Of a stretch of DNA of 63,118 nucleotides, positions 1-63,118 are shown piece by piece. The notes under the pieces were generated by a model. The model had not been told where the DNA came from and made no database searches. It saw only the letters and a program-made list of their open reading frames with translations. The stretch is from Oscillospiraceae bacterium (GTDB lineage Bacteria; Bacillota; Clostridia; Oscillospirales; Acutalibacteraceae), in NCBI GenBank assembly GCA_015065445.1, contig SVQF01000002.1, positions 1 through 63,118 of the forward strand, read 5' to 3'. The translations under genes and the position numbers were made by a program. Every line of letters starts with the position of its first letter. Positions within the stretch are counted from its first letter, which is position 1.

Positions 1-54
1 AGCAGCTGATTTGTAATCAGCAGGTCAGGGGTTCGAGTCCGTTCACCAGCTCCA
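1..54 (+). tRNA. tRNA-Thr (UGU), 5' part outside window
   Basis: The 3' portion of a tRNA. The anticodon stem-loop reads CTGAT-TTGTAAT-..CAG with anticodon TGT, followed by a normal T-arm (GGTTCGAGTCC), acceptor strand CACCAGC, discriminator T and encoded CCA at 52-54. The 5' half lies before the window. Bases 7-54 recur at 10260-10307, so this is also the left attachment site of the element that follows. Confidence 0.9.
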
Positions 55-61
55 TAAATAT

Positions 62-146
<85 letters not shown>

Positions 147-148
147 CG

Positions 149-175
149 AAAAACCGCTAAATATGGCGGTTTTTC
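149..175 (+). terminator. Terminator after tRNA-Tyr copy 1
   Basis: Stem CCGC/GCGG flanked by A and T runs directly after tRNA-Tyr. The same arrangement follows the second tRNA-Tyr at 10401, so tRNA plus terminator are duplicated as a unit. Confidence 0.8.
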
Positions 176-250
176 TGTTTTTTATAGATATAAAAGAACC
201 GCCGAAAAACTGCTCCCAAGGCTGCAAAAAACGAATAAGAGCCCAAAAAT

Positions 251-300
251 AATCCCTCTGATGAGCCCGAAATTCTCGGCACTCAAAAGAGGGATTTTTT
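251..300 (+). terminator. Nested hairpin terminator
   Basis: Outer stem AATCCCTCT/AGAGGGATT encloses an inner hairpin (GAG-CCGA/TCGG-CTC) and ends in a T run. It is a strong plus-strand terminator between the tRNAs and the element cargo. Confidence 0.75.
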
Positions 301-315
301 CGTCAAAAACGCCTT

Positions 316-348
316 TGACCACTTATTGACCACTTATCTGACCACTTA
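316..348 (+). repeat. Three TGACCACTTA direct repeats (left arm sites)
   Basis: TGACCACTTA occurs at 316, 327 and 339, spaced 11 and 12 bp. The same motif recurs three times at 10105-10137, once inverted at 10177, and in degenerate form at 10470-10502. Position near both att sites suggests arm-type sites for the tyrosine recombinase of this element; that role is inference. Confidence 0.7.
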
Positions 349-391
349 TTATTTTACGAGTATTATTTTTCAATATATCTACTGTCAAGAA

Positions 392-2938
392 TTAACGATA
401 ATCTCCTGGAGGAATAGGAAGTTCGGGAAGTCCTTTTCTTCTTCTTTCTTGATTTTCCCTAATGATTTGGCTTCTGCGATAGTTGTTTTCCCATTGTTGA
501 TGTCTTCTATCAGCATCGGCTTGTCTTTTAGCTTCTTCTTGTAATTTGAGTTGTTCTCTCATTATTTCGGTTTGCTTCTTTTCTTCTCTTCTTATTCCTC
601 TCGTACCAAGATAGGTGCCGACTGTAGATTCAAGTATTCCTCCTCCGCCACCAGAAGAACTCTCATACGAATATGGTTGCTCATAACGAGCTGCTTCCGC
701 GCGTGCTTCTCGTTCTTTTTGCTTTTTCACTTCTTCGTTTAACAAGTCAATGCGATAACTTCTAATTGCACGTTCAATTGTTTCATATTCGTTTTGCATT
801 TTAACAATATAATGCTTTATGGCTATTACAGCTCTTCCTAAATACTCTGTTTTAAAACCAACTGGCTTAATCCTATCTGGAATATCTAACATTTCGTAGA
901 TATCATTCATATGGATTTCGTATTGTTTTACCAATGATTCCATTTCAGATTTGATTTGTGTAACAGTCCATCCCTGCATCATTCTATCATAAAGAATTGG
1001 ATATGCTTCTGTGATTTTATTTAGTGCATTATTAAACTTGTTCCTATCGATTGGTCTTCTGCATCGAAAGTCCGTTTTTAATGACTTATATTCCGCAGTA
1101 TCTAACAATCCCAACAATGCTGTTCCAAGGCTTCCGCTTGGCTGGACCAATTCTTTATAATCATTTTCCAATCTTCTTAATGCTTCACCAGTCAGTCTTG
1201 CGTGAATAATGGTTATGTATTCCAATTCACGAAGCAGATTTAGTTGTAGATCGTGATTATATTTCAGGTCTTCTGCAATGTATTTTTTGTGTATATATGT
1301 ATTTGCCGTAGTTGACTTGAAACTGAAAACTTTATGATTGTCATGGAAATGGTTCTTGAACTCTTGAGCACCTTCTGAAAGATCCAGTACGGCTGTTGGA
1401 TCGTTATTCGTCCAAGAGGCAAGTTCGTCTTCAATACTATAATTACTCTTTGATAATGTTATTTGGTTTTGCTGTTCTGGAAAGTAGAAATCATTTAGAA
1501 GAATTGTCAAGTTGTTTTCTGTAGCATTATCAATTACTTGTGATATTTCTTTCGCATTTTCAGAATTAATTATTACACAATATCTAAGCCTTATTGGCAT
1601 AGCGTATGCGTTAAAATTGTATGCAATTCTATTGCCGTTTTGGTCGACATTATAAAAGATAGTATCATCGTATGAATAGTCATAATAACACTTAACAATA
1701 ATAAATGGGCTTTTTTCATCCTTTTCCGACAATTTCTTTTTTAGCTTTTCATCTGATGTTCCATCATATATTAATATTGATTCATCATCAAGCAAATTTT
1801 TGAAATAATCTATTACAGCATTGGTGTAATGGTTAATAGTTTCATCGCCTAAGGACTCCAGCATTTTTTCTTTGCGTTCATTCTCATATTTCTCGTTTTC
1901 AATTCTTTTTTCTTCGTCAATCAACTTTTGCTTTTCGTCTTTAATTTTTTGGTCAAACTCATCCTTTCTTTTGTTAAAGAATTCGATTGCTTTCTTTATA
2001 TCGCAGTCGTGTTCATTCATTTCTGTTAGGTATTCTTGCAGATATTTATAGCTGCTAAAACCAAGTTCTCTTTGGAACTCCTCATCCTTGTATTCGGGGA
2101 TTAAAGCTAATAGCGTATTTTTTATATTTTTCCATAATGCTTCATCTTCTTGGGCAATGTCTGTTTCTTCCTTGCTAGGAATCCTTTTCTGGGTTCGCTC
2201 ATAGTTTTCATTTATTTTTTCTAACGCTTTCTTTACACTATCCCTTAAATCAGGTTTAATATCAATACGCTCTGGTGTATACCAGTCTGGTCTCATTGAA
2301 TCAAGTTTATCTGATAACTCTGCATGATATGAAATAGCAATAATTACTTGGTTGAGCACTTCTTTTTGTACATCCTTATCAAGAGCTAATTCTGCCGGAT
2401 GATACCCTTTTGAAAAAATCACACAACCTTTTGCTTTAAATGTTATATTGGTAAAGCATAGTTGCTTGCCCAAAGTGGCATTGTTAGCAGAATCTCTGAC
2501 AATATCAACGTCGTTGTCTTTAGAAATAGTAAATCTAACTCTTCGTGAAGGCGTTTTGTCATTCAACACAATAGTTGTTTCTTCGTTAGCAAGCGCAGTT
2601 AAATACTCCTCAGTAGAAATAAGATCCTGTATATTCTCTGCATACGCCACCAATTCAACTTTTAATTCGCAAGGGAAAGAGTTTATAAAATCTATCATTT
2701 GTGTTTGAGTTTCCCCTTGGTCCTCATATTGATATTCCCTTTTATCAGCAACATAGTTTTCTCTACACTTTAAAACTATAAACGGGTATGAAATTGAAGA
2801 ACGTTCAACCTCATTTGCAAGAATCTGGTTGAACAAGGCTCCCATTTCATCAAATGTGTATAGCTTTATCCTATTTTCCGTTTTTTGAAGCACTGCTTCT
2901 TTTATGGCTTCGTAATATTGTTCAAGCACGTATATCAT
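392..2938 (-). CDS. Large element protein with an internally duplicated domain
   Basis: 848 aa, no family recognised. Two copies of a module of about 200 residues can be aligned by eye. The first starts near residue 50 (YPFIVLKC, then PCELKVELVAYAEN, then TTIVLND). The second starts near residue 420 (SPFIIVKC, then PIRLRYCVIINSEN, then LTILLND). Each is followed by a helical stretch with a conserved HAEL/HARL element. A charged coiled-coil (about 335-375, rich in DEKQK/EEKR) separates the copies, and the C-terminus has a Gly-rich patch and another Arg/Glu-rich coiled coil. There is no signal peptide or membrane segment. It starts 9 nt after the WYL gene with its RBS inside that gene's end, so it is the last gene of a two-gene unit under the WYL regulator. 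Function unknown. Confidence 0.8.
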   Translation of the reverse strand: MIYVLEQYYEAIKEAVLQKTENRIKLYTFDEMGALFNQILANEVERSSISYPFIVLKCRENYVADKREYQYEDQGETQTQMIDFINSFPCELKVELVAYAENIQDLISTEEYLTALANEETTIVLNDKTPSRRVRFTISKDNDVDIVRDSANNATLGKQLCFTNITFKAKGCVIFSKGYHPAELALDKDVQKEVLNQVIIAISYHAELSDKLDSMRPDWYTPERIDIKPDLRDSVKKALEKINENYERTQKRIPSKEETDIAQEDEALWKNIKNTLLALIPEYKDEEFQRELGFSSYKYLQEYLTEMNEHDCDIKKAIEFFNKRKDEFDQKIKDEKQKLIDEEKRIENEKYENERKEKMLESLGDETINHYTNAVIDYFKNLLDDESILIYDGTSDEKLKKKLSEKDEKSPFIIVKCYYDYSYDDTIFYNVDQNGNRIAYNFNAYAMPIRLRYCVIINSENAKEISQVIDNATENNLTILLNDFYFPEQQNQITLSKSNYSIEDELASWTNNDPTAVLDLSEGAQEFKNHFHDNHKVFSFKSTTANTYIHKKYIAEDLKYNHDLQLNLLRELEYITIIHARLTGEALRRLENDYKELVQPSGSLGTALLGLLDTAEYKSLKTDFRCRRPIDRNKFNNALNKITEAYPILYDRMMQGWTVTQIKSEMESLVKQYEIHMNDIYEMLDIPDRIKPVGFKTEYLGRAVIAIKHYIVKMQNEYETIERAIRSYRIDLLNEEVKKQKEREARAEAARYEQPYSYESSSGGGGGILESTVGTYLGTRGIRREEKKQTEIMREQLKLQEEAKRQADADRRHQQWENNYRRSQIIRENQERRRKGLPELPIPPGDYR

Positions 2939-2947
2939 CCTTTCATA

Positions 2948-4447
2948 TCACTTGTTCAGTTCCACTTGTAACTTTGGATTTTTCTTTTTAAGGCTTGCTA
3001 CATCAATCTTTTCTGCTAACTCCGATGTGATATTTAAACTCTTTAACTTAGGCAGTTCAAAAAGAACATCAAGGCTACCCACTTTGTTGTCATGCAAAAC
3101 TAAATATTGTAGACTTTCGCAGTTTTTGATGTGCTTTAAATCAAAGAATCCACAAGAACCTATTGTTAAATCGCGCAAGCTCTTTTGCTTTTCAAGAAAC
3201 TCAAAGTTTCCTACTTCCTGGTCTGTGATGTGAATTGTTATTAATTCAGTAAACCTGTTTAAGAACTCGGTATTATCGATGTCATTGCCAATTAACATCA
3301 ATCCAGTAATGTCCGCAGGTACTTCTTCAAAGGTTTTTCTTTTTACATTGGTATGAGTTAAAAGCAACCAGTGTTTTTTCTTTGCTCTTTCAACCGCCTT
3401 CTCATACTTGTCGTCATCTGATGAAAGATATGTTTTCGCCATTGTTTCTACGGTTACTCTGATTCTGTCGCGAAGCTCCTGTGGTTCGATAATCTCCACA
3501 TGATTTCCGTATTGCAAAGCCCAATAATAAATATCATCTACATTAGATTGTATCCATATTTCTAACCTTTCGTTCTCCGTCTTGACAATTCTGAATTCAT
3601 CACCAAAGTAATCAATTACATCGCCAATAACAGCTTTGTCTACAATCATTTTTACATGTTGTGCTTCGCCTGGAAGCATATACAAATGTGTTGCAAGATA
3701 TTGCTTTGTGTTTAATGGTCTGAGTGGAGCAAAGTGTTCTCCGTCAATCGTTTTAAGATTTGTGATTCGATCAATCCTATAATTATTGTAATTGTCAAAC
3801 GGTTCTTCGTTACATATGAGATAATAGTGGTCATTGGCTGCTGCAATTCTATATGGATTTACAGTATGTTCACCTATCGGATGGAGCTTCTTGTCAGAGC
3901 CGTATTCGTTATATGTAAAACCTATTTTTGTTTCAGTCTGAATAGCATTATGAATTATTTTAACGTTTTCCGGTAGACTATCATTTTGTGCAGTAACATT
4001 ATTTACCACTTCAATAAACTTGCTTTTTGTTTTAAATCTCCCTGAAGCCAACCTTTCGATTTTTTCTATTATGCTTTTTCGGTCTGAATTTGGAATATGT
4101 TTTGAAAACACAACGGAATCGATTAAAAGATGTAATTCTTCTTCAGAAAAATCGCTCTTATAGTACAAATCCGTTGTCATAGAACTATCTTCTTTTTCTC
4201 CTGTTTCTTTGTTTTTGAACTTTCTTGATTTTTCTCTGGATTTTACAACTCCAAATCCTGAATGTTTATTTTCCTGAAAAAAAGAATTTATTGAAGCAAG
4301 ATGTCTTGATAATGTTCGTCTTTCAACAGGCATCCCGCGTCTATCTAATTCTTCACGAATAAACCTCTGAGTTATTCTGTTTTCCTTGTCGCTATACTCT
4401 TTTAGAATACTCAGAATGGTTAAATCTAACGATGTGTTGTAGTCCAC
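2948..4447 (-). CDS. WYL-domain regulator with leucine-rich C-terminal region
   Basis: 499 aa. An N-terminal winged-helix-like segment (about 1-60, with RRTLSRHLASI) is followed by a WYL domain at about 165-260 (IGFTYNEYG, then NPYRIAAANDHYYLIC, then YRIDRI). A WCX-like region to about 345 precedes a C-terminal stretch with leucine-rich-repeat spacing (LTIGSCGFFDL, LQYLVLHDNKVGSLDVL). WYL proteins are ligand-sensing transcription factors that often control defence genes. The leucine-rich tail is unusual and could be a protein-sensing module. GTG start chosen for its GAGGTGAT site. It is upstream of, and probably co-transcribed with, the 848-aa gene. Confidence 0.85.
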   Translation of the reverse strand: MDYNTSLDLTILSILKEYSDKENRITQRFIREELDRRGMPVERRTLSRHLASINSFFQENKHSGFGVVKSREKSRKFKNKETGEKEDSSMTTDLYYKSDFSEEELHLLIDSVVFSKHIPNSDRKSIIEKIERLASGRFKTKSKFIEVVNNVTAQNDSLPENVKIIHNAIQTETKIGFTYNEYGSDKKLHPIGEHTVNPYRIAAANDHYYLICNEEPFDNYNNYRIDRITNLKTIDGEHFAPLRPLNTKQYLATHLYMLPGEAQHVKMIVDKAVIGDVIDYFGDEFRIVKTENERLEIWIQSNVDDIYYWALQYGNHVEIIEPQELRDRIRVTVETMAKTYLSSDDDKYEKAVERAKKKHWLLLTHTNVKRKTFEEVPADITGLMLIGNDIDNTEFLNRFTELITIHITDQEVGNFEFLEKQKSLRDLTIGSCGFFDLKHIKNCESLQYLVLHDNKVGSLDVLFELPKLKSLNITSELAEKIDVASLKKKNPKLQVELNK

Positions 4448-4530
4448 ATTATCACCTCATTTTTTATTATACAGCTTATATTAAAGCATTACAACACCCT
4501 ATGTGTCATTTTTGGCGCATAGGACATAGT

Positions 4531-5589
4531 TTATTCTATTTCATTGATTACGTTTTCGTATTCTTCATGATAATATTTTTTATAGAATTCAAGTTGAACA
4601 TCTTGAGTAACACTTGCTACACATGACAACTCGTGAAACACATCATGAAATAAAAGATGACTGGTTATCAATTCTTCCGAAACTTTGTTTCTTCTAAAGT
4701 CTTGTATCCGTGCCTCTTTGTTTTTAGAAGAATAAATACTGTTAGTGTTAATATATGCATCATTCATTGTATAGCCTTTTTCAACCAGTTCTTTAAACAT
4801 TCCTTCTGTGCAAACATATTCTTTCAGTTTTTTGAAATTATCTACTGTTAATGCTGCCTTGTTCATACAACATGAAAAGGAATTTAATTTGGCAAGATCA
4901 TAGATTGTTTGCGGAATGAATACATTTTGTTCCCATTTCAGCCTGTCTTTGCCAACCATATTAAAAACACTCAGCAGGAGTTGCTCATCATTTATATTTA
5001 TATTGAGAAAACTTCTGCCGGTTCTTTTTGATAACATGCCGATCATTTCTGATTTGTCATCAGATATAACACCTATCATTCCAAATGCTCTTCTGTCAGA
5101 TTCTATTTTCTTATTACAATTAAAAATCTTGTCCAGACGCTGTTGAATTTTCGCTCTTACAGGCTCTGCAATTCTCATCTCAAATCGAGTTCTATTGTGA
5201 AACAGCATTCCTATCAAAGCAATATTTGATGAAACTATTGCATTTTCATAATCCAATGGGTTGTGATTAAAGATTCCAAGCAAGTACATAATTATTAGCC
5301 CACAAGCCTCGCCTCTTAACGATACCGGATAGCCCATTTCTTTTGATAGTTTCGCTATTTCTTCAATTATAAGTATATCAATAGCACAACAAGAAAGTTC
5401 TATTTCCTCTAATTCGGTTTTTATTTGCTCAAGAATCGTTGGGTTATTCTTAAACTCTTTATTTGCTCTATTCATGCATTTTTCACGAAGTTCTTTGTTT
5501 ATTCTTTCCTCTTCATCTATATTAGGAAAACTATAAAACACCGCACCAAAACTCATGTAACTATGCGGTTTAGCAATTTGAAATTCCAT
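4531..5589 (-). CDS. PolC palm-domain relative, catalytically degenerate
   Basis: 352 aa. Several blocks match, in order, the palm/fingers part of Gram-positive replicative polymerase PolC. Residues 86-112 (GYPVSLRGEACG then LLGIFNHNPL) resemble the PolC GYLVGSRGSVGSS...NPLP block. Residues 180-210 (SEMIGMLSKRTG then DEQLLLSVF) resemble PTMIRMLQDLTG...DDPKVMSLF. The end (residues ~300-340, ELITSHLLFHDVF..QLEFYKKYYHEEY) resembles the block containing YLDSCLKIKYMF..AYFKVHHPLYY. The DIDLNFSG block that carries catalytic aspartates in PolC appears as FEMRIAEPV, so polymerase activity is unlikely. Exonuclease, PHP and OB parts are absent. Its start overlaps the phosphatase gene by 20 nt. A decoy, scaffold or replication-interference role is speculation. 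Confidence 0.7.
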   Translation of the reverse strand: MEFQIAKPHSYMSFGAVFYSFPNIDEEERINKELREKCMNRANKEFKNNPTILEQIKTELEEIELSCCAIDILIIEEIAKLSKEMGYPVSLRGEACGLIIMYLLGIFNHNPLDYENAIVSSNIALIGMLFHNRTRFEMRIAEPVRAKIQQRLDKIFNCNKKIESDRRAFGMIGVISDDKSEMIGMLSKRTGRSFLNININDEQLLLSVFNMVGKDRLKWEQNVFIPQTIYDLAKLNSFSCCMNKAALTVDNFKKLKEYVCTEGMFKELVEKGYTMNDAYINTNSIYSSKNKEARIQDFRRNKVSEELITSHLLFHDVFHELSCVASVTQDVQLEFYKKYYHEEYENVINEIE

Positions 5590-6040
5590 TGTGATTCTCC
5601 TTCTCTTTTATTCTCTTTAATGATTCAGCAGTAAGTTTATAGCAAAGCATATTGGGATAGTATTCTGTGCTTTCGAGTATCGGTGTTAAATCCATATTCA
5701 GATGTTCCATTATAGCCATTGCAATTCCTGAACTTCTTGATACTCCGCACTCACAATGAACCCATATTTCATCAACTTTGTCTTTCCACTTATTGACAAA
5801 AGCCGCAATTTTTTTAGCATCTTCTGGTGACATTGGCGAATAACCATTAAAGATATCTTTTGACTCCTCGCTAATGTCATAGAATGACAAGTACAGAATT
5901 TCTCTTATGGATTTATTCAGCGTGTTAAACTTTGCATGATTATCAAATGGATCGCTTATAGAAATTATTACTTTATTGTTTTCATATTGCTTATAGCTTT
6001 GCGCAACTGCTTTTGCTCTGCTCATTATTTTTACAATCAT
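5570..6040 (-). CDS. Dual-specificity / tyrosine phosphatase-like protein
   Basis: About 156 aa from the ATG at 6040, chosen because an AAAGAGG site lies 6 nt upstream; a TTG at 6046 is the alternative. The signature WVHCECGVSRSSG gives the HCxxGxxRS active-site loop of cysteine phosphatases, with an upstream aspartate-rich strand as possible general acid. It resembles small predicted tyrosine phosphatases found on mobile DNA. It is translationally coupled to the PolC-like gene downstream (20-nt overlap). Substrate unknown. Confidence 0.85.
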   Translation of the reverse strand: MIVKIMSRAKAVAQSYKQYENNKVIISISDPFDNHAKFNTLNKSIREILYLSFYDISEESKDIFNGYSPMSPEDAKKIAAFVNKWKDKVDEIWVHCECGVSRSSGIAMAIMEHLNMDLTPILESTEYYPNMLCYKLTAESLKRIKEKENHNGISNC

Positions 6041-6099
6041 ATCCAACCTCTTTCTTCATTTTGAAAACCTTATTCTTCGCTATAAGCATATTATAAAAG

Positions 6100-6129
6100 A
6101 AAGGATGTGCTTTATTTAGCACATCCTTT
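6100..6129 (-). terminator. Terminator after the 6128 gene
   Basis: A perfect 12-bp stem (AAAGGATGTGCT/AGCACATCCTTT) with a 6-nt loop overlaps the end of the minus-strand gene and precedes the phosphatase gene, which therefore probably has its own promoter. Confidence 0.8.
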
Positions 6130-6742
6130 AATTTACACAAGCAAATATTATAGTGTCTATTTTTTTTACTTTTGACATTTCCTTTCCTTTGGGGAATTCA
6201 TTATCAAACCAGCTAATCCATGCATTTGCTTCATCTGTTTTTAAGAAGTTGTTGTACCAATTATTTAGCATCTCCCAGTCGCTTTTTATTTTCGACATCG
6301 TTTTTGTTCCTGATTCTGATAGAAATCTCAACTTGTAGACTTCTTCGAGATATTTTCTTATTTTGGAATCATAAATAGGAACGCTCGGATTCTTTGTATG
6401 CAAAAGTTTTGATGCAAATGAAAATTCAAAACTATTTGATGTAAGTTTTGTTTTCAACTCTTCTACAATCGATTCTAATGACTCGTTGCCTAATGTTCTT
6501 TTAAGCAACTGAAAATAAGTGTCCCAGTTGGGATTGGCTATTTTTTCTTTTGTTTCTTTGTTGATGGTTTTTGTTTTAGCAAAAACTGAGCTTCTGGCTG
6601 TTAGATAGTAACCATAATATACATCTCTGAAATCTTCATCATCCTCATTATGATGTTTCATTATATACAAATATGTATTTATTCCGTTTTCAATAGTTAG
6701 TTTTTGCCTCTCGGTTATTTGCTGCACCCTTATTCTTTCCAT
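6128..6742 (-). CDS. Hypothetical cytoplasmic protein
   Basis: 204 aa from the ATG at 6742, which has AAGGAG 11 nt upstream; a GTG lies 9 nt earlier. Not recognised with certainty. The segment FSFASKLLHTKNPSVPIYDSKIRKYL recalls a motif in small hypothetical proteins with helix-hairpin-helix glycosylase-like folds, but no catalytic residue can be assigned. Rich in Lys, Asn and aromatic residues, no membrane segment. It is followed by a strong terminator. Confidence 0.7.
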   Translation of the reverse strand: MERIRVQQITERQKLTIENGINTYLYIMKHHNEDDEDFRDVYYGYYLTARSSVFAKTKTINKETKEKIANPNWDTYFQLLKRTLGNESLESIVEELKTKLTSNSFEFSFASKLLHTKNPSVPIYDSKIRKYLEEVYKLRFLSESGTKTMSKIKSDWEMLNNWYNNFLKTDEANAWISWFDNEFPKGKEMSKVKKIDTIIFACVN

Positions 6743-6787
6743 TTTTATCACTCCTTGCAGTTATTCTATCATAACAGTGCTTGGTTT

Positions 6788-7120
6788 TCAATCTTCGTTA
6801 TTAATAAAGCATTTATAATGCTCGCTGTAGTCATAGCGGATTATAGGCTCAGATATTACACCAAAAGCGGTTTTAATTTCCTTTATGTACTTATTGTCAA
6901 TATGCGGATTCATATAGATTATCGCTTTACCTTTGGAGTTGAAATCCACTCTGCCTCTTGGGTAATAATCAAACGGCTTGTTGCAGGGCTTGATATGTTC
7001 CCAGAGTTGCTTATGATTAAATGTGTTTCCTGATTTTGCAACGCCTTTGGTTGCGCCATCATCAAACGGATAGGCAATAAGCTCACCGTCAACTATCCAA
7101 AAAACACCTCGTTTATTCAT
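6788..7120 (-). CDS. Small hypothetical protein
   Basis: 110 aa, unrecognised. It begins MNKRGVFWIVDGELIAYPFD and contains YYPRGRVDF and IYMNPHID, a compact alpha/beta pattern seen in small hypothetical proteins of Clostridia. The ATG overlaps the end of the SLOG-family gene by 8 nt, indicating translational coupling. No signal or membrane segment. Confidence 0.75.
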   Translation of the reverse strand: MNKRGVFWIVDGELIAYPFDDGATKGVAKSGNTFNHKQLWEHIKPCNKPFDYYPRGRVDFNSKGKAIIYMNPHIDNKYIKEIKTAFGVISEPIIRYDYSEHYKCFINNED

Positions 7121-7595
7121 TGTTCATCATCCTCACTTCAACACCTTGTTGGCTCGCATAATCAATTGTGTGTTTTGTTCCGCCGTTAATTCCGTTATAT
7201 ACTGCTAACAATAATGACGACCTATCCACCATCCAGCAATCACGTTCAAAAAAAGCTTTCTTTCCGGGCTTTTTACTAATGTAGCAAACTTCGTCTGCTT
7301 CCTCTGTAATCGCATAATACATATCGTGCCAGTTTTGTTCCCATTTCGTTTCCATTCCGTTCCAAGCACAAGCACAAATCAGCTTTATAGGCAAACCTTC
7401 GCTTTTAAGTTTTAATACAGTTTCTGCGGCATAAATATCCACACCGCGCTGCATACCGGAAATATAGTATACATATCCTTTACTTGCCGCAACTCTTATT
7501 TGTACTTCGAGCCATACACGGATTTTATCTTCTTCAACATTCAAAAGTTCCGGTCTGTGTCCTGTAAAGCAACATGTATTATTTCTAGTTTTCAT
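7113..7595 (-). CDS. SLOG-superfamily DUF1273 (YpsA-like) protein
   Basis: 160 aa. NTCCFTGHRPELL at the N-terminus, GYVYYISGMQRGVDIYAAE (the GxxxGxD nucleotide-binding loop) and a C-terminal YNGINGGTKHTIDYA match the DUF1273 branch of the SLOG (LOG/DprA-like Rossmann) superfamily. These proteins are thought to bind nucleotides or nucleotide-derived ligands, and several SLOG proteins sense signals in defence systems. Start chosen at the ATG pair near 7595-7598 that overlaps the pentapeptide gene's stop by a few bases; a longer 172-aa version is possible but would overlap more. Confidence 0.85.
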   Translation of the reverse strand: MKTRNNTCCFTGHRPELLNVEEDKIRVWLEVQIRVAASKGYVYYISGMQRGVDIYAAETVLKLKSEGLPIKLICACAWNGMETKWEQNWHDMYYAITEEADEVCYISKKPGKKAFFERDCWMVDRSSLLLAVYNGINGGTKHTIDYASQQGVEVRMMNNE

Positions 7596-8253
7596 CATCT
7601 TCGCAATTGTCCTCGGTTTCCATTTTTTCACTTTTCGCGGAAAAAGCGTTTGTTAAGTCAGCCTTATCAAAGTTTGCATAGTTTATATTGTCAGTAAAGA
7701 CAAAGCCAGCGTTTTTGCAGTTTGCATCGATAAAGCAGGCGTAGTCTATATCCGTATAGGTGAAAAGTGCCTTTTGCAGATTGGCGTTTTCAAATCCACC
7801 GTCCGCAACACTTGAAAAAGTAAAACACAAAGATTCTGCATCTGCTTCGTCAAAATCGCAGTCCCAGCAGGTAGTTGCAAAGAAATCCGCATTACTTAAT
7901 TTAGCTTTTTTGAAATTTGAATGCAACATGTGCGAATTGATAAATCCTGCGTCGGTGAGGTTTGCCTCTGACATATCAACATCGTGAAAAGTACATTCAA
8001 TAAACTTTGTATTTTCGAGTATTGCTCCGATAAACTTTGTTTTGTCAAAATGCGCTTTATAGAATATCACTTCGGAAAAATCAAGTCCGCTCAAATCAAT
8101 TTCATCAAAGGTAACCTTGGAGAAAACAGCAAGCTCTCCTTCGCCATCTTTTTCTATCCATATTTTATGAGTCTTTAGTTTTTCCTCGATTTGTTCAACC
8201 GTTGGTTTTTCTGAATAAATCATCATTGCGCGCAAGCCAAAATTAATACCCAT
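7585..8253 (-). CDS. Pentapeptide-repeat protein
   Basis: 222 aa. From about residue 48 to 205 it is built of A(D/N)LxX-type pentapeptides (VTFDEIDLSGLDFSEVIFYKAHFDKTKFIGA and so on), which fold into a right-handed quadrilateral beta-helix. Some members protect DNA gyrase; others are of unknown role. The C-terminus is acidic. Its ATG overlaps the stop of the upstream gene as TAATG, so both belong to one operon. Confidence 0.9.
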   Translation of the reverse strand: MGINFGLRAMMIYSEKPTVEQIEEKLKTHKIWIEKDGEGELAVFSKVTFDEIDLSGLDFSEVIFYKAHFDKTKFIGAILENTKFIECTFHDVDMSEANLTDAGFINSHMLHSNFKKAKLSNADFFATTCWDCDFDEADAESLCFTFSSVADGGFENANLQKALFTYTDIDYACFIDANCKNAGFVFTDNINYANFDKADLTNAFSAKSEKMETEDNCEDDEN

Positions 8254-9083
8254 TATTCTTTCTCCTTTCGTAAGGACGGTTGAAGTTGCTCTAATAGATA
8301 AGCTTCTTTCTCTAAATATCCATCATCCTTTTCAAGACGGTAGAGCGGCGACAAAATCGGATGATAGCTGCCCCAGCCCCAACCATGCTTTAATGCTCTT
8401 ATTTTCCATTCACCGTTTGTATCACGGAACAGCATCTGTACACCACAACAACTTCGGTTTTCTGCTTTTGTTAATAACGCATGTTTTACCGGTGCGAACG
8501 GCAAACAGTTAAGTGTAACAATATCTCCCGCTTCAAATGGGATTGGTAAATCAAGTGAGAGGCTACTTATGTATCCTTGATTCTGGTGATGCGAAGGAGC
8601 ATCATGTTGTTTGAAGTATACAATTTCATCTCTAATTAAGTAATATGTATAAGTTTTCTTCATTGTTCCATCAGAACATGGAATCCATTTCGAGAATTCT
8701 GTCCAACACAATGATTCTTTATCCCATTCCTCTTCTTCAATTTCATCTTGAAGATATTTAATTGCTGCTTCGTATGATGTGAATGGTGCGGCAAAGCCTT
8801 CCTTTTCGTCGAGTTCATCGCCATCATACCAACATTCTGTCATGCAGAGAATTTCTCCCGTTTTTATTTTAATCTCGTCAAGTGCCCTTTGTGTTTCAGC
8901 ACGCATTTTGACTGCATATTCATCTTTTGACAACGCATAAAGATTCATCTTCTTATTTAGACTTAAATTCGAACCGGTAATTATTTCTGTAAGAACATAA
9001 TCACTTAAGTCCTGTTTCTTAAGGTAATCCCTCATTTCTTCCGACTCTATGCAAGCGTCTATAATTCTGTCTTTATTGTTCAC
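8253..9083 (-). CDS. Hypothetical protein, first gene of a cargo operon
   Basis: 276 aa, not recognised. The N-terminal third is helical (to about residue 75), the rest beta-rich with GEILCMTECWYDGDE, a repeated SLCWTEFSKW and a HGWGWGSYHPILSPL segment near 235-255. No signal peptide. Similar proteins occur as hypothetical genes in Clostridia. It is preceded by an AAGGAAG-type RBS and leads the run 9083 to 6788 with overlapping neighbours. Confidence 0.75.
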   Translation of the reverse strand: MNNKDRIIDACIESEEMRDYLKKQDLSDYVLTEIITGSNLSLNKKMNLYALSKDEYAVKMRAETQRALDEIKIKTGEILCMTECWYDGDELDEKEGFAAPFTSYEAAIKYLQDEIEEEEWDKESLCWTEFSKWIPCSDGTMKKTYTYYLIRDEIVYFKQHDAPSHHQNQGYISSLSLDLPIPFEAGDIVTLNCLPFAPVKHALLTKAENRSCCGVQMLFRDTNGEWKIRALKHGWGWGSYHPILSPLYRLEKDDGYLEKEAYLLEQLQPSLRKEKE

Positions 9084-9165
9084 AATATCACTTCCTTTTT
9101 GCCTTTCGCATAATCATAATACAACAATGTATGTGCTATTTTTGTAACATACAAACATGAAATTC

Positions 9166-9195
9166 AAAAGATGGTGACAATTGCCACCATCTTTT
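9166..9195 (-). terminator. Terminator after the integrase remnant
   Basis: Perfect 11-bp stem AAAAGATGGTG/CACCATCTTTT with an 8-nt loop and a T run on either strand. It isolates the 9083 operon from integrase transcription. Confidence 0.85.
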
Positions 9196-9200
9196 AACTC

Positions 9201-9625
9201 TTATGCACCTATCTTTATAACCTTTCCACTCGGTTTGTTGCTGTTCTTTATAACCTCGCTCATCGCTTCTGCTGCCCTCTGTTGCATGCTTTCTGTTACA
9301 TGCATATAGGTGTTCATCGTGAATCCGGCATCTGTGTGTCCGAGCATTTGTGATACCGTCTTGATATCCACGCCTTGTTCAATCATGAGCGTGGCAAATG
9401 TATGGCGAAGGTCGTGGAAGCGTATTCTCGGAAGTCCTGCTCTCTGTTGGATTCTGTGAAGTTGCCTTGTAACCGCAGGTCCTTCTCGGTAATCACCTGT
9501 TCTTGGTGATGGGAAGATGAGGTTGCTTTCGCCCATCTTACGAAGTTTCATCGCTTTGAGTAAGTCCACACATTCATTCGTGAGCTTTATGGTTCGGATT
9601 GAGCTCTTTGTCTTTGGTGTCGTGC
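9201..9625 (-). pseudogene. Tyrosine integrase, 5' truncated
   Basis: Only the C-terminal catalytic part remains, about 140 codons where intact phage/ICE integrases have 360-400. Visible are TPKTKSSIRTI at the broken end, LIFPSPRTG, RFHDLRHTFATLMIEQG (the HxxR motif), LGHTDAGFTMNTYMHV with the nucleophilic Tyr. The arm-binding and core-binding domains and the first catalytic Arg are missing. The reading frame ends abruptly at about 9625, exactly where the DUF4160 fragment begins on the other strand. It is the likely integrase of the tRNA-Thr element, now inactive. Confidence 0.9.
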
Positions 9626-9724
9626 AATGTTATAATTGGAGTGATCCATGAGGAAGAATTGTATAAAGCATGGAACAGCACGGTAAGACAGGAACCATTT
9701 GGCAAGATTGAACCTTTAAGATAA
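9626..9724 (+). pseudogene. DUF4160 protein, 3' fragment
   Basis: The last 32 codons of a gene, reading VIIGVIHEEELYKAWNSTV, then PFGKIEPLR and stop. This matches the C-terminal end typical of DUF4160 proteins, which usually pair with a DUF2442 gene, as here. The 5' part was lost at the same breakpoint that truncated the integrase. Confidence 0.75.
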
Positions 9725-9735
9725 GGAGGTAAATT

Positions 9736-10032
9736 ATGTATATTGAAGATGGAATAGCATATGCAGGAGAAAAAGCACCTGCTATCAAAGTTTCCGGTGT
9801 AAGACCTCTTGACAATCATAAATTATGGGTTAGATTTAATACAGGCGAAGTGAAGGTGTTTGATTTTATTCCACTTCTAAGTAAACCTGCTTTTGCTCCA
9901 CTTGCAGATGTTAAGACTTTTAATGAGGTATACATTGATTACGGAATGACAGTTTGGAATGATGGAGAAATAGACATCGCACCTGAGTTTCTTTATGAGC
10001 AAGGGGTTACTAACACAGAAATTGTTGCATAA
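9736..10032 (+). CDS. DUF2442 protein
   Basis: 98 aa. GVRPLDNHKLWVRFNTGEVKVFDF, then LLSKPAFAPLAD, then VWNDGEIDIAPEFLYE is the DUF2442 signature. DUF4160/DUF2442 pairs are widespread on mobile DNA and are sometimes proposed as toxin-antitoxin-like modules; their activity is not established. It has a perfect AAGGAGG site 11 nt after the partner's stop. Its partner is broken, so this is an orphan. Confidence 0.9.
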   Translation: MYIEDGIAYAGEKAPAIKVSGVRPLDNHKLWVRFNTGEVKVFDFIPLLSKPAFAPLADVKTFNEVYIDYGMTVWNDGEIDIAPEFLYEQGVTNTEIVA

Positions 10033-10038
10033 AAATAT

Positions 10039-10074
10039 GCGTAGTTATTCTTCTTAATGGAGAATTAACTACGC
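10039..10074 (+). terminator. Terminator after DUF2442
   Basis: Stem GCGTAGTTA/TAACTACGC with an imperfect upper part, followed by TATATTTTT. Confidence 0.8.
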
Positions 10075-10104
10075 TATATTTTTCCAGAAATATATTATTT
10101 TTCT

Positions 10105-10186
10105 TGACCACTTATCTGACCACTTATTGACCACTTATGAATTAAAAGCCGTGTGAAAACTTGCATTTTTTTGGTATAAGTGGTCA
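10105..10186 (+). repeat. TGACCACTTA repeats, right arm sites
   Basis: Direct copies start at 10105, 10117 and 10128 with the same 11-12 bp spacing as at the left end; an inverted copy (TAAGTGGTCA) is at 10177. They lie 75-155 bp inside the right att site, as expected of recombinase arm sites. Confidence 0.7.
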
Positions 10187-10259
10187 AAATGATTAAAATA
10201 CAAGTGGCTAAAAATGGCTTAAAATGGCGGTTTGTGGGCATTTGTAGAACAAGCGTTCG

Positions 10260-10307
10260 TGATTTGTAATCAGCAGGTCAGGGGTTCGAGTCCGTTCACC
10301 AGCTCCA
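10260..10307 (+). repeat. attR: 3' fragment of tRNA-Thr
   Basis: A 48-bp exact copy of 7-54, from inside the anticodon stem to the encoded CCA. The 5' half of the tRNA is absent, so this is not a functional gene but the right attachment site left by site-specific integration. Confidence 0.9.
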
Positions 10308-10312
10308 TTTAT

Positions 10313-10397
10313 GGAAGAGTTCCCGAGTGGCCAAAGGGATCAGACTGTAAATCTGACGTCTACGACTTCGGTGGTTCGAATCCACCCTCTTCCACCA
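10313..10397 (+). tRNA. tRNA-Tyr (GUA), second copy
   Basis: A complete 85-nt class II tRNA with anticodon GTA and encoded CCA. It differs from the copy at 62-146 at a few positions in the D-arm and variable arm. It lies 5 nt after attR, mirroring the tRNA-Thr/tRNA-Tyr order at the left end. Confidence 0.95.
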
Positions 10398-10400
10398 CGA

Positions 10401-10427
10401 AAAAGCCGCTAGAAATAGCGGTTTTTC
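10401..10427 (+). terminator. Terminator after tRNA-Tyr copy 2
   Basis: Stem AAAAGCCGCT/AGCGGTTTTT followed by T-rich DNA, homologous to 149-175. Confidence 0.8.
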
Positions 10428-10469
10428 TGCTTTTTATAGGCACAAAAACAAGCCGCCAAAAAACGCCTT

Positions 10470-10502
10470 TGACCGCTTATTGACCACTTGTCTGACCACT
10501 TT
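10470..10502 (+). repeat. Degenerate TGACCACTTA repeats outside attR
   Basis: Three copies (TGACCGCTTA, TGACCACTTG, TGACCACTTT) with the same spacing as 316-348. They are mutated compared with the element copies, which suggests an older att region beyond the current right end. Apart from the terminator at 10588, nothing else is seen between here and the adhesin at 10826. Confidence 0.6.
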
Positions 10503-10587
10503 TTTTCACTATTATTTTGTTTTATTCAAAATACGGGTCTATACGCAGTTGCGTGTGAAAACAAGTTCTGATAAGGTATTATTACAG

Positions 10588-10618
10588 ATAAAGCCATCTT
10601 TCAGGTGGCTTTATTTTT
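10588..10618 (+). terminator. Hairpin terminator
   Basis: Stem AAAGCCAYCTTT-type (AAAGCCA/TGGCTTT) with T-rich tail, upstream of the adhesin gene. Confidence 0.65.
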
Positions 10619-10825
10619 GTGCTTTTTAACGGAGGATAACCGCTTTCGCTGCAGGCTCACCGTAAGTTTTTTGTTTATTTAAAACAATTTTAAATAAGCG
10701 TTCACAAAGCTCTTGAAAAACGCTTGCTTTTTTGATAAAATCAAATAATAGAAAGAAGTTGTCTTTTTTTGTAAGATTTTATCTACCAAACATTTTTTCA
10801 GCAAAGCATAAAGGGAGGCTTTCTT

Positions 10826-13800
10826 ATGAAAAAACTAAAGGTTTATATCAGCATAATGCTGTCGGTTATAATGATGATAAGTCCGCTTAACGTCTTGACG
10901 GCATATGCGGATTCAACATTTGACGCAAAGATAAATAACGGAATCAAAGATATATTTTATCCGAGTATTTCGGTAGCCGTTATGTCCGATTATTGGACCG
11001 AGAACTCAACGCTTACTCTTTTGAGAGATATTGATGTAAGCGAATCAATAGTTGTTCCTTCGGGCAGGCATATTCTTGATTTGAACGGCTTCGGACTGAG
11101 AGCAAGCGGCTCGGATTACAGCGTTATTACCATTCCTTCGGGTTCAGAGCTTATCTTGAACGACTCGGGCAGTGCCGAGCATAAATACACACTCGATGAA
11201 AACTCTCTTGCAACCGTTAACGACAGTGCCGAGGGTGACTATTCAACCTTCAACGGCGGATATATTACGGGTGCAAGCGGCGAATCGCTTGAGGGCGGTG
11301 CAATTAAAAACAGCGGAACCTTAACAATGAACGGTGGAACAATCATAGGTAACTACACCGGCACTAAAGGCGGAGGCATCTTCAACGTCGGCAATGCTTA
11401 TATCAACGGCGGAAAGATAACCTATAACCGTGCAATAGGCTGGGGCGGCGGAATATATCTTTCCGACGAAGCGGTCAACACCGTTAATCTTTCGGGCGGT
11501 GAAATAGTCTGTAACGGAGCCGGAAACGGCGGCGGAATACATATATCAAACAAAGACACGGTTAATCTTTCAGGCTCGCCGGTTGTTGAGGATAACTATT
11601 CGATTAACTCAAATCCTGAGTATGAACTCAATAATATCAATCTTGCTCAGGGCGGATTTATCAGCGTAACGGGAGCCCTTGGAAAAGGAGCATCAATAGG
11701 AGTCAGAAGCTCAAACGGTGAAGGCGTACTGACAAACAGTGAAAATACCGAATATAACAATATAGCCAAGTTTACCAGCGATAACTCCGATTATGTTGTA
11801 GGCAAGGATTCTTCAAGCGGACAGCTCAAGCTGCATACACCGTATATCGTTACATGGCTCAACGAAAACGACAGTGTTCTTGAAACAGACGAAAACGTCG
11901 CTGAGGGTGAAACTCCGGTTTATAACGGTGAAACGCCTGTAAAGCCCGACGATTTTCAGGGACTTTACGTCTTTGATGATTGGTCGCCCGAGGTAGTTGC
12001 CGCAACCGGCAATACGGTTTACAGGGCAACCTTTAAAACAGTCACTCCTGTTGCAAAAATCGGTGAAGTTTTATACGGTAAATTTGAAAATGCAATCAGA
12101 GCAGAGAACTGGACTCAGGGCAGCACGCTCACTCTTCTTGCGGATATAGATACAGATGCAACCGTTACCGTTCCGGACGGTGCTCATACCCTTGACCTTA
12201 ACGGTTTCGGACTGAGAGCAAGCGGCTCGGATTACAGCGTTATTACCGTTCCTTCAGAAGCACAGCTGACTCTTAATGACAGCGGCAATACTCAACACAG
12301 ATATACTGTTGAAAACTCTCTTGCAACTGTTAACGACAGCGCCGAGGGCGAATATTCAACCTTCAGCGGCGGATATATTACGGGTGCAAGCGGCAGTTCG
12401 CTGGTCGGCGGTGCAATTAGAAACAGCGGAACCTTCACTATGAACGGTGCAACGATTATCGGAAATTCCGCTTATAAAGGCGGCGGTATTGCCAATTCAG
12501 GCACCGCAAATATTAACGGTGGTCAGATAATCTATAACCGCACAAACGGTTGGGGCGGCGGAATATACCTTTCCGACACAGTTGCAAATGCGGTTAATCT
12601 GAACGGCGGCTCAATAACAAATAACAAATCAGGCAACGGCGGCGGAATTCATATAAGCGAAAATGACATAGTGAATATATCCGGTTCGCCGATAGTTTCT
12701 GACAATCTTTCAACAGGCAATAACCCGAATAATATAAATCTCAGTTCAAACGGTATTATCGCCGTAACGGGAGAACTCTCAAACGACGCTTTAATCGGCG
12801 TTAAAAGGTCGGATACTGAGGGAGATATAACCAATAGCGAAAACACGGCTTATAATGTTGCCGAAAGATTTGTAAGCGATAACCCCAATTGCTTTATAGG
12901 AATAAACGCTGAAAGCGGTCAGCTCAAGCTCTATATACCTTATACTATTATATGGAAGAATTATGACGGCACTGTTCTTGAAACGGATACAAGACTTCCC
13001 GAGGGAGACGTTCCGCACTATGACGGCGAAACGCCGACAAAGCCCGACGACGAGGAGTACACATACACCTTTGAGGGCTGGACTCCCGAGGTGGTTGCCG
13101 CAACGGGTGACGCAGTATATACTGCAGCCTTTACGGCGGTGCCGAAGATTAATACCTATACGGTAATATGGCAAAACTATGATGGAACCGTTCTTGAAAC
13201 AGACGAGAATGTCGAGGAAGGAACTATTCCGAACTATGACGGCGAAACGCCAACAAAGCCCGACGACGAGCATTATACATATACATTTGATAAATGGTCG
13301 CCGGAAATAAGCACTGTAAGCGGAGATGTAACATACACTGCAACATTTACCGCAACTCAGTTTGTCGCTAAAGTCGGAGATAAACGCTTTACAACCTTAA
13401 GCGATGCTATTCAGGAGTCTGAAAAAACAAAGGGCGGCACGGTTATTACGCTTCTTGCTGACGCAGACGCACCTTACAGTATGAACGACCTTACTTATGA
13501 CGTTCTTCGCATAAAGCATGCAGGCTTCAATGCCGACATTACGAACTACAAGAGAAAAGACACAGAAAACAACGTCACATATTATTACAGAACAGAAGAC
13601 AAGGCGTATGTTGACGGCGAGGGCGATGATTCCGATATTATTGAAATTGCTACCGGCACAACGGTAACCGTAATAGTTGTCGGAACCGGAGTTGAAATCG
13701 TTCTCGGTTCAGGTGCTTCGGTAGTTGTTGAAGGTGCTGCCGCGTCAAGTGTAAATGTTGAAGTTTCCGATTCGGAATCCGAATGTCTGGAAGAAGAGGA

Positions 13801-15535
13801 ACAGGCAGACGGTTCAAAGAAATATACAAACCATAAATTCCACTGGGTAACCATCGACACCGGTATTTCAATTCTTGACGCTGCTTCGGATCCTTTACCC
13901 GATTGCGTTAACGATATCTGGGCAACTTATAATCAGAATATTTCAACTATTATAAAAATACTTCCCCCGGTTTTAACCGTTATCGGGCACACCGACATTA
14001 TACTTAAATTCCCGTATCCCGAAGGCTGGTATTTCCCGCCGATTCCGTATCTTCCCGAAGCTATGAACCCCGGAAGCCACTTTGTTGCTTTCTTTGAGGG
14101 AACGAGCTATAGCACTTACGGAACTCCGTTTTTAGGAAAAACAATAACTGAGGATTTGGAAATAACGGGAATCTGGGTTCCGTATGAGGCGGCGGTTATC
14201 AAAGATAACGGCGAAAGGGAATACTATCTCCAGTTCTCGTCAGCTTGCGAGGAACGCGACGATAAAATAGTTGAAATTCTGAGTGCACCCCTACTCGATT
14301 ATACGCTTCAGAAGATTTCGGAAAACCCCGATGTATACGAGGTACTGAGGGTTAAGCGTGGAAAATACATGGGAGAATGTGTTGCTGCACCCCCGAATCT
14401 GCCGGAAGGCTACTATATGAAGGTCTGGACCTATCAGGATGAAGCGGAAGGGGAAATAACCTGCTATACCATAACAAATGAATATACGGTTAAGTGGGTT
14501 GTAAACGGCGTTACCGTTGAGACCGATGAGGATGTTGAGTACGGCACAATGCCCGTATACAACGGAGAGACGCCCGCATCGTATTTCGACGGAAAATACG
14601 AATACACCTTCTCAGGATGGACGCCGGAGCTTTCACCGGTAACTCAAAGCATTACATACACGGCAGCCTATACAGCAACACCGGTTGACGGATTTAATCT
14701 CTCACTTGACGATTGTATTCACCTGAATCTCTATATAAATGTTGACAGCTATGTTGACGCTCAGAACGCAAAATTAACGGTTACTCACAATGACCCCAAT
14801 ATGCAAAGCCCGACGCCGATAACCGAAACCTATTCGGGCGAAGAGCTTACTTCGCTTAAAGATGAGGACGACGGCAGATATGTTGTTAAGGTTCTTGCCG
14901 CACCGGCACAGTTGAGGGATGAAATGACCGTAACGCTTTATAACGGCGATGAATACATTCGTTCCTTCACGGTGTCTGTTAAGGATTATTGCGAGGCAAT
15001 TATTGATTTATACAGCGATTCCGAAGATAAAAAGGAACAGCAGCTCGTTGTGCTTGCAAAAACAATACTTGACTACGGCAAGGCTTGCAGCTCAGAGTTT
15101 GCTTACAATGAAAGCAAATTTGCTTCTCAGGATTATATCAACACGGAGCCTGCACAAATCGACGGATTTTTTCAGTTAGAAGGAACGAGCGGTATTGTGA
15201 AGAGTTATTCATATGTTGCAAAATCAATTCCTTCTCTCAGAATTTATATCAATAAAACAGAAGCGCAGTGCGTTGCCGACGGACTTGTTGCAACGGTAAC
15301 CGATGCAAACGGCAATGTTCGTGAAATACCGCCGACCATTGTTGAAGGCACAACAAAGGTATGCCTTGATATAACCGGAATACTTGCCGAAAACTTCGAC
15401 GGAACAAATGTTATTGAATACGACGGTGTAACGCTGAAATTAAACATTAATCAGTACGCCAAAGCAAAGGGCGGAGATTTAGGCAGAAGTATGTTCTATT
15501 ACGGCGTTGCGGCTAAAAACTATTTTAAGAATTAA
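10826..15535 (+). CDS. Secreted beta-helix adhesin-like protein with Listeria-Bacteroides repeats
   Basis: 1569 aa with a clear signal peptide (residues 1-28, ending LTAYA). Residues about 70-355 and 430-700 are two long copies of one right-handed beta-helix unit, each with LDLNGFGLRASGSDYSVIT, ATVNDSAEG, STFxGGYITGASG and repeated GGGI(Y/H) turns. Each is followed by an InlB/Flg_new-type repeat (T(V/I)(T/I)W.N.D..VLETDEN...Y.GETP.KPDD..Y.F..W.PEV); further copies lie near 770-850 and 1230-1290. A C-terminal region of about 270 aa ends with MFYYGVAAKNYF, as seen in other Ruminococcus-type surface proteins. No LPXTG, dockerin or SLH domain is visible. RBS AGGGAGG precedes the ATG. It probably acts in adhesion or carbohydrate binding at the surface. 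Confidence 0.9.
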   Translation: MKKLKVYISIMLSVIMMISPLNVLTAYADSTFDAKINNGIKDIFYPSISVAVMSDYWTENSTLTLLRDIDVSESIVVPSGRHILDLNGFGLRASGSDYSVITIPSGSELILNDSGSAEHKYTLDENSLATVNDSAEGDYSTFNGGYITGASGESLEGGAIKNSGTLTMNGGTIIGNYTGTKGGGIFNVGNAYINGGKITYNRAIGWGGGIYLSDEAVNTVNLSGGEIVCNGAGNGGGIHISNKDTVNLSGSPVVEDNYSINSNPEYELNNINLAQGGFISVTGALGKGASIGVRSSNGEGVLTNSENTEYNNIAKFTSDNSDYVVGKDSSSGQLKLHTPYIVTWLNENDSVLETDENVAEGETPVYNGETPVKPDDFQGLYVFDDWSPEVVAATGNTVYRATFKTVTPVAKIGEVLYGKFENAIRAENWTQGSTLTLLADIDTDATVTVPDGAHTLDLNGFGLRASGSDYSVITVPSEAQLTLNDSGNTQHRYTVENSLATVNDSAEGEYSTFSGGYITGASGSSLVGGAIRNSGTFTMNGATIIGNSAYKGGGIANSGTANINGGQIIYNRTNGWGGGIYLSDTVANAVNLNGGSITNNKSGNGGGIHISENDIVNISGSPIVSDNLSTGNNPNNINLSSNGIIAVTGELSNDALIGVKRSDTEGDITNSENTAYNVAERFVSDNPNCFIGINAESGQLKLYIPYTIIWKNYDGTVLETDTRLPEGDVPHYDGETPTKPDDEEYTYTFEGWTPEVVAATGDAVYTAAFTAVPKINTYTVIWQNYDGTVLETDENVEEGTIPNYDGETPTKPDDEHYTYTFDKWSPEISTVSGDVTYTATFTATQFVAKVGDKRFTTLSDAIQESEKTKGGTVITLLADADAPYSMNDLTYDVLRIKHAGFNADITNYKRKDTENNVTYYYRTEDKAYVDGEGDDSDIIEIATGTTVTVIVVGTGVEIVLGSGASVVVEGAAASSVNVEVSDSESECLEEEEQADGSKKYTNHKFHWVTIDTGISILDAASDPLPDCVNDIWATYNQNISTIIKILPPVLTVIGHTDIILKFPYPEGWYFPPIPYLPEAMNPGSHFVAFFEGTSYSTYGTPFLGKTITEDLEITGIWVPYEAAVIKDNGEREYYLQFSSACEERDDKIVEILSAPLLDYTLQKISENPDVYEVLRVKRGKYMGECVAAPPNLPEGYYMKVWTYQDEAEGEITCYTITNEYTVKWVVNGVTVETDEDVEYGTMPVYNGETPASYFDGKYEYTFSGWTPELSPVTQSITYTAAYTATPVDGFNLSLDDCIHLNLYINVDSYVDAQNAKLTVTHNDPNMQSPTPITETYSGEELTSLKDEDDGRYVVKVLAAPAQLRDEMTVTLYNGDEYIRSFTVSVKDYCEAIIDLYSDSEDKKEQQLVVLAKTILDYGKACSSEFAYNESKFASQDYINTEPAQIDGFFQLEGTSGIVKSYSYVAKSIPSLRIYINKTEAQCVADGLVATVTDANGNVREIPPTIVEGTTKVCLDITGILAENFDGTNVIEYDGVTLKLNINQYAKAKGGDLGRSMFYYGVAAKNYFKN

Positions 15536-15549
15536 AGGAGGGCTTGAGT

Positions 15550-15699
15550 ATGAAAAATTATGAATATAAAGAGCCTGAATTTAAGGCTGTAATCTTAAGG
15601 AATAATGATGTTATCACAACATCGGGCAAACCCCCCGAAGGAAAGCTCGGAATAGTAGCTTACGATTGGGAAAGCTCGGATATTGCAATTGAAATTTAA
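15550..15699 (+). CDS. 49-aa peptide with a DVITTSG motif
   Basis: A short gene 14 nt after the adhesin with a good AGGAGG site. The product starts MKNYEYKEPEFKAVILRNND and contains DVITTSGKPPEG. Short proteins of the form (Y)E.P...V..F...DVITTS recur in Ruminococcus-type genomes beside surface or secreted proteins; their role is not known to me. No signal peptide is seen. Its position suggests co-transcription with the adhesin. Confidence 0.75.
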   Translation: MKNYEYKEPEFKAVILRNNDVITTSGKPPEGKLGIVAYDWESSDIAIEI

Positions 15700-15714
15700 C
15701 AGTAAAAGATAAGG

Positions 15715-15740
15715 GGCTGTCTCACGGAAGTGAGGCAGCC
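15715..15740 (+). terminator. Hairpin after the 49-aa gene
   Basis: Stem GGCTGTCTCAC/GTGAGGCAGCC with a short loop but no long T run. Could be a processing or weak termination site. Confidence 0.55.
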
Positions 15741-15798
15741 GAAATTTGTCATCAGTAATGAGACATCGGGTTCCTTTACTTTTTATGTCAATACAATT

Positions 15799-15836
15799 AG
15801 GGCAGAGGTTTGAAAACCTCTGCCCTGTTTTTTGTA
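15799..15836 (+). terminator. Strong terminator, probably bidirectional
   Basis: Stem AGGGCAGAGGTTT/AAACCTCTGCCCT followed by GTTTTTTG. It lies between the convergent adhesin operon and the membrane-protein gene. Confidence 0.9.
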
Positions 15837-15856
15837 TTGTTTTAGATTGCTCAGCT

Positions 15857-16414
15857 TTATTCCTCTTCTGAGTCAGCGGTTATTCCGGCTGTTTTATGTT
15901 CCCGGTACCTGAAGAAATAGATAAACATAACCGTTGCCCACATAAAGAGCGGCATTGTTCTGTCAAGAACAAAAAGGGTGTAAACATTGAGGTTTACGTT
16001 AATCGGCCAAAAGCTCTTTACAAGGAGAAGTCCCGTTACAACAACAGCCCAGAAAATATTTTTCTTAAACTTGTTGAGTCTGCCTGCGATATAACCAATA
16101 AATACCGCAGCTATTGTGCCTGACGTCAGTATAATGCCACCGATATCCCAACGTTCAACCATAACGGTTGTTGAATACGCAACATAAACTGCGAGAATCA
16201 TCATAAGGTACCGTACCAGATTGCCGTGCGGTTTTTTGTAGCCAACCGTTCCGTAATAGAACACAAACGCATAATAAATTCCTACAAGCACAAATGAGTG
16301 AACAGAAAGATTCTTGTTAAGCCGCCATACCAGACATACAATGCTGACTGCGAGTCCTATAAGTGCTACAACAGCTATAATGAGTCTGTGCAGAGTGCTT
16401 TTATTATCCTGCAT
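15857..16414 (-). CDS. Hypothetical multi-pass membrane protein
   Basis: 185 aa, no family recognised. Five to six hydrophobic segments can be counted (about residues 10-27, 40-55, 65-85, 92-110, 118-135, 145-165). N-terminus short and cytoplasmic, C-terminus acidic (TADSEEE). It stands alone, convergent with the adhesin operon. Confidence 0.75.
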   Translation of the reverse strand: MQDNKSTLHRLIIAVVALIGLAVSIVCLVWRLNKNLSVHSFVLVGIYYAFVFYYGTVGYKKPHGNLVRYLMMILAVYVAYSTTVMVERWDIGGIILTSGTIAAVFIGYIAGRLNKFKKNIFWAVVVTGLLLVKSFWPINVNLNVYTLFVLDRTMPLFMWATVMFIYFFRYREHKTAGITADSEEE

Positions 16415-16571
16415 AAAGTTTCCTCCTCAGAAAATGATAAAGTATATATTTATAATATACACCCTCGTATAACAAATGTCCAACAAAAAACAGCAGTTTT
16501 TTAAAATTTCAGAACATTTATATGTATTTTTATCACAGCGTGTCGGATTGCCGTGCGGATTAGTAAAAACT

Positions 16572-16608
16572 AAGCCGTGACCCCGGCATGCCGGAGGTCA
16601 CAGCTTTT
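16572..16608 (-). terminator. Terminator after the zinc-ribbon membrane protein
   Basis: Stem GTGACC..CCGG/CCGG..GGTCAC with A/T flanks (AAGC/GCTT), directly after the minus-strand stop at 16619. Confidence 0.85.
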
Positions 16609-16618
16609 GCATTACGGA

Positions 16619-18004
16619 TTATTGTTCCTGTGTTACTGTTTTCCAGGACTCTTTAAGATTCTTTTCGAGTTCTTTTACAGAGTCGTAACCGTAGTAGGAT
16701 GTGGTGTAATACATATCGTCAATACCCGTTATATCGCCGTCTGAGGTGATTTTGAAGTTTGTTGCATATGCATATGTGTAGCGGGTCTTGTTTTCCCAGC
16801 TGTCTTTGTACGAATATACAAAGTACATTGCGTTAGAATCGCCGTAATCTCCTTCGTAAGCAAAAATTGCTTTTACGTACTTTGGTGACTCGCTGCTGTA
16901 ATCTGACTTCATTTCTTCATCGGCAAGTTCTTTAATCTTGTCAAGGTCGTCTTTGTTGATTGTATCCTTTGAAGTGAGGAAGTCAACAGTTGTTGGCTCA
17001 AACTCCTTTTCTGTTGAATCAAGTACAAAGCCGTATTCTGCAGTTTCAAAGTCATCGTAATATGCGTTTGCAGTAACCTTAATCTTACCTGTTGACTCAT
17101 AACTTTCGCTGTCGTAACTGTAATAAACAGTAATCGTCTCGTCCTTTGTTTTGATATTAAGCGACTGCTCGCCGTATTCTACGCTGATACTGTCGTTAAT
17201 CTTTTCGCTATAGCCTGTGTCGTAAACAAGTTCAGTTTCGCTGTAATAACCTGTTGCGTCGTATGTAACGCTCTTAATCACTTTGAACGGGTCAATCTTA
17301 GCGACAGGCGTGAGTCCTTCAACTGTGAAAGTCTTTGTAATCTTGTCTTCGCCTACAAGTTTTTTCTTAGGCTTTTGCTTATTGACTTTTTCGTAATTAA
17401 TCTTTATTGTTACGGTAATCTCATCGCCGTTTTTAAGGTTTTCGGAAGGTTTGCAACTTACTTTGAAGTACTTTGAGTCCTCCAGCATATCGTCCATATC
17501 CTTGCCGTCAAATCCGCCGAGTGCGTCTTCGAGCGCCTCAAAGTCATAAACTGATTCGAGGTCAACTGAACCGTAACCGTCATAACCTGTGAACTTAGGG
17601 CTGTCGGTAAAATAGTTTTCAGAGTTTACTTTGCCTGTAAAGAGTACAAGGCAGACAATTGCAACTGCAACAACTACCACTGCTGCCGCAATAATACCGA
17701 TAAGTTTTTTGTTTACGGGCTTTTTTGCCTTTGCGGGCTGTTGCGGTGTCATAACAGGCTGAGGTGCAACCTGAGAAACGACCGGTGCCGCATTCTGATA
17801 CACAGGTGCTGAAGGCTGAGGAGCATATGCAGGCTCTGCCACAGGCTGTGAGTACTGATTATCAACAACATCCGGCTCAGGCTGTGCATTCTGATTATCA
17901 ACAACCACGGGCTCGTCTGTTGCAGGTGCTGTTAAGTTTGCACCGCACTTGATACAGAATTTTGAACCGTCCGGAATCTCTTTTCCGCAATGTGAACAAA
18001 TCAT
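16619..18004 (-). CDS. Zinc-ribbon single-pass membrane protein
   Basis: 461 aa. A zinc ribbon occupies residues 1-24 (ICSHCGKEIPDGSKFCIKCG). A Pro/Gln/Val-rich low-complexity linker runs to about 95, then KKPVNKKL precedes one membrane helix (about 103-125). The remaining 330 residues would be outside the cell and are rich in Asp, Tyr and Thr with repeated YD(S/D)-type segments. This zinc-ribbon, linker, helix, ectodomain layout is common in Firmicutes; the function is not known. RBS GGAGGAA upstream of the ATG. Confidence 0.85.
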   Translation of the reverse strand: MICSHCGKEIPDGSKFCIKCGANLTAPATDEPVVVDNQNAQPEPDVVDNQYSQPVAEPAYAPQPSAPVYQNAAPVVSQVAPQPVMTPQQPAKAKKPVNKKLIGIIAAAVVVVAVAIVCLVLFTGKVNSENYFTDSPKFTGYDGYGSVDLESVYDFEALEDALGGFDGKDMDDMLEDSKYFKVSCKPSENLKNGDEITVTIKINYEKVNKQKPKKKLVGEDKITKTFTVEGLTPVAKIDPFKVIKSVTYDATGYYSETELVYDTGYSEKINDSISVEYGEQSLNIKTKDETITVYYSYDSESYESTGKIKVTANAYYDDFETAEYGFVLDSTEKEFEPTTVDFLTSKDTINKDDLDKIKELADEEMKSDYSSESPKYVKAIFAYEGDYGDSNAMYFVYSYKDSWENKTRYTYAYATNFKITSDGDITGIDDMYYTTSYYGYDSVKELEKNLKESWKTVTQEQ

Positions 18005-18196
18005 AATTTGTTCCTCCTTGTATTATTTTCTGCTAAGCAGTTGCAATAACAACGCAAAACATATTTTGATTATAATATATAAACGTTAAGAAATCAAGAT
18101 ATTAACCGTATATACCGAATACAAACTGCCTTTTAGCCGCAAAAATATATCATTTTTTCACAAAAAACAGGCAAAAATAAAGGCAATTTAACCAAA

Positions 18197-18227
18197 TGTG
18201 TAAAATTTACACATATATTTGTGTAAA
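18197..18227 (+). promoter_or_regulatory. Overlapping perfect palindromes upstream of spo0A
   Basis: TGTGTAAA-A-TTTACACA (18197-18213) overlaps TTTACACA-TATATT-TGTGTAAA (18206-18227). The shared TTTACACA half-site allows two alternative dimers to bind. The block ends 4 bp before the -35 hexamer, an operator or activator position. No TGTCGAA-type 0A box was seen. Confidence 0.65.
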
Positions 18228-18231
18228 TTTG

Positions 18232-18260
18232 TTGCATTTTTAAATGTTGTGTGGTAATAT
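18232..18260 (+). promoter_or_regulatory. Promoter of spo0A
   Basis: TTGCAT (18232-18237), 17-bp spacer, TAATAT (18255-18260), giving a transcription start near 18267 and a leader of about 55 nt with AAGGAGG before the ATG. Confidence 0.7.
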
Positions 18261-18322
18261 TTGGAATTGTAGTACTACACATTTTAATTGCGGACCACGG
18301 TCTGCACAAGGAGGAACTAAGT

Positions 18323-19093
18323 ATGAACAGCAACAAAACAATTCTTGTTGCCGATGATACTGAGGAGATCGGAAAAGCGTGTGAAAAGGAACTCAAGGCT
18401 CTCGGTTTTGATGTAAAAATATGCAGACGAGAGGGCGACGAAGTCATAAGGAAAATTGAGTCGTACCGCTACGATGCGGTGCTGCTTGACGTGTTTATGG
18501 CGGGTAGTGACGGAATAGAGGTTATAGAATATATAAATGAAAATCTTGCAAAGCCGCCGCTTGTCTTTACAATAGCAGGCGTTTCGGCACCGCAGTTTGA
18601 GGAAGAACTGATTCGCAGCGGTGCAACATTTCACTTTATCAAGCCGATTCGTCCCGAGCTTATTGCAAAAAGAATTCAGCAGTTTTTAACGCAAAAGGAC
18701 AGCGGAAAAATAGCCATAACTCAAAACAATACGCTTGAGGCTCTTGTTTCGGACATAATGCGTCAAATAGGTGTGCCTGCACATATAAAGGGGTACCAGT
18801 ATCTGCGTTCGTCAATTATTCACTGCGTAAACGACAAGAGTATGCTCGGCTCAGTTACAAAAATCCTTTATCCAACGGTGGCAAAGGAGTTTTCAACAAC
18901 GGCAAGCAGGGTTGAAAGGGCTATACGCCACGCAATAGAGGTTGCGTGGAACAGAGGCGACGTTGATGTGCTGTCGTCGTTTTTCGGCTACACCATTCAG
19001 GCAGAACGTGGCAAACCCACAAACAGCGAATTCATCGCAATGATTGCCGACAAAATCAGCCTTGGCTATCAGTCTGTTTCACCTGCAATCTGA
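18323..19093 (+). CDS. spo0A: Sporulation master regulator Spo0A
   Basis: 256 aa. The N-terminal receiver domain (1-125) has DD near residue 11, the phospho-acceptor in AVLLDVFMAG near 57 and the conserved Lys in HFIKP near 110. The C-terminal domain (about 150-256) carries the Spo0A DNA-binding signature IGVPAHIKGYQYLR and SRVERAIRHAIEVAW, then GKPTNSEFIAMIADK. Phosphorylated Spo0A controls entry into sporulation. The start at 18323 was chosen over an upstream in-frame start because it begins the receiver fold and has AAGGAGGAA 7 nt before it. Monocistronic, with a terminator at 19104. Confidence 0.97.
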   Translation: MNSNKTILVADDTEEIGKACEKELKALGFDVKICRREGDEVIRKIESYRYDAVLLDVFMAGSDGIEVIEYINENLAKPPLVFTIAGVSAPQFEEELIRSGATFHFIKPIRPELIAKRIQQFLTQKDSGKIAITQNNTLEALVSDIMRQIGVPAHIKGYQYLRSSIIHCVNDKSMLGSVTKILYPTVAKEFSTTASRVERAIRHAIEVAWNRGDVDVLSSFFGYTIQAERGKPTNSEFIAMIADKISLGYQSVSPAI

Positions 19094-19103
19094 AAGAAAA
19101 ACA

Positions 19104-19129
19104 ATGAGCAGCCTTTAGGCTGCTCATTT
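19104..19129 (+). terminator. Terminator between spo0A and pncB
   Basis: Stem ATGAGCAGCC/GGCTGCTCAT with 4-nt loop and flanking A/T runs; works for both convergent genes. Confidence 0.9.
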
Positions 19130-19137
19130 ACTATGTA

Positions 19138-20334
19138 TTAAAGTTTTTCTCTTTCAAGGCGGAACGCCACAGAGCGTTTCAGGTACTCAAGATAATCTTT
19201 GTCACGGCACATTGCCTTTGAGGGAACGTCGGACAGTTTTGCAACAGGTCTGCCGTTCACGAACTGTAGTTTGATAACAATGTTAAGCGGCTGAACGTTT
19301 GTGTCGTTTGAACAGAAAGTGCCTATCCCGAACGAAACTTTCGCCCTGTCCTTAAAATTATCGTACAATGCCTGAGCCCTGTCAAAATCGAGGCTGTCAC
19401 TGAAAAGAAGCACCTTTGTTTTTGGGTCAACGCCGTACTTTTTGTAATGGGCAATAATCTTTTCGCCCCACTCATACGGGTCGCCGCTGTCGTGACGGAC
19501 GCCCGTGTAGTTGTTAACCATTGAGCGATTGAAGTCAAGCAGGAACAAATCGGTTGTAACCGTGTCGGTAAGTGCCGTACCGTTGTCGCCGTCGTACTCG
19601 GCATACCAGTCTTTCATAGCGTAGTAATTTGTGTACGCAAGCGGGATTGAATCTATTCCCTGATACATCTGCACAAACTCGTGTGCATACGTGCCGATTG
19701 GCGTAAGGTTGTATTTCATTGCAAGATACACGTTGGACGTGCCTACGCAGTTTTCGGTTTCGGTTGCAAGGCGTTTTACCACCTCGTCCTCCCACTCACG
19801 TGACAGTCTGCGTCTGCATCCGAACTCGGCAAAGCTGAAAGTGTACTTGCCGCTTTTAAAGTCGTTTATTTTTGCGTCCAGACGCTCTTTTGCCGACTGC
19901 AACAGTTCGCCGTAGTTGTACTTCAATCTGAAATACACCTCGTTTACGATTTCAAGAAGGAATATTTCAAACTGCATTGCGGAGAAAAGCGGTCCTTTTA
20001 CGACTATTGAAAGTTCGCCGCTGTCGCTGAGGTCAACAGTAACATACTCACGGATCGGTCGCCACAGCCTGAGGAACTCCACATAGTCATTTTTAATAAA
20101 TCTGATTGAACGCAGGTAGTCAAGTTCGTCTTTTTTAAAACGCAGTGTGCAGAGGTGGTCAATCTGTGCCTCGATTTCGTCTTTCATTTCGGGCGTGAAC
20201 ACAACGCCGTCGTTGCGGCACTTGAAGTAGTACTCGCCGCACAAATCGGTGTGCTTGTGAAAAATCACCTGGTCCATATTGAATTTGTATAAGTCGGTAT
20301 CAAGAAGCGATACAACAATTGGTTCTAATTTCAT
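19138..20334 (-). CDS. pncB: Nicotinate phosphoribosyltransferase
   Basis: 398 aa, usual length for the PncB family. LLDTDLYKFNMDQVI at the N-terminus, FAEFGCRRRLS, GTSNVYLAMKYNLTPIGTYAHEFVQ (with the conserved active-site His), VRHDSGDP and LLFSDSLD are diagnostic. It converts nicotinate and PRPP to nicotinate mononucleotide in NAD salvage. Last gene of the minus-strand operon pncA-nadE-pncB, 14 nt after nadE. Confidence 0.97.
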   Translation of the reverse strand: MKLEPIVVSLLDTDLYKFNMDQVIFHKHTDLCGEYYFKCRNDGVVFTPEMKDEIEAQIDHLCTLRFKKDELDYLRSIRFIKNDYVEFLRLWRPIREYVTVDLSDSGELSIVVKGPLFSAMQFEIFLLEIVNEVYFRLKYNYGELLQSAKERLDAKINDFKSGKYTFSFAEFGCRRRLSREWEDEVVKRLATETENCVGTSNVYLAMKYNLTPIGTYAHEFVQMYQGIDSIPLAYTNYYAMKDWYAEYDGDNGTALTDTVTTDLFLLDFNRSMVNNYTGVRHDSGDPYEWGEKIIAHYKKYGVDPKTKVLLFSDSLDFDRAQALYDNFKDRAKVSFGIGTFCSNDTNVQPLNIVIKLQFVNGRPVAKLSDVPSKAMCRDKDYLEYLKRSVAFRLEREKL

Positions 20335-20348
20335 ATGCTACCTCGCAG

Positions 20349-21077
20349 TTATTCGGCGTTGGGAACAAACGCAGGCATCAGTTCGAGTTTAAACTGATTC
20401 ATCCTGTGCAGGCGGTCAATCCTCTCTTTTGAAACGGGATTGTCAATTTCGCCCGTGCGGATGTATCTGTCAAGTTCGGCGTAAGTAAAACCGAGGTTGT
20501 CCTCGTCGCTTTTGCCCGTCAGTCCGTCTGACGGAACTTTTTCAATAAGCACTTCGGGAAGACCGATAAGTCTGCCGATTTGTTTCATTTCGGCAACTGT
20601 GATATTTGAACACGGGCTGAAGTCGCCCACCGAATCGCCGTAGCGTGTGGAATAACCCACCCAGTCTTCTGACAGATTGCAGGTGTTTGCCACCCTGCCG
20701 TTATTACTTTGCGAAACTGCATACAGCACCGACATACGAATTCTCGGCGGCAGATTCACAATGCTCTGCTTCTGCAGTTCAAACGGAATATTTTTAACTA
20801 CGCCGTCATAGGCGTCTTTTATATTAATGATGTAGTGCTTTATACCGAGATGCTCGACAAGGAGTTTTGCCATATCAATATCACTCTGCTCGCCGTTTGG
20901 CATAAGCACTCCGATAACTCTGTCCTTACCGAGTGCTTCGACGCAGAGTGCAGCAACGATTGAACTGTCCTTGCCGCCCGAAATACCCACAACGGCGTTA
21001 CAGCCCTTGCCGTTTTTTTCAAAAAAATCACGTATCCAGTTTACACAGTCGTTTTTTACTTTAAGTGCATCAAACAT
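20349..21077 (-). CDS. nadE: NAD synthetase, ammonia-dependent type
   Basis: 242 aa, the single-domain length without a glutaminase domain. The ATP-pyrophosphatase P-loop is VVGISGGKDSSIVAAL (33-48), followed by ANTCNLSEDWVGYSTRYGDSVGDF and the PSDGLTGKSDEDNLGFTYAELD region. It amidates nicotinate adenine dinucleotide to NAD. AAGGAGG precedes the ATG. It lies between pncA and pncB. Confidence 0.96.
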   Translation of the reverse strand: MFDALKVKNDCVNWIRDFFEKNGKGCNAVVGISGGKDSSIVAALCVEALGKDRVIGVLMPNGEQSDIDMAKLLVEHLGIKHYIINIKDAYDGVVKNIPFELQKQSIVNLPPRIRMSVLYAVSQSNNGRVANTCNLSEDWVGYSTRYGDSVGDFSPCSNITVAEMKQIGRLIGLPEVLIEKVPSDGLTGKSDEDNLGFTYAELDRYIRTGEIDNPVSKERIDRLHRMNQFKLELMPAFVPNAE

Positions 21078-21090
21078 TGTGTGAGCCTCC

Positions 21091-21615
21091 TTATATAATG
21101 TCTATCTGACAGCTTTGCATTGTTGCGATTGCCGAGTCGTGAAGCTGCGGCGTTACGCCTGCACAGCAGTTCTGCTTAACGCAGATGCTCTTTTCTGGAA
21201 AATTTGCCTTGAGCAGCAGTGCGTTTGATACAACGCAGATATCTGTGCAAAGCCCGATAAGTTCAACCGCAAAATCCTCGCCTGCTGCCTTGGTTTTAAT
21301 AACTTCGGGCAGGTCGGTGCTTCCGAAAGTGTGCTTGATTACGGGAGTGTAACCTTTTTTGTCGAGCACCGATTTGATTTTGCCGTCGAGCTGCCAGCCC
21401 GCAGTATCCTTTACGCAGTGTGTTACGGGCAGCTTTTTGCCCTCGGCAGTGGTGAGATAATCTTCTGAGTGCGTGTCGAAGGTAGCAATAATTGTGCCGT
21501 CAAAATTTTCTATCTCGCTGACCGCTGCAGGAATAATCGCCTGTGCTTCGGGCGTACCGAGAGCACCGTCAACAAAGTCCTTTTGCATATCCACAACTAT
21601 CAAAAACTTTTTCAT
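21091..21615 (-). CDS. pncA: Nicotinamidase / isochorismatase-family hydrolase
   Basis: 174 aa from the ATG at 21615, which has GGAGAAAAC before it; an upstream ATG at 21678 would add an unlikely 21-residue leader. LIVVDMQKDFVDGALG supplies the catalytic Asp, VIKHTFGSTD the Lys region and LIGLCTDICVVSNAL the nucleophilic Cys. It deamidates nicotinamide to nicotinate, feeding pncB and nadE in the same operon. Confidence 0.93.
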   Translation of the reverse strand: MKKFLIVVDMQKDFVDGALGTPEAQAIIPAAVSEIENFDGTIIATFDTHSEDYLTTAEGKKLPVTHCVKDTAGWQLDGKIKSVLDKKGYTPVIKHTFGSTDLPEVIKTKAAGEDFAVELIGLCTDICVVSNALLLKANFPEKSICVKQNCCAGVTPQLHDSAIATMQSCQIDII

Positions 21616-21691
21616 TTTGTTTTCTCCGTCTGATATAAATTTTAATATTTGACAGATATTATACCACAAACGCCGCACTTTTTAAATATTA

Positions 21692-21720
21692 TTGACCAAA
21701 AAATATATGTATGCTAAAAT
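21692..21720 (+). promoter_or_regulatory. Promoter of the M32 carboxypeptidase
   Basis: TTGACC, 17-bp spacer, TAAAAT, with AAGGAG ahead of the ATG at 21754. Confidence 0.75.
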
Positions 21721-21753
21721 AAATACAACTAATTTTACCCAAGGAGAAAAACA

Positions 21754-23256
21754 ATGACGCTTGAAAACGCAAGAGAAGAACTCATAAGGCTGCAGAAAAA
21801 ACTTGCAGCGTACGAACACGCAATCGGACTTATTTACTACGACGGCGAAACCACTGCACCCAAGGAAACCGCAGCAAACAGAGGGGCTTCGCTTTCTGTT
21901 CTGACCGAGGAAGTTTATAAACTCAGCACTTCTGACGAAACGGTTAAACTGCTTGAATTCCTCGACGAAAACAAAAACGAACTCACTCAAAAAGAAAACC
22001 GAATGGTTTACCTTATGCTAAGGGATATCCGTGAAATGCAGAAAATCCCGATGGACGAGTACATCGCATATCAGGAGCTTGTTGTTAAGGCAGAGGACGT
22101 GTGGCACAGAGCAAAGGACAACTCTGATTTTGACTCGTTCTGCCCGTATCTTGAACAACTTTTTGAAACAAACAAAAAGTTTGCCGCCTACGTTGCACCC
22201 GAAAAAGACGCTTATGACTACTGTCTCAACAAGTTTGAAGAGGGCATTACCAAAGAAATCCTCGACGGCTTTTTCGGAAAACTCAGGCAAGGTATTGTGC
22301 CTCTTCTCAAACAGGTTTCGCAGCAAAAACAGGTTGACGACAGTATCCGCTTCGGCAGTTTTTCAGACAGCAAGCAGGAGGAACTCGCTTACTATCTTAT
22401 GAAGACAATGGGGCTTGACCTCGGCCACGTAGGACTTTCCACAACCGAGCACCCGTTTACCACAAGCCTCGGCTCGCATTTTGACGAAAGAATTACAACC
22501 CACTACCACGAGGATGATTTTGTAAGTTCTATGTACAGCGTAATCCACGAGGGCGGCCACGCACTGTACGACACGGGTTCGGCTGACGATTTGGCTTACA
22601 CGGTGCTTGACGGCGGAACTTCGATGGGTATTCACGAGAGCCAGAGCAGATTTTACGAAAACATCATAGGCAGGAGCAGAGCGTACTGCGAACTTGTGTT
22701 CCCCAAACTCTGCGAACTCTTCCCCGAACAGATGCAAAACCGCACTGCAGAGGAACTCTACCGTGCGGTAAACAAGGCTGAGCCGTCGCTCATCAGAACC
22801 GAGGCGGACGAACTCACCTACTCGCTGCACGTAATGATAAGGTATGAACTTGAAAAAAGAGTTTTTGCAGGCGAACTTGAAGTTAAGGACCTGCCGGACG
22901 AGTGGAACAGACTGTACAAAGAGTATCTCGGCGTTGACGTACCGGACGACAGACACGGACTGCTGCAGGACAGCCACTGGTCAAGCGGACTTATCGGTTA
23001 CTTCCCGTCGTACGCACTCGGCAACGCCTACGGTGCTCAGTTCCTCGCTAAGATGAAGGAGAGCATTGACGTTGACGCCTGCATCGCAAAAGGCGACTTT
23101 GCCCCGATTAACGACTGGAACAGAGAGCATATCTGGAAGCACGGCTGCCTTTACTCCCCTGCCGAAATCCTTGACCGCACGCTCGGTGAACCCTTCAACG
23201 CAGATTACTACATTGATTACCTTACCGAAAAGTGTAAGGATATTTATAATTTTTAA
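21754..23256 (+). CDS. M32-family metallocarboxypeptidase
   Basis: 500 aa, typical for the Taq carboxypeptidase family. The zinc motif HEGGHALYD lies near residue 268, followed by the family motifs GIHESQSRFYEN (third zinc ligand Glu) and ADELTYSLHVMIRYELE. It removes C-terminal amino acids in the cytoplasm (no signal peptide). Transcribed from its own promoter and followed 19 nt later by a secreted-protein gene. Confidence 0.95.
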   Translation: MTLENAREELIRLQKKLAAYEHAIGLIYYDGETTAPKETAANRGASLSVLTEEVYKLSTSDETVKLLEFLDENKNELTQKENRMVYLMLRDIREMQKIPMDEYIAYQELVVKAEDVWHRAKDNSDFDSFCPYLEQLFETNKKFAAYVAPEKDAYDYCLNKFEEGITKEILDGFFGKLRQGIVPLLKQVSQQKQVDDSIRFGSFSDSKQEELAYYLMKTMGLDLGHVGLSTTEHPFTTSLGSHFDERITTHYHEDDFVSSMYSVIHEGGHALYDTGSADDLAYTVLDGGTSMGIHESQSRFYENIIGRSRAYCELVFPKLCELFPEQMQNRTAEELYRAVNKAEPSLIRTEADELTYSLHVMIRYELEKRVFAGELEVKDLPDEWNRLYKEYLGVDVPDDRHGLLQDSHWSSGLIGYFPSYALGNAYGAQFLAKMKESIDVDACIAKGDFAPINDWNREHIWKHGCLYSPAEILDRTLGEPFNADYYIDYLTEKCKDIYNF

Positions 23257-23275
23257 CATTTTAGGAGGATATGTT

Positions 23276-24280
23276 ATGAAAAAATTATTACCCCTTGTGA
23301 TTTTGCTATGCGTTTGCCTGGCGTTACCGCTGAATGCATTTGCCGCTACTGACTGTACGGATGATGAGTTTAACGTCACCTTTACCATACCTGACGGCTG
23401 GAGCCGTGACACCGGTTTGGAGAACTCGACTATAAAATACTTCTTTTTCGACGAGAGCGGAAACAACGCAATTGCTTATATAGTAGCAGACGAATACGCA
23501 AATCAGGATGAAGAAACAAAGAAAAAGTTCGACCGCAGCGAGCTTGACAACTCAGCAGAAACAATAGAGGATTTTGAAAAAACCATCAAAACGGTTGTTC
23601 CTTCTGCAAGCAATGTTAAGACAAGTGAAAAAGAGGTGGGCGATTACAGTTATTATAAAGCAACGCTTGATTACTATGACGAAGCCTCCGGCTTAAACAT
23701 TAATATGATGGCATACGAGCATCTTTATAACGGATATTCATTTTTCTTCGCTATGTACGGCTATAACGGTACCGCTTGTGATGAAAACGTTATGGAAGAA
23801 ATACTTGAAACGGTTAATTTTAAAGATGAAACCGGTTCAAACAAAACACAGACTAAGGCTCAGGCAACTGCAAAAAACGTTGGTAAAAGTTTTGGCAAAG
23901 GTGCTGTAAAAGGTCTGATTTATGTGCTTGTATTCGGCGGATTCAGCGGAATTGCCGCTGCAATAAAAAAGCGAAAGTCAAAGAAAAGCCAGCAAGTTCA
24001 GAATACTGAAAACGCATACTACCAGCCGAATAATAATTATCAGCAAAACGGCAATTACTATCAACCTAATCAGCAGAACAATGTGCAGCCGACTTATACG
24101 CCTGTCTCAGACATTCCGCCTGCTTATCCGCAGCATCCAAACGGTCAGTATAATCAGGATGTTCAAAGCGGTTATTCTCAAAATAACCAATACGGTGATA
24201 ATGGTTATGGTAATCCGCAAACCGATAACCAAAACGGTTATTATGACCAAACACAGTCGCCGTTTAACCAAAATAAGTAA
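23276..24280 (+). CDS. Secreted or membrane-anchored protein with Asn/Gln/Tyr-rich tail
   Basis: 334 aa from the ATG at 23276 (TAGGAGGATATGTT upstream). Signal peptide 1-24 (ending NAFAA). A PsbP/DUF1795-like ectodomain, about 30-185 (FTIPDGWSRDT...), is inferred from the FxxPxGW start. A membrane helix near 215-235 is followed by KKRKSKKS and then a 95-residue cytoplasmic tail rich in Asn, Gln, Tyr and Pro. Function unknown. Confidence 0.8.
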   Translation: MKKLLPLVILLCVCLALPLNAFAATDCTDDEFNVTFTIPDGWSRDTGLENSTIKYFFFDESGNNAIAYIVADEYANQDEETKKKFDRSELDNSAETIEDFEKTIKTVVPSASNVKTSEKEVGDYSYYKATLDYYDEASGLNINMMAYEHLYNGYSFFFAMYGYNGTACDENVMEEILETVNFKDETGSNKTQTKAQATAKNVGKSFGKGAVKGLIYVLVFGGFSGIAAAIKKRKSKKSQQVQNTENAYYQPNNNYQQNGNYYQPNQQNNVQPTYTPVSDIPPAYPQHPNGQYNQDVQSGYSQNNQYGDNGYGNPQTDNQNGYYDQTQSPFNQNK

Positions 24281-24293
24281 ACCGATAAAAAAT

Positions 24294-24322
24294 GCCGCAG
24301 ACTTTGTGTCTGCGGCGTAGTT
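24294..24322 (+). terminator. Bidirectional terminator
   Basis: Stem GCCGCAGAC/GTCTGCGGC with 5-nt loop, A run before and T run after, between convergent genes. Confidence 0.9.
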
Positions 24323-24324
24323 TT

Positions 24325-24828
24325 TTATGCCCACGGGTCTGATGATTTTGGCTGCCTTATATCTGACAGGAAGGTGTGTTCCCACAAAAACCACTCGTTT
24401 GTGCTCGGCTTGTGCCTGAGCGTTACGGGACGTGGATTGTCCGCTCCCGACGAGCGAAGGTAAAGCGTTGCGTAGTCCTGATTCTGATAAGAATACGGGT
24501 TGTCGCTAACCTCTATTTCATACGGTGCGGGAGGCAAGGTGTAGTCGTTGTCCGTGCTTGTGCCGTTGAAGTATGAACGTACAACGTACATTTTGCCAAC
24601 CAGTCTGTCACGCAAAAACTGGATTTCAAACGGAGTCAGCGGACGGGGACCTTTTATATAATTCATCATATCGAGCGTTGCGTCAACGTCGTTTTCGTAA
24701 TTCATAAGCACTGCGACTGACAGAGCCGCCATTTTAAACGGCGAATTAAAGCAGTCGGCAGCGATTACTTTAAGTTCTTCAACACTTTTGGGCAGTGTAT
24801 CGAATTTAATAACTTCTGTTTTATTCAT
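24325..24828 (-). CDS. Hypothetical protein linked to the ydjGHI-like cluster
   Basis: 167 aa. Helical N-terminal half, then YVVRSYFNGTSTDNDYTLPPAPYEI and ATLYLRSSGADNPRPVTLRHK, ending FLSDIRQPKSSDPWA. I recognise this as a recurring hypothetical family in Clostridia (possibly DUF6935), without known function. Its start touches the stop of the TPM-domain gene, so it is translated with the cluster. Confidence 0.75.
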   Translation of the reverse strand: MNKTEVIKFDTLPKSVEELKVIAADCFNSPFKMAALSVAVLMNYENDVDATLDMMNYIKGPRPLTPFEIQFLRDRLVGKMYVVRSYFNGTSTDNDYTLPPAPYEIEVSDNPYSYQNQDYATLYLRSSGADNPRPVTLRHKPSTNEWFLWEHTFLSDIRQPKSSDPWA

Positions 24829-25664
24829 CAGAATTTACCTCCTCCGCCGCCGTGCGTTGAACCCGAAGACGACGTATGCGTTGAACTTCCGCCGCCCGAA
24901 CCCGAGTTGTCGCTCTTGGCGGTTTTTGAAACTGTTGAATACAGGAAGTGTTCGTAGCTCTGGGTTACAGCAAGGCTGCCGTCAACAAGATAGTTTGCGG
25001 CACTTCTGTTAAACCTTACAGGCTTGTAACTTCTTTTTACGCTAAGCATAACGATAAGTGCAACAACCGCAGCAATTATAAGCGAAATAACTATGCCCTT
25101 AACGGTTTGCTGCTTTTTTTCGGACTTTATAACCTTGCCGTATCGATTGGTGTAAAGGTTGTTTGTGTCGTAGGGTTTGCCGCTGTCTTTTTCCTCTTTA
25201 CAGCAATCCTCTACAATACTTGCAAACTTGTCGCAGGCTATGTAATAATCTCCGTTTGACAGCGAACCAACGCACTCCTGCCTGATAACCTCGTTTATCA
25301 CGTAGTCGGTCATACAGTCGATGGCATAGCCTTTGGTCGAAACCCACCAGTCGTGGTCTCCGTCCTCGCCTTCCATACTTACAAGAAACAGGGTGCCGTC
25401 CTCGGCATAGCCGTTGTAGTCGTAATAGTCGTCGGCATATTCCATAGCCGACTTGCCGTCGAGCGAATTTGTGGTGACAACAACAACGTCCATTCCGATT
25501 TCTTCGCTCAGTTCTTTGAGCCTTGCTTCAAGGTCCTCTTCGTTGAGGTCAAATATAATGTCGGCGTTATCTACGCAGTAGTCCTTTTCTGCCGCCTGAG
25601 TGCAAAACGGAAAAGCAAACAGCAGCATAAGGACTAAAGAAAGTGTTAATGTAAATTTTTTCAT
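24828..25664 (-). CDS. TPM-domain membrane protein, YdjH-like
   Basis: 278 aa from the ATG at 25664 (GGGGGTGT upstream). Signal peptide (about 1-23), then a TPM domain (about 30-170: VDNADIIFDLNEEDLEARLKEL, IGMDVVVVTTNSLDGKSAMEYADDYYDYNGYA). One membrane helix near 190-210 follows, then a Ser/Gly-rich tail ending HGGGGGKF. TPM domains lie outside the membrane in many envelope proteins. Matches B. subtilis YdjH in domain order and in gene context. Confidence 0.85.
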   Translation of the reverse strand: MKKFTLTLSLVLMLLFAFPFCTQAAEKDYCVDNADIIFDLNEEDLEARLKELSEEIGMDVVVVTTNSLDGKSAMEYADDYYDYNGYAEDGTLFLVSMEGEDGDHDWWVSTKGYAIDCMTDYVINEVIRQECVGSLSNGDYYIACDKFASIVEDCCKEEKDSGKPYDTNNLYTNRYGKVIKSEKKQQTVKGIVISLIIAAVVALIVMLSVKRSYKPVRFNRSAANYLVDGSLAVTQSYEHFLYSTVSKTAKSDNSGSGGGSSTHTSSSGSTHGGGGGKF

Positions 25665-25677
25665 CCCATACACCCCC

Positions 25678-26763
25678 TTACAGTATGCCGAACAGTCTGC
25701 CCACTAAGAAAATCAGCGGCGTTCCGACTGCCGTTACTCCTGCAAAAAGAGCTGCAAGTTTTGCCTTGCTCACAGGAATGTTGCCTACGATTTTACCCGT
25801 CTGACCGTTAAGTCCGAACGTGAGTTTTTCATTTTTATAAACTGTGTTGAGTATCCATACGGGATAAAGTGCGTACTTTGCCACTCCGTTTGTTGTCTGA
25901 ACAAAACTGTCTTTGGTCGTCACCGTTTCAAAGCCCGTTACGGTGTTTCTGAGCGTGTCCTCGCAACTTACTTTAACTCGCTGGTTTGCACGGTCAATGC
26001 TCTGCTCCTTAGTAACGTCGTACTTGTCGGCAAGATAACCCGAAAGGTAAGCCGTCTGAAAATCAACAGCCTCGTCAAAACGGAAGGGCTCAATGCTCTC
26101 CATAAGGTCGTCGGGCATTTTACTTGAGCCGTCCACCGGTATATTTTCAAATCTCATTGTGCCCGCTCTGAAAACGTCGAAGTGACTCGTCTCGGTATAC
26201 TCATACTTTGAGTCGCTCCAGTGTCTTGTGCGGGTTGCGTCGTACGAAACGCTTGCGTTTGCGTCGCTGTCAAAAAGCCAGAACGGAACGTAAATACCTT
26301 TAATCTCGTCAAGACGGTTTTCGCTTTTAAACGTGTTTGGAGCAAAGCGTTTTTTGCTCACGTAGTTTTTAAGAGCCTCTTTAGCCGCCTTTTTGTCGAG
26401 TTTGAACGGGATTACAAAATCGGGCTTGAGGTCGCCCGAAAGCCTGCCCGCCATTACAACGGGGTTGCCGCAGTAAGGACAGGAGGTAGCCGCCGTGTTT
26501 TCGTCGCCGACAATCTCGCCGCCGCAGGACTTACACACAAATACCGACACGCCGTCGTTTTCCGTCCACTCGGCAGAGTCGTTGTTTTCGGTGTTCCAAT
26601 CAAATGTATCGGGCTCCATCTCTTCAAGACGGGCGTCCATATTTTTCAGCGTTTCTACTTCGAACTCGCTGTCGCAATACGGACACTTCATCTTCTGCGT
26701 GGTAGAATCAAATTCTATTTTACCGCCGCAGTTGGGACATTTATATTCAAATAATTCTGCCAT
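25678..26763 (-). CDS. Zinc-ribbon protein with C-terminal membrane helix, YdjG-like
   Basis: 361 aa. Two zinc ribbons: residues 8-33 (CPNCGGKIEF..CPYCDSEF) and about 77-100 (CKSCGGEI..CPYCGNP). A long beta-rich region and a single C-terminal membrane helix (about 335-355) follow. Domain order and neighbours match B. subtilis YdjG. Together with the SPFH protein it should form a membrane-associated complex that in B. subtilis recruits a PspA homologue. Confidence 0.85.
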   Translation of the reverse strand: MAELFEYKCPNCGGKIEFDSTTQKMKCPYCDSEFEVETLKNMDARLEEMEPDTFDWNTENNDSAEWTENDGVSVFVCKSCGGEIVGDENTAATSCPYCGNPVVMAGRLSGDLKPDFVIPFKLDKKAAKEALKNYVSKKRFAPNTFKSENRLDEIKGIYVPFWLFDSDANASVSYDATRTRHWSDSKYEYTETSHFDVFRAGTMRFENIPVDGSSKMPDDLMESIEPFRFDEAVDFQTAYLSGYLADKYDVTKEQSIDRANQRVKVSCEDTLRNTVTGFETVTTKDSFVQTTNGVAKYALYPVWILNTVYKNEKLTFGLNGQTGKIVGNIPVSKAKLAALFAGVTAVGTPLIFLVGRLFGIL

Positions 26764-26777
26764 ATTTCCTCCTCTAC

Positions 26778-26940
26778 AATGATAAATGATAAATTATGAA
26801 TATGAATGATGAGTTATGAATTATGAATTGATGGCGGGACACCCGCACCCGATTATATAACGGAGCGATGTAGTCAGCACTCCGCTAATTGTTCGAGCGA
26901 AGCGAGTAACCTCAATTCATCATTTATCGTTCATAATAAT
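26778..26940. mobile_element. MITE-like repeat element
   Basis: About 160 bp bounded by imperfect inverted AT-rich ends (GATAAATGATAAATTATGAAT on the left, ATTCATCATTTATCGTTCAT on the right). Inside are the hairpin GCGGGACACCCGC and GTTCGAGCGAAGCGAGTAAC. No ORF. It interrupts the ydjG/ydjI-like spacing. Confidence 0.65.
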
Positions 26941-26946
26941 GTCCGA

Positions 26947-28152
26947 TTATCTCGGCTTGCCGCAGTTTGTACAGAACTTGCCGTGATTTTCGGTGCCGCA
27001 TTCTGAGCAGAACCACTTGTCGTCTGCCGGTGCGGGTGCAGGAGTTCCGCAATTTGTACAGAATTTGCCTGTGTTCTGTGCATTACACTGAGGACAAACC
27101 CAGCCGCCCTGCTGTGCCTGTGGCTGAGGCTGCTGGTTCTGCTGACCCATGGCGAAAAGGTTCTGAGCCTGACCCGCTGCACCGCCGGCGTTCATAGCCA
27201 TACCCATACCGATAAATCCGTTCATCGCACCGCCTTCGTTTGCGGCTGCGGCTTTCATTGCGTCTGCCTGTGCACCTACAAGCGTTGCACCTGCCATAGT
27301 AGGATCACGCATAATTGCGTTTCTCTGAGCCTGCTTGATGAGTTCTGCGTCTTCTTCGGGAAGTGTAATCGGATTAAGTGCGATTGATACAATCGAAAGT
27401 CCACGGAGTTCCGACCACTTTGAAGTGAGTGCGGTGTTCATTGCATCTTCGAGTTCGGTTGAATGTGAAACAATCTGATTTGGTCTGAGTTCAAGTTCGC
27501 TAAGTTTACCGAAAGCGGGCTGCAAAGCACTTATGAACTCTGTTTTAAGCTGCTGGTCAATCTCTTCACGGGTGTAGTCGCTTTCCACATTACCGCACAC
27601 GTTGGCGTAGAAAAGGAGCGGGTTTGTGATTTTGTATGAGTAAACGCCGCTGCAGCGAATGGAAACGTCGATGTCAAGTCCGATGTTTCTGTCAACAACT
27701 CTGAACGGAATAGGATTCGGAGTGCCGAACTTGTTATCAATAAGTTCCTTTGTATTAAAGTAGTAAATACGCTGGTCCTTAGCCGTATCGCCGCCGAATG
27801 TAAAACGCTTGCCGATTGTTGCAAATGTCTTTTTGATGTTTTCGCCAAGACTGCCGTAGAAAATTGACGGCTCGGTTGAAGCGTCGTATGTAAATTCGCC
27901 CGGCTCTGCACAAACTTCAACAATCTTGCCCTGCTCAACAATAATCATACACTGTCCGTCTGCAACAGCGACTAATGAACCGTTTGAGATAATATTGTCG
28001 TTTGCCTTTGTGTTTGATGAACGTGAGGATGTTCTTTTTTGTCCTTTTACAACAAGAACGTCCTTGTCAATCGAATCGCAGTAAAAGAATTCTCTCCACT
28101 GGTCTGCGAGTGTGCCGCCAAGAGCACCTACGCCTGCTTTAATAAGTCCCAT
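26947..28152 (-). CDS. SPFH-domain protein with C-terminal zinc ribbons, YdjI-like
   Basis: 401 aa. An SPFH/band-7-like domain occupies about 20-290 (WREFFYCDSIDKDVLVVKG, GSLVAVADGQCMIIVEQGK, then ALTSKWSELRGLSIVSIALNPI). An Ala/Gly/Met/Gln-rich linker (305-350) precedes two zinc ribbons (WVCPQCNAQNTGKFCTNCG and WFCSECGTENHGKFCTNCG). This is the YdjI/virion-core-protein-like family, which assembles at the membrane under envelope stress. RBS AAGGAGTAA upstream. Confidence 0.9.
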   Translation of the reverse strand: MGLIKAGVGALGGTLADQWREFFYCDSIDKDVLVVKGQKRTSSRSSNTKANDNIISNGSLVAVADGQCMIIVEQGKIVEVCAEPGEFTYDASTEPSIFYGSLGENIKKTFATIGKRFTFGGDTAKDQRIYYFNTKELIDNKFGTPNPIPFRVVDRNIGLDIDVSIRCSGVYSYKITNPLLFYANVCGNVESDYTREEIDQQLKTEFISALQPAFGKLSELELRPNQIVSHSTELEDAMNTALTSKWSELRGLSIVSIALNPITLPEEDAELIKQAQRNAIMRDPTMAGATLVGAQADAMKAAAANEGGAMNGFIGMGMAMNAGGAAGQAQNLFAMGQQNQQPQPQAQQGGWVCPQCNAQNTGKFCTNCGTPAPAPADDKWFCSECGTENHGKFCTNCGKPR

Positions 28153-28403
28153 AAAAATTACTCCTTTCGTAATCTGAAAAATATATATGTTACTTCATTT
28201 TCAATTATATATTATTTTTAACAGGTTTTCAACGAATTAAAACTCTGTATATTGCACAAATCGGACGTGACGTTTTTGTGCAAAACATCGAATTGTGTCG
28301 GTTTTGTTCTGTATTCGGCAGTAAAAATTAAAAGTCGCAGGGCAGCAATTGACTTGAATCGGGTTTGACATTATAATAAAATAGTTGTGAAAGGGGCGTG
28401 CCG

Positions 28404-29573
28404 ATGAAAAATCTTGATGGCAAAAAAATCGCCGAATACCTCGGCTTGATATTTGTAACGGGCATAGTGCTGTTTGTTTCGGTAAACACGGCGGAGGCAA
28501 AAAAGCTGTTTGACTACACAATGTCAATACTCAGCCCGCTTATATACGGATTCTGTATTGCGTATGTGCTTAATCTTTTTGTAAAGCAATTTGACTCCGT
28601 ACAGTCAAAGCACAAAATAAAAAAAGGCAAACCTTCGGGTACAAAAGGGCAGCGAATTCTTTCAATTTTTCTGTCAATAATGGTGTTTGTGGCGTTTACC
28701 GCAATTACAATAGGAATGATTATTCCAAACCTTAAAAACACCGTGCTGAGCCTTGTTGAGCAGGCGCCGAAGCTGTGGGATAACTTTCTGGAAACGCTCG
28801 AAAAAGTCAAGGACCGCCAGCCGAGACTCGAAAAGTACATCACTAAATTCGAACGTGATTTTGACGTTTACTACGACAAGGCGTTCAACTGGATAAAGAA
28901 CAACTGGCAAAACGTTGCCACGGGCGCCGTTGCAAAAATAAAGAGCATTTCAAACACTGCGTTTAACTTTACAATCGGACTTGTAATCGCCTTTGCAATG
29001 CTTGTTTACAAGGAGCGTCTTGTTGCCGAAGTTTACTTTATTATGAAAAAGCTTCTCCCAAAGAGAGAGTACGGTTACTTCTGCACCGTTCAGGAACTCG
29101 CAAATAAAAAGTTCCAGATATTCCTTAAATACAACTTTGTTCAGGCACTCATCACAGGTGCCGGAACACTGGTGTTTATGCTGGTTTTCGGTATGCCGTA
29201 CGTGGTTTCAATAACGCTGCTGATAACCGTAACACAGCTTGTGCCGATTATCGGTGCAATCGTAGGAACGCTTGTAAGTGCACTGCTTATTGCTGCAATA
29301 AGCCCTGCAAAAGCGGTGTTGTTTGTAATTCTCTGCACCGTCGTTCAGCAGCTTGTTGAAAAGCTAATCAACCCTCATCTTATGGGCAAAGAACTCGAAA
29401 TGCCGGGGCTTCTCACGTTTATAGTAATCTGTCTCGGCGGCAAGCAGTTCGGTCTGTTCGGACTTATCTGTGCAGTGCCTTTTGTGTCGGTGTTTTACGA
29501 CCTTTACACACAGAAGATTCACCCTAAAGTCCGCTCAAAACTCGACAAGCCCGATATACAAAAAGACGACTGA
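28404..29573 (+). CDS. AI-2E family transporter
   Basis: 389 aa from the ATG at 28404 (AAAGGGGCG upstream). Hydrophobic segments at about 15-35, 40-60, 85-110, 190-210, 250-340 and 345-375, with LITGAGTLVFMLVF, TQLVPIIGAIVGTLVSALLIA and the C-terminal KLINPHLMGKELEMPGLLTF block typical of the AI-2E/PerM/YtvI family. Members export signals or ions; the substrate here is unknown. Convergent with the macrodomain gene. Confidence 0.92.
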   Translation: MKNLDGKKIAEYLGLIFVTGIVLFVSVNTAEAKKLFDYTMSILSPLIYGFCIAYVLNLFVKQFDSVQSKHKIKKGKPSGTKGQRILSIFLSIMVFVAFTAITIGMIIPNLKNTVLSLVEQAPKLWDNFLETLEKVKDRQPRLEKYITKFERDFDVYYDKAFNWIKNNWQNVATGAVAKIKSISNTAFNFTIGLVIAFAMLVYKERLVAEVYFIMKKLLPKREYGYFCTVQELANKKFQIFLKYNFVQALITGAGTLVFMLVFGMPYVVSITLLITVTQLVPIIGAIVGTLVSALLIAAISPAKAVLFVILCTVVQQLVEKLINPHLMGKELEMPGLLTFIVICLGGKQFGLFGLICAVPFVSVFYDLYTQKIHPKVRSKLDKPDIQKDD

Positions 29574-29587
29574 TTCAGTCGTCTTTT
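29561..29587 (+). terminator. Bidirectional terminator containing both stop codons
   Basis: Perfect 12-bp stem AAAAGACGACTG/CAGTCGTCTTTT with a 3-nt loop. The TGA stops of both convergent genes lie in the loop region. It serves both strands. Confidence 0.9.
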
Positions 29588-30360
29588 AATTTGGTCAATA
29601 TTTTTTCATAAATCGCTTTGTCCAAATCCTTAAACACATTGAACACTACTTTTATCTTGCTGCCCGTTTGTACCTTGTAATCACGTACCGTTTTAACTGC
29701 AATCCTTGCCGCCTCGTCATTAGGGAAGTGGAACTCTCCTGTTGATATGCAGCAAAACGCAATACTGTCAAGCGAGTTTTCGTCCGCTGCTTTAAGACAT
29801 TCACGGTAACACGATTCGAGTTTAAGCCTGTCGCTTGTGCTAAGGTGCTGTACTATCGGTCCTACAGTGTGTATTACAAACTTGCACGGCAGGTTGTACG
29901 CAGATGTGATTTTCGCCTTGCCCGTCGGCTCGGCAAATCCCTGCTTTGCCATAATTTCACTGCATTTCAGCCGCAGTCTTACGCCTGCATAAGTGTGTAT
30001 GCAGTTGTCAATGCAGGCGTGACACGGTGCAAAACATCCGAGCATCTGTGAGTTTGCGGCGTTGACTATCGCATCGGCGGCGAGCCTTGTGATGTCGCCC
30101 TGCCACAGATATATCCCGTCGCAGACGACGTCAAGTTCATCAAGCGTTACAATGCCTTTTGCTGCGGTTTCGCCCTTAAGATATTCATCCTCAAGTTTAA
30201 GGTATTCTTCACTTATCGGCTCGGGCATTCGTACGTTTACAAGCGAGCGGTACAGATTGAACTGTTCCCTGCTGTCTGTAGGAAGTGCTATGTTTCTGTA
30301 TCTTTCATCTTCCGAAAGCAGATAGTTTATGAGCCAAAGCAGTCTTTCTTTCTGAGTCAT
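29575..30360 (-). CDS. Zinc-dependent macrodomain ADP-ribosyl hydrolase
   Basis: 261 aa. The macrodomain (about 75-255) has ADAIVNAANSQMLGCFAPCHACIDNCIHTYAG. The C..H..C arrangement (CHACIDNCIH) is the zinc site of the SirTM-linked class of macrodomains, and FVIHTVGPIV and ISTGEFHFPNDEAARIA form the ADP-ribose pocket. The N-terminal 70 residues are the usual helical extension. It reverses protein ADP-ribosylation. No lipoate-linked sirtuin gene is next to it here. Confidence 0.92.
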   Translation of the reverse strand: MTQKERLLWLINYLLSEDERYRNIALPTDSREQFNLYRSLVNVRMPEPISEEYLKLEDEYLKGETAAKGIVTLDELDVVCDGIYLWQGDITRLAADAIVNAANSQMLGCFAPCHACIDNCIHTYAGVRLRLKCSEIMAKQGFAEPTGKAKITSAYNLPCKFVIHTVGPIVQHLSTSDRLKLESCYRECLKAADENSLDSIAFCCISTGEFHFPNDEAARIAVKTVRDYKVQTGSKIKVVFNVFKDLDKAIYEKILTKLKDD

Positions 30361-30438
30361 ATTATCACCGTAAAAATTATAGCATATTTTTGCGTTAAAA
30401 TAAATACATTTTTACGTGGCATACTTATATTAATCCGA

Positions 30439-30467
30439 TTGACTATTATGCACACTTGTGGTATTAT
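30439..30467 (+). promoter_or_regulatory. Promoter of azlCD
   Basis: TTGACT (30439-30444), 17-bp spacer, TATTAT (30462-30467). The expected start of transcription coincides with the azlC ATG at 30474. Confidence 0.75.
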
Positions 30468-30473
30468 TCCGTT

Positions 30474-31211
30474 ATGAAAAAGAACGAGCGAATAAAAGAA
30501 AACACTTTTTTAAAAGGAATAGTTGACGGTCTGCCAATTTGCCTGGGCTATATTTCGGTTGCCTTTGCATTTGGTATTTTTTCTGTTTCAAACGGGCTTA
30601 CCGCTGCAGAGGCTGTGCTGATATCTATGACAAACGTAACATCCGCAGGACAGCTTGCAGCAGTGCCGATTATGACGTTGGGCGGCACACTGTTTGAAAT
30701 GGCACTGTCGCAGTTAGTAATCAATTTGCGTTACGCACTTATGAGCGTATCGCTGTCGCAAAAACTCGACTCGTCGGTGCACCTTGCGGACAGATTTTTA
30801 ATCGCATTTGTAAATACCGATGAGGTTTTCGCCGTTGCGTCATCTAAAAAAGAGGTCGGCAAAACATATATGTTCGGGCTGATTTTAATGCCGTACCTCG
30901 GCTGGAGCCTTGGCACTCTTATTGGTGCGGTTGCAGGCAGCATACTCCCTGCTGCGGTAATCTCCGCACTTGGCATTATGATTTACGGTATGTTTATCGC
31001 TATCGTAGTTCCTGCAGCGAGGGAGGACAAAAACGTCCTGTTCTGCGTAGTTTTGGCAGTGGTGCTCAGTTGTGCGTTCCGTTTTGTCCCGCTACTGTCA
31101 AGGGTGCAAACGGGATTTGTAATAATAATCTGCTCCGTTGCTGCGAGCACCGTTGCCGCACTTCTGTTCCCTGTGAATAAAAAAAAGGAGGACAACGCCG
31201 ATGAAATTTGA
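30474..31211 (+). CDS. azlC: Branched-chain amino-acid exporter, large subunit
   Basis: 245 aa. F(L)KGIVDGLPICLGYISVAFAFGI and the TNVTSAGQLAAVPIM motif near 55 are diagnostic of AzlC. Five to seven membrane helices are visible. With AzlD it exports branched-chain or related amino acids. No Shine-Dalgarno is seen and the promoter -10 ends 6 bp before the ATG, so the transcript may be leaderless. Confidence 0.93.
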   Translation: MKKNERIKENTFLKGIVDGLPICLGYISVAFAFGIFSVSNGLTAAEAVLISMTNVTSAGQLAAVPIMTLGGTLFEMALSQLVINLRYALMSVSLSQKLDSSVHLADRFLIAFVNTDEVFAVASSKKEVGKTYMFGLILMPYLGWSLGTLIGAVAGSILPAAVISALGIMIYGMFIAIVVPAAREDKNVLFCVVLAVVLSCAFRFVPLLSRVQTGFVIIICSVAASTVAALLFPVNKKKEDNADEI

Positions 31212-31521
31212 CGCATTCCTCCCCTATCTTCTTGTAATGGCGGCTGTCACATACCTCGTGCGTGCCGTACCGCTCGTGCTTATAAAAAAGAAAATTCAGA
31301 ACAAATTTATCCTTTCGTTCCTCTACTATATGCCTTATGCAGTGCTGAGCGTTATGACTGTTCCCGCTGTGTTTTTTGCAACAGGAAGCGTCGTAACGGC
31401 AGTCGCAGGAGTCACCGTTGCACTGCTGCTTGCATACTTTAAACAAAGCCTGCTCACCGTTGCGGCAGGTGCGTCGCTTGCGGTGTTCGCAGCCGAAATG
31501 TTAATGCGTTATCTGTCTTAA
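31201..31521 (+). CDS. azlD: Branched-chain amino-acid exporter, small subunit
   Basis: 106 aa, four hydrophobic helices. YLLVMAAVTYLVRAVPLVLI and FLYYMPYAVLSVMTVPAVF fit the AzlD family. Start overlaps azlC by 11 nt, with AAGGAGGA inside azlC. Forms the exporter with AzlC. Confidence 0.92.
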   Translation: MKFDAFLPYLLVMAAVTYLVRAVPLVLIKKKIQNKFILSFLYYMPYAVLSVMTVPAVFFATGSVVTAVAGVTVALLLAYFKQSLLTVAAGASLAVFAAEMLMRYLS

Positions 31522-32168
31522 GCGGCAGAGAACCCAAGATAATAGTATCCGCTTTCGGTAACGGCATAAAACACGGCAAAACCGCCGTCGCTGTTGCCTT
31601 CAATCTGAACGTATTTAACTTCAATATCGTTGATAACAAGACTCTCGTCGTCCGATTTGATAACCTCGTTGTTAAGTTTGTCAAGTTCAGACTGCACTTC
31701 GCTTTCGCTCACTTTTTCGCCCACCATTTCAGAAGCGTTTTTCTTAAGCGAAAGTTCGGACGTGTATTTGTATTTTTTGTCAAATTCCGCACGCCCATTG
31801 TCAACATAGTAAACGGCATTGAGTTCTTTGTCGATGTCTTCAACAGTTTTAAAATCCTTTATCCCGCCCACAAGATTAATCTTTGACGGATTATCGTCTG
31901 CGTATTCCCTGCAAAGCGTGATAACGTCATACGGGTACCCAAACTTTTTCTTAAACTCGTCCGGCTTGATTTTAGCAGCAAAGAAGTCAAGAACTCCCTG
32001 CGTAACATCGTCGGCTGTAAGCACGGCTTTTGCGTCAGTAGCCTCCGACTCTGCAGCGGCACTACCGCCCGAAACGGTGTTGCTGTCCGCCGAATTATGT
32101 ACCCCGCTGCACGCAGCAAGGTGCACCGAAAGTATGCCAATAAGCATCAATGCAATTGTCCTTTTCAT
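31518..32168 (-). CDS. Putative lipoprotein
   Basis: 216 aa from the ATG at 32168. Signal peptide with lipobox LAAC (Cys at 20), then a Ser/Ala/Asp-rich linker to about 45. The mature part is helical with no recognised domain (VTQGVLDFFAAKIKPDEF and a repeated K(Y/K)TSELSLKKNAS-type segment). Attached to the outer face of the membrane. The stop overlaps the end of azlD on the other strand. Confidence 0.8.
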   Translation of the reverse strand: MKRTIALMLIGILSVHLAACSGVHNSADSNTVSGGSAAAESEATDAKAVLTADDVTQGVLDFFAAKIKPDEFKKKFGYPYDVITLCREYADDNPSKINLVGGIKDFKTVEDIDKELNAVYYVDNGRAEFDKKYKYTSELSLKKNASEMVGEKVSESEVQSELDKLNNEVIKSDDESLVINDIEVKYVQIEGNSDGGFAVFYAVTESGYYYLGFSAA

Positions 32169-32287
32169 ATTCACACCCCACAATACTATAGAGTCATTAT
32201 AGCACCGCACCAGACCCCACGTCAACGAAAACGCAAACCAAAAGCAACGACAAAATCAAATTTTTTTGCAAAAAATAAAAATTTTAC

Positions 32288-32316
32288 TTGATAATTACTT
32301 AAAGATGTGTTATATT
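32288..32316 (+). promoter_or_regulatory. Original tRNA-Gln promoter, left copy
   Basis: TTGATA (32288-32293), 17-bp spacer, TATATT (32311-32316), 29 bp before a broken tRNA-Gln 5' half. The same promoter with the preceding AAAAATTTTAC block is at 37665-37693 in front of the intact tRNA-Gln. Confidence 0.75.
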
Positions 32317-32344
32317 ATCATTTGCAAATGAGCAGATTATATAT

Positions 32345-32381
32345 AGAGGTATAGTGTAACGGTAACACTCCGGACTCTGAC
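32345..32381 (+). repeat. tRNA-Gln 5' fragment (left att site)
   Basis: 37 bp identical to the first half of the intact tRNA-Gln at 37725, ending at the anticodon loop (..GGACTCTGAC). The 3' half is replaced by element DNA, so this is one end of a site-specific insertion, not a gene. Confidence 0.85.
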
Positions 32382-32782
32382 CCAATGGTGCTGAGATTAT
32401 TTTTTGTATATGGGTATTTTGATTGACGATTCTCTTGAATCGTCATTTTTTATTCCCTAAAAAGTCCGAAATATCGCGTAATTCCGCCATTTTTCAGAGG
32501 CTCATGAAAATTCAGTGAACCATTAGTGAACCAAAAAATTTTAAAAGGAAACGTCCCTTTTTCATGCCCAAGTATGCTCAAAAATGGTGAACTGTGACTG
32601 AACCATTTGCTGAAACGGGCCTGATTTTGGGCATACAATATATAGATTTTTACCTGTGCTCAAAGATACTCGTCAATGACCTTGAAAATGGTGATGAAAC
32701 ACCCTAAAAAGCCAGTGAACCATTGTGAACCAAACGAGAAATATAATAAAACGGTACTGGGAATCAGCACCGTTTTATATTG
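32382..32782 (+). repeat. Element end module A with AGTGAACCA repeats
   Basis: About 390 bp nearly matching 36345-36735. Order: GCTGAGATTATTTTTTG, a hairpin GACGATTC..GAATCGTC with T run, paired AGTGAACCATTAGTGAACCA, GTGAACTGTGACTGAACCA, CAGTGAACCATTGTGAACCA, and a final hairpin AAAACGGT/ACCGTTTT. No ORF. The iterated motif looks like recombinase arm sites. Confidence 0.75.
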
Positions 32783-32910
32783 TTTATAATCAATATTTAA
32801 TTAAGGGGTTACACAAATATTAAATAAGAAGTGTTGGTGATGGATGGTAGAGAAGCCAACATAACAAAATACGTGTTTAATAAGTTGCACGGATAATTTT
32901 AATTTAGGTA

Positions 32911-32939
32911 TTGACAATTCCACATTTGGAATATATAAT
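32911..32939 (+). promoter_or_regulatory. Promoter and operator of the XRE gene
   Basis: TTGACA, 17-bp spacer, TATAAT. The spacer contains the palindrome ATTCCACATTTGGAAT (32917-32932), a likely autoregulatory operator for the XRE repressor that follows. Confidence 0.8.
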
Positions 32940-32962
32940 AAATTCAAAAGGAGGCATAAAAT

Positions 32963-33280
32963 ATGAAATGGAATGAAAAAGTGCTTGAATTGATGAAAAG
33001 AAATAATGTCTCTCAGAAGCAGTTATCCGAAATTAGCGGTATCGCTGAGAGTTCGCTTTCCCGTTACCTGCATTCGGATCAGCGTCCTCGAATGGACATT
33101 GTGATCAATATTGCAAAGGCATTGGATATTGAAACACAGTACTTGCTTGAAGAAGAAGAAACATCGGAATCTGCATATAACTATATTGCAACAGCTGTTG
33201 CAAGGAAAGGAAAAGAATTAACCCCGGAAGAGCAAAATAAACTCATTGGTTTAATCTTAGGTTTTGAAAAGAATGTATAG
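32963..33280 (+). CDS. XRE-family transcriptional regulator
   Basis: 105 aa. An HTH_3 domain occupies residues 5-62 (VLELMKRNNVSQKQLSEISGIAESSLSRYLHSDQRPRMDIVINIAKAL). The C-terminal tail links it to the ImmA-type protease gene that overlaps its end. AAAGGAGG precedes the ATG. Such pairs control excision genes of integrative elements: the protease cleaves the repressor on induction. Confidence 0.92.
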   Translation: MKWNEKVLELMKRNNVSQKQLSEISGIAESSLSRYLHSDQRPRMDIVINIAKALDIETQYLLEEEETSESAYNYIATAVARKGKELTPEEQNKLIGLILGFEKNV

Positions 33281-33830
33281 AAGCGGAAGTGCTTATAATG
33301 AGTTAGACAAATTGGCCATAGATGTTTATCTTGATTATAATATTAAGTCATTTCCTATTGATGCTCGTGACGTGTGTAATAGGCTAGGCATCATGCTGGT
33401 TCCCTATTCAGAGTTGGGGGATGAAAGGGAGTTGTTTTTTAAAAGGTCGAATTACGGCTTTTTGCGACCGCCGTATGCAAATAGACCTGCAACGATATAT
33501 TATAATGACGATATTTGTTTTATGAAGTCAAAAGGCAGCATCAGGCAAACGATTTTTCATGAAATCAAACACTACGTGCACGAAGACTATAGCGAGGACA
33601 ATCCTGAGGATGACGATCTTGCTGAGCATTTTGCGCGTTTTTTTGCATGTCCTACCCAATATCTCGTTAAGCACAACATCACAGACGTCAGCGAAATAAT
33701 ATCGACTTTCGGCGTAAGTCTTGCCATCGCAGAAAATGCATCTAAAGCCGTTATTAATCGAATGAGGGCGCACGGTCAAAGGATATTTGATTATGAGCAG
33801 CCACTAATCGATTTAATAGATAGCAAATAG
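33273..33830 (+). CDS. ImmA/IrrE-family metallopeptidase
   Basis: 185 aa. The zinc motif IFHEIKHYVHED (HExxH) is near residue 91, followed by AEHFARFFACP with the third-ligand Glu/helix usual for this family. The ATG at 33273 overlaps the XRE gene; a TTG at 33264 is possible. By analogy with ImmA of ICEBs1, it should inactivate the XRE repressor. Confidence 0.9.
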   Translation: MYRSGSAYNELDKLAIDVYLDYNIKSFPIDARDVCNRLGIMLVPYSELGDERELFFKRSNYGFLRPPYANRPATIYYNDDICFMKSKGSIRQTIFHEIKHYVHEDYSEDNPEDDDLAEHFARFFACPTQYLVKHNITDVSEIISTFGVSLAIAENASKAVINRMRAHGQRIFDYEQPLIDLIDSK

Positions 33831-33893
33831 GAGCGTGAAGATATTTGAATGTCATGCTCAACAAAAATAACGTTAATAAAGGCAGGTGAAAAA

Positions 33894-34012
33894 ATGAAAA
33901 AACTAATAAAATAACACCGCTTGACTGTGGGGACAGTCAGAACGGTGTCATTCGTTCGGATGTTGACATCCTACTTTGTGGTAATTGTATTATGCCACAT
34001 CCGAACGAATTA
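33894..34012 (+). other. Structured leader: 6-codon mini-ORF followed by two long hairpins
   Basis: A mini-ORF MKKLIK with GGCAGGTG before it (33894-33914) is followed at once by a stem ACACCG-TGACTGT/ACAGTCA-CGGTGT, then a 13-bp stem ATTCGTTCGGATG/CATCCGAACGAAT that contains a further hairpin TGTGG/CCACA. It lies directly ahead of the DUF4417 gene and overlaps its possible TTG start. It may be a translational attenuator or a small RNA; the role is inference. Confidence 0.55.
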
Positions 34013-34800
34013 TTCAAGTATTTAAAAAAATATTTATAATTCTTAGGAGGTGGTCATCTCTAAAAAGACGAAAAGACCTAAAAAAACTACTTAATCTGTG
34101 TTCGCTGGATTATACTAATTTAACCCCAAAAATCGGCGAACTGGATATGCCTTATGTTAAATGTGACCGAATTCCAAAATTAGATTATTTTGCCACATAT
34201 AGTCAGCCTTCAACTTATTTTAACACCGAAAACACTTGCGTGTCATTTTTCGAGTATGACAGGATGTTTGATGGTTTATACGGACTGTGGAATGCTATCT
34301 ATTATGGCGTCAAAGAACTTCAGGAATATTATATTGAACGTTTTAAGGGCGTTAAATATTTCATAACTCCGGATTATTCCAAGTGTGGAGATGCTTCTGA
34401 AGCTGAAAACCAACATCGCCAATATCGTTCGCGCATCGCATCGATTTGGCTTTCTATGAATTTAGATGCAATTGTTATTCCATTAGTATCATGTGCAAAC
34501 GAAATCGGTATGAAATATATGTTGGACGGCATGGAAGATTGCACAGTCGTTGCCTTCAACACAAAAGGCCCGCTCGGTGACCCTGTTCAACTACCAATAT
34601 TTCTTGACTCTGTTAAGTATACGGTTGATCATTTGAAAAAACTGAAAACGATATATGCATATGCATCCACCCCGAATGACGAGAAAGTAATGGAGTTATT
34701 TCGGTATGCTATTGATTCCGGTATAGACATAATAATACCGGAAAACATGCTTAGAACCAGAAACAAAATTCTTGGAGGTGATAAGCATGGCAGCAACTAA
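33985..34800 (+). CDS. DUF4417 protein
   Basis: About 271 aa if it starts at the TTG at 33985; a start as late as the ATG at 34147 is possible. An AGGAGG at 34045 has no in-frame ATG after it, so the start is uncertain. The domain shows SFFEYDRMFDGLYGLWNAIYYG, VKYFITPDYSKCGD, and YRSRIASIWLSMNLDAIVIP, which fits DUF4417, common on plasmids and integrative elements and of unknown activity. Its end overlaps the toxin-like gene. Confidence 0.75.
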   Translation: MYYATSERIIQVFKKIFIILRRWSSLKRRKDLKKLLNLCSLDYTNLTPKIGELDMPYVKCDRIPKLDYFATYSQPSTYFNTENTCVSFFEYDRMFDGLYGLWNAIYYGVKELQEYYIERFKGVKYFITPDYSKCGDASEAENQHRQYRSRIASIWLSMNLDAIVIPLVSCANEIGMKYMLDGMEDCTVVAFNTKGPLGDPVQLPIFLDSVKYTVDHLKKLKTIYAYASTPNDEKVMELFRYAIDSGIDIIIPENMLRTRNKILGGDKHGSN

Positions 34801-35215
34801 CGACAGCGGAACAGGGCATGGCACACAAGGCGCACCACAGGGTAGCATTGAAGAACAAACGTATCCAAGCAAAGTCTCTGATAATCAATCAAATGATTCT
34901 AAGCCAGCTCCTTCGTACTTGCCTTCTCCAAAGCACGAACCTGGTTCAGGATGGGGTACGGCAAATCCGATTAAGAGCCAGGCTGAAGGTCAAAAGCTAT
35001 TGGATACCGGTATACATGATGGCAGGCAAATTTACAACATCACTGACAGCGGAAAGATAGTGAAGTTTCAGCCAAGCAGCACACCAAATAATGAATACCA
35101 TGCATATGAGGTTACAAAACCAAGAGATATTCCTTCGACCGTGTTAAAGCAACTTCTGAATCAAGGAAAAATATCAAAATCAGACTATAATAAGTTCAGA
35201 AAGGGGAAAAAGTAA
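34787..35215 (+). CDS. Putative toxin-type protein with polar N-terminus
   Basis: 142 aa from the ATG at 34787 (GGAGGTGATAAGC upstream). Residues 1-55 are Ser/Pro/Gln/Asn-rich and look unstructured. The C-terminal half reads GWGTANPIKSQAEGQKLLDT, YNITDSGKIVKFQPS, EYHAYEV, then LKQLLNQGKISKSDYNKF. This resembles C-terminal domains of polymorphic toxins as I recall them, but no catalytic site can be assigned. The next gene starts with no gap and encodes a very acidic protein, the usual toxin-immunity layout. An alternative is a small DNA-associated element protein. Confidence 0.6.
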   Translation: MAATNDSGTGHGTQGAPQGSIEEQTYPSKVSDNQSNDSKPAPSYLPSPKHEPGSGWGTANPIKSQAEGQKLLDTGIHDGRQIYNITDSGKIVKFQPSSTPNNEYHAYEVTKPRDIPSTVLKQLLNQGKISKSDYNKFRKGKK

Positions 35216-35752
35216 ATGCTGACAGGAAACAAAGAAACATTTGCAATCGAGTATACTTTTTTTGATGATGACAAACAAACAGAGTTAGCGATGTATGTTA
35301 ATGGAAAAAACATACTTGAATTTGAACGTGACGGCAAAACGCTAACCACAAAATGGGATTTAACTGATATTGCTATATGGTTAAGAGATCTGATAGAAAA
35401 CGCGGTTGATGACCCGTATCCCGTTGAGGCAGATGGTAATTATGCAGCGTTAAAGGATATCAACGCTCGTGAGTTCGATTCTGACAACGACGATGAATTC
35501 GATGCATATTATGATAAACTCGACGAGTGGAATGAACGCCATAGATGGCATCCACACAATAACGGTGGAATAATTGCAGATGTGTATTTTCAGTTTGTAG
35601 GCGATTTTGTTGAAATCTCTTGGAACAATGAGGATGACGACACGGATTTTACATACAAATTAGGATTTGAAACGGTGCAAAAAGAAATCTTCTTAAGTGT
35701 AGTCGATGCATTTCTTATTGATTATGCTAACCACTGGTTCCCTGTAAATTAA
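35216..35752 (+). CDS. Acidic protein, putative immunity partner
   Basis: 178 aa, strongly acidic (DNDDEFDAYYDKLDEWNE, NNEDDDTDFTYKLG). The start codon directly follows the upstream stop. No membrane segment or known family recognised. Size, charge and position suggest an immunity protein for the upstream product. A hairpin terminator follows at 35760. Confidence 0.65.
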   Translation: MLTGNKETFAIEYTFFDDDKQTELAMYVNGKNILEFERDGKTLTTKWDLTDIAIWLRDLIENAVDDPYPVEADGNYAALKDINAREFDSDNDDEFDAYYDKLDEWNERHRWHPHNNGGIIADVYFQFVGDFVEISWNNEDDDTDFTYKLGFETVQKEIFLSVVDAFLIDYANHWFPVN

Positions 35753-35759
35753 GTACGAA

Positions 35760-35797
35760 CCCTCCTGGTGCAATAATGCTTTGGGAGGGCTTTCTTG
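35760..35797 (+). terminator. Terminator after the toxin-immunity pair
   Basis: Stem CCCTCC/GGGAGGG followed by CTTTCTT. Confidence 0.7.
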
Positions 35798-35914
35798 TGT
35801 CGTCCCACTATGATAGTAGTTCTCATCTGTTCGGTTGAAGTGTCAGTGCAAGTTGGGTTTTATTATTGTTTCTGCATATATTCTGTATAAGGGGTACCAT
35901 AAATATTGGGTTAA

Positions 35915-35941
35915 TGTATAGTGTAACGGTAACACTACGGA
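35915..35941 (+). repeat. tRNA-Gln 5' fragment, second relic
   Basis: TGTATAGTGTAACGGTAACACTACGGA matches the tRNA-Gln D-arm region with one change, then diverges. AGTGAACCA motifs follow at 35999, 36081 and 36137. A degraded att site of an earlier insertion. The 35753-36825 stretch holds no gene. Confidence 0.7.
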
Positions 35942-36025
35942 TGCTTCCTATACACTGCCAGGTTCAACTTCTTCTGCCTGTGATTTACTATTAGTCCTTA
36001 GTGAACCACATAATTATAAAAAGAT

Positions 36026-36064
36026 GCCTGAAACCGTTGCAAACACTGGCTTTCAGGCTTTTTT
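36026..36064 (+). terminator. Hairpin terminator
   Basis: Stem GCCTGAAA/TTTCAGGC then a run of T; no complete gene precedes it. Confidence 0.7.
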
Positions 36065-36303
36065 ATTGATGCGAATGAAATAAGTGAACCAACATAGTGC
36101 CCAAATATGCTCAAACAGGCGCATTCAATACCCGATTTAGTGAACCAAATGATGTAATCACCTCTAAAAAACCCTGTAAAATAGCGGGTTTTCACGAGTC
36201 GGGTGCCTACTTTTGGTGGATTATTATGAGATTAAAATTTGTACAAGGTACCCACTATATGTGCGGTTTATTTCAAGAACTAGCACAATATATTGTGGTA
36301 TAA

Positions 36304-36344
36304 TGTAGTGTAACGGTGGCACTCCGGCCTCTGACGGAGTCGTG
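36304..36344 (+). repeat. tRNA-Gln 5' fragment, third relic
   Basis: TGTAGTGTAACGGTGGCACT followed by CCGGCCTCTGACGGAGT, a diverged 5' half of tRNA-Gln ending in the anticodon loop and joined to GTGCTGAGATT, the same junction as at 32381. Confidence 0.75.
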
Positions 36345-36735
36345 CTGAGATTATTTTTTGTATATGGGTATTTTGATTGACGATTCTTTTGAATCGTCAT
36401 TTTTTATTTCCAAGAAAGTCCGAAAAACCGCGTAATTACGCCATTTTTCAGAGGCTTCTGAAATTTCAGTGAACCATTAGTGAACCAAAATTTTTTAAAA
36501 GGAGATTCGTATTTTAAATGCTCAAACATGCTCAAAAACAGTGAACTGTGACTGAACCGTTTGAGGAAACAGGGCTGTTTTGTGGTATACAATATATAGA
36601 TTTTGATCTTTGCTCTGAGTAAGCCGCTAATATTTGCTAAAAACGGTGATGAAACGCTTTAAAAATCCAGTGAACCATCGTGAACCAATCGAGAAATATA
36701 AAACAACGGCGCAATTTTCATTTTGCACCGTTGTT
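36345..36735 (+). repeat. Element end module B with AGTGAACCA repeats
   Basis: A diverged copy of 32382-32782 with the same order of hairpin (GACGATTC/GAATCGTC), paired AGTGAACCA motifs and a terminal hairpin (CAACGG/CCGTTG). It marks a second element end in tandem. Confidence 0.75.
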
Positions 36736-36825
36736 GTCCTTTTATAAAAGGCGTAATTCTATCCTATATGAGACCATCTTTGGATATTTGCTCGTACAGC
36801 ATTTCCAAAACAACTCTTTCTATGT

Positions 36826-37233
36826 TGCTGCGTTGGTAAGTATGTCTTCCCATCAAACCAATCGATCAACGAACCTATGACCGAGCGAATGCTGTCTGAC
36901 AAATGGAATGCATTTAAGCGTGATCTTGATATCGCCAACGGCGCAACCGTAGAAAACGGAAAAATAACTAAATCAACCTTGGCGCCAGACTTGACGATGT
37001 ATATCTTCCGACACACATTTGCTTCTGACTGCCAGGCGGCAGGTATCCCAATAAACGTGGCTAAAGAATTCATGGGACACGCTGATATATCAACCACTGC
37101 TCAGACCTATACCCATATGGTTGACGATGTGTTCGATGTCAACCGGCGAAGGCTGGAACATATGACATCTGAGAGAATCGACAACATACGAAAGAAACGG
37201 TCTACCGGAAAAATTATTAAACTGAACAAATAA
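36826..37233 (+). pseudogene. Tyrosine integrase, 5' truncated
   Basis: About 135 codons remain. GKYVFPSNQSINEPMTERML is readable upstream of the first ATG, followed by MYIFRHTFASDCQAAGIP (HxxR), FMGHADISTTAQTYTHM with the nucleophilic Tyr, and a basic C-terminus. The N-terminal two thirds are absent. It is the likely remnant of the recombinase that used tRNA-Gln. Confidence 0.88.
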
Positions 37234-37307
37234 ACCAAAACGGCCACCTCTCAGTCAACCATTGACCGAGGGGTGGCTCATTATTTGGTTACTAACAATA
37301 TGAAAGG

Positions 37308-37649
37308 GTGAGAAAATTGAACAAGCCAAGTGGCAATTTCTTTCTTCTGCCCAATCACATCTTTGACGAAGATATGGACTTGAAAGAATTTGCCGTATAC
37401 GCATATCTTACAAAAAGCAAAGGCAAGGACAACAAATGTTGGCCAAGCAGAGAAACAATCGGAAGGAACTGTAAAATCAAATCATTGACAACTGTGGACA
37501 GAGCATTAAAGGGTTTGAGTGATAAAGGATATATAGCAATTACTCCACGATATGACTTTGACGGGAAAGGACGACTGTCAAGTATCTATACAGTTAACAA
37601 AATTGAAAAACAGTCTGATAATCGTGTTAAATTTAAAAAATTTCAATAA
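37308..37649 (+). CDS. Helix-turn-helix replication-initiator-like protein
   Basis: 113 aa with a GTG start (37308) or, equally plausible, a TTG at 37317, both near AAAGGGTGAG. The domain (about 10-100) FFLLPNHIFDED, LKEFAVYAYLTKSKG, CWPSRETIGRNCKI, TVDRALKGLSDKGYI is the winged-helix type found in DnaD-like and plasmid replication proteins. No ATPase or C-terminal domain, so it is short for an initiator. Confidence 0.75.
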   Translation: MRKLNKPSGNFFLLPNHIFDEDMDLKEFAVYAYLTKSKGKDNKCWPSRETIGRNCKIKSLTTVDRALKGLSDKGYIAITPRYDFDGKGRLSSIYTVNKIEKQSDNRVKFKKFQ

Positions 37650-37664
37650 AAATAAAAATTTTAC

Positions 37665-37693
37665 TTGATAATTATGTCCGGATGTGGTATATT
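37665..37693 (+). promoter_or_regulatory. tRNA-Gln promoter, element-supplied copy
   Basis: TTGATA, 17-bp spacer, TATATT, preceded by the block AAAATAAAAATTTTAC also found at 32275. It drives the intact tRNA-Gln 32 bp downstream. Confidence 0.8.
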
Positions 37694-37724
37694 ACTTCTT
37701 GCGAAAAGGCATATTAATAGACAT

Positions 37725-37798
37725 AGAGGTATAGTGTAACGGTAACACTCCGGACTCTGACTCCGTCATTTAAGGTTCGAATCCTTATACCTCTGCCA
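37725..37798 (+). tRNA. tRNA-Gln (CUG)
   Basis: A complete tRNA of 74 nt including CCA. Acceptor AGAGGTA/TACCTCT, anticodon loop CTCTGAC (anticodon CTG), T-arm AAGGTTCGAATCCTT. The anticodon stem has one mismatch at its base. Its 5' half is repeated three times upstream as insertion scars. Confidence 0.93.
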
Positions 37799-37827
37799 TT
37801 CTTGTACCACTGCGGTGATACAACACG

Positions 37828-37856
37828 AAAGCCCTTATTACAAGGGCTTTTTTGTT
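37828..37856 (+). terminator. tRNA-Gln terminator
   Basis: Stem AAAGCCCTT/AAGGGCTTT and a T run 30 bp after the tRNA. Confidence 0.9.
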
Positions 37857-37872
37857 TTTTATCTATTTTACA

Positions 37873-37897
37873 AGCGAGGTTTTCACCTCGCTTTTTA
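37873..37897 (+). terminator. Second hairpin terminator
   Basis: Stem AGCGAGGT/ACCTCGCT with a TTTC loop and T run, tandem with the previous one. Confidence 0.8.
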
Positions 37898-37911
37898 CTT
37901 TCCTAGCAGCA

Positions 37912-37988
37912 TACTCGGTGAAAATTATTTCTATTTTTCACCGGGTTCTTTCATTTTTCACCGGGTTTATCAAATTTTCACCGGATTG
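37912..37988 (+). repeat. TTTTCACCGGGTT iterons
   Basis: Three direct copies of (T)TTTTCACCGG(G/A)TT start at 37934, 37954 and 37974 with an exact 20-bp period; an inverted copy (CTCGGTGAAAAT) is at 37913. The two-helical-turn period suggests binding of a protein multimer, as at replication iterons or recombinase arm sites. Confidence 0.65.
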
Positions 37989-38033
37989 AAAATGGTTGAA
38001 GTTTTTTACTTATTGTGATATCATAAAAGTCGA

Positions 38034-38150
38034 TACAAAGGGCTCTTTTTAGTTTGTAGTATTTATGTTCGTGGCTACAAACGTCGTGGTTATCATTCCC
38101 TTTGTATTTCCTTTCTGGTTCTCATCATCTCGGTGGTGAGAACTGTTTTT
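38034..38150 (+). other. Candidate small structured RNA
   Basis: Stem TACAAAGGG (38034)/CCCTTTGTA (38106) encloses GTTTGTAG/CTACAAAC; a terminator-like hairpin GTTCTCA/TGAGAAC with TGTTTTTTATT follows at 38118-38150. No ORF. Could be a short non-coding RNA or attenuator ahead of the 38216 operon. Confidence 0.5.
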
Positions 38151-38215
38151 TATTGAAAGCGTTATTTCGGTGTGTTATAATAAATACAAATAATCAGTAT
38201 GGTTGGTGATTAAAT

Positions 38216-38452
38216 ATGTCTAAACCGAATCAGAACAAGGATTCTGGATGGCTCGGTAATCTATATGACCTTGATGGTGATGGACACACTGATGCCGCTG
38301 AAACTGCTCTGATGTTTATGATTTTTGATGAAATGCAAAAAGAAGCGGAACAGCAGAAACAAGCACAACAGTCAAAAACATATGATCTTGACGAATGGGA
38401 CCTTAACCCCAACGAAGTTGACATGGATACTTTAGATATTAAAGGGATATAG
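38216..38452 (+). CDS. Small acidic protein with EF-hand-like loop
   Basis: 78 aa. YDLDGDGHTDAAE (residues 17-29) matches the D-x-D-G-D-G calcium-loop consensus of EF-hand and dockerin motifs. A hydrophobic helix (LMFMIFDEM) and a Gln-rich stretch follow, then an acidic end. A similar opening (WNGDGKKDIFDD) occurs in the 41332 gene, so these may be one family. It is followed 10 nt later by the 38463 gene. Confidence 0.75.
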   Translation: MSKPNQNKDSGWLGNLYDLDGDGHTDAAETALMFMIFDEMQKEAEQQKQAQQSKTYDLDEWDLNPNEVDMDTLDIKGI

Positions 38453-38462
38453 GAGACAACAA

Positions 38463-39233
38463 ATGCCAATAGTAATAATAATCATTGTTATAATCATCGC
38501 AGCTTTGGTTATGTATAGCGTTAACAGTTCATCGAAGACTAAGCAAGAACAAGCAGCTATAAATGAATTAAGAAAAAAGCAGCAAGAAGAGAAGATTGAA
38601 AACAGAAAGAATTATGTTGAATCGCTTGGGCCGAGTACAAGAATCATAATAAATGATGGCATTCATCTTTTTTTCAAGAATGACAAAGAGGAGTATTTTG
38701 GTCTGGATGAAACTGGTAAAACATATAGTTTCGATGGGTTACTGCACATAAACAAAGAAACTACGGGTATTTCTTTTGTACACAAAGACTCATACGATCT
38801 TTGCGTTGGCAAATGTATAGGAAATCCAGGTTCTGCTAATCCAATATCTTTAACATCAGTAAACCAGATTTACGCAGAAATGAAGCCTATTCTCCGCAAC
38901 AATCTTTATAAGATGCTTGAAGAGTATGGAGTTACTCCAACCCACGAATATGAATGGGATACGGATATATTTGGCTGCGACATAAACTCAAAACAGTTTT
39001 ATTTCACATACGGATGTCCGCAAGTTTATGATTTCTCTGCATTGCACAAAGTAACCATTGAGGATCTATCTCATAATAATTTGAGTGATGCTAATTATGT
39101 TATTCATGTTTATTTGTGGTTCGATGATAGTTTTTATGATGATTTTCCGTATATTGATTTATACTTCGATTACAAGGATGCCACTTTCAATAGTCTTCTT
39201 GCAATGTTTAAAGGAATAAAAAACCGGCAATAA
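38463..39233 (+). CDS. N-terminally membrane-anchored hypothetical protein
   Basis: 256 aa. A membrane helix at residues 2-20 (PIVIIIIVIIIAALVMYSV) is followed by a charged coiled coil (KTKQEQAAINELRKKQQEEK) and a soluble domain of about 200 residues with no recognised family. AGGAGA is placed before the ATG. Probably in an operon with the 38216 gene; terminator at 39244. Confidence 0.75.
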   Translation: MPIVIIIIVIIIAALVMYSVNSSSKTKQEQAAINELRKKQQEEKIENRKNYVESLGPSTRIIINDGIHLFFKNDKEEYFGLDETGKTYSFDGLLHINKETTGISFVHKDSYDLCVGKCIGNPGSANPISLTSVNQIYAEMKPILRNNLYKMLEEYGVTPTHEYEWDTDIFGCDINSKQFYFTYGCPQVYDFSALHKVTIEDLSHNNLSDANYVIHVYLWFDDSFYDDFPYIDLYFDYKDATFNSLLAMFKGIKNRQ

Positions 39234-39243
39234 TAGCAGTGTT

Positions 39244-39279
39244 CCCCATAACCTTATCGTAGGTTATGGGGCTTTTTTC
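39244..39279 (+). terminator. Terminator after the 38463 gene
   Basis: Stem CCCCATAACC/GGTTATGGGG with an 8-nt loop and a T run. Confidence 0.9.
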
Positions 39280-39345
39280 CGAAAAGAATGTGTTGTTGTA
39301 TGATAGTATCCTACTATCTCACAACTTCGGCCGAATTCGGGCAAA

Positions 39346-39890
39346 AGTAGTGTGATGATATGAAGAGTATCACACTACTACACTACTTCCCGGCTTTTTG
39401 CAAAAAAGTAGTACGATGGTATCAGATGATATGACAACTTCTCACAACTACCGGCGATTTTGCAAAAAGTAGTACGATGGTATCAGATGATATGACAACT
39501 TCTCACAACTACCAGCAAATTTGCAAAAAGTAGTATGATGATATTATACTATCACACTACTTAAAACAACTACCCCCGATAAATGGGCAAAATAGGGCCA
39601 AATACCGGGGATAGTATCTATATAATATGATATCATCCGGCCAAATCGGCCCAGAATCGGACGAAGTAGTATGATGATATGTAGAGTATGACACTTCTAC
39701 ACTACTTCCGGCCTTTTTGAAAAAAGTAGTGTTATGATATGACACTATCATACTACTACCCTCAGAACCGGGCGAAGTAGTACGATGATATGTAGAGTAT
39801 CATACTACTACACTACTTCCGGCAAAATTCGGCAAAAATCGCAGAAGGATATGAAGTAGTGTCATATCATCATACTACTACACAACTAAA
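39346..39890. repeat. Array of long AGTAGT palindromes, ~61-bp period
   Basis: AGTAGT(G/A)(T/C)GATGATAT units begin at 39346, 39407, 39468, 39529, 39665, 39725, 39776 and 39855. The first four are exactly 61 bp apart. Many units are palindromes of about 34 bp (AGTAGTGTGAT at 39346 pairs with ATCACACTACT near 39369), separated by GC-rich links such as CCGGC..TTTTGCAAA. No ORF or promoter is seen inside. It has the look of a multi-site protein-binding region (centromere, origin or assembly site); function unknown. Confidence 0.8.
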
Positions 39891-40057
39891 AAAGCACCGC
39901 AGCTGGCACTGCGATGCTCACCGAGAGGGAGGCCGTGAATCTCCTCTCAACAAGGCAATCCATACTACTCACCAGACGGCTAAATCGGTTTGAGTGAAGG
40001 GCACTGTGCCACTCGCTATAATCCACTCCGCGTCGCACTTGGACCTTGCCTTGTTGC
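39888..40057 (-). ncRNA. Candidate structured non-coding RNA, ~170 nt
   Basis: Read on the minus strand from about 40057. An 11-bp closing stem pairs CAACAAGGCAA (near 40056) with TTGCCTTGTTG (near 39948). Inside is GAGTG-GGCAC/GTGCC-CACTC; after it come a hairpin GAGAGG..CCTCTC-type and a final terminator GCATCGCAG/CTGCGGTGC with a T run ending near 39887. A canonical promoter lies upstream. No ORF of note. No known class recognised. Confidence 0.65.
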
Positions 40058-40063
40058 TCCTTT

Positions 40064-40092
40064 ACATTAGCAGAAAAACAAGTGGTCGTCAA
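40064..40092 (-). promoter_or_regulatory. Promoter of the minus-strand RNA
   Basis: On the minus strand TTGACG (40092-40087), 17-bp spacer, TAATGT (40069-40064). Transcription would start near 40057. Confidence 0.7.
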
Positions 40093-40225
40093 TGGGGTAC
40101 AGTAGTAAAGTCCAAAATACGGGACATAGAAAATCTGTTCTATTTACAAGTTCCTTTTTTCGTGATATTGTGTTCTCGGATGGGAAATAAAACTCGTTTA
40201 TACTAATTAAAAAGGAGAGATAAAA

Positions 40226-41050
40226 ATGACAGTTCCCGGACCTAAAATGTTAAGTGAAGAGAAAGCCTTAGAAATGCTTAATGCAATTATGCAGAGCGAT
40301 GTTGATGCCTGCTACAAGGAAGCAATCCTGTCCCTTGCCAACGAAAACGGCGAGATTCAGGTTGAGGATACGTATGAAATATCCGCGAGACTCGCATTCT
40401 GTAATCCAAAAGAAACGCTTCCCGCAATTGTAAGTGAGTTCGTATCGCTTGCATTTCTTGACGAAATTGAGAATGATAATGATGCAGCAATGGTGGACCT
40501 GGGCTCTTTATATTATACCGGCAGAATCGGTGAGCAGAATTACACTGAGGCAATAAAATATTACAAAATGGCAGATGCCTGCGGAAACCTTATCGCGTCT
40601 GAAAACCTGGGTTACTGCTACTACTACGGCAGAGATGTCGAGGTTGACTACAAGGCCGCATACCACTATTTCATCAAGCCCGCTCTTGCAGGAAGGCTTG
40701 AATCGATGTATAAAATCGGCGATATGTACGCCAAAGGACTCTATGTAAACCAGGATGAAGGAATGGCCTTTACTCTCTATGAAAAGGCTTATCAGAGCAT
40801 CGATGATGGTTGTGATGTAGTCGGTGACATTTGCCTTCGTATGGGAAACTGCTTCTATTACGGAACTGGTTGTGAAAGAGATATCCAGACAGCGCTGTTT
40901 TTCTATCAACGTTCCGAACTTTTCTATTACACACAGCTTAAGAATGGCGACTTTTTCAAGAGAAAGATGCTGGATGGCGTTATTGAAAAAATCGAAAAGA
41001 TTCGCGAAGAGTTGAAAAATGAAATAGAACCAGTTGATTTTTATGACTGA
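40226..41050 (+). CDS. Sel1-repeat protein
   Basis: 274 aa. After an N-terminal helical region (to about 80), Sel1-type repeats run from about 88 to 245: AAMVDLGSLYYTGRIGEQNYTEAIKYYKMAD, ASENLGYCYYYGRDVEVDYKAAYHYF, MYKIGDMYAKGLYVNQDEGMAFTLYEKA, LRMGNCFYYGTGCERDIQTALFFYQRS. These fold into a TPR-like solenoid for protein-protein contacts. It leads an operon of small genes (41043, 41181, 41332, 41742). Homologous repeats accompany many effector or immunity loci; the partner is unknown. Confidence 0.9.
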   Translation: MTVPGPKMLSEEKALEMLNAIMQSDVDACYKEAILSLANENGEIQVEDTYEISARLAFCNPKETLPAIVSEFVSLAFLDEIENDNDAAMVDLGSLYYTGRIGEQNYTEAIKYYKMADACGNLIASENLGYCYYYGRDVEVDYKAAYHYFIKPALAGRLESMYKIGDMYAKGLYVNQDEGMAFTLYEKAYQSIDDGCDVVGDICLRMGNCFYYGTGCERDIQTALFFYQRSELFYYTQLKNGDFFKRKMLDGVIEKIEKIREELKNEIEPVDFYD

Positions 41051-41171
41051 TTCTGAACGCTTACAAACAATTGACTTAATAAACGGTACCTCGCCGGAAG
41101 AAGATGTTGTATGGGCGTTGAACTACCTGCTCAACCTTCCGGACGAGGACGACCCGCCACTATTCGCGTGA
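41043..41171 (+). CDS. 42-aa acidic protein
   Basis: The ATG overlaps the end of the Sel1 gene (ATGACTGA). The product begins MTDSERLQTIDLINGTSPEE and ends LPDEDDPPLFA. No family recognised. Tight overlap supports translation. Confidence 0.6.
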   Translation: MTDSERLQTIDLINGTSPEEDVVWALNYLLNLPDEDDPPLFA

Positions 41172-41180
41172 GGTGGTTGT

Positions 41181-41321
41181 ATGATTATTATTAAAGGACT
41201 GATTTGGTTGCTGATGTTGCCATTTAAGCTGCTATTCTGGTGGGTGCCGAAGGGCAACGACAGTTATGAAGAGTCAGACGAAGAATACCTGTTCTGGAAG
41301 GACCAGGGCCACGACTGGTAA
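41181..41321 (+). CDS. 46-aa single-helix membrane protein
   Basis: Starts 10 nt after the previous stop with GAGGTGG before it. One hydrophobic helix (IIIKGLIWLLMLPFKLLFWW) followed by an acidic, aromatic tail (YEESDEEYLFW). Likely a small membrane protein of the same operon. Confidence 0.65.
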   Translation: MIIIKGLIWLLMLPFKLLFWWVPKGNDSYEESDEEYLFWKDQGHDW

Positions 41322-41331
41322 GGAGATTAAT

Positions 41332-41703
41332 ATGGCATTTAATGATTGGAACGGAGATGGCAAGAAGGACATCTTCGACGATATGATTGAATATCAGATT
41401 TATAAGGAAACTATGGGCGAAAGCGATGACGATTTTTCTTACCGTAGGCAGCGCAAAAGACACAAAGCTGAGAATCCTCAGTTTATTACTACGGTGTTTT
41501 CTGACGATTCAAAGAAGGACTATTCAAACCCACCCAGTTCAGGAGCAACGATCCTTGCGTCCCTTATTGTTTGTGTGCTTTGCTTTGGAGCTATAGCGTT
41601 ATGTGTAGCCTCTGATATTGGTTCGTTTGGTATGGCATTACTTCTCTTTGGTGCGGTAGGCTTGAGCGTTCTTGTGCTAAGGGGATTCGGTGTCATGCGA
41701 TAG
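41332..41703 (+). CDS. EF-hand-like small membrane protein
   Basis: 123 aa from the ATG at 41332 (AAGGAGATTAAT upstream). FNDWNGDGKKDIFDDMIEYQIY (residues 3-24) resembles a calcium-binding loop and the start of the 38216 protein. A charged middle precedes two membrane helices (about 68-92 and 97-118). Function unknown. Confidence 0.8.
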   Translation: MAFNDWNGDGKKDIFDDMIEYQIYKETMGESDDDFSYRRQRKRHKAENPQFITTVFSDDSKKDYSNPPSSGATILASLIVCVLCFGAIALCVASDIGSFGMALLLFGAVGLSVLVLRGFGVMR

Positions 41704-41741
41704 GGCGACAAAGATAAAAAACATGAGAAAGAGTGACGAAT

Positions 41742-42020
41742 ATGGATATAAAGTGTCCACACTGTAATAGAACGATAACAACGGCACAGCAAAAGGCTAT
41801 TTATCCCACACCAATTGTGATGCCTTGCCCTTACTGCAATAAGGAAGTCGATGTTGCTGAAGCACATCATAAGCATTGGGATCATATAAGGGCTGCAACA
41901 AAACATCCTCTGTGTCCCAGATGCAATACTGATAATTCTTACGTTATTCGCGTTAATGGACTTTTCAAAACCACACCTATGTGGAAGTGCCGTTCATGCG
42001 GATACAGATGGCGATATTAG
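41742..42020 (+). CDS. Small zinc-ribbon protein
   Basis: 92 aa from the ATG at 41742. Three CxxC pairs or sets: CPHCNRTI, CPYCNKEV, then CPRCNTDN..CRSCGYRWRY, indicating two zinc ribbons. The C-terminal ribbon resembles nucleic-acid-binding Zn ribbons. Last of the small-gene operon before the DUF262 promoter. Confidence 0.8.
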   Translation: MDIKCPHCNRTITTAQQKAIYPTPIVMPCPYCNKEVDVAEAHHKHWDHIRAATKHPLCPRCNTDNSYVIRVNGLFKTTPMWKCRSCGYRWRY

Positions 42021-42044
42021 TAAAAAAGTTAGCGATAAGAAAGT

Positions 42045-42072
42045 TTGAAAAATTAGAAAAATGTATTATAAT
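42045..42072 (+). promoter_or_regulatory. Promoter of the DUF262 gene
   Basis: TTGAAA, 16-bp spacer, TATAAT, 45 bp before the ATG. Confidence 0.7.
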
Positions 42073-42117
42073 AGTTTATAGGTATGGATAATTACAGAAG
42101 TGTCAGGAGGAACGAAA

Positions 42118-43755
42118 ATGGGAATGCCAACGGGATTAAATCCTACAATCAACGAGATAGTCAAGTGTATTACAGACGGCGAATATCGCATTCCTCGTTT
42201 TCAGAGGGATTTTGTATGGGACATAAAAAAGTCTGCAGCACTCTTGGATAGCATTTTCAAAGGATTTCCTATTAGTTCTGTTATCTTATGGAAAACAAAG
42301 AAAGAACTATCCGAAATTCGGAATCTTGGAGGTATAGAAATACCTGGAAGGGACACTGGGAGATACACCTCGTATATTATTGATGGACAGCAAAGGCTTA
42401 CCAGCTTGTATTTTGCACTTAAAGGCCTTCAAACGAGCTCGGGTTCCGACTTTTCAGAAATGTGTATATCCCTTGTTGCACAGCCAGGTGAACAGTTGGT
42501 TTTTGACTCTATACCAAAGGGGTCAACACCTGATGATTATGTGACTATTAAATCCCTATTCGATGCTACCGCGCTAAACGGACCGCATGCTGATAAAAGA
42601 TTAAAATACTATCAAACTTTGCTTCAATATACAATTTCAGTTATTGAAATTGACGATGAAAATCTGGAGCTAGATGAAGTTATAGAAATCTTTGAACGTC
42701 TTAATCTTGGCGGCAAGAAACTGAATCTATTCTCGATTATTGCTGCTCGTAGCTATATTGCTCCAGAAAACGGTAAAAAGGGTTTCGATCTTGCCAAACA
42801 ATTTGACTCGTTCAATAAGATTCTGATTAAGAATAATTACGGCAAAATCAGCGATTCTACATTTCTCCAAGCAATAGCTGCCTGTCTAATAGAAAAAGTT
42901 AACAAGTCAGACATATTAAACAATCTTAATAGCGAGCTTATTGAAAATAATTATATTTCTATTGAAAAGGCAATTCTCGCAGCAATTGAGCATCTAAAAA
43001 ATACGAACTATGGTGTTCTGGTTGCAAATCTACTACCGTATGAGCGTATCCTCGTTGCGTTTACATATTTTCATTATAAAATGGGCAATAATCATATCGG
43101 CCAACAACAGGAGCGGTATTTAGTGGATTTTTTCTGGCGATGTGTTTTAAGTAAACGTTACAATAATGCTGCAACCACAAATCTCAACGCGGATATCGTG
43201 AAAATAAAGAAAATCGTAAACAACGAGACGCCAAATCAGGAGCCCATCATTCTATCTCCAAAAACCATATATGAAAATGGTAGATTTGTTATGTCGTCTG
43301 CGTATGTCATTGGAATGTTGTGTTTAATGGCGCAGGCACCTCCCCAGTCCTTTGCCGTAGGAAGAACAATTAACATTACAAACGACTCGGTATCCAATTC
43401 ATCGAAAAAACAATTTCATCATTTCTTTCCGATGAAATCTCTGGTTGTTTTAGCGAATCCTGAATATCAATCAATAGTTAACAATGTAGTAAATATTGTT
43501 TTTATGGATGCAATTACAAATGATCAAATAAGCAACCGAAATCCTAGTGATTATATTACTGAGTTCGCACAATCAAATCCTAACTTTACTGAGGCCTTGG
43601 AGTCCCACTATATTTCTCTCCATGGTTATGGTATAAAAGATAACGATTTCTTTTCGTTTATCAATGCCAGAAGTAGATCGCTATATAATAAGTTGTGCCA
43701 GCTTATTATTCCAAGCAAAGCCGACACAATAACCGATATATCGGCTATTGTATAG
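42118..43755 (+). CDS. DUF262 (GmrSD-type) protein with HNH-like C-terminus
   Basis: 545 aa from the ATG at 42118 (AGGAGGAACGAAA upstream). The N-terminal ParB/GmrS-like domain shows YRIPRFQRDFVWD (23-35) and the DGQQR motif (89-93). A helical middle (about 200-400) follows. Near residue 430 KKQFHHFFPMKSL resembles the His-His pair of an HNH nuclease. Proteins with this layout include GmrSD-type enzymes that cleave modified DNA and other phage-defence nucleases. It stands immediately before a SAM-type riboswitch and a methyltransferase gene, consistent with a modification-linked defence role (inference). Confidence 0.88.
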   Translation: MGMPTGLNPTINEIVKCITDGEYRIPRFQRDFVWDIKKSAALLDSIFKGFPISSVILWKTKKELSEIRNLGGIEIPGRDTGRYTSYIIDGQQRLTSLYFALKGLQTSSGSDFSEMCISLVAQPGEQLVFDSIPKGSTPDDYVTIKSLFDATALNGPHADKRLKYYQTLLQYTISVIEIDDENLELDEVIEIFERLNLGGKKLNLFSIIAARSYIAPENGKKGFDLAKQFDSFNKILIKNNYGKISDSTFLQAIAACLIEKVNKSDILNNLNSELIENNYISIEKAILAAIEHLKNTNYGVLVANLLPYERILVAFTYFHYKMGNNHIGQQQERYLVDFFWRCVLSKRYNNAATTNLNADIVKIKKIVNNETPNQEPIILSPKTIYENGRFVMSSAYVIGMLCLMAQAPPQSFAVGRTINITNDSVSNSSKKQFHHFFPMKSLVVLANPEYQSIVNNVVNIVFMDAITNDQISNRNPSDYITEFAQSNPNFTEALESHYISLHGYGIKDNDFFSFINARSRSLYNKLCQLIIPSKADTITDISAIV

Positions 43756-43780
43756 GTTTTACACGTAAACCAAACTATAT

Positions 43781-43905
43781 TACCTATTAAGAGCGTGCGA
43801 GAGACCGGCTCGACGACCACGCAGCAACCTACCAAGAGGCAAGGTGCTAATGCCGGAGCAATAGGTTACACCGAGAACCTATCGCTATTGATAGGTTCTT
43901 TTTAT
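43781..43905 (+). promoter_or_regulatory. SAM-I/SAM-IV-type riboswitch with terminator switch
   Basis: P1 pairs ACCTATT (43782-43788) with AATAGGT (43860-43866). P2 pairs GCGTG (43793) with CACGC (43818), with a kink-turn-like GAGAGACC/GACGAC. Loop CCGGC (43805-43809) can form the pseudoknot with GCCGG (43852-43856). GCAACC and AAGGTGCTAATGCC match the conserved SAM-I core. After P1 a terminator GAACCTAT/ATAGGTTC with T run (43875-43905) competes with an antiterminator that uses the P1 3' strand (AATAGGTT with AACCTAT). Ligand binding should turn the gene off. P4 appears absent, as in SAM-I/IV variants. Confidence 0.85.
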
Positions 43906-43933
43906 TACATTATAAACAAAAAGGAGAATTACA

Positions 43934-44221
43934 ATGAAGAAGCTTATTGATTTGACAAAAGGAGAAAAATGGGTGTTCGTCAGACTTAACAACGGGAAGT
44001 CAATGTCGGATTTCTTAAAACAAGCAGAACGTGAAGGTTTTGTAATTAATTGTCACCTGCCGACTCAATGTAAATGTGATAAAGTAATGGTTTTGCACAG
44101 CGATTACACCATATCTTATCTTCATGGGTGGGCGCTAACTACAGTTTATGGGTGTACAAAGGCTAAAAAAGTCAACTTTGATGAATATATGAACGGGCGT
44201 TATGATTCCTTTTGTTTTTAA
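43934..44221 (+). CDS. Riboswitch-controlled 95-aa protein
   Basis: 95 aa, unrecognised. It begins MKKLIDLTKGEKWVFVRLNN and has four Cys (CHLPTQCKC, YGCTK) with a VMVLHSDYTISYLHGWALTT centre; no signal or membrane segment. AAGGAG is well placed. It is the only gene between the SAM-type riboswitch and the next terminator at 44226, so it is the direct target of the switch. A link to methyl-donor metabolism or to the neighbouring methyltransferase is inference. Confidence 0.8.
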   Translation: MKKLIDLTKGEKWVFVRLNNGKSMSDFLKQAEREGFVINCHLPTQCKCDKVMVLHSDYTISYLHGWALTTVYGCTKAKKVNFDEYMNGRYDSFCF

Positions 44222-44225
44222 ACAC

Positions 44226-44254
44226 AAAAAATATGGATATTTTTGCTTTTTTTG
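44226..44254 (+). terminator. Terminator after the 95-aa gene
   Basis: Stem AAAATAT/ATATTTT with GG loop region and a T run of seven. Confidence 0.65.
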
Positions 44255-44283
44255 TTGCTATTGTTCGCGATTGAGTATATAAT
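44255..44283 (+). promoter_or_regulatory. Promoter of the methyltransferase gene
   Basis: TTGCTA, 17-bp spacer, TATAAT, 24 bp before the ATG at 44307. The methyltransferase is therefore not necessarily under the riboswitch. Confidence 0.7.
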
Positions 44284-44306
44284 GCATAATAAAGGAGGCG
44301 ATAGTG

Positions 44307-47300
44307 ATGAAATACATTTCAGCAAAAGAAGCCGCTGAAAAATGGAGCTTGACCAAACGTAGAGTGCTCGTATTGTGTAAAGAAGGACGCATTTCTGGCG
44401 CAGAGCTTGTTGGGTCAACTTGGGTAATACCTGAGGATGCATTGAAGCCTGAAGACGGCAGAGCATTAAGATATCAAAAAGAGGGATCGACATCGTCTGA
44501 TGTCCCCCCGCTAAAATCCTCTGTGAAAGCAAAAGGTCATACACCACAGTATAAAATGCACAAATACTTTGCAAGAAGACCGTATAACGTTTTTAGTCAT
44601 TTAATCAAGCATTATACATCTAAAGGCGATATAATTCTTGACTGTTTTTGCGGCGGTGGGGTAACCATATTTGAATCAGCGCATCTTGGGCGAAAGCCTA
44701 TCGGCGTCGACATCAATCCGCTCGCAGCATTTATCACGAGAATGCAATTGTTTAACGGAGAAGTTTCTGAACTAAATGATTGCTATAGACGGTTTCTTTT
44801 GACTATTGAAAAAAAGTATTCAGAGTGGTATCAGGTCATATTTGATGACGACAAAGGAATTGCCTCTTGGACAGAATGGGCATACACAGTACAATGTCCA
44901 GATTGTGGAGAAACTATTGTGTTATTGGAGGAAAACAAGGCCTCCAATGGCGTTTATCGTTGCCCTAATTCTGGTTGTGTTAATCACAATGTTGGTGTAA
45001 AAAGGATTCTTTGTAGGCCGTTGGGCAGCGAGCCAATAAGAGTTAAATATACATCCTCCGTAACAAATAAACAATATACACGCGACGCGTCAATTGAAAA
45101 CTTTCCAGCTTTTAAAAAAATTAATTTTTCTGAAATTATCGCTCAGCAACCATATAAACCAGAATTCCAAATACCAGAGAATTGGGACAGACAATATGAG
45201 GATAGATTGCAAGAAAAAGGAATAGTCGAATATAGCGACTTTTTTACCGAAAGAAACTTTGCCCTGAATTGCTTGATATTTAACGAGATTATGAAATTGA
45301 AGGGAACGACAGCTTCCGAATTAAACGAATATCTTTATTTCCTTTTCAGTTCATCGCTTCGTTACACAAATAAAATGACACGCGTTACGGATAATTGGGA
45401 AGGTGGGAAACCCACAGCAATGGACAAACACGCTTTCTGGCTGCCGAATCAGTACGTTGAAACCAACATAATTGACGTGCTAAAACAAAGGGCGAAAGCA
45501 ATAATCCGGGGCTGTGAGTATTCTGCTGAAAGCATCCCAAAAGATGTTGTTGAAGTAACCAGCTTTGAAGACATAAAACTTCGAAATAGTTATATGATCT
45601 TAAATCAAGATGCTTCAAACTTACCGATACCTAGCAATGCGGTTGATGTAGTAATTACCGATCCCCCTTACGGGAGCAACGTCCAATACGCAGAATTGTC
45701 CACCATTTGGAACGCTTGGTACGCAATATACAAAGGCTTGGATAATTATATATATAAAGATAAAGAAGCTGTCATGAATCGAAAAAGAAACTTCAAGGGC
45801 TCAAAGACAGTGGATGATTATGAGGAACTACTCTGTGCTGTTTACACAGAATGTGCGCGAACTCTTAAACCAAATGGATATCTTGTGTTCACTTTTAACA
45901 ACAAAAATCTTAAAGTGTGGATTGCTATGCTTAAGGCGGTTGCGCGTGCAGGGTTCTACTTGCCAGAGGACGGAGTTATATTCCAGGACTATATAGATTC
46001 CTACAAAAACACAGCTCACTTACGTTTTTCAGGCAATATTCAAGGGGATTTTATATACTCGTTTAGAAAAGGCTCTATAGCCATTGAAAATACTCCGGAA
46101 AAAGGGCTTTCTGAGATTATAGATGAATCCATTGACGAAACGGTTTCTAAACTTTTTAAGCGGCGCAAAAAGCATTCAACACCTGATTTGTATCAAAAAG
46201 TGCTCGCTGATATGACACGTAAGTTAATGCAATATATTCTTTGGTGTCTTTCGTCGGGCAAAGAAATGGAAGATATATCATCTTTTTCAAATGACTATCT
46301 TGAACAGCGGCTAAAACAACTATTGGTCTGCAATAATGGGGTGTGGGAAAAAAAGCCAAGCGTATTCTCGCCACTAACGCAAGGCTACAACTCACCAGAG
46401 TTAAAAGAATTCATAACAAAATTAGAAAACAAGTATAAACTAGAGAAAGCCCAAGAGAAGTATCATAATCTAGTTAATTTCTCCACAAATAAAAGTGTTC
46501 CATATCATCAATGGTTTTTATACCGAGAAGGTTTCTCAAACGAATTAATAACAGAACTCATTGAGATGTCAGATGCTGCGCCTGGAGAATGCATTATTGA
46601 TCCGTTTTGCGGTTCAGGAACAACGAATGTAGTTGCGTCTTTGAACGGATACGATACGCTAGGGCTTGATGTAAACCCAATGTCAGCTTTTATCACAAAT
46701 GCTAAAATTGCTCATTATTCAAAAGAAGATTTGCAAAAAGCATTGGAATTTAAAGAAAGCGCTATAGTCAGTGAATCCTATTCTATTAAACCGGGCTTTG
46801 AAGATGTTCACAAATACTTTTCAGATAATAATTATTATGCTTTGTTAAGAATAAAAACTTTTATTGATTCGTTGACGGATAGCAAAGCAAAAGATTTGTT
46901 GTTTGTTGCTTATCTTTCAATTATTATGGATTGCTCGAATAGGAAAAGAGACGGTAATGGTCTAAAAGTTCGTACGACGAAAGTTGTTAGTGTTCCAGAA
47001 TACTTCGCCGAAAAGGTTGAAATGATCGTTCAAGATATTAAGGAACAGCAGTCAGACATCGGTGTAAAAGGTTACGGAATCTATGATACGGCTTACAACC
47101 TGAACTTGAATTATAATAACAAGTGGGGAGATATAAGTGCTGGAGCAATCATATTTTCACCGCCTTATGCAAACTCTTTTGATTACTTTGAATCCTACAA
47201 ATTAGAACTTGTTCTGGGAGAATTTGCATCCGGTGTTAGAGGAATTAATGATCTAAGAAAATATGCTGTTCGTTCATTTATTGGGGCAGAAAAGCAAGAT

Positions 47301-47690
47301 TCCTGCGACAGGTATGTTGATTTAATTGCCAGAGAAATTGAAAATGCAATCCCCGAAAAGGAAAAAGAGACTGGAAAAACAGATAGCAGAACAAGAAAAG
47401 TGCCGAATATGATTAGAGGTTATTTCTCCGATATGCGGGAAGTAATTCGCCAATGCTCGAAATGCTTATCTAAAGGAAAGAAAACCTATATTGTAGTTGA
47501 TCAATCTGCTTATGTTGGTAAAATTGTTCCTACTGATTTGTTATTAGCGTATTTTGCAGAGTTAGAAGGGTTCAAGGTAGGAAAAGTAATTGAGTGTAGA
47601 AACGCAAGAACCTCTACTCAACAATTAATAAAATACCCTTATCTTAAAACAACTTTGCGAGAGAGTATCGTCGAATTAATTAAAGCTTAG
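44307..47690 (+). CDS. Two-domain DNA methyltransferase with N-terminal HTH and Zn ribbon
   Basis: 1127 aa from the ATG at 44307 (a GTG lies just before it; AGGAGG upstream). Residues 1-55 are an excisionase/MerR-type helix-turn-helix (YISAKEAAEKWSLTKRRVLVLCKEGRISGA). The first methyltransferase core has SAM motif ILDCFCGGGVTIFESA (about 110-125), a zinc ribbon near 195-230 (CPDCGETI..CPNSGC) and catalytic DPPYGS near 450. The second has IIDPFCGSGTTNVVAS near 760 and SPPYANSFDYF near 950. Either the two domains modify different strands or sites, or the second (SPPY) is divergent. Typical of large N4/N6-type methylases of restriction loci. The HTH could serve autoregulation. Confidence 0.88.
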   Translation: MKYISAKEAAEKWSLTKRRVLVLCKEGRISGAELVGSTWVIPEDALKPEDGRALRYQKEGSTSSDVPPLKSSVKAKGHTPQYKMHKYFARRPYNVFSHLIKHYTSKGDIILDCFCGGGVTIFESAHLGRKPIGVDINPLAAFITRMQLFNGEVSELNDCYRRFLLTIEKKYSEWYQVIFDDDKGIASWTEWAYTVQCPDCGETIVLLEENKASNGVYRCPNSGCVNHNVGVKRILCRPLGSEPIRVKYTSSVTNKQYTRDASIENFPAFKKINFSEIIAQQPYKPEFQIPENWDRQYEDRLQEKGIVEYSDFFTERNFALNCLIFNEIMKLKGTTASELNEYLYFLFSSSLRYTNKMTRVTDNWEGGKPTAMDKHAFWLPNQYVETNIIDVLKQRAKAIIRGCEYSAESIPKDVVEVTSFEDIKLRNSYMILNQDASNLPIPSNAVDVVITDPPYGSNVQYAELSTIWNAWYAIYKGLDNYIYKDKEAVMNRKRNFKGSKTVDDYEELLCAVYTECARTLKPNGYLVFTFNNKNLKVWIAMLKAVARAGFYLPEDGVIFQDYIDSYKNTAHLRFSGNIQGDFIYSFRKGSIAIENTPEKGLSEIIDESIDETVSKLFKRRKKHSTPDLYQKVLADMTRKLMQYILWCLSSGKEMEDISSFSNDYLEQRLKQLLVCNNGVWEKKPSVFSPLTQGYNSPELKEFITKLENKYKLEKAQEKYHNLVNFSTNKSVPYHQWFLYREGFSNELITELIEMSDAAPGECIIDPFCGSGTTNVVASLNGYDTLGLDVNPMSAFITNAKIAHYSKEDLQKALEFKESAIVSESYSIKPGFEDVHKYFSDNNYYALLRIKTFIDSLTDSKAKDLLFVAYLSIIMDCSNRKRDGNGLKVRTTKVVSVPEYFAEKVEMIVQDIKEQQSDIGVKGYGIYDTAYNLNLNYNNKWGDISAGAIIFSPPYANSFDYFESYKLELVLGEFASGVRGINDLRKYAVRSFIGAEKQDSCDRYVDLIAREIENAIPEKEKETGKTDSRTRKVPNMIRGYFSDMREVIRQCSKCLSKGKKTYIVVDQSAYVGKIVPTDLLLAYFAELEGFKVGKVIECRNARTSTQQLIKYPYLKTTLRESIVELIKA

Positions 47691-47721
47691 AAAATTATAG
47701 AAAGATAAAACGGAGGTTGAA

Positions 47722-47898
47722 ATGTCCACCGACTTGTATAATAGAGAATGGGAGTGTCTTTCATACAAAGAGAAGAACCAAGAACTATATTTGAGGCAAA
47801 AGAAGTTGTTAGAAACATTCCGGGATCACAGAGCTATCACACAGGAACAATATGAAAGTAGTTTGCATGATTTAACAGAAAAAATGCATTCCGATTAA
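47722..47898 (+). CDS. 58-aa helical protein
   Basis: Starts 31 nt after the methyltransferase with ACGGAGG well placed. Sequence begins MSTDLYNREWECLSYKEKNQ; overall charged and helical, ending LTEKMHSD. No family recognised. It ends at a terminator and is probably co-transcribed with the methyltransferase. Confidence 0.7.
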   Translation: MSTDLYNREWECLSYKEKNQELYLRQKKLLETFRDHRAITQEQYESSLHDLTEKMHSD

Positions 47899-47902
47899 AC
47901 TT

Positions 47903-47930
47903 AAAGCCACCATAGAGGTGGCTTTTTGTT
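47903..47930 (+). terminator. Terminator of the methyltransferase operon
   Basis: Stem AAAGCCAC(C)/(G)GTGGCTTT with T run. Confidence 0.9.
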
Positions 47931-47984
47931 ATACAAAGTGAAAAAAGAGAGCCTATCAACAACTCTCTTCTTTCTAATGAATCT

Positions 47985-50837
47985 CTAATATGCTTTATAC
48001 TGGGTGAAATTCCTTTTTAAAGAATCAAGAGGACACGTTTCAATTTCTGATGACTTTTCAAGTTCTTCCTCTATACGTTCTTTGCCTTCCGGGAGAAGAG
48101 CAATAACATCTTTCGGTGACGCTGCATCAAAAATATCGCTCCAAGCAAGTAAGTGTTTCTTAATATAATTGTACTGATTATATACTGTTGTTCGTGAAGT
48201 CCAAATGTCCTCAAAAGTTAGAGTGGTATCAAATCTTGCATTAAGAGCTTCAAGCACAATTCTCTTGTTTGCCTCGTTTAACACTTCAATATTAGGATAC
48301 GTTTCTCTTAAGAACTGGACTCTCTCTATGGATTCGTTTTCACCACGAGTTCCAAAGTGTTTACAAATATATAGAGAATATGATAACTCAAAACGTGTAA
48401 TATAACCCAAGGCCGCAATTACACGCAGCGCCATGCGATACGGAAATTTTGGTATTCTTGTAATTGCATCAAGTTCGTAATACTTTAACATTTGTTCCCG
48501 GAAGATATCAACATAAAGATCCCTGTACTCGAACATTGCTTTACCAATGTCTGTAACATAAAACTTCATGTCTTTTTCTTGCAAGGCACCAATTTTTACA
48601 CAATGAGACACGCTATTGTGGTCCACTTTTCCATTGTGCTCTAACTGAATTGCTTCTCTTGGTAGTCCTATTGCAAAATCCTTGTACTTTTCAAGTGTTG
48701 GAATAACAAGATTGTAATAATAAGCGTCGATGTTATAATCTCCAACTGTTCTGAACGTTCTTTTTGTACCAGACTTTCTCGATGCTCGAGTAACTATAAA
48801 TTCCTTAGCAATATTGCTTGGGTCCTTGTTAACCTCTGCTATTCTTAAGCTTAAGCTTTCAGAAAAGTCATCGATATCTAACTGTTCAGACAACTCGACA
48901 ATTATTGGTGCATCGGGGTCGATGTGCCCATGCGCCTTTCCTTTTGCTGCTTTCAAGTTCAGTTTATCAATATAATCGGCAAGAATGCGGTCCTGGTCTC
49001 TTAGTGCCTGTATTACAGAGTGAAGGGTACTGAATTCTTTCGGATCAATATCCTCGAATTTCGCAACATTGTCCGAAATAACCATAGGCACAATAATATA
49101 GGAAACCTTGTCTGGTTTATTCTTGTCTTTCCTTAAAGACCTACCAACGGCCTGAATAATATCAACAATTGAATTCTTCGGTTCCGCAAAATATACGGCA
49201 TCAATAATCGGTACATCCACGCCCTCAGTTAAACAACGCGCATTGGAAATTACACCATATGGCGCGCTAATGAATTCATCAAAGATTTCCTTTCTGCTTC
49301 CTGCAGACATAGTACCATTAATATGACCAGAGTAGACATCGGCGATCTCAATGTCATCAGAAATGTCGGCGATTACTTCCGATACCGGCGTCCCGGCGGT
49401 CGGATTAATAAATTGTTTTGCTTGTTCGATGTTTCTATGGTAAGTAATGACTTTATTAATGCCGATGTCGTCCATCGTTTTCGCAAGTAAAACTTGTTTG
49501 AAAAGAGTTTGAGCGTCAACTTGTCTGTCGCCAAGACTTATAATCTGATTGTCTTGAATTATTTTCTTAAGCTCGCTTTCATTCATGCAACACAGAATAA
49601 TTTTGTAATCGCTTATGATGCCCTGTTCTATAGCAGCTCTAAAGGGAAGCGCGGAAAAGGTTGTGCCATATTGTTCTTCATTGTCCATTGAAAAAACTTC
49701 GTAGTTAAACTGTTTTGCTCTTCCAACAATACGCGGATTGACAAATCTTTCTGTCGCAGTCATAAACAGTCGCCTTTTACAAGGAACGAATTCATCGTTC
49801 ATACCATAGATGAACATATCCGAGTCCTTGTTTCCAGCGGTTCTGTGTGCCTCATCAAAGAACGCAATATCAAAATTGAAATCTTTTATATTGGATAACG
49901 CTAATACAATTGCATCAAGGGATTGATAAGTTGAAAAAATGACCTTGTCTTTACTTGAGGAATACTCGATAAATTCACGTATTTTCTGTGGGTCAGTAGT
50001 TACAGGAACATCAATATAAGATATATCGGCTGCAAAATCATCTTCATCATCTGAATTAGCAACGGTTTCATCACTACAAACACAAAGATAGTTAAAAGGG
50101 CTGTTGGCTTGTGGAACCCATGACTCAAGAGTCTGCTTAATTAAAGCTAAATTGGGTGCAACAAACAAGACTACACCACATTTCAATGCTTCTTTAATCC
50201 ACAACGCAGTCAAAGTTTTTCCAGTACCACAGGCAGCCAACAGTTTACCTCTTGACATTGTCTCAAAGCCTTGGACAACCTCTTCAATCATTTTTTCTTG
50301 ATGCTTTAATGGTTTGTATTTTTCTTTTTGAACAGTACTATCACCGGTGTTAGCAAAGTTATACAACCATGAGTAAAAGGCCTCATCAAGCGAAGTGAGG
50401 CTGTCTCTTAAGATTGTAAACTGGTCTTTTTTCTTATACGACTGCTTAGGAAGCGTGTAACAATTGGCGAAAATACAGCGCTCGCTTGCATGTTCTGATT
50501 CTGCCCAAAAAGATGTAAGATCGTCATAGGAAGGCGCTTCCTGAGCGCTTCTAAATTTAACTTGGTAGGCAACAGATGAACCATCTTCTCTAATAAATAA
50601 TCCATCAACACCACTATCTTTTTTCTCGAGTTTATACGCGGTCTTATACTCCTCCGGAATATCTGGTCCCATGAACAACTCACGAATTTGATATATGTCT
50701 TTGAAGTAGGTAAAATAAGCATAAGCAAATTGTTCAAAAGCGTCGCCTTTGTCTTTGGTAATACTTATAGATTCGATGTCTTTCTCAACATCGTCCCAGC
50801 AAGTGTACCGATTTTTAAAAATAGGATTAAAATGCAT
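47985..50837 (-). CDS. Restriction-type nuclease fused to SF2 helicase
   Basis: 950 aa. The N-terminal Mrr/PD-(D/E)xK-like nuclease shows E35 (GDAFEQFAYAYF), D78 (SGVDGLFI) and Q92-x-K94 (YQVKF). An SF2 helicase core follows: Walker A AACGTGKTLTAL near 200, DEAH in FFDEAHRTAG near 317, MTATE, and motif VI QAVGRSLRKD near 560. A C-terminal helical region of about 300 residues (FGTRGENESIERVQFL..) may read DNA. It resembles restriction-associated helicases (Type III/ISP-like). Divergent promoter at 50870. It sits tail-to-tail with the methyltransferase operon, so the two can form a restriction-modification-like pair. Confidence 0.88.
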   Translation of the reverse strand: MHFNPIFKNRYTCWDDVEKDIESISITKDKGDAFEQFAYAYFTYFKDIYQIRELFMGPDIPEEYKTAYKLEKKDSGVDGLFIREDGSSVAYQVKFRSAQEAPSYDDLTSFWAESEHASERCIFANCYTLPKQSYKKKDQFTILRDSLTSLDEAFYSWLYNFANTGDSTVQKEKYKPLKHQEKMIEEVVQGFETMSRGKLLAACGTGKTLTALWIKEALKCGVVLFVAPNLALIKQTLESWVPQANSPFNYLCVCSDETVANSDDEDDFAADISYIDVPVTTDPQKIREFIEYSSSKDKVIFSTYQSLDAIVLALSNIKDFNFDIAFFDEAHRTAGNKDSDMFIYGMNDEFVPCKRRLFMTATERFVNPRIVGRAKQFNYEVFSMDNEEQYGTTFSALPFRAAIEQGIISDYKIILCCMNESELKKIIQDNQIISLGDRQVDAQTLFKQVLLAKTMDDIGINKVITYHRNIEQAKQFINPTAGTPVSEVIADISDDIEIADVYSGHINGTMSAGSRKEIFDEFISAPYGVISNARCLTEGVDVPIIDAVYFAEPKNSIVDIIQAVGRSLRKDKNKPDKVSYIIVPMVISDNVAKFEDIDPKEFSTLHSVIQALRDQDRILADYIDKLNLKAAKGKAHGHIDPDAPIIVELSEQLDIDDFSESLSLRIAEVNKDPSNIAKEFIVTRASRKSGTKRTFRTVGDYNIDAYYYNLVIPTLEKYKDFAIGLPREAIQLEHNGKVDHNSVSHCVKIGALQEKDMKFYVTDIGKAMFEYRDLYVDIFREQMLKYYELDAITRIPKFPYRMALRVIAALGYITRFELSYSLYICKHFGTRGENESIERVQFLRETYPNIEVLNEANKRIVLEALNARFDTTLTFEDIWTSRTTVYNQYNYIKKHLLAWSDIFDAASPKDVIALLPEGKERIEEELEKSSEIETCPLDSLKRNFTQYKAY

Positions 50838-50869
50838 TATGAAATCCTCCTTTTATAAAGTCCTTTTTG

Positions 50870-50898
50870 ATTATATCACAAAGCTATTCTTTTTACAA
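50870..50898 (-). promoter_or_regulatory. Promoter of the nuclease-helicase gene
   Basis: On the minus strand TTGTAA, 17-bp spacer, TATAAT (50875-50870), 33 nt before the ATG. Confidence 0.75.
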
Positions 50899-50965
50899 AA
50901 CACTTTTGTTATTTTTACCCTATCACGAAAACACAACAATGTAAATAGAACATTCGTTTCGTGTA

Positions 50966-51151
50966 CTAATTGTTGGACTTTTTCTGCTGTTCTATTGCGC
51001 TGGACACTTTTGAAGCGGCCAGAGCAATAAAAAGTTCCGGTTCCATATCATACCCGGCAGCCTTGATAGCAGCGCGGATTTCAGAGTCCACCTCTTTGGG
51101 TGTGGTATTGTACTCTGCAGCTACCATTTTAAGAAGCTTTTTGTAACTCAT
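50966..51151 (-). CDS. 61-aa small helical protein
   Basis: 61 aa from the ATG at 51151 (GGAGGTGAGAAG upstream). MSYKKLLKMVAAEYNTTPKE then VDSEIRAAIKAAGYDMEPEL; helical and charged, found as a small hypothetical gene in Clostridia mobile DNA as I recall. It may bind DNA, as the first half resembles an HTH, but this is uncertain. Confidence 0.7.
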   Translation of the reverse strand: MSYKKLLKMVAAEYNTTPKEVDSEIRAAIKAAGYDMEPELFIALAASKVSSAIEQQKKSNN

Positions 51152-51251
51152 CTTCTCACCTCCCGCCTTCAATATACCCTATTGAAAGCGCAAGATTTGT
51201 CGTTTTGTGGAAATAATTACACAATAGTTGACAAACATCTACTATCCATTA

Positions 51252-51294
51252 TTACAGAAAACCACTATTAGCGATATAATATCAATGATAGTGG
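51252..51294 (+). promoter_or_regulatory. Promoter and operator of the XRE gene
   Basis: TTACAG, 17-bp spacer, TATAAT (51275-51280). CCACTAT (51262) and ATAGTGG (51288) form an inverted repeat around the -10, a likely operator. Confidence 0.65.
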
Positions 51295-51304
51295 AGGTGA
51301 GAAA

Positions 51305-51628
51305 ATGGATGACGTTCAGAAATTTGTAAAAGAAATGGGCCGCAGAATCTATATGCAGCGCAAGAAACTCGGGCTCACCCAAGAGCAGGTTGCTGAATTA
51401 GCCGATATCTCGCCGCAGTTACTCTCCACCGCAGAAAACGGTATCAGAAACATCAGTTCCGATAAACTATATCGCATAAGCAAAGCGCTTAATGTCAGCG
51501 CTGACTACCTTTTAAGTGGGAAAACCACAGCAGTAGACGATTCAAACTTTCTGAAAACACTTGAAAAGGCAACACCGGAACAACGAGATGCGATCGAAAC
51601 AATATGCGAGATAATATTGAAATTATAG
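51305..51628 (+). CDS. XRE-family transcriptional regulator
   Basis: 107 aa. HTH_3 at about 10-68 (GRRIYMQRKKLGLTQEQVAELADISPQLLSTAENGIRNISSDKLYRISKALNVSADYLLSG). The C-terminal 35 residues (LEKATPEQRDAIETICEIIL) are a common dimerisation tail. GGAGGTGAG upstream of the ATG. Likely represses its own promoter and perhaps the divergent 51151 gene. Confidence 0.92.
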   Translation: MDDVQKFVKEMGRRIYMQRKKLGLTQEQVAELADISPQLLSTAENGIRNISSDKLYRISKALNVSADYLLSGKTTAVDDSNFLKTLEKATPEQRDAIETICEIILKL

Positions 51629-51629
51629 T

Positions 51630-51660
51630 AAGACGGACTGTGCGGTTCGTCTTTTTTTTA
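51630..51660 (+). terminator. Terminator after the XRE gene
   Basis: Stem AAGACG/CGTCTT with a run of eight T. Confidence 0.85.
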
Positions 51661-51780
51661 CGCAAAAAAGTGAGCGACCCGCTCGCTAAAAAACAAGTCA
51701 CTCACCATCTTCTAAGGCGAAGCCGATTACTCGGCCTTGCCCCTTTAGTATATCACTACTGTGCCATAAAAACAACTGAA

Positions 51781-52227
51781 TTATTCCTCAATACGGGGTG
51801 TTTCCCCGATAAACTCTAAAACCGCATCAAGGCAGTCAGGTGAAGTTTCGTCAAGGATTCTCCAGATACAGACGCGATAGACAATATTATCCTTCGCAGA
51901 AAGATTGATACCGCTTATCTCGAAAAGATTCTCGACATCCCAGGGAAAGAGTTGCATAGCTGCAGCAATCTGCAAGATCACTCTCGGAGTCGGGGATTTA
52001 GAGTTCCCACTACGGAGTCGTGAAATAGTTCGGACCGAGAGTTTTGCCTTGATGCTCAAATCCTCATTGCTTAATCCGCAGCTGTTCATAAGGTCATCGA
52101 GTCTTTCGCCAAATGAAAACGAGCGCGTGGGGAGTCCGAGTGTTGGAATTATCTCCGGTGGGCAGAATGAGAGGTCTTTATTAAATCTGTTGTACGGTGC
52201 ATAGTAGGTTTTCTTTTTTCTTGCCAT
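51781..52227 (-). CDS. XRE-like regulator with basic N-terminus
   Basis: 148 aa. The basic N-terminal tail (MARKKKTYYAPYNRFNKD) is followed by an HTH at about 38-95 (FGERLDDLMNSCGLSNEDLSIKAKLSVRTISRLRSG). A C-terminal 45 residues of unknown role ends in CLDAVLEFIGETP. AAAGGA precedes the ATG. The leader contains long stems (52266-52360), so expression may be controlled at the RNA level. Confidence 0.85.
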   Translation of the reverse strand: MARKKKTYYAPYNRFNKDLSFCPPEIIPTLGLPTRSFSFGERLDDLMNSCGLSNEDLSIKAKLSVRTISRLRSGNSKSPTPRVILQIAAAMQLFPWDVENLFEISGINLSAKDNIVYRVCIWRILDETSPDCLDAVLEFIGETPRIEE

Positions 52228-52265
52228 AGTAAATCCTTTCCTGCAAGGTCGCAGGAGTCATCAAC

Positions 52266-52360
52266 CTACACGACAAGTAGCAAAATGGGCGCACGAAAGA
52301 AATCCATCACGATTCCAGCTAAAAACTGCCTATTAACAGTCTTTTTGCTATGTCGTGTAG
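52266..52360 (-). other. Long inverted repeat in the regulator leader
   Basis: CTACACGACA-AG-TAGCAAAA (52266-52285) is complementary to TTTTGCTA-TGTCGTGTAG (52343-52360), an 18-bp stem. A smaller hairpin (ACTG/CAGT) lies inside. On the minus-strand transcript it lies about 40 nt before the regulator's start codon, suggesting attenuation or a processed small RNA. Confidence 0.6.
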
Positions 52361-52423
52361 ATTGCCAGTCGCGCGCCTCGCAATAAACGAGTTTTAACTT
52401 TATAATTTGATTAATCATTGAGG

Positions 52424-52481
52424 TAAAAAGAAAAACCGAGCCCGAAACAAGACGGTTAAACCATCTCGTTATCGGACCCGG
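52424..52481 (-). terminator. Terminator after the 52556 gene
   Basis: On the minus strand an imperfect 16-bp stem (CCGGGTCCGATAACGAG with CTTGTTTCGGGCTCGG) containing a small palindrome, then TTTTTCTTTTT. It would end the transcript that starts near 53500. Confidence 0.75.
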
Positions 52482-52555
52482 CACTATGGTAACTACTTAG
52501 GGATTAAGTGTTCCTTATGGCTCAGTGACCATTATATTAATATTTAACATAACTA

Positions 52556-52780
52556 TTATGAGGCAAAGTCATAAGGGCCTTTCGGCAGATTAATAACTAC
52601 ACCAACTTGTCCTTTGCATACAGGACAAATTACCGAAAAGGTAGCCTTATCAAGATCTTCGGTAGTACAAGTAGTACAGAAAGCCGAAATAACACTTGAT
52701 ACAAACAACGCTGTTCCCCCATGATAAGGGCATGGCATTGCATCATAATATTCATGAATAGTTGTCATATTTTTTCTCAT
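52556..52780 (-). CDS. Small cysteine-rich protein
   Basis: 74 aa from the ATG at 52780, which has TGGAGGTAAAAC before it. CPYHGG, CTTC and CPVCKG suggest one zinc site. Short N-terminal helix (MTTIHEYYDAM) and a Gly/Val-rich end. No family recognised. It lies at the end of the long structured transcript. Confidence 0.6.
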   Translation of the reverse strand: MRKNMTTIHEYYDAMPCPYHGGTALFVSSVISAFCTTCTTEDLDKATFSVICPVCKGQVGVVINLPKGPYDFAS

Positions 52781-53139
52781 AGTTCGTTTTACCTCCAAAA
52801 TTCAGGGACATTTGAATGGTTACCGGACTTATCACCAGGATAAGCCTCCCAGTTAGGTAACATTTGGAGTGTATTCATAATACTTGCGGAATTTCCGAGC
52901 CGATCTTTCCCCGGAGGGTTCCCGCCAAGTATGATGATGAATTTATGAGGTTGTTAGCGAAAGCAACTCACCGAATACGAAGTGAGTCCTCTTTTGCAAA
53001 CGCAGAGCAAAGGATTCCTAGGGTTTAAGAGATTAACGCTTTAAGGCTCCAATTTAACGCGTATAACTCGGTTGTTTAGACATTGGAATTTACCTCCCCG
53101 ATAGATTGGACATGTGTTCTCTTCTGTTCGCGGCGCTCG

Positions 53140-53265
53140 TTATTCATCAGAACTTGGCCAGCGCACAATGTCTTTCTGCCATGAAAAAATGGCACCATCC
53201 TCTCCTTTAGAGATGACGATACCAAGAGTGCAAAAAGCGCGAAATGTCCCCTTCGGTTTCCGCAT
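53140..53265 (-). CDS. Possible 41-aa protein inside the structured region
   Basis: Begins MRKPKGTFRAFCTLGIVISK and ends DIVRWPSSDE. Its composition looks protein-like (GTF, SWQKDIVRWP), unlike a competing 68-codon frame over the same bases. No clear Shine-Dalgarno is seen, so translation is uncertain. Confidence 0.4.
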   Translation of the reverse strand: MRKPKGTFRAFCTLGIVISKGEDGAIFSWQKDIVRWPSSDE

Positions 53266-53378
53266 CTGCTTGGCATAATCATCTATTTAAAGTTCAGAAT
53301 TATGAGTGCTGCAGACGCAGCCGAGTAGGGATTTCCTACTACTTATCGATATTTACTTGTGAGACAGAAAGGGGCAGA

Positions 53379-53447
53379 TTACTCCGCAATCGTGACACAA
53401 GTAAAACGATTACTTAAAAGTAACTTATTGTAAATCATTGCTTGCAT
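53379..53447 (-). CDS. Possible 22-aa leader peptide
   Basis: ATG with AAGGAG 4 nt upstream, coding MQAMIYNKLLLSNRFTCVTI then AE and stop. It is the first ORF after the 53507-53534 promoter and overlaps the first hairpin, a typical leader-peptide position. Confidence 0.4.
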   Translation of the reverse strand: MQAMIYNKLLLSNRFTCVTIAE

Positions 53448-53506
53448 CACGCTCCTTCCCTAAAATTTTATTGCAATTAGCAACTTTTCATATGTCTGTA
53501 CTTAGA

Positions 53507-53534
53507 ATTATAGCACAGAAATTTCCATCTTCAA
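53507..53534 (-). promoter_or_regulatory. Promoter of the structured transcript
   Basis: On the minus strand TTGAAG (53534-53529), 16-bp spacer, TATAAT (53512-53507). Predicted start near 53500. Confidence 0.75.
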
Positions 53535-53564
53535 AGTACTTTTTGCAACTTCGTAAATAATGCA

Positions 53565-53602
53565 CAAAAACGACTGTCGCCATTTATGCAAAATGACAAC
53601 AG
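53565..53602 (-). terminator. Terminator after the serine recombinases
   Basis: On the minus strand CTGTTGTCATTT/AAATGGCGACAG then CGTTTTTG. Between it and the recombinase stop at 53774 I see no gene or clear att core. Confidence 0.65.
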
Positions 53603-53773
53603 CCGCTGCTACCCCAGTTTGATTTTGTTTTAATGCTCTTATATAATAGCAGACTTCCCATAAAATTGCAAGCATTTTTTTAAATTCTTATTCATAATAT
53701 ACAAATACTGGCACCTCCTACCAGAGCAGTATCATCACTGCGGCCCGACGGTTTCTCAGCGATACATTCTCCC

Positions 53774-55345
53774 TTAAACCCTTATATTTACTACACTTCC
53801 ATCCTGAAATACAAAATCAATATCGTTTTTGCCAACCACCGCTCTTTGCAACAAATGGCAAAGCATTTTTTGGTCAAATTCACCAATGCCATTTTCGCTG
53901 TTTTGTGCGTTTTTAAGGGCGTTATAGTAGCATACCAAGCGAGCTCGCGTCTCTCTCTTCTGTGCAAGTTCAAGGCCAGCGTTTTCAAGTGCTGTGCCAA
54001 CCGAATCATACTCGGCTGCCATGGCGCTGTATCGCTCGTCGTAGTGTTCAACTTTACCGGTGCGGGCATTTTTCTGAACCAGGTTCTCTATCTCCTTGGT
54101 AACCACGCCCAACTTGTCCTGCAGAGATAACAGATTCGCTTCGTCAGCAGAGAGGTCGTCGTAGAGGGCTATAGCCATCTCTACGGTTTCCAGAGCTGCT
54201 CGGCTCGACACCTTCTGGTTAAGCGCCTCCAAGAACATCTCTTTGAATCGTTCTTCGGTAAACCTTGCCGAGTTGCATTTGTGTTCCCCTTTATAGCAGT
54301 CGTTGCAGCGGTAAATCTCGGTGCGGTACTTGTCGTTGCTGTGATGTACCTTCCTACCGAAGTATCCGCCACAGTCCCCGCACACCAGAAAGCGTGTTAA
54401 GTAGTCGCTGCTTTTCCTGGATCTACTCCCGGAGTTGCGGGCAGCCATCTCGGCCTGGACAATATCGAAAATCTCTCTTGATACGATACCGTCGTGGCTG
54501 TTTTCAATGTAGTACTGCTGGCGCTGTCCTTCGTTAACCACCTTCTTGTGGTCCAGGTAGTTCGGTATGAAACTCTTCTGAAGCAGCGCCCGGCCGCAGT
54601 ATTTCTCATTCTGGAGGATGGACGCAACGGTACTGGGGTGCCACCGTTCTTTCTTTGACGGGCTTGGCACCCCTTTCTCGGTAAGTTCCCGGGCTATAAG
54701 CGAAGGGGTTGAGCCCTTTAAGAACTCGTCGTAGATAAAACGGACAACCTTGGCCTCCTCTTCGACGATACGCGGCTTGCCGTCGGGGCCTTTCTCGTAG
54801 CCCAGGAAATGCTTATATGGCATTGAAAATCGCCCTTCCATAAATGCGTACTTGATACCGGCCTTAACGTTCTGTGAAATCGAGTGTGATTCTTCCTGGG
54901 CCAGTGAGGAGTAAATTGTAATGAGGAAGTCCCCGGAGCCATCCAGCGCTCTTACGTTTTCCTTTTCCCAGAGGCAGTCAACATTGGTTCGTCTGAACAC
55001 GTCAAGCGCGGTCAGCATGTCTCTTGTGTTACGGCCAAACCGGGAGATGGACTTACAAAGGACGAAGTCAATCTTACCGCTCTCGACGTCCTCCATCAGC
55101 TGTTTGAAGCCCTTTCTGTTTTTTGTGCTCGTACCCGTAATTCCGTCGTCAGCGTAAACACCTACGAACTTCCACCCGGGGTGGCTCTCGATGTGGTTTG
55201 TGTAGTAACGAACCTGGGCTTCAAAGCTGTTTTCCTGCTCATCCTTCTCCGACGAGACCCTGGCATAGGCGGCAACCCGGAGTTCCCGTTTGATTGCGCT
55301 TATACCCGTCTGTATCGTCGGAGGAATAATTGTAACTGTACCCAT
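53774..55345 (-). CDS. Large serine recombinase, second of a tandem pair
   Basis: 523 aa. The resolvase domain (about 18-165) has the catalytic Ser in AAYARVSSEKDEQ and the helix RFGRNTRDML. A recombinase domain (about 180-280, FLGYEKGPDGKPRIVEEEAKVVRFIYDEFL) and a zinc ribbon (CGDCGGYFGRK..YRCNDC) follow, then a coiled-coil (about 380-470) as in phage integrases that control direction. Its start lies 1 nt after the stop of the other recombinase. Confidence 0.95.
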   Translation of the reverse strand: MGTVTIIPPTIQTGISAIKRELRVAAYARVSSEKDEQENSFEAQVRYYTNHIESHPGWKFVGVYADDGITGTSTKNRKGFKQLMEDVESGKIDFVLCKSISRFGRNTRDMLTALDVFRRTNVDCLWEKENVRALDGSGDFLITIYSSLAQEESHSISQNVKAGIKYAFMEGRFSMPYKHFLGYEKGPDGKPRIVEEEAKVVRFIYDEFLKGSTPSLIARELTEKGVPSPSKKERWHPSTVASILQNEKYCGRALLQKSFIPNYLDHKKVVNEGQRQQYYIENSHDGIVSREIFDIVQAEMAARNSGSRSRKSSDYLTRFLVCGDCGGYFGRKVHHSNDKYRTEIYRCNDCYKGEHKCNSARFTEERFKEMFLEALNQKVSSRAALETVEMAIALYDDLSADEANLLSLQDKLGVVTKEIENLVQKNARTGKVEHYDERYSAMAAEYDSVGTALENAGLELAQKRETRARLVCYYNALKNAQNSENGIGEFDQKMLCHLLQRAVVGKNDIDFVFQDGSVVNIRV

Positions 55346-55346
55346 A

Positions 55347-56645
55347 TTATTTAACTGCCCCTTTCAGTTTTTTCTCTCTTGCCATGGCCCTCATCTCGGG
55401 CGTCCAACTCTGTGAGCGGCTTCTATCTTCCCAATGGCACTCGACTTCTTGACCATTCATCAGGTGAAACACCAGACGATTGTCGTTATGTGCTTCTATA
55501 TAGGAAACCTTTGAAGTAAAAGCCTTCTCGTCAAATGACCCAAGCCCGAGGACCTTGGCACTTGTTTCCATAAGCACCGACTCCGGTATGGCCTTTGAAG
55601 CGCAGTACTTCTTGCCTTTCTGGCTATAGGTTATGCACTGCCACTTATCCCCATACCGGGTTGCTCTCCGGCGATAGTTCTTACCGCACACAGCGCAGCG
55701 TATCTTCCCGGTGAAGGGATAAGTAGGTTGGGTGCGCTCGCCGATCCCCATATCGCTTCTCCGCTGGTCAATCTGCTTTTGAACTCTCTCGAACAGTTCC
55801 CGGTTCACGATAGGAGGCATACATTCGGTAGCATAGTACTTTGCAAGTTCGCCCTTGTTGAGAACGAGCTTTTTCTCGAGGTGGTTATTCACGTAGGACT
55901 TCTGGAGAAGTGCATCCCCCATATAGCGCTCGTTACGAAGCATATCGACCACGTGCTTTGCATTCCACTCGCCACCGCGCAAGGTGGGCACCTTTTTCGC
56001 AGTAAGATACTTTGCGATGGCGTTTGCCGATTCGCCGGTGGCATACATCTCAAACATCTCGCGGACCACCTTCGCCTGCGCTTCGTTAATCGTGACTTTT
56101 CCACGTTCAACATCGTAGCCAAACATAAAGCGGAAGCTGACATCGTGGCCTCTCTCATATTCGTGCTTGATACGCCACTTGACGTTCTCGCTAACTGACT
56201 CGCTCTCGGCCTGGGCGTAGGCTGCCATAAGCGTCAGCACGAATTCGCCATCGGCCTTGAGTGTGTTGATGTTCTGTTCCTCGAAATAAACGGCTATGCC
56301 CAGGTTCTTAAGTTCCCGGGTGTACTTAAGCGTGGTTCTGGTGTTGCGGGCAAATCTTGATACTGCTTTGGTAATAACCATGTCAATCTTACCAGCGCGG
56401 CAGTCGGCAATCATCCGTTGGAACTCCGGACGGGTGTCCTTGGTCCCGGTGAAGGGCTTCTCGTTATAAACCTCGACAAACTGCCAGTCTGGATTACTGT
56501 TAATCAAGTTGACATAGTGCGTAACCTGGGCGTTGAGGCTGTGAAGCATACCCTCATCCTCCATAGAAACGCGGCAGTAAGCAGCAACGCGCAGTCGGTG
56601 CTTTTCTACCGGCTTTTTCGGTAAAATGATAACTTCTTTGTCCAC
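55347..56645 (-). CDS. Large serine recombinase, first of a tandem pair
   Basis: 432 aa from the GTG at 56645. An upstream GTG (56669) lies before the predicted transcription start, and AAGGGGTGA fits the later start. Resolvase domain with AAYCRVSMEDEGML and RFARNTRTTL, recombinase domain (FGYDVERGKVTINEAQAKVVREMF), and zinc ribbon CAVCGKNYRRR. The C-terminus is short and lacks the long coiled coil of its partner. Both should act on the same prophage or element ends; whether they form heteromers is unknown. Confidence 0.94.
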   Translation of the reverse strand: MDKEVIILPKKPVEKHRLRVAAYCRVSMEDEGMLHSLNAQVTHYVNLINSNPDWQFVEVYNEKPFTGTKDTRPEFQRMIADCRAGKIDMVITKAVSRFARNTRTTLKYTRELKNLGIAVYFEEQNINTLKADGEFVLTLMAAYAQAESESVSENVKWRIKHEYERGHDVSFRFMFGYDVERGKVTINEAQAKVVREMFEMYATGESANAIAKYLTAKKVPTLRGGEWNAKHVVDMLRNERYMGDALLQKSYVNNHLEKKLVLNKGELAKYYATECMPPIVNRELFERVQKQIDQRRSDMGIGERTQPTYPFTGKIRCAVCGKNYRRRATRYGDKWQCITYSQKGKKYCASKAIPESVLMETSAKVLGLGSFDEKAFTSKVSYIEAHNDNRLVFHLMNGQEVECHWEDRSRSQSWTPEMRAMAREKKLKGAVK

Positions 56646-56669
56646 AAAATCACCCCTTTTTGTAGTCAC

Positions 56670-56698
56670 ATATTACCGTAATAATACAGTATTATCAA
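56670..56698 (-). promoter_or_regulatory. Promoter of the recombinase operon
   Basis: On the minus strand TTGATA, 17-bp spacer, TAATAT; predicted start near 56663, just before the GTG start codon. Confidence 0.75.
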
Positions 56699-56704
56699 GG
56701 AATA

Positions 56705-56875
56705 TCAGCGACATAAATCGCACAAAATTGAGCCGTATTTTTTGGCTATAATTGTATCAATTTTGGCGTAGTCTTGTTCAGTAATAAGGCCATTCTTAAG
56801 CAGCCCGTCAAGGGTTAACTTGGCAATAAAGTAGTCGACCTCTTTATTGAACTGTTCGGTGCTAAACCTAATCAT
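56705..56875 (-). CDS. SHOCT-like small protein
   Basis: 56 aa from the ATG at 56875 (GGAGGTGGCAAAG upstream). The centre LTLDGLLKNGLITEQDYAKI is a SHOCT-type helical hairpin, common in small phage proteins near serine integrases. Start overlaps the upstream gene by 8 nt. Confidence 0.8.
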   Translation of the reverse strand: MIRFSTEQFNKEVDYFIAKLTLDGLLKNGLITEQDYAKIDTIIAKKYGSILCDLCR

Positions 56876-57245
56876 CTTTGCCACCTCCGAATCTGTCAAG
56901 CACATAGCACTCATGGCAGCAGTACTTGGGTTTATCAGCACGATTGCTCTCAAACTCTCTGCCGCAATAGGCGCAAGTGTAGAGGTAGCGCTTTGCGTAT
57001 ACCTGGCCCTTGTGCTTATCCCACCAATGACGACGACAGGCTTCAGAGCAATACTTGTTGTAGCAGTTGTTGGTTCCAAGGGGCTCCCCGCACTCTTTGC
57101 AGGTAGAATATCCAACACGTATCTTATGCGTTGAACAGAAAGAACTGACAGTTCCTTCTTTGATATTCAAAATAGTTGAAATCTCGCTAATGGTTTTCCC
57201 CTTATGTCGATATTCTGTAATGAGAATAATTTCTCTCTCACACAT
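56868..57245 (-). CDS. HTH and zinc-binding phage protein
   Basis: 125 aa. A sigma-region-4-like HTH (about 14-40: KGKTISEISTILNIKEGTVSSFCSTHKI) is followed by three Cys-pair clusters: CKECGEPLG..CSEACRRHWW, then CAYCGREFES..CCHECYVLD. These are treble-clef/zinc-ribbon-like. A prophage transcription regulator is the best guess. GGAGGGTTG precedes the ATG. Confidence 0.8.
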   Translation of the reverse strand: MCEREIILITEYRHKGKTISEISTILNIKEGTVSSFCSTHKIRVGYSTCKECGEPLGTNNCYNKYCSEACRRHWWDKHKGQVYAKRYLYTCAYCGREFESNRADKPKYCCHECYVLDRFGGGKDD

Positions 57246-57351
57246 GGGGCAACCCTCCTCTCAAAAATTTTGAATATTACCGGTAAATTCACCTATATAA
57301 TACTGCCTATTTCCAAAAATAAAAAAGACATAGAATGTCCTGAAAAAGGGC

Positions 57352-57392
57352 AAAAAAATAAAGCCCACCGCAGGAATCCCCGCAGTGGGCAT
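57352..57392 (-). terminator. Terminator of the lysis module
   Basis: Stem GCCCAC/GTGGGC with inner GC pairs, T run on the minus strand, directly after the endolysin stop. Confidence 0.85.
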
Positions 57393-57405
57393 ATAGTTGT
57401 TTGCC

Positions 57406-58203
57406 TTACTTAAGTAACCAGTTAACCTTTGCCTGAACAGCTTTGTAGTCGTAACCGGCTGCTTCAAGTCGTTTCTTTCTATCAGCGCCGTTACCCCACT
57501 TGCCTTCGATGACTTCTTTGGCAATCTCAAGGTCTGATTTCTTGTATTTTTTCGGTTCTTTGAGGAGTTCGTTGACTCTCTTCTGTACGGCCTTTGCATC
57601 GTAGCCAGCAGCCGTAAGAGCTCTCACGCGGGCATCACCATTACCCCATTTGCCCTCGATAACTTCGGTGGCAACCTGGTCAACGCTTTTCTTTGTAGAG
57701 GGCTTGCTGGGTTTAGTAGAGTATGTCTCGTAGGTTATCCAAGGACACTTACCCCAGTTTTTCCAGCCTCTGCCTTTAAAGGCAGTCTTAACCACACCAT
57801 AGGCGTGACCCTTTGCCTCAATGACATAACCGCCACCGATGTAAACGCCAACGTGGCCCGGAAGGAACACGAGGATTCCGGGGATATCCGGCATAGTTGA
57901 GATGGGGCCTTTTTCTTTACAGAGAGAAAGCATGCCATTGGCCGAGCAGTCCTGCTTCGCGTTGTACTTAGGTACCGATGTAGCGGTCGCGCTCCAGAGG
58001 TAACCTTTTACAAGGCCGATGCAGTCGTGAACTCTCTTGTTAAGCTGGTTTGAAGGGCAGGCCCACTGATACTGCTGTGGGTACTGCTTTTTCTTTGCCT
58101 TGTAAAGCGCGGTTGTAGAGATGTTACCGAAAGTACCATACCAATACGGCTTGCCAAGCTGGGCCTTCGCGTATTCAACGAGGCCGGTGTTTGTCTTACC
58201 CAT
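57406..58203 (-). CDS. Phage endolysin, NlpC/P60-like with two Cpl-7 repeats
   Basis: 265 aa. The catalytic part (about 1-165) begins TGLVEYAKAQLGKPYWYGT, with the nucleophile in HDCIGLVKGYLW near 61 and GHVGVYIGGGYVIEAKGH supplying His. Two cell-wall-binding Cpl-7 repeats follow (about 178-215 and 226-264), each with VIEGKWGNG(D/A)..R...L.AAGYD.KAVQ. It cleaves peptidoglycan peptides for lysis. The start overlaps the holin stop by one base. Confidence 0.93.
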   Translation of the reverse strand: MGKTNTGLVEYAKAQLGKPYWYGTFGNISTTALYKAKKKQYPQQYQWACPSNQLNKRVHDCIGLVKGYLWSATATSVPKYNAKQDCSANGMLSLCKEKGPISTMPDIPGILVFLPGHVGVYIGGGYVIEAKGHAYGVVKTAFKGRGWKNWGKCPWITYETYSTKPSKPSTKKSVDQVATEVIEGKWGNGDARVRALTAAGYDAKAVQKRVNELLKEPKKYKKSDLEIAKEVIEGKWGNGADRKKRLEAAGYDYKAVQAKVNWLLK

Positions 58204-58538
58204 TATTCTTCCTCCTTGGTAAAATTAAAATTGAACTCAGCGACGCAGGCCTCAATGAGAAGGTGCATCTCGAGTTCAGAAATGTAGATACCTTTTTCAG
58301 AAAGGATTGAAGAGATGTTCTCGCAGGCTTTAGCAAACTTCTCCGGACCTTCAAGGTCCTGGTAGAGCTGCTCCACCGCTTTGACGCAAGTCTCAACAAC
58401 GGCTTTCTTGGTCTTGTCCTCAGCGAGTTTCTTATACACCACCCTTACCTGGCTTGCTAAAAAGCCGGCAATCGCTGTTAGAACAGCATAGATAATGGTG
58501 TTCCCGTATTCGGAAATAAAATTTGAAAGAATTGACAT
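58203..58538 (-). CDS. Phage holin, LLH-type
   Basis: 111 aa. One N-terminal membrane helix (about 12-32, NTIIYAVLTAIAGFLASQVRVVY) and a charged helical tail (KKAVVETCVKAVEQLYQDLEGPEKF..), the layout of LL-H-type holins. It lies directly before the endolysin in a lysis cassette. Confidence 0.88.
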   Translation of the reverse strand: MSILSNFISEYGNTIIYAVLTAIAGFLASQVRVVYKKLAEDKTKKAVVETCVKAVEQLYQDLEGPEKFAKACENISSILSEKGIYISELEMHLLIEACVAEFNFNFTKEEE

Positions 58539-58541
58539 AGA

Positions 58542-58871
58542 CTAGTCCTCCTTATAAATATGAATAATCCCTTGTTCGTGCAAGAACGCTTCCTGGCTTT
58601 TCTTGATTTCTTTTGCATACTCAAGTGCCGCCTCTGTTTCGCCGTTGCACTTCCCGTTCTTGAGAGCAAGCGCGGTGGCTTCCCCGAGGTCAATCGCTGC
58701 GCGGATGGATTCAACCAGCAAGATTTCATTCTGCTGGCGAGCCTCCATCTGTGCTTTATGCTCTGCCTCTTTGGCGTCAATGTGCTTCTTGAGATACCAG
58801 AAACCCAATCCGGAAATACCGGACGGTATGGCCAGGAGCGTAATAATCTCAATAAGATTAATTGTCAGCAT
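58542..58871 (-). CDS. Small phage membrane protein with coiled coil
   Basis: 109 aa. N-terminal membrane helix (about 5-27, LIEIITLLAIPSGISGLGFWYL), then a helical coiled coil (HIDAKEAEHKAQMEARQQ). A second holin-like or spanin-like lysis accessory is possible. It starts inside the end of the 58998 gene and ends 3 nt before the holin. Confidence 0.75.
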   Translation of the reverse strand: MLTINLIEIITLLAIPSGISGLGFWYLKKHIDAKEAEHKAQMEARQQNEILLVESIRAAIDLGEATALALKNGKCNGETEAALEYAKEIKKSQEAFLHEQGIIHIYKED

Positions 58872-58998
58872 CCTTTTCTACCTCCTTCAATAAGTCATTC
58901 AGCGCCTGTTCAGCCCCAAGAATCGCATTAAGCTGGGCCAAGGCCTGCTCCTTCTGCTTTGCGATTTCCTGAAGCTTTTTCTCAATTGTTTCCTTCAT
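58858..58998 (-). CDS. 46-aa coiled-coil phage protein
   Basis: MKETIEKKLQEIAKQKEQAL then AQLNAILGAEQALNDL to DADN. Fully helical. It overlaps the tail-tip gene by 17 nt upstream and the next gene by 14 nt, fitting the compact prophage operon. Confidence 0.75.
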   Translation of the reverse strand: MKETIEKKLQEIAKQKEQALAQLNAILGAEQALNDLLKEVEKDADN

Positions 58999-61483
58999 CT
59001 TTACCCTCCAAATGTTCAAGTCGTGTCAATATCTCTTGGACTGCTTTCCAAGTGATCGCTGCCATAGAATAGAGGTCTACGTGCTTGCCATCGTCCGAGA
59101 TAACCTCTTGCGGGGTTTCACGTCCGATAACGAAGCCCATGCTCTCCTTCACTTCGACAGCCGGTTCTTCAACGGCATCAATGCTTCCTTCGTCGTCCGA
59201 ATCGAGCGTTATCTCCGGCTTCCCGAAATGGGAACTCTCGCCGTAGGCCAGCTGTTCATCATCCTCGTCATAGGGGTCGGGTGCTTCTTCCTCTTCAATC
59301 AGGTTGTACTGATAAATCTTTGAGGTCTTAAACAGATCAAGCACCGAACCGGACTCGGATATATTTTCTTTGATGTCTTCGGTAGAGGAAACGGTAAACT
59401 TGGTTGCGCAGAGTTCCCCGTTCCACCAGGCCTTTGCGCCAAGTTCAAGAAGTTTTGAATTACCATCAACCGAACTACCGCGAATGCACATATATGCCTC
59501 ACCGCTGCTGCGGAAGATATCAAGTCTTGCCTGCGTCGTATCACCGCTTGAACCGCCGTAACTCTTAACCTCGAGCGAGGCGCTGGGCTTGCTGCTGATA
59601 TTGCCGCACCCCAGGTAAACCATCGCCGAATAGACACTGGTTCCGCTGCCGCCGAAGGCTCTCGTCCTCCAGTGTTTAAGCGCCGTATATGTGTCGCTGT
59701 CAGTGGCTTCACCGGTTACGATACTGTTATCGACGTGGAGCCCACCGTCATAGATATAGGTGGGTTTGTGGAGCGTGATTTTGCTTTTCCCGAAACCGCC
59801 GATGGTCTTGAAAGTGCCACTTGAGGTTCTCTGTGATAGCACGACACCCTCGACACTTGAGTTCTCGCTGCAGTAAATGCACTGAGAATAGGTGCTACCA
59901 GAACCTACGGGTACCATGCCGCCGGTATAGAGACGATTGGAAAGATACTGCTCAATGGAGCCGTCCTGGATAACGGTTCGGTACTCGGTACCTCCGATAG
60001 AGATATATCCGCCGGTAATATTGGCATAGGCTGTCGAGAGGTGACCGGATTCGACATTGAAATAGGCGTTCCCGTCAACTGCTGTAAGAATACCGGCGCG
60101 TATGATATTCGCCGTAAGGGTTCCGGTCGTTATCATCGAAGCGTTGATCTCGCCATCCATCGTAAGGGCGAGTTTGTATGGCCCGCCGTACCCGTTGTCC
60201 GAATACCCCAGGCCGCCCAGGTTAAAACGCCACAGCCGATCTGCATCTACGATTTCTGGATAGTCAAGAACAAGAAGTTCTTGTGGGTTCTCGGAAGGGT
60301 GGAGCACAATGTAGCCGCCCTCGTATCCGGTTATCGCTTTGGTTGCTCTGTCAATGGCAGCCATATACTCTTGCGTAATCAGTGAGTGGTTGTCTTGCTG
60401 ATTTTTCTCTATGGCGTTGATTTGTCTCTGTTGCTGACGGAGCGTATCAGAGAAATTGGACTTTGCTGAACCCAGTTCAAGTTTCTCGTAATGCTCGGAC
60501 AGCGTGTTATATACCGTCTTTATAACCTTAGCCGAGATATAAATACCCAAGCCTTCGTGGTAAACCTTGACGGTATCGCAGAGCCTTACCTTCTCGAGAT
60601 GTTCCATCCAGGCGTACTCCGGGGATTGCCAGAGATGCTGGAAAGAAACCGTCATATTGATGTCGGGTGAATTGATGTCGTTTGCTGCGAGATAGGCATT
60701 TGCCTTTTTCCTCAAATTGGCCTGATTAAACACCTCATCTGTATCAAACTCCGAAGAGAAGTCATAGAACAGCACCTTTTCCTTAGCCAGGGTGTGATTC
60801 GTGACCGGTATGGTTTTCTCGGATAAGGTCAAGAGTGTTTCATCCTTACGCGCATACGGGAAGAGTGCAGTATATGAGCTCTCGGTAGAAACAGTGAGGC
60901 TCATATCCGTTAGGTTCTTACCATACGAGATAATGACGCCACTGCTTGAGCCTCGATTCTTGTGCAATTGGACATAGCGATTATCGAACTCAAACTCCCC
61001 ACCGAACACATCGAGGACCGAACCCTCGGTGCCGCCAAGAGCGCCCCTTACCGAAGTAGCTTCACATTTGAAATTACCCTTGGTGGTTATCGTGCTCTGG
61101 CGTACGATGTATCCTTTCCCAGAGGCACCGGCCGACATAATTCTCGCCATTACAGTGGTCGGGTTTGAATTATCGACCGTAAGCGAGGTTATGGGTAGAT
61201 GCGAGAGTTCATAAGAAATGTGTTCAGCGTTAATGGTCATTATCCCCGAGATAGGTTTCGTTACCTCGTAGATACGAAACATCTGGTCAGGGGAGGTGTC
61301 ATTGGGTTTTGCCAGCACTATTCTGTCAACCTCAATAAGCTCGGCGCATTGGCCACTTATGGGGTAAGTCATCGAAAGCTCATAAACACCGTTTCTCTCT
61401 TCGGTTACGATACAAGAGAGCGCATCATTTAAGAACCCCAGCACTTCTTCTTCGTTTTTTAATACCGGAATCATTTGATGCAC
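58982..61483 (-). CDS. Phage tail-tip/spike protein with S74 chaperone end
   Basis: 833 aa. The N-terminal prophage-tail (Tal/gp18-like) domain covers about 1-350 (VLKNEEEVLGFLNDALSCIVTEE, MTINAEHISYELSH). A coiled coil near 350-375 (LRQQQRQINAIEKNQQD) is followed by beta-rich fibre repeats. The last about 150 residues (SSTEDIKENISESGSVLDLFKTSKIYQYN..GFVIGRETP..DLYSMAAITWKAVQEI) match the self-cleaving S74 intramolecular chaperone. It attaches the tail to the host cell surface. Next to Dit, as in siphoviruses. Confidence 0.9.
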   Translation of the reverse strand: MHQMIPVLKNEEEVLGFLNDALSCIVTEERNGVYELSMTYPISGQCAELIEVDRIVLAKPNDTSPDQMFRIYEVTKPISGIMTINAEHISYELSHLPITSLTVDNSNPTTVMARIMSAGASGKGYIVRQSTITTKGNFKCEATSVRGALGGTEGSVLDVFGGEFEFDNRYVQLHKNRGSSSGVIISYGKNLTDMSLTVSTESSYTALFPYARKDETLLTLSEKTIPVTNHTLAKEKVLFYDFSSEFDTDEVFNQANLRKKANAYLAANDINSPDINMTVSFQHLWQSPEYAWMEHLEKVRLCDTVKVYHEGLGIYISAKVIKTVYNTLSEHYEKLELGSAKSNFSDTLRQQQRQINAIEKNQQDNHSLITQEYMAAIDRATKAITGYEGGYIVLHPSENPQELLVLDYPEIVDADRLWRFNLGGLGYSDNGYGGPYKLALTMDGEINASMITTGTLTANIIRAGILTAVDGNAYFNVESGHLSTAYANITGGYISIGGTEYRTVIQDGSIEQYLSNRLYTGGMVPVGSGSTYSQCIYCSENSSVEGVVLSQRTSSGTFKTIGGFGKSKITLHKPTYIYDGGLHVDNSIVTGEATDSDTYTALKHWRTRAFGGSGTSVYSAMVYLGCGNISSKPSASLEVKSYGGSSGDTTQARLDIFRSSGEAYMCIRGSSVDGNSKLLELGAKAWWNGELCATKFTVSSTEDIKENISESGSVLDLFKTSKIYQYNLIEEEEAPDPYDEDDEQLAYGESSHFGKPEITLDSDDEGSIDAVEEPAVEVKESMGFVIGRETPQEVISDDGKHVDLYSMAAITWKAVQEILTRLEHLEGKDEGNN

Positions 61484-61487
61484 CTCC

Positions 61488-62195
61488 TTAAAGCGTCCTG
61501 AATCTCGGAGTTATCGAGAGTTTAGTTACATTCGAGGTAAAACGAATGAGGTTATCCCCGGGTTCGAGCACCGGGAACCTTGTAAATGAAAGGCTCCCGT
61601 TCATAAGGCCACCGAAAAACTCATCATCCGAATAAGCCGTCATGAGCTCGCTGTCAATAACCACCGACTCCTCAACCCCATTAACTGTATAGGCCTTGCC
61701 GTTGATATAAAAAGAAAGGTTGCCTGAACCTTCAAGTTTGATAATGGGCAACGACTCAAAGGCCTCCGGGTTTACAACCGTAGTGGCACTCGTAAGTTCA
61801 ATAGGTGTGAAGGAATCGCGCAGATACATAAACGGTTTACACGAAAAGCGTACTGCAGCCGTACCCACATTGTTGAGAAGTTCTTCAACATCCAGCGAAG
61901 AGTTGAAGCAGGCTTTGCGCACATATTCGGGCTGGTAGGTATCCGTCAAATCAAAATAACCTGGCCTACAAAGCCAGGTCTTGATTTCTTTAATTTTCGA
62001 TTTGATGTCAGCTGTCCCGATGGTGTAGAGAACATCCACATTTTCATAACGGCCGTTATCGATGAGGACATCCCCATTTCTACCCGGTACGCTTATAAGC
62101 TGCATATCACGCGCAGGCGCTGAGTAGATGTTTTTCTTTGAAATATAGAGGCCGAAGTCCGCACTGCTCCGGCCATCAAAAGTAAAGCTGTTCAC
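61488..62195 (-). CDS. Distal tail protein (Dit)
   Basis: 235 aa. FTFDGRSSADFGLYISKKNIYSAPARDMQLISVPGRNGDV at the N-terminus and YRDSFTPIEL-type and LPIIKLEGSGN strands are typical of the Dit/phage tail family. It forms the hub between tail tube and tail-tip protein. The start overlaps the tape-measure stop by one base. Confidence 0.92.
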   Translation of the reverse strand: MNSFTFDGRSSADFGLYISKKNIYSAPARDMQLISVPGRNGDVLIDNGRYENVDVLYTIGTADIKSKIKEIKTWLCRPGYFDLTDTYQPEYVRKACFNSSLDVEELLNNVGTAAVRFSCKPFMYLRDSFTPIELTSATTVVNPEAFESLPIIKLEGSGNLSFYINGKAYTVNGVEESVVIDSELMTAYSDDEFFGGLMNGSLSFTRFPVLEPGDNLIRFTSNVTKLSITPRFRTL

Positions 62196-63118
62196 TAGAA
62201 AGCCACTCCTTTCCTACGCACAGAAGCAGCAATAGCGACCGAGATTTCCTCGGCCAGTGCATTGATATCCTGCTTGCTCTCGTTAATAAAGTTGTCGATA
62301 TTCAGGTTAAGCGTAATTCCGCTGCTCGCGGGAGCGGGCTTTATCATGTCGTTTGCAGCGGCCTGCACCCCGTTGAGGTTTGCCTGGATATCAAAATCTG
62401 TGGGTACAGCCTTTGCCATATCGGCTTTGACTTTCCCCATCTCGTCCTCGAAACCTTCACCCAGGCCAAGAGCAAGGTTTTCACCGATTTCTTTCTTAAA
62501 CACCTTTGAAGGTGAGGCTATGCCGAACACCGATTTCAGGGCATCGGTTATTGTTGAACCCAGGCTCCGGAGTTTTCCTACGAGCCAGTCTTTGATGTTG
62601 GCAATACCGTTCCAGAGGCCAACCAGGAGGTTATAGCCCACATTGCTCATGTTACCAATACCGCCGGATAAGCCCTTGATGATAGCGCTCAAAATTTTCG
62701 GTATCTGTGCCACTATCTGTGGCAGTGCCTGGATAAGTCCTTGGGCTACCTGAACAGTCAATTTCACACCCATAGCCAGAATCTTGGGCAGGTTGTTGGT
62801 TATGAAGGTAATAATTGAATTAATTATCTTGGGCAGCGCCGCTATCAACTTTGGCAGAGCATTAAGAATGCCCTTAATTACACCTTCAAGAAGTTTAAAG
62901 CCCGCATCAAGAATCAAGTCAAGATTGTCGATGAGGACATCGCAAATAAGGATAACGCAATCGATAATAGTCGGGATAAGGTCCGGAAGCGCATCGGCAA
63001 TACCGAGTGCCAGCGTTGCCACTGTCTGGACCGCCGCTTCAACGATAGAAGGCAGATTATCAAGGATACCATTCACAAGAGTGAGAACCAGTTGCAGTGC
63101 CCCATCTGTAATCTGCGG
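62195..63118 (-). CDS. Phage tail tape-measure protein, C-terminal part
   Basis: Open to the window edge with no stop upstream, so at least 307 codons of a longer gene. Repeated amphipathic helices of the form LPKLIAALPKIINSIITFI and LPQIVAQIPKILSAI, then GLSGGIGNMSNVGYNLLVGLWNGI and the FGIASPSKVFKKEIGENLALGL motif that ends many tape-measure proteins. It sets tail length and helps DNA ejection. Confidence 0.93.
   Translation of the reverse strand, partial: PQITDGALQLVLTLVNGILDNLPSIVEAAVQTVATLALGIADALPDLIPTIIDCVILICDVLIDNLDLILDAGFKLLEGVIKGILNALPKLIAALPKIINSIITFITNNLPKILAMGVKLTVQVAQGLIQALPQIVAQIPKILSAIIKGLSGGIGNMSNVGYNLLVGLWNGIANIKDWLVGKLRSLGSTITDALKSVFGIASPSKVFKKEIGENLALGLGEGFEDEMGKVKADMAKAVPTDFDIQANLNGVQAAANDMIKPAPASSGITLNLNIDNFINESKQDINALAEEISVAIAASVRRKGVAF

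Follow-up and report, generated by a model that had tools for sequence, protein, structure and literature searches.

Riboswitches of the SAM-I class (S-box, RF00162) combine the helices P1, P2/P2b with an internal loop, P3 and P4 with a pseudoknot, a set of core bases and a terminator/antiterminator platform. P4 helps SAM-I binding. Related members of the SAM clan alter this plan: SAM-I/IV aptamers lack PK-1 and keep P4, and SAM-IV aptamers lack P4 and have gained P5 and PK-2 (as defined in the available portion of PMC6890682). In C. difficile, SAM-I riboswitches lie upstream of methionine and SAM genes only, according to the accessible part of PMC11477304. Still other SAM-I variants do not accept SAM but bind spermidine, and several of their SAM-contact positions are mutated (PMC10853860, available excerpts). 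A search of the open-licence literature, covering best-ranked titles and the starts of abstracts and thus weak evidence of absence, recognised neither a SAM-I aptamer without P4 nor a SAM riboswitch over a phage gene.

We analysed a 63,118-nucleotide stretch of an Oscillospiraceae bacterium contig (SVQF01000002.1; hereafter the window), in which a SAM-clan riboswitch had been predicted. The Rfam search bore this out. Positions 43781-43867 of the forward strand matched the SAM model (RF00162) at 64.0 bits (E 1.4e-12; curated cut-off 44.4 bits), the best match of the SAM clan at this aptamer. The predicted P1 (43782-43787/43861-43866), P2 (43793-43797/43818-43822), P3 (43823-43833/43838-43848) and pseudoknot (43805-43808/43853-43856) were all present on this strand, as was P2b (43801-43803/43809-43811). 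The class originally assigned, SAM-I/IV, had to be revised, as RF01725 reached only 35.3 bits against a curated cut-off of 41.1.

The aptamer shares with SAM-I the helices P1, P2/P2b with its internal loop and P3, the pseudoknot, the core bases and the platform. It differs at the usual site of P4, where no helix is found between the pseudoknot and P1, and a four-base linker (43857-43860) stands instead; on inspection, the terminator hairpin comes right after P1. A further difference is its position before a small gene on accessory DNA. With SAM-I/IV (RF01725) and SAM-IV it has the SAM-clan core in common, but it carries PK-1 and lacks P4, and no P5 or PK-2 was seen by inspection. Because PK-1 is present and P4 absent, and judged against the definitions of SAM-I/IV and SAM-IV given in the available part of PMC6890682, the riboswitch reads as an unusually short SAM-I minus P4. 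As P4 is absent, we file it as a SAM-I variant and not as a plain member.

This assignment was supported by covariation. A covariance model, R1, was built from 22 aptamers including that of the window, which, as one of its building sequences, scored 92.6 bits under it. Across these 22 aligned aptamers, 96.1% of cells were paired, compared with 28-40% in slid controls, and 13 of 28 pairs had changed on both sides. Double-changed cells numbered 52 against 16.7 in shuffles, while further pair types showed no excess (25 against 23.2). All four pseudoknot pairs were 100% formed, three of them with double changes. P1, P2, P3 and the L2-J3/4 pseudoknot, as expected of a SAM-I aptamer, were all found with covariation.

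Downstream of the aptamer, pattern search and folding identified an intrinsic terminator (43873-43908, forward strand) with a stem at 43873-43900, folding at -15.3 kcal/mol, and a T-rich tail. A segment fold gave an antiterminator (43861-43882, forward strand) in which the 3' strand of P1 (43861-43867) pairs with the 5' strand of the terminator (43876-43882) over 7 bp (-6.1 kcal/mol). The two structures, predicted to be mutually exclusive, are both there and share strand 43876-43882, with the caveat that the length of the window helix taken alone is not beyond chance (13 of 50 mononucleotide shuffles reach 7 bp). Among 62 distinct leaders the antiterminator helix recurs in most relatives, with a mean of 8.4 against 6.4 by chance, and a terminator-like hairpin with a T-run occurs in 53. 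The hairpin and T-run test found no terminator in the other nine (L018, L051, L052, L060, L061, L063, L065, L067 and L070). Leaders L018 and L051 were possibly cut short by an early start-codon call. A single Ruminococcus-type group accounts for five of the nine; in place of the terminator, its leaders may carry a hairpin at the ribosome site. L007, L021 and L073 have a terminator, and no antiterminator beyond chance was seen in them. The window leader has a Shine-Dalgarno sequence, AAAGGAG (43920-43926, forward strand), and lacks the hairpin that possibly sequesters this site in many relatives.

From this layout we infer OFF logic and a low-SAM role for the cassette. When SAM is plentiful, the bound aptamer would hold P1 closed, which would let the terminator form and keep the gene off. 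When SAM is low, the 3' strand of P1 would pair with the 5' half of the terminator. With the antiterminator formed, transcription would enter the gene, and the 95-aa protein it encodes would be made only in SAM-poor cells.

A sigma-70-like site (at least 9 of 12 positions) lies directly upstream of 45 out of 61 leaders, against 7.5 expected from mononucleotide shuffles. At 7 of 12, the promoter match in the window is a weak one. The aptamer there begins 25 bases past the stop codon of a GmrSD/DUF262-type nuclease gene (42100-43755, forward strand; GmrSD_N 4.1e-28), and pattern search gives the methyltransferase gene that follows a promoter-like site of its own (44255-44283). In the window, part of the transcription of the 95-aa gene may come from read-through of the nuclease gene, and this would leave room for a local link to that nuclease.

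The controlled gene (43934-44221, forward strand; defined by its ORF, homologue search and AlphaFold) encodes the 95-aa protein P0001, with a predicted alpha/beta fold. The AlphaFold model is fairly confident (mean pLDDT 86.9). P0001 had no family match in Pfam, NCBIfam or PADLOC (the last at E 0.01), its only PHROGs match was phrog_18929 (0.0014), and no convincing PDB relative was found by sequence or fold. Of the original description as a Cys-containing 95-aa protein, the gene product stands, but conservation across the family does not extend to the cysteines. There is no general DNA-mimic signature because charge is mixed (pI quartiles of the family 5.2, 6.6 and 8.8). Some members are longer: L136 and L149 hold the family domain in two copies, L132 has an N-terminal extension and L142 a C-terminal one.

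In a sample of 300 genomes from the host's family, homologues were found in 21 with P0001 as query and in 25 with the family alignment A1, host included. Wider samples, which overlap with one another and with the family sample, gave 5 of 245 genomes for the order, 5 of 291 for the class and 1 of 299 for the phylum, the host again included in each. Four other genomes of the host genus were in the 300-genome sample, and none has a homologue. Judged from these searches, the family is patchy and centred on relatives of the host.

That homologues might sit behind SAM switches had been raised originally, and the relatives confirmed it. At the first 24 homologue loci (L004-L027), RF00162 matched above its cut-off directly upstream in 20; L020 fell just under it (43.8 bits), and no match was found upstream of the homologues at L015, L019 and L027. 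With R1, 29 of the 35 genome-contig loci showed an upstream aptamer, with L049, cut by the contig end, as a further case. All 15 viral-contig loci, among them several near-copies, showed one as well; some loci in both counts repeat one another or R1's own members. Even with filters off, R1 found no upstream aptamer at L038, L046, L050, L062 and L066. The 300-genome family sample provides a less selected test of this coupling. The R1 matches listed there, under stricter filters, comprised 44 at 73.6 bits or more, followed by 62.9 and lower. A homologue lay 67-123 bases downstream of 28 of these 44 short aptamers, and 28 of the 31 homologues had a short aptamer upstream, the remainder being one in G277 and two copies in G087. 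The protein family is tied to the short P4-less aptamer, and the pair behaves as one cassette. Near the homologue at L015, which has no SAM switch, a ZMP/ZTP riboswitch lies on the opposite strand (L015:555-636).

The small gene under a short SAM-I switch recurs in related bacteria and in one public phage genome record. This record, of Ruminococcus phage NatCom_28274 (PV036439.1), carries both the aptamer (106.8 bits) and the gene, oriented against most of the surrounding genes. The window cassette itself lies in an accessory region beside, perhaps inside, a prophage: reverse-strand genes for an endolysin, a tail protein, Dit and a tape measure protein (cut by the window end) occupy 57406-63118, and two tandem large serine recombinases (53774-55345 and 55347-56669; together 53774-56669) lie on the same strand. 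An IMG/VR record of 39,524 bases that holds the cassette is identical to window positions 37934-50218 across the 12,285 bases compared and has terminase and capsid genes. Matches to both were found in 5 of 11 viral records tested, the window's included; neither was found in the other six (L070-L075), whose viral nature is putative. In the protein tree, whose resolution is poor, five label changes suffice for the 12 viral rows, compared with 11.4 in shuffles, and one origin of the viral copies would be compatible with the well-supported branches. Some cassette copies look stably chromosomal, because some host loci have housekeeping-type neighbours and neighbours are common to four species (L046, L049, L054 and L055).

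In the host assembly (1.98 Mb, about 90% complete), RF00162 has one match, that of the window. No SAM switch was found within 1.5 kb on either side of the host metK, and metK genes of two genomes of the same genus, G293 and G149, have an ordinary P4-bearing SAM switch (82.5 and 74.9 bits). Within the assembly, from which about a tenth of the genome is possibly missing, no SAM-I switch besides the accessory one was found.

Our preferred reading is that SAM very probably represses the window gene, an accessory one, whose product would be made when SAM is short. The cassette is probably a horizontally moving unit of short aptamer, terminator platform and one small alpha/beta protein. This protein most likely serves its carrier, whether phage, prophage or host, during SAM/methionine shortage. 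A pared-down form of a common metabolite riboswitch would then control accessory genes in phages and bacterial chromosomes alike, raising the question of why a phage should read the SAM level of its host. Switch and gene as one cassette give a testable protein family, and the SAM-I minus P4 architecture becomes directly testable.

Other genes behind the same short aptamer bear on what the protein does. All 16 of the 44 short aptamers without a homologue in the 300-genome sample, L115 and L126 among them, were inspected. Five, each in a different genome (L153, L154, L155, L158 and L159), precede a second small-protein family of about 140 aa, which carries a GWG motif. Single loci hold metK (L161, recognised by eye), an MTA/SAH-deaminase-like amidohydrolase (L163; 4f0r at E 5e-61, best match 3lnp, an amidohydrolase), an N-formylglutamate-amidohydrolase-like protein (L156) and a longer protein ending in such a domain, with about 95 aa of extra N-terminal part (L165). 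Other small proteins follow at L162 and L164, and no intact gene was seen at L115, L126, L157 (contig end), L160 and L166. At L126 and L166 a Shine-Dalgarno sequence is followed by near-identical 11-codon frames (MQENKRVYKPP and MKENKRIYKPP), representing either a truncated gene or a short peptide that is conserved. At L148 (256-816), an HD_4-domain gene lies behind a short SAM aptamer.

We also checked 67 RF00162 matches in 33 genomes chosen for holding a homologue. Of the 27 scoring at least 73.7 bits, 25 precede metK (by eye), and L098 (contig end) and L100 were unassigned. Among the 40 with lower scores, 33 have a family match in the next 1.5 kb, L121 precedes metK, L148 precedes the HD-domain gene, and the last five are either broken or empty or sit at a contig end. 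Finding metK, the MTA/SAH-deaminase-like enzyme and the second small family behind the short aptamer supports SAM as ligand, the strongest genomic indication of a ligand that would still be SAM being the occurrence of a short aptamer in front of metK. On these grounds we infer that the window aptamer, too, binds SAM.

These same companions (metK, the deaminase-like enzyme and the two N-formylglutamate-amidohydrolase-like proteins) lend some weight to a more specific form of the preferred reading, in which the 95-aa protein is an economy factor that tunes a metabolic enzyme or aids methionine salvage in SAM-poor cells, to the benefit of phages and chromosomes alike. This is a reasonable though tentative proposal: the protein matches nothing in Pfam, no solved structure is convincingly related to it in sequence or fold, and its family is patchy (25 of 300 genomes).

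Less well supported is a second form, in which loss of SAM, for instance through its destruction by an infecting phage or when self-methylation fails, would call up the protein as a factor in defence or counter-defence, directed at restriction or methylation enzymes such as the neighbouring DUF262 nuclease. The flanking genes described originally are both in place, with the nuclease directly before the aptamer and a two-domain DNA methyltransferase with an N-terminal HTH after the gene (44304-47690, forward strand; N6_N4_Mtase 1.1e-39 in two stretches, HTH_17 0.0012). Beyond these lies a ResIII-type helicase with a weak Mrr-like N-terminal match (47985-50837, reverse strand). Methyltransferase genes are also close to the family gene in one phage group: in PV036439.1 a gene annotated as a DNA methyltransferase follows after one intervening gene, and in the related L077, where C5 and N6/N4 methyltransferases are the neighbours on one side, the intervening gene is a C5 methylase. 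SAM can moreover be depleted by a phage, as by the T3 SAMase (PMC8406200, in the portion available). Elsewhere, however, the neighbours differ. Besides the family itself, no neighbour cluster is common to more than 8 of 51 loci, and those eight are one viral group, so the loci do not support a general linkage to methyltransferase or DUF262 genes. The 79 neighbours at 24 host loci include a single protein with a match to a PADLOC methyltransferase model (E 1e-10), and no DNA methyltransferase appears in the 25 Pfam families listed, of 71. The protein itself has neither a PADLOC match at E 0.01 nor, given its mixed charge, a general DNA-mimic signature. We therefore regard this second form as unlikely. 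Of the role first proposed, a small SAM-OFF gene on accessory DNA stands, while restraint of the nuclease is unsupported as a general function because neighbours vary between loci. Similarly doubtful is the broader notion of a SAM-depletion sensor in clostridial phages and prophages, in which a minimal SAM-I riboswitch would drive a small effector of restriction, methylation or phage-phage conflict once SAM is drained by a rival or by the phage itself. If this were true, a metabolite riboswitch would set off defence or counter-defence. Before the DUF262 gene, at 41733-42020, a zinc-ribbon protein shows very weak similarity (phrog_6422 0.0032; Pfam 0.039) to Lar, a restriction-alleviation protein.

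Nine aptamer positions, which we take to be SAM contacts (C44, A46, U57, G58, U7, G11, U88, A87 and A45), were compared across 69 distinct aligned aptamers. C44, A46, U57 and G58 were identical in all 69. U7 and G11 were kept in 68, the exception being L155, a row cut at wrong coordinates; U88 was kept in 68, A87 in 67 and A45 in 65. Departures occur at A87 and U88 in L070, whose aptamer has a degenerate P1 (69.9 bits under R1), and at A87 in L165. The first A of the GCAACC core (A45, taken as an adenine contact) is G in L005, L006, L056 and L063. All nine positions are intact in the window aptamer, which therefore lacks the changed contact bases that mark the spermidine variants. That the short aptamer senses spermidine or a SAM by-product rather than SAM is improbable: such variants do exist and, like the present switches, are SAM-I-derived OFF switches with terminators in Gram-positive bacteria, and P4 is lost across the whole group with A45 replaced by G in 4 of 69, but the variants have several mutated contacts and nearby polyamine genes (PMC10853860, as far as the available text extends), whereas the short aptamers keep nearly all of the presumed contact bases, have lost P4 instead and include one before metK. 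Elsewhere in the window, positions 39343-39544 show direct self-similarity at a 61-base offset (84.8% over 145 columns, L002 against the window).
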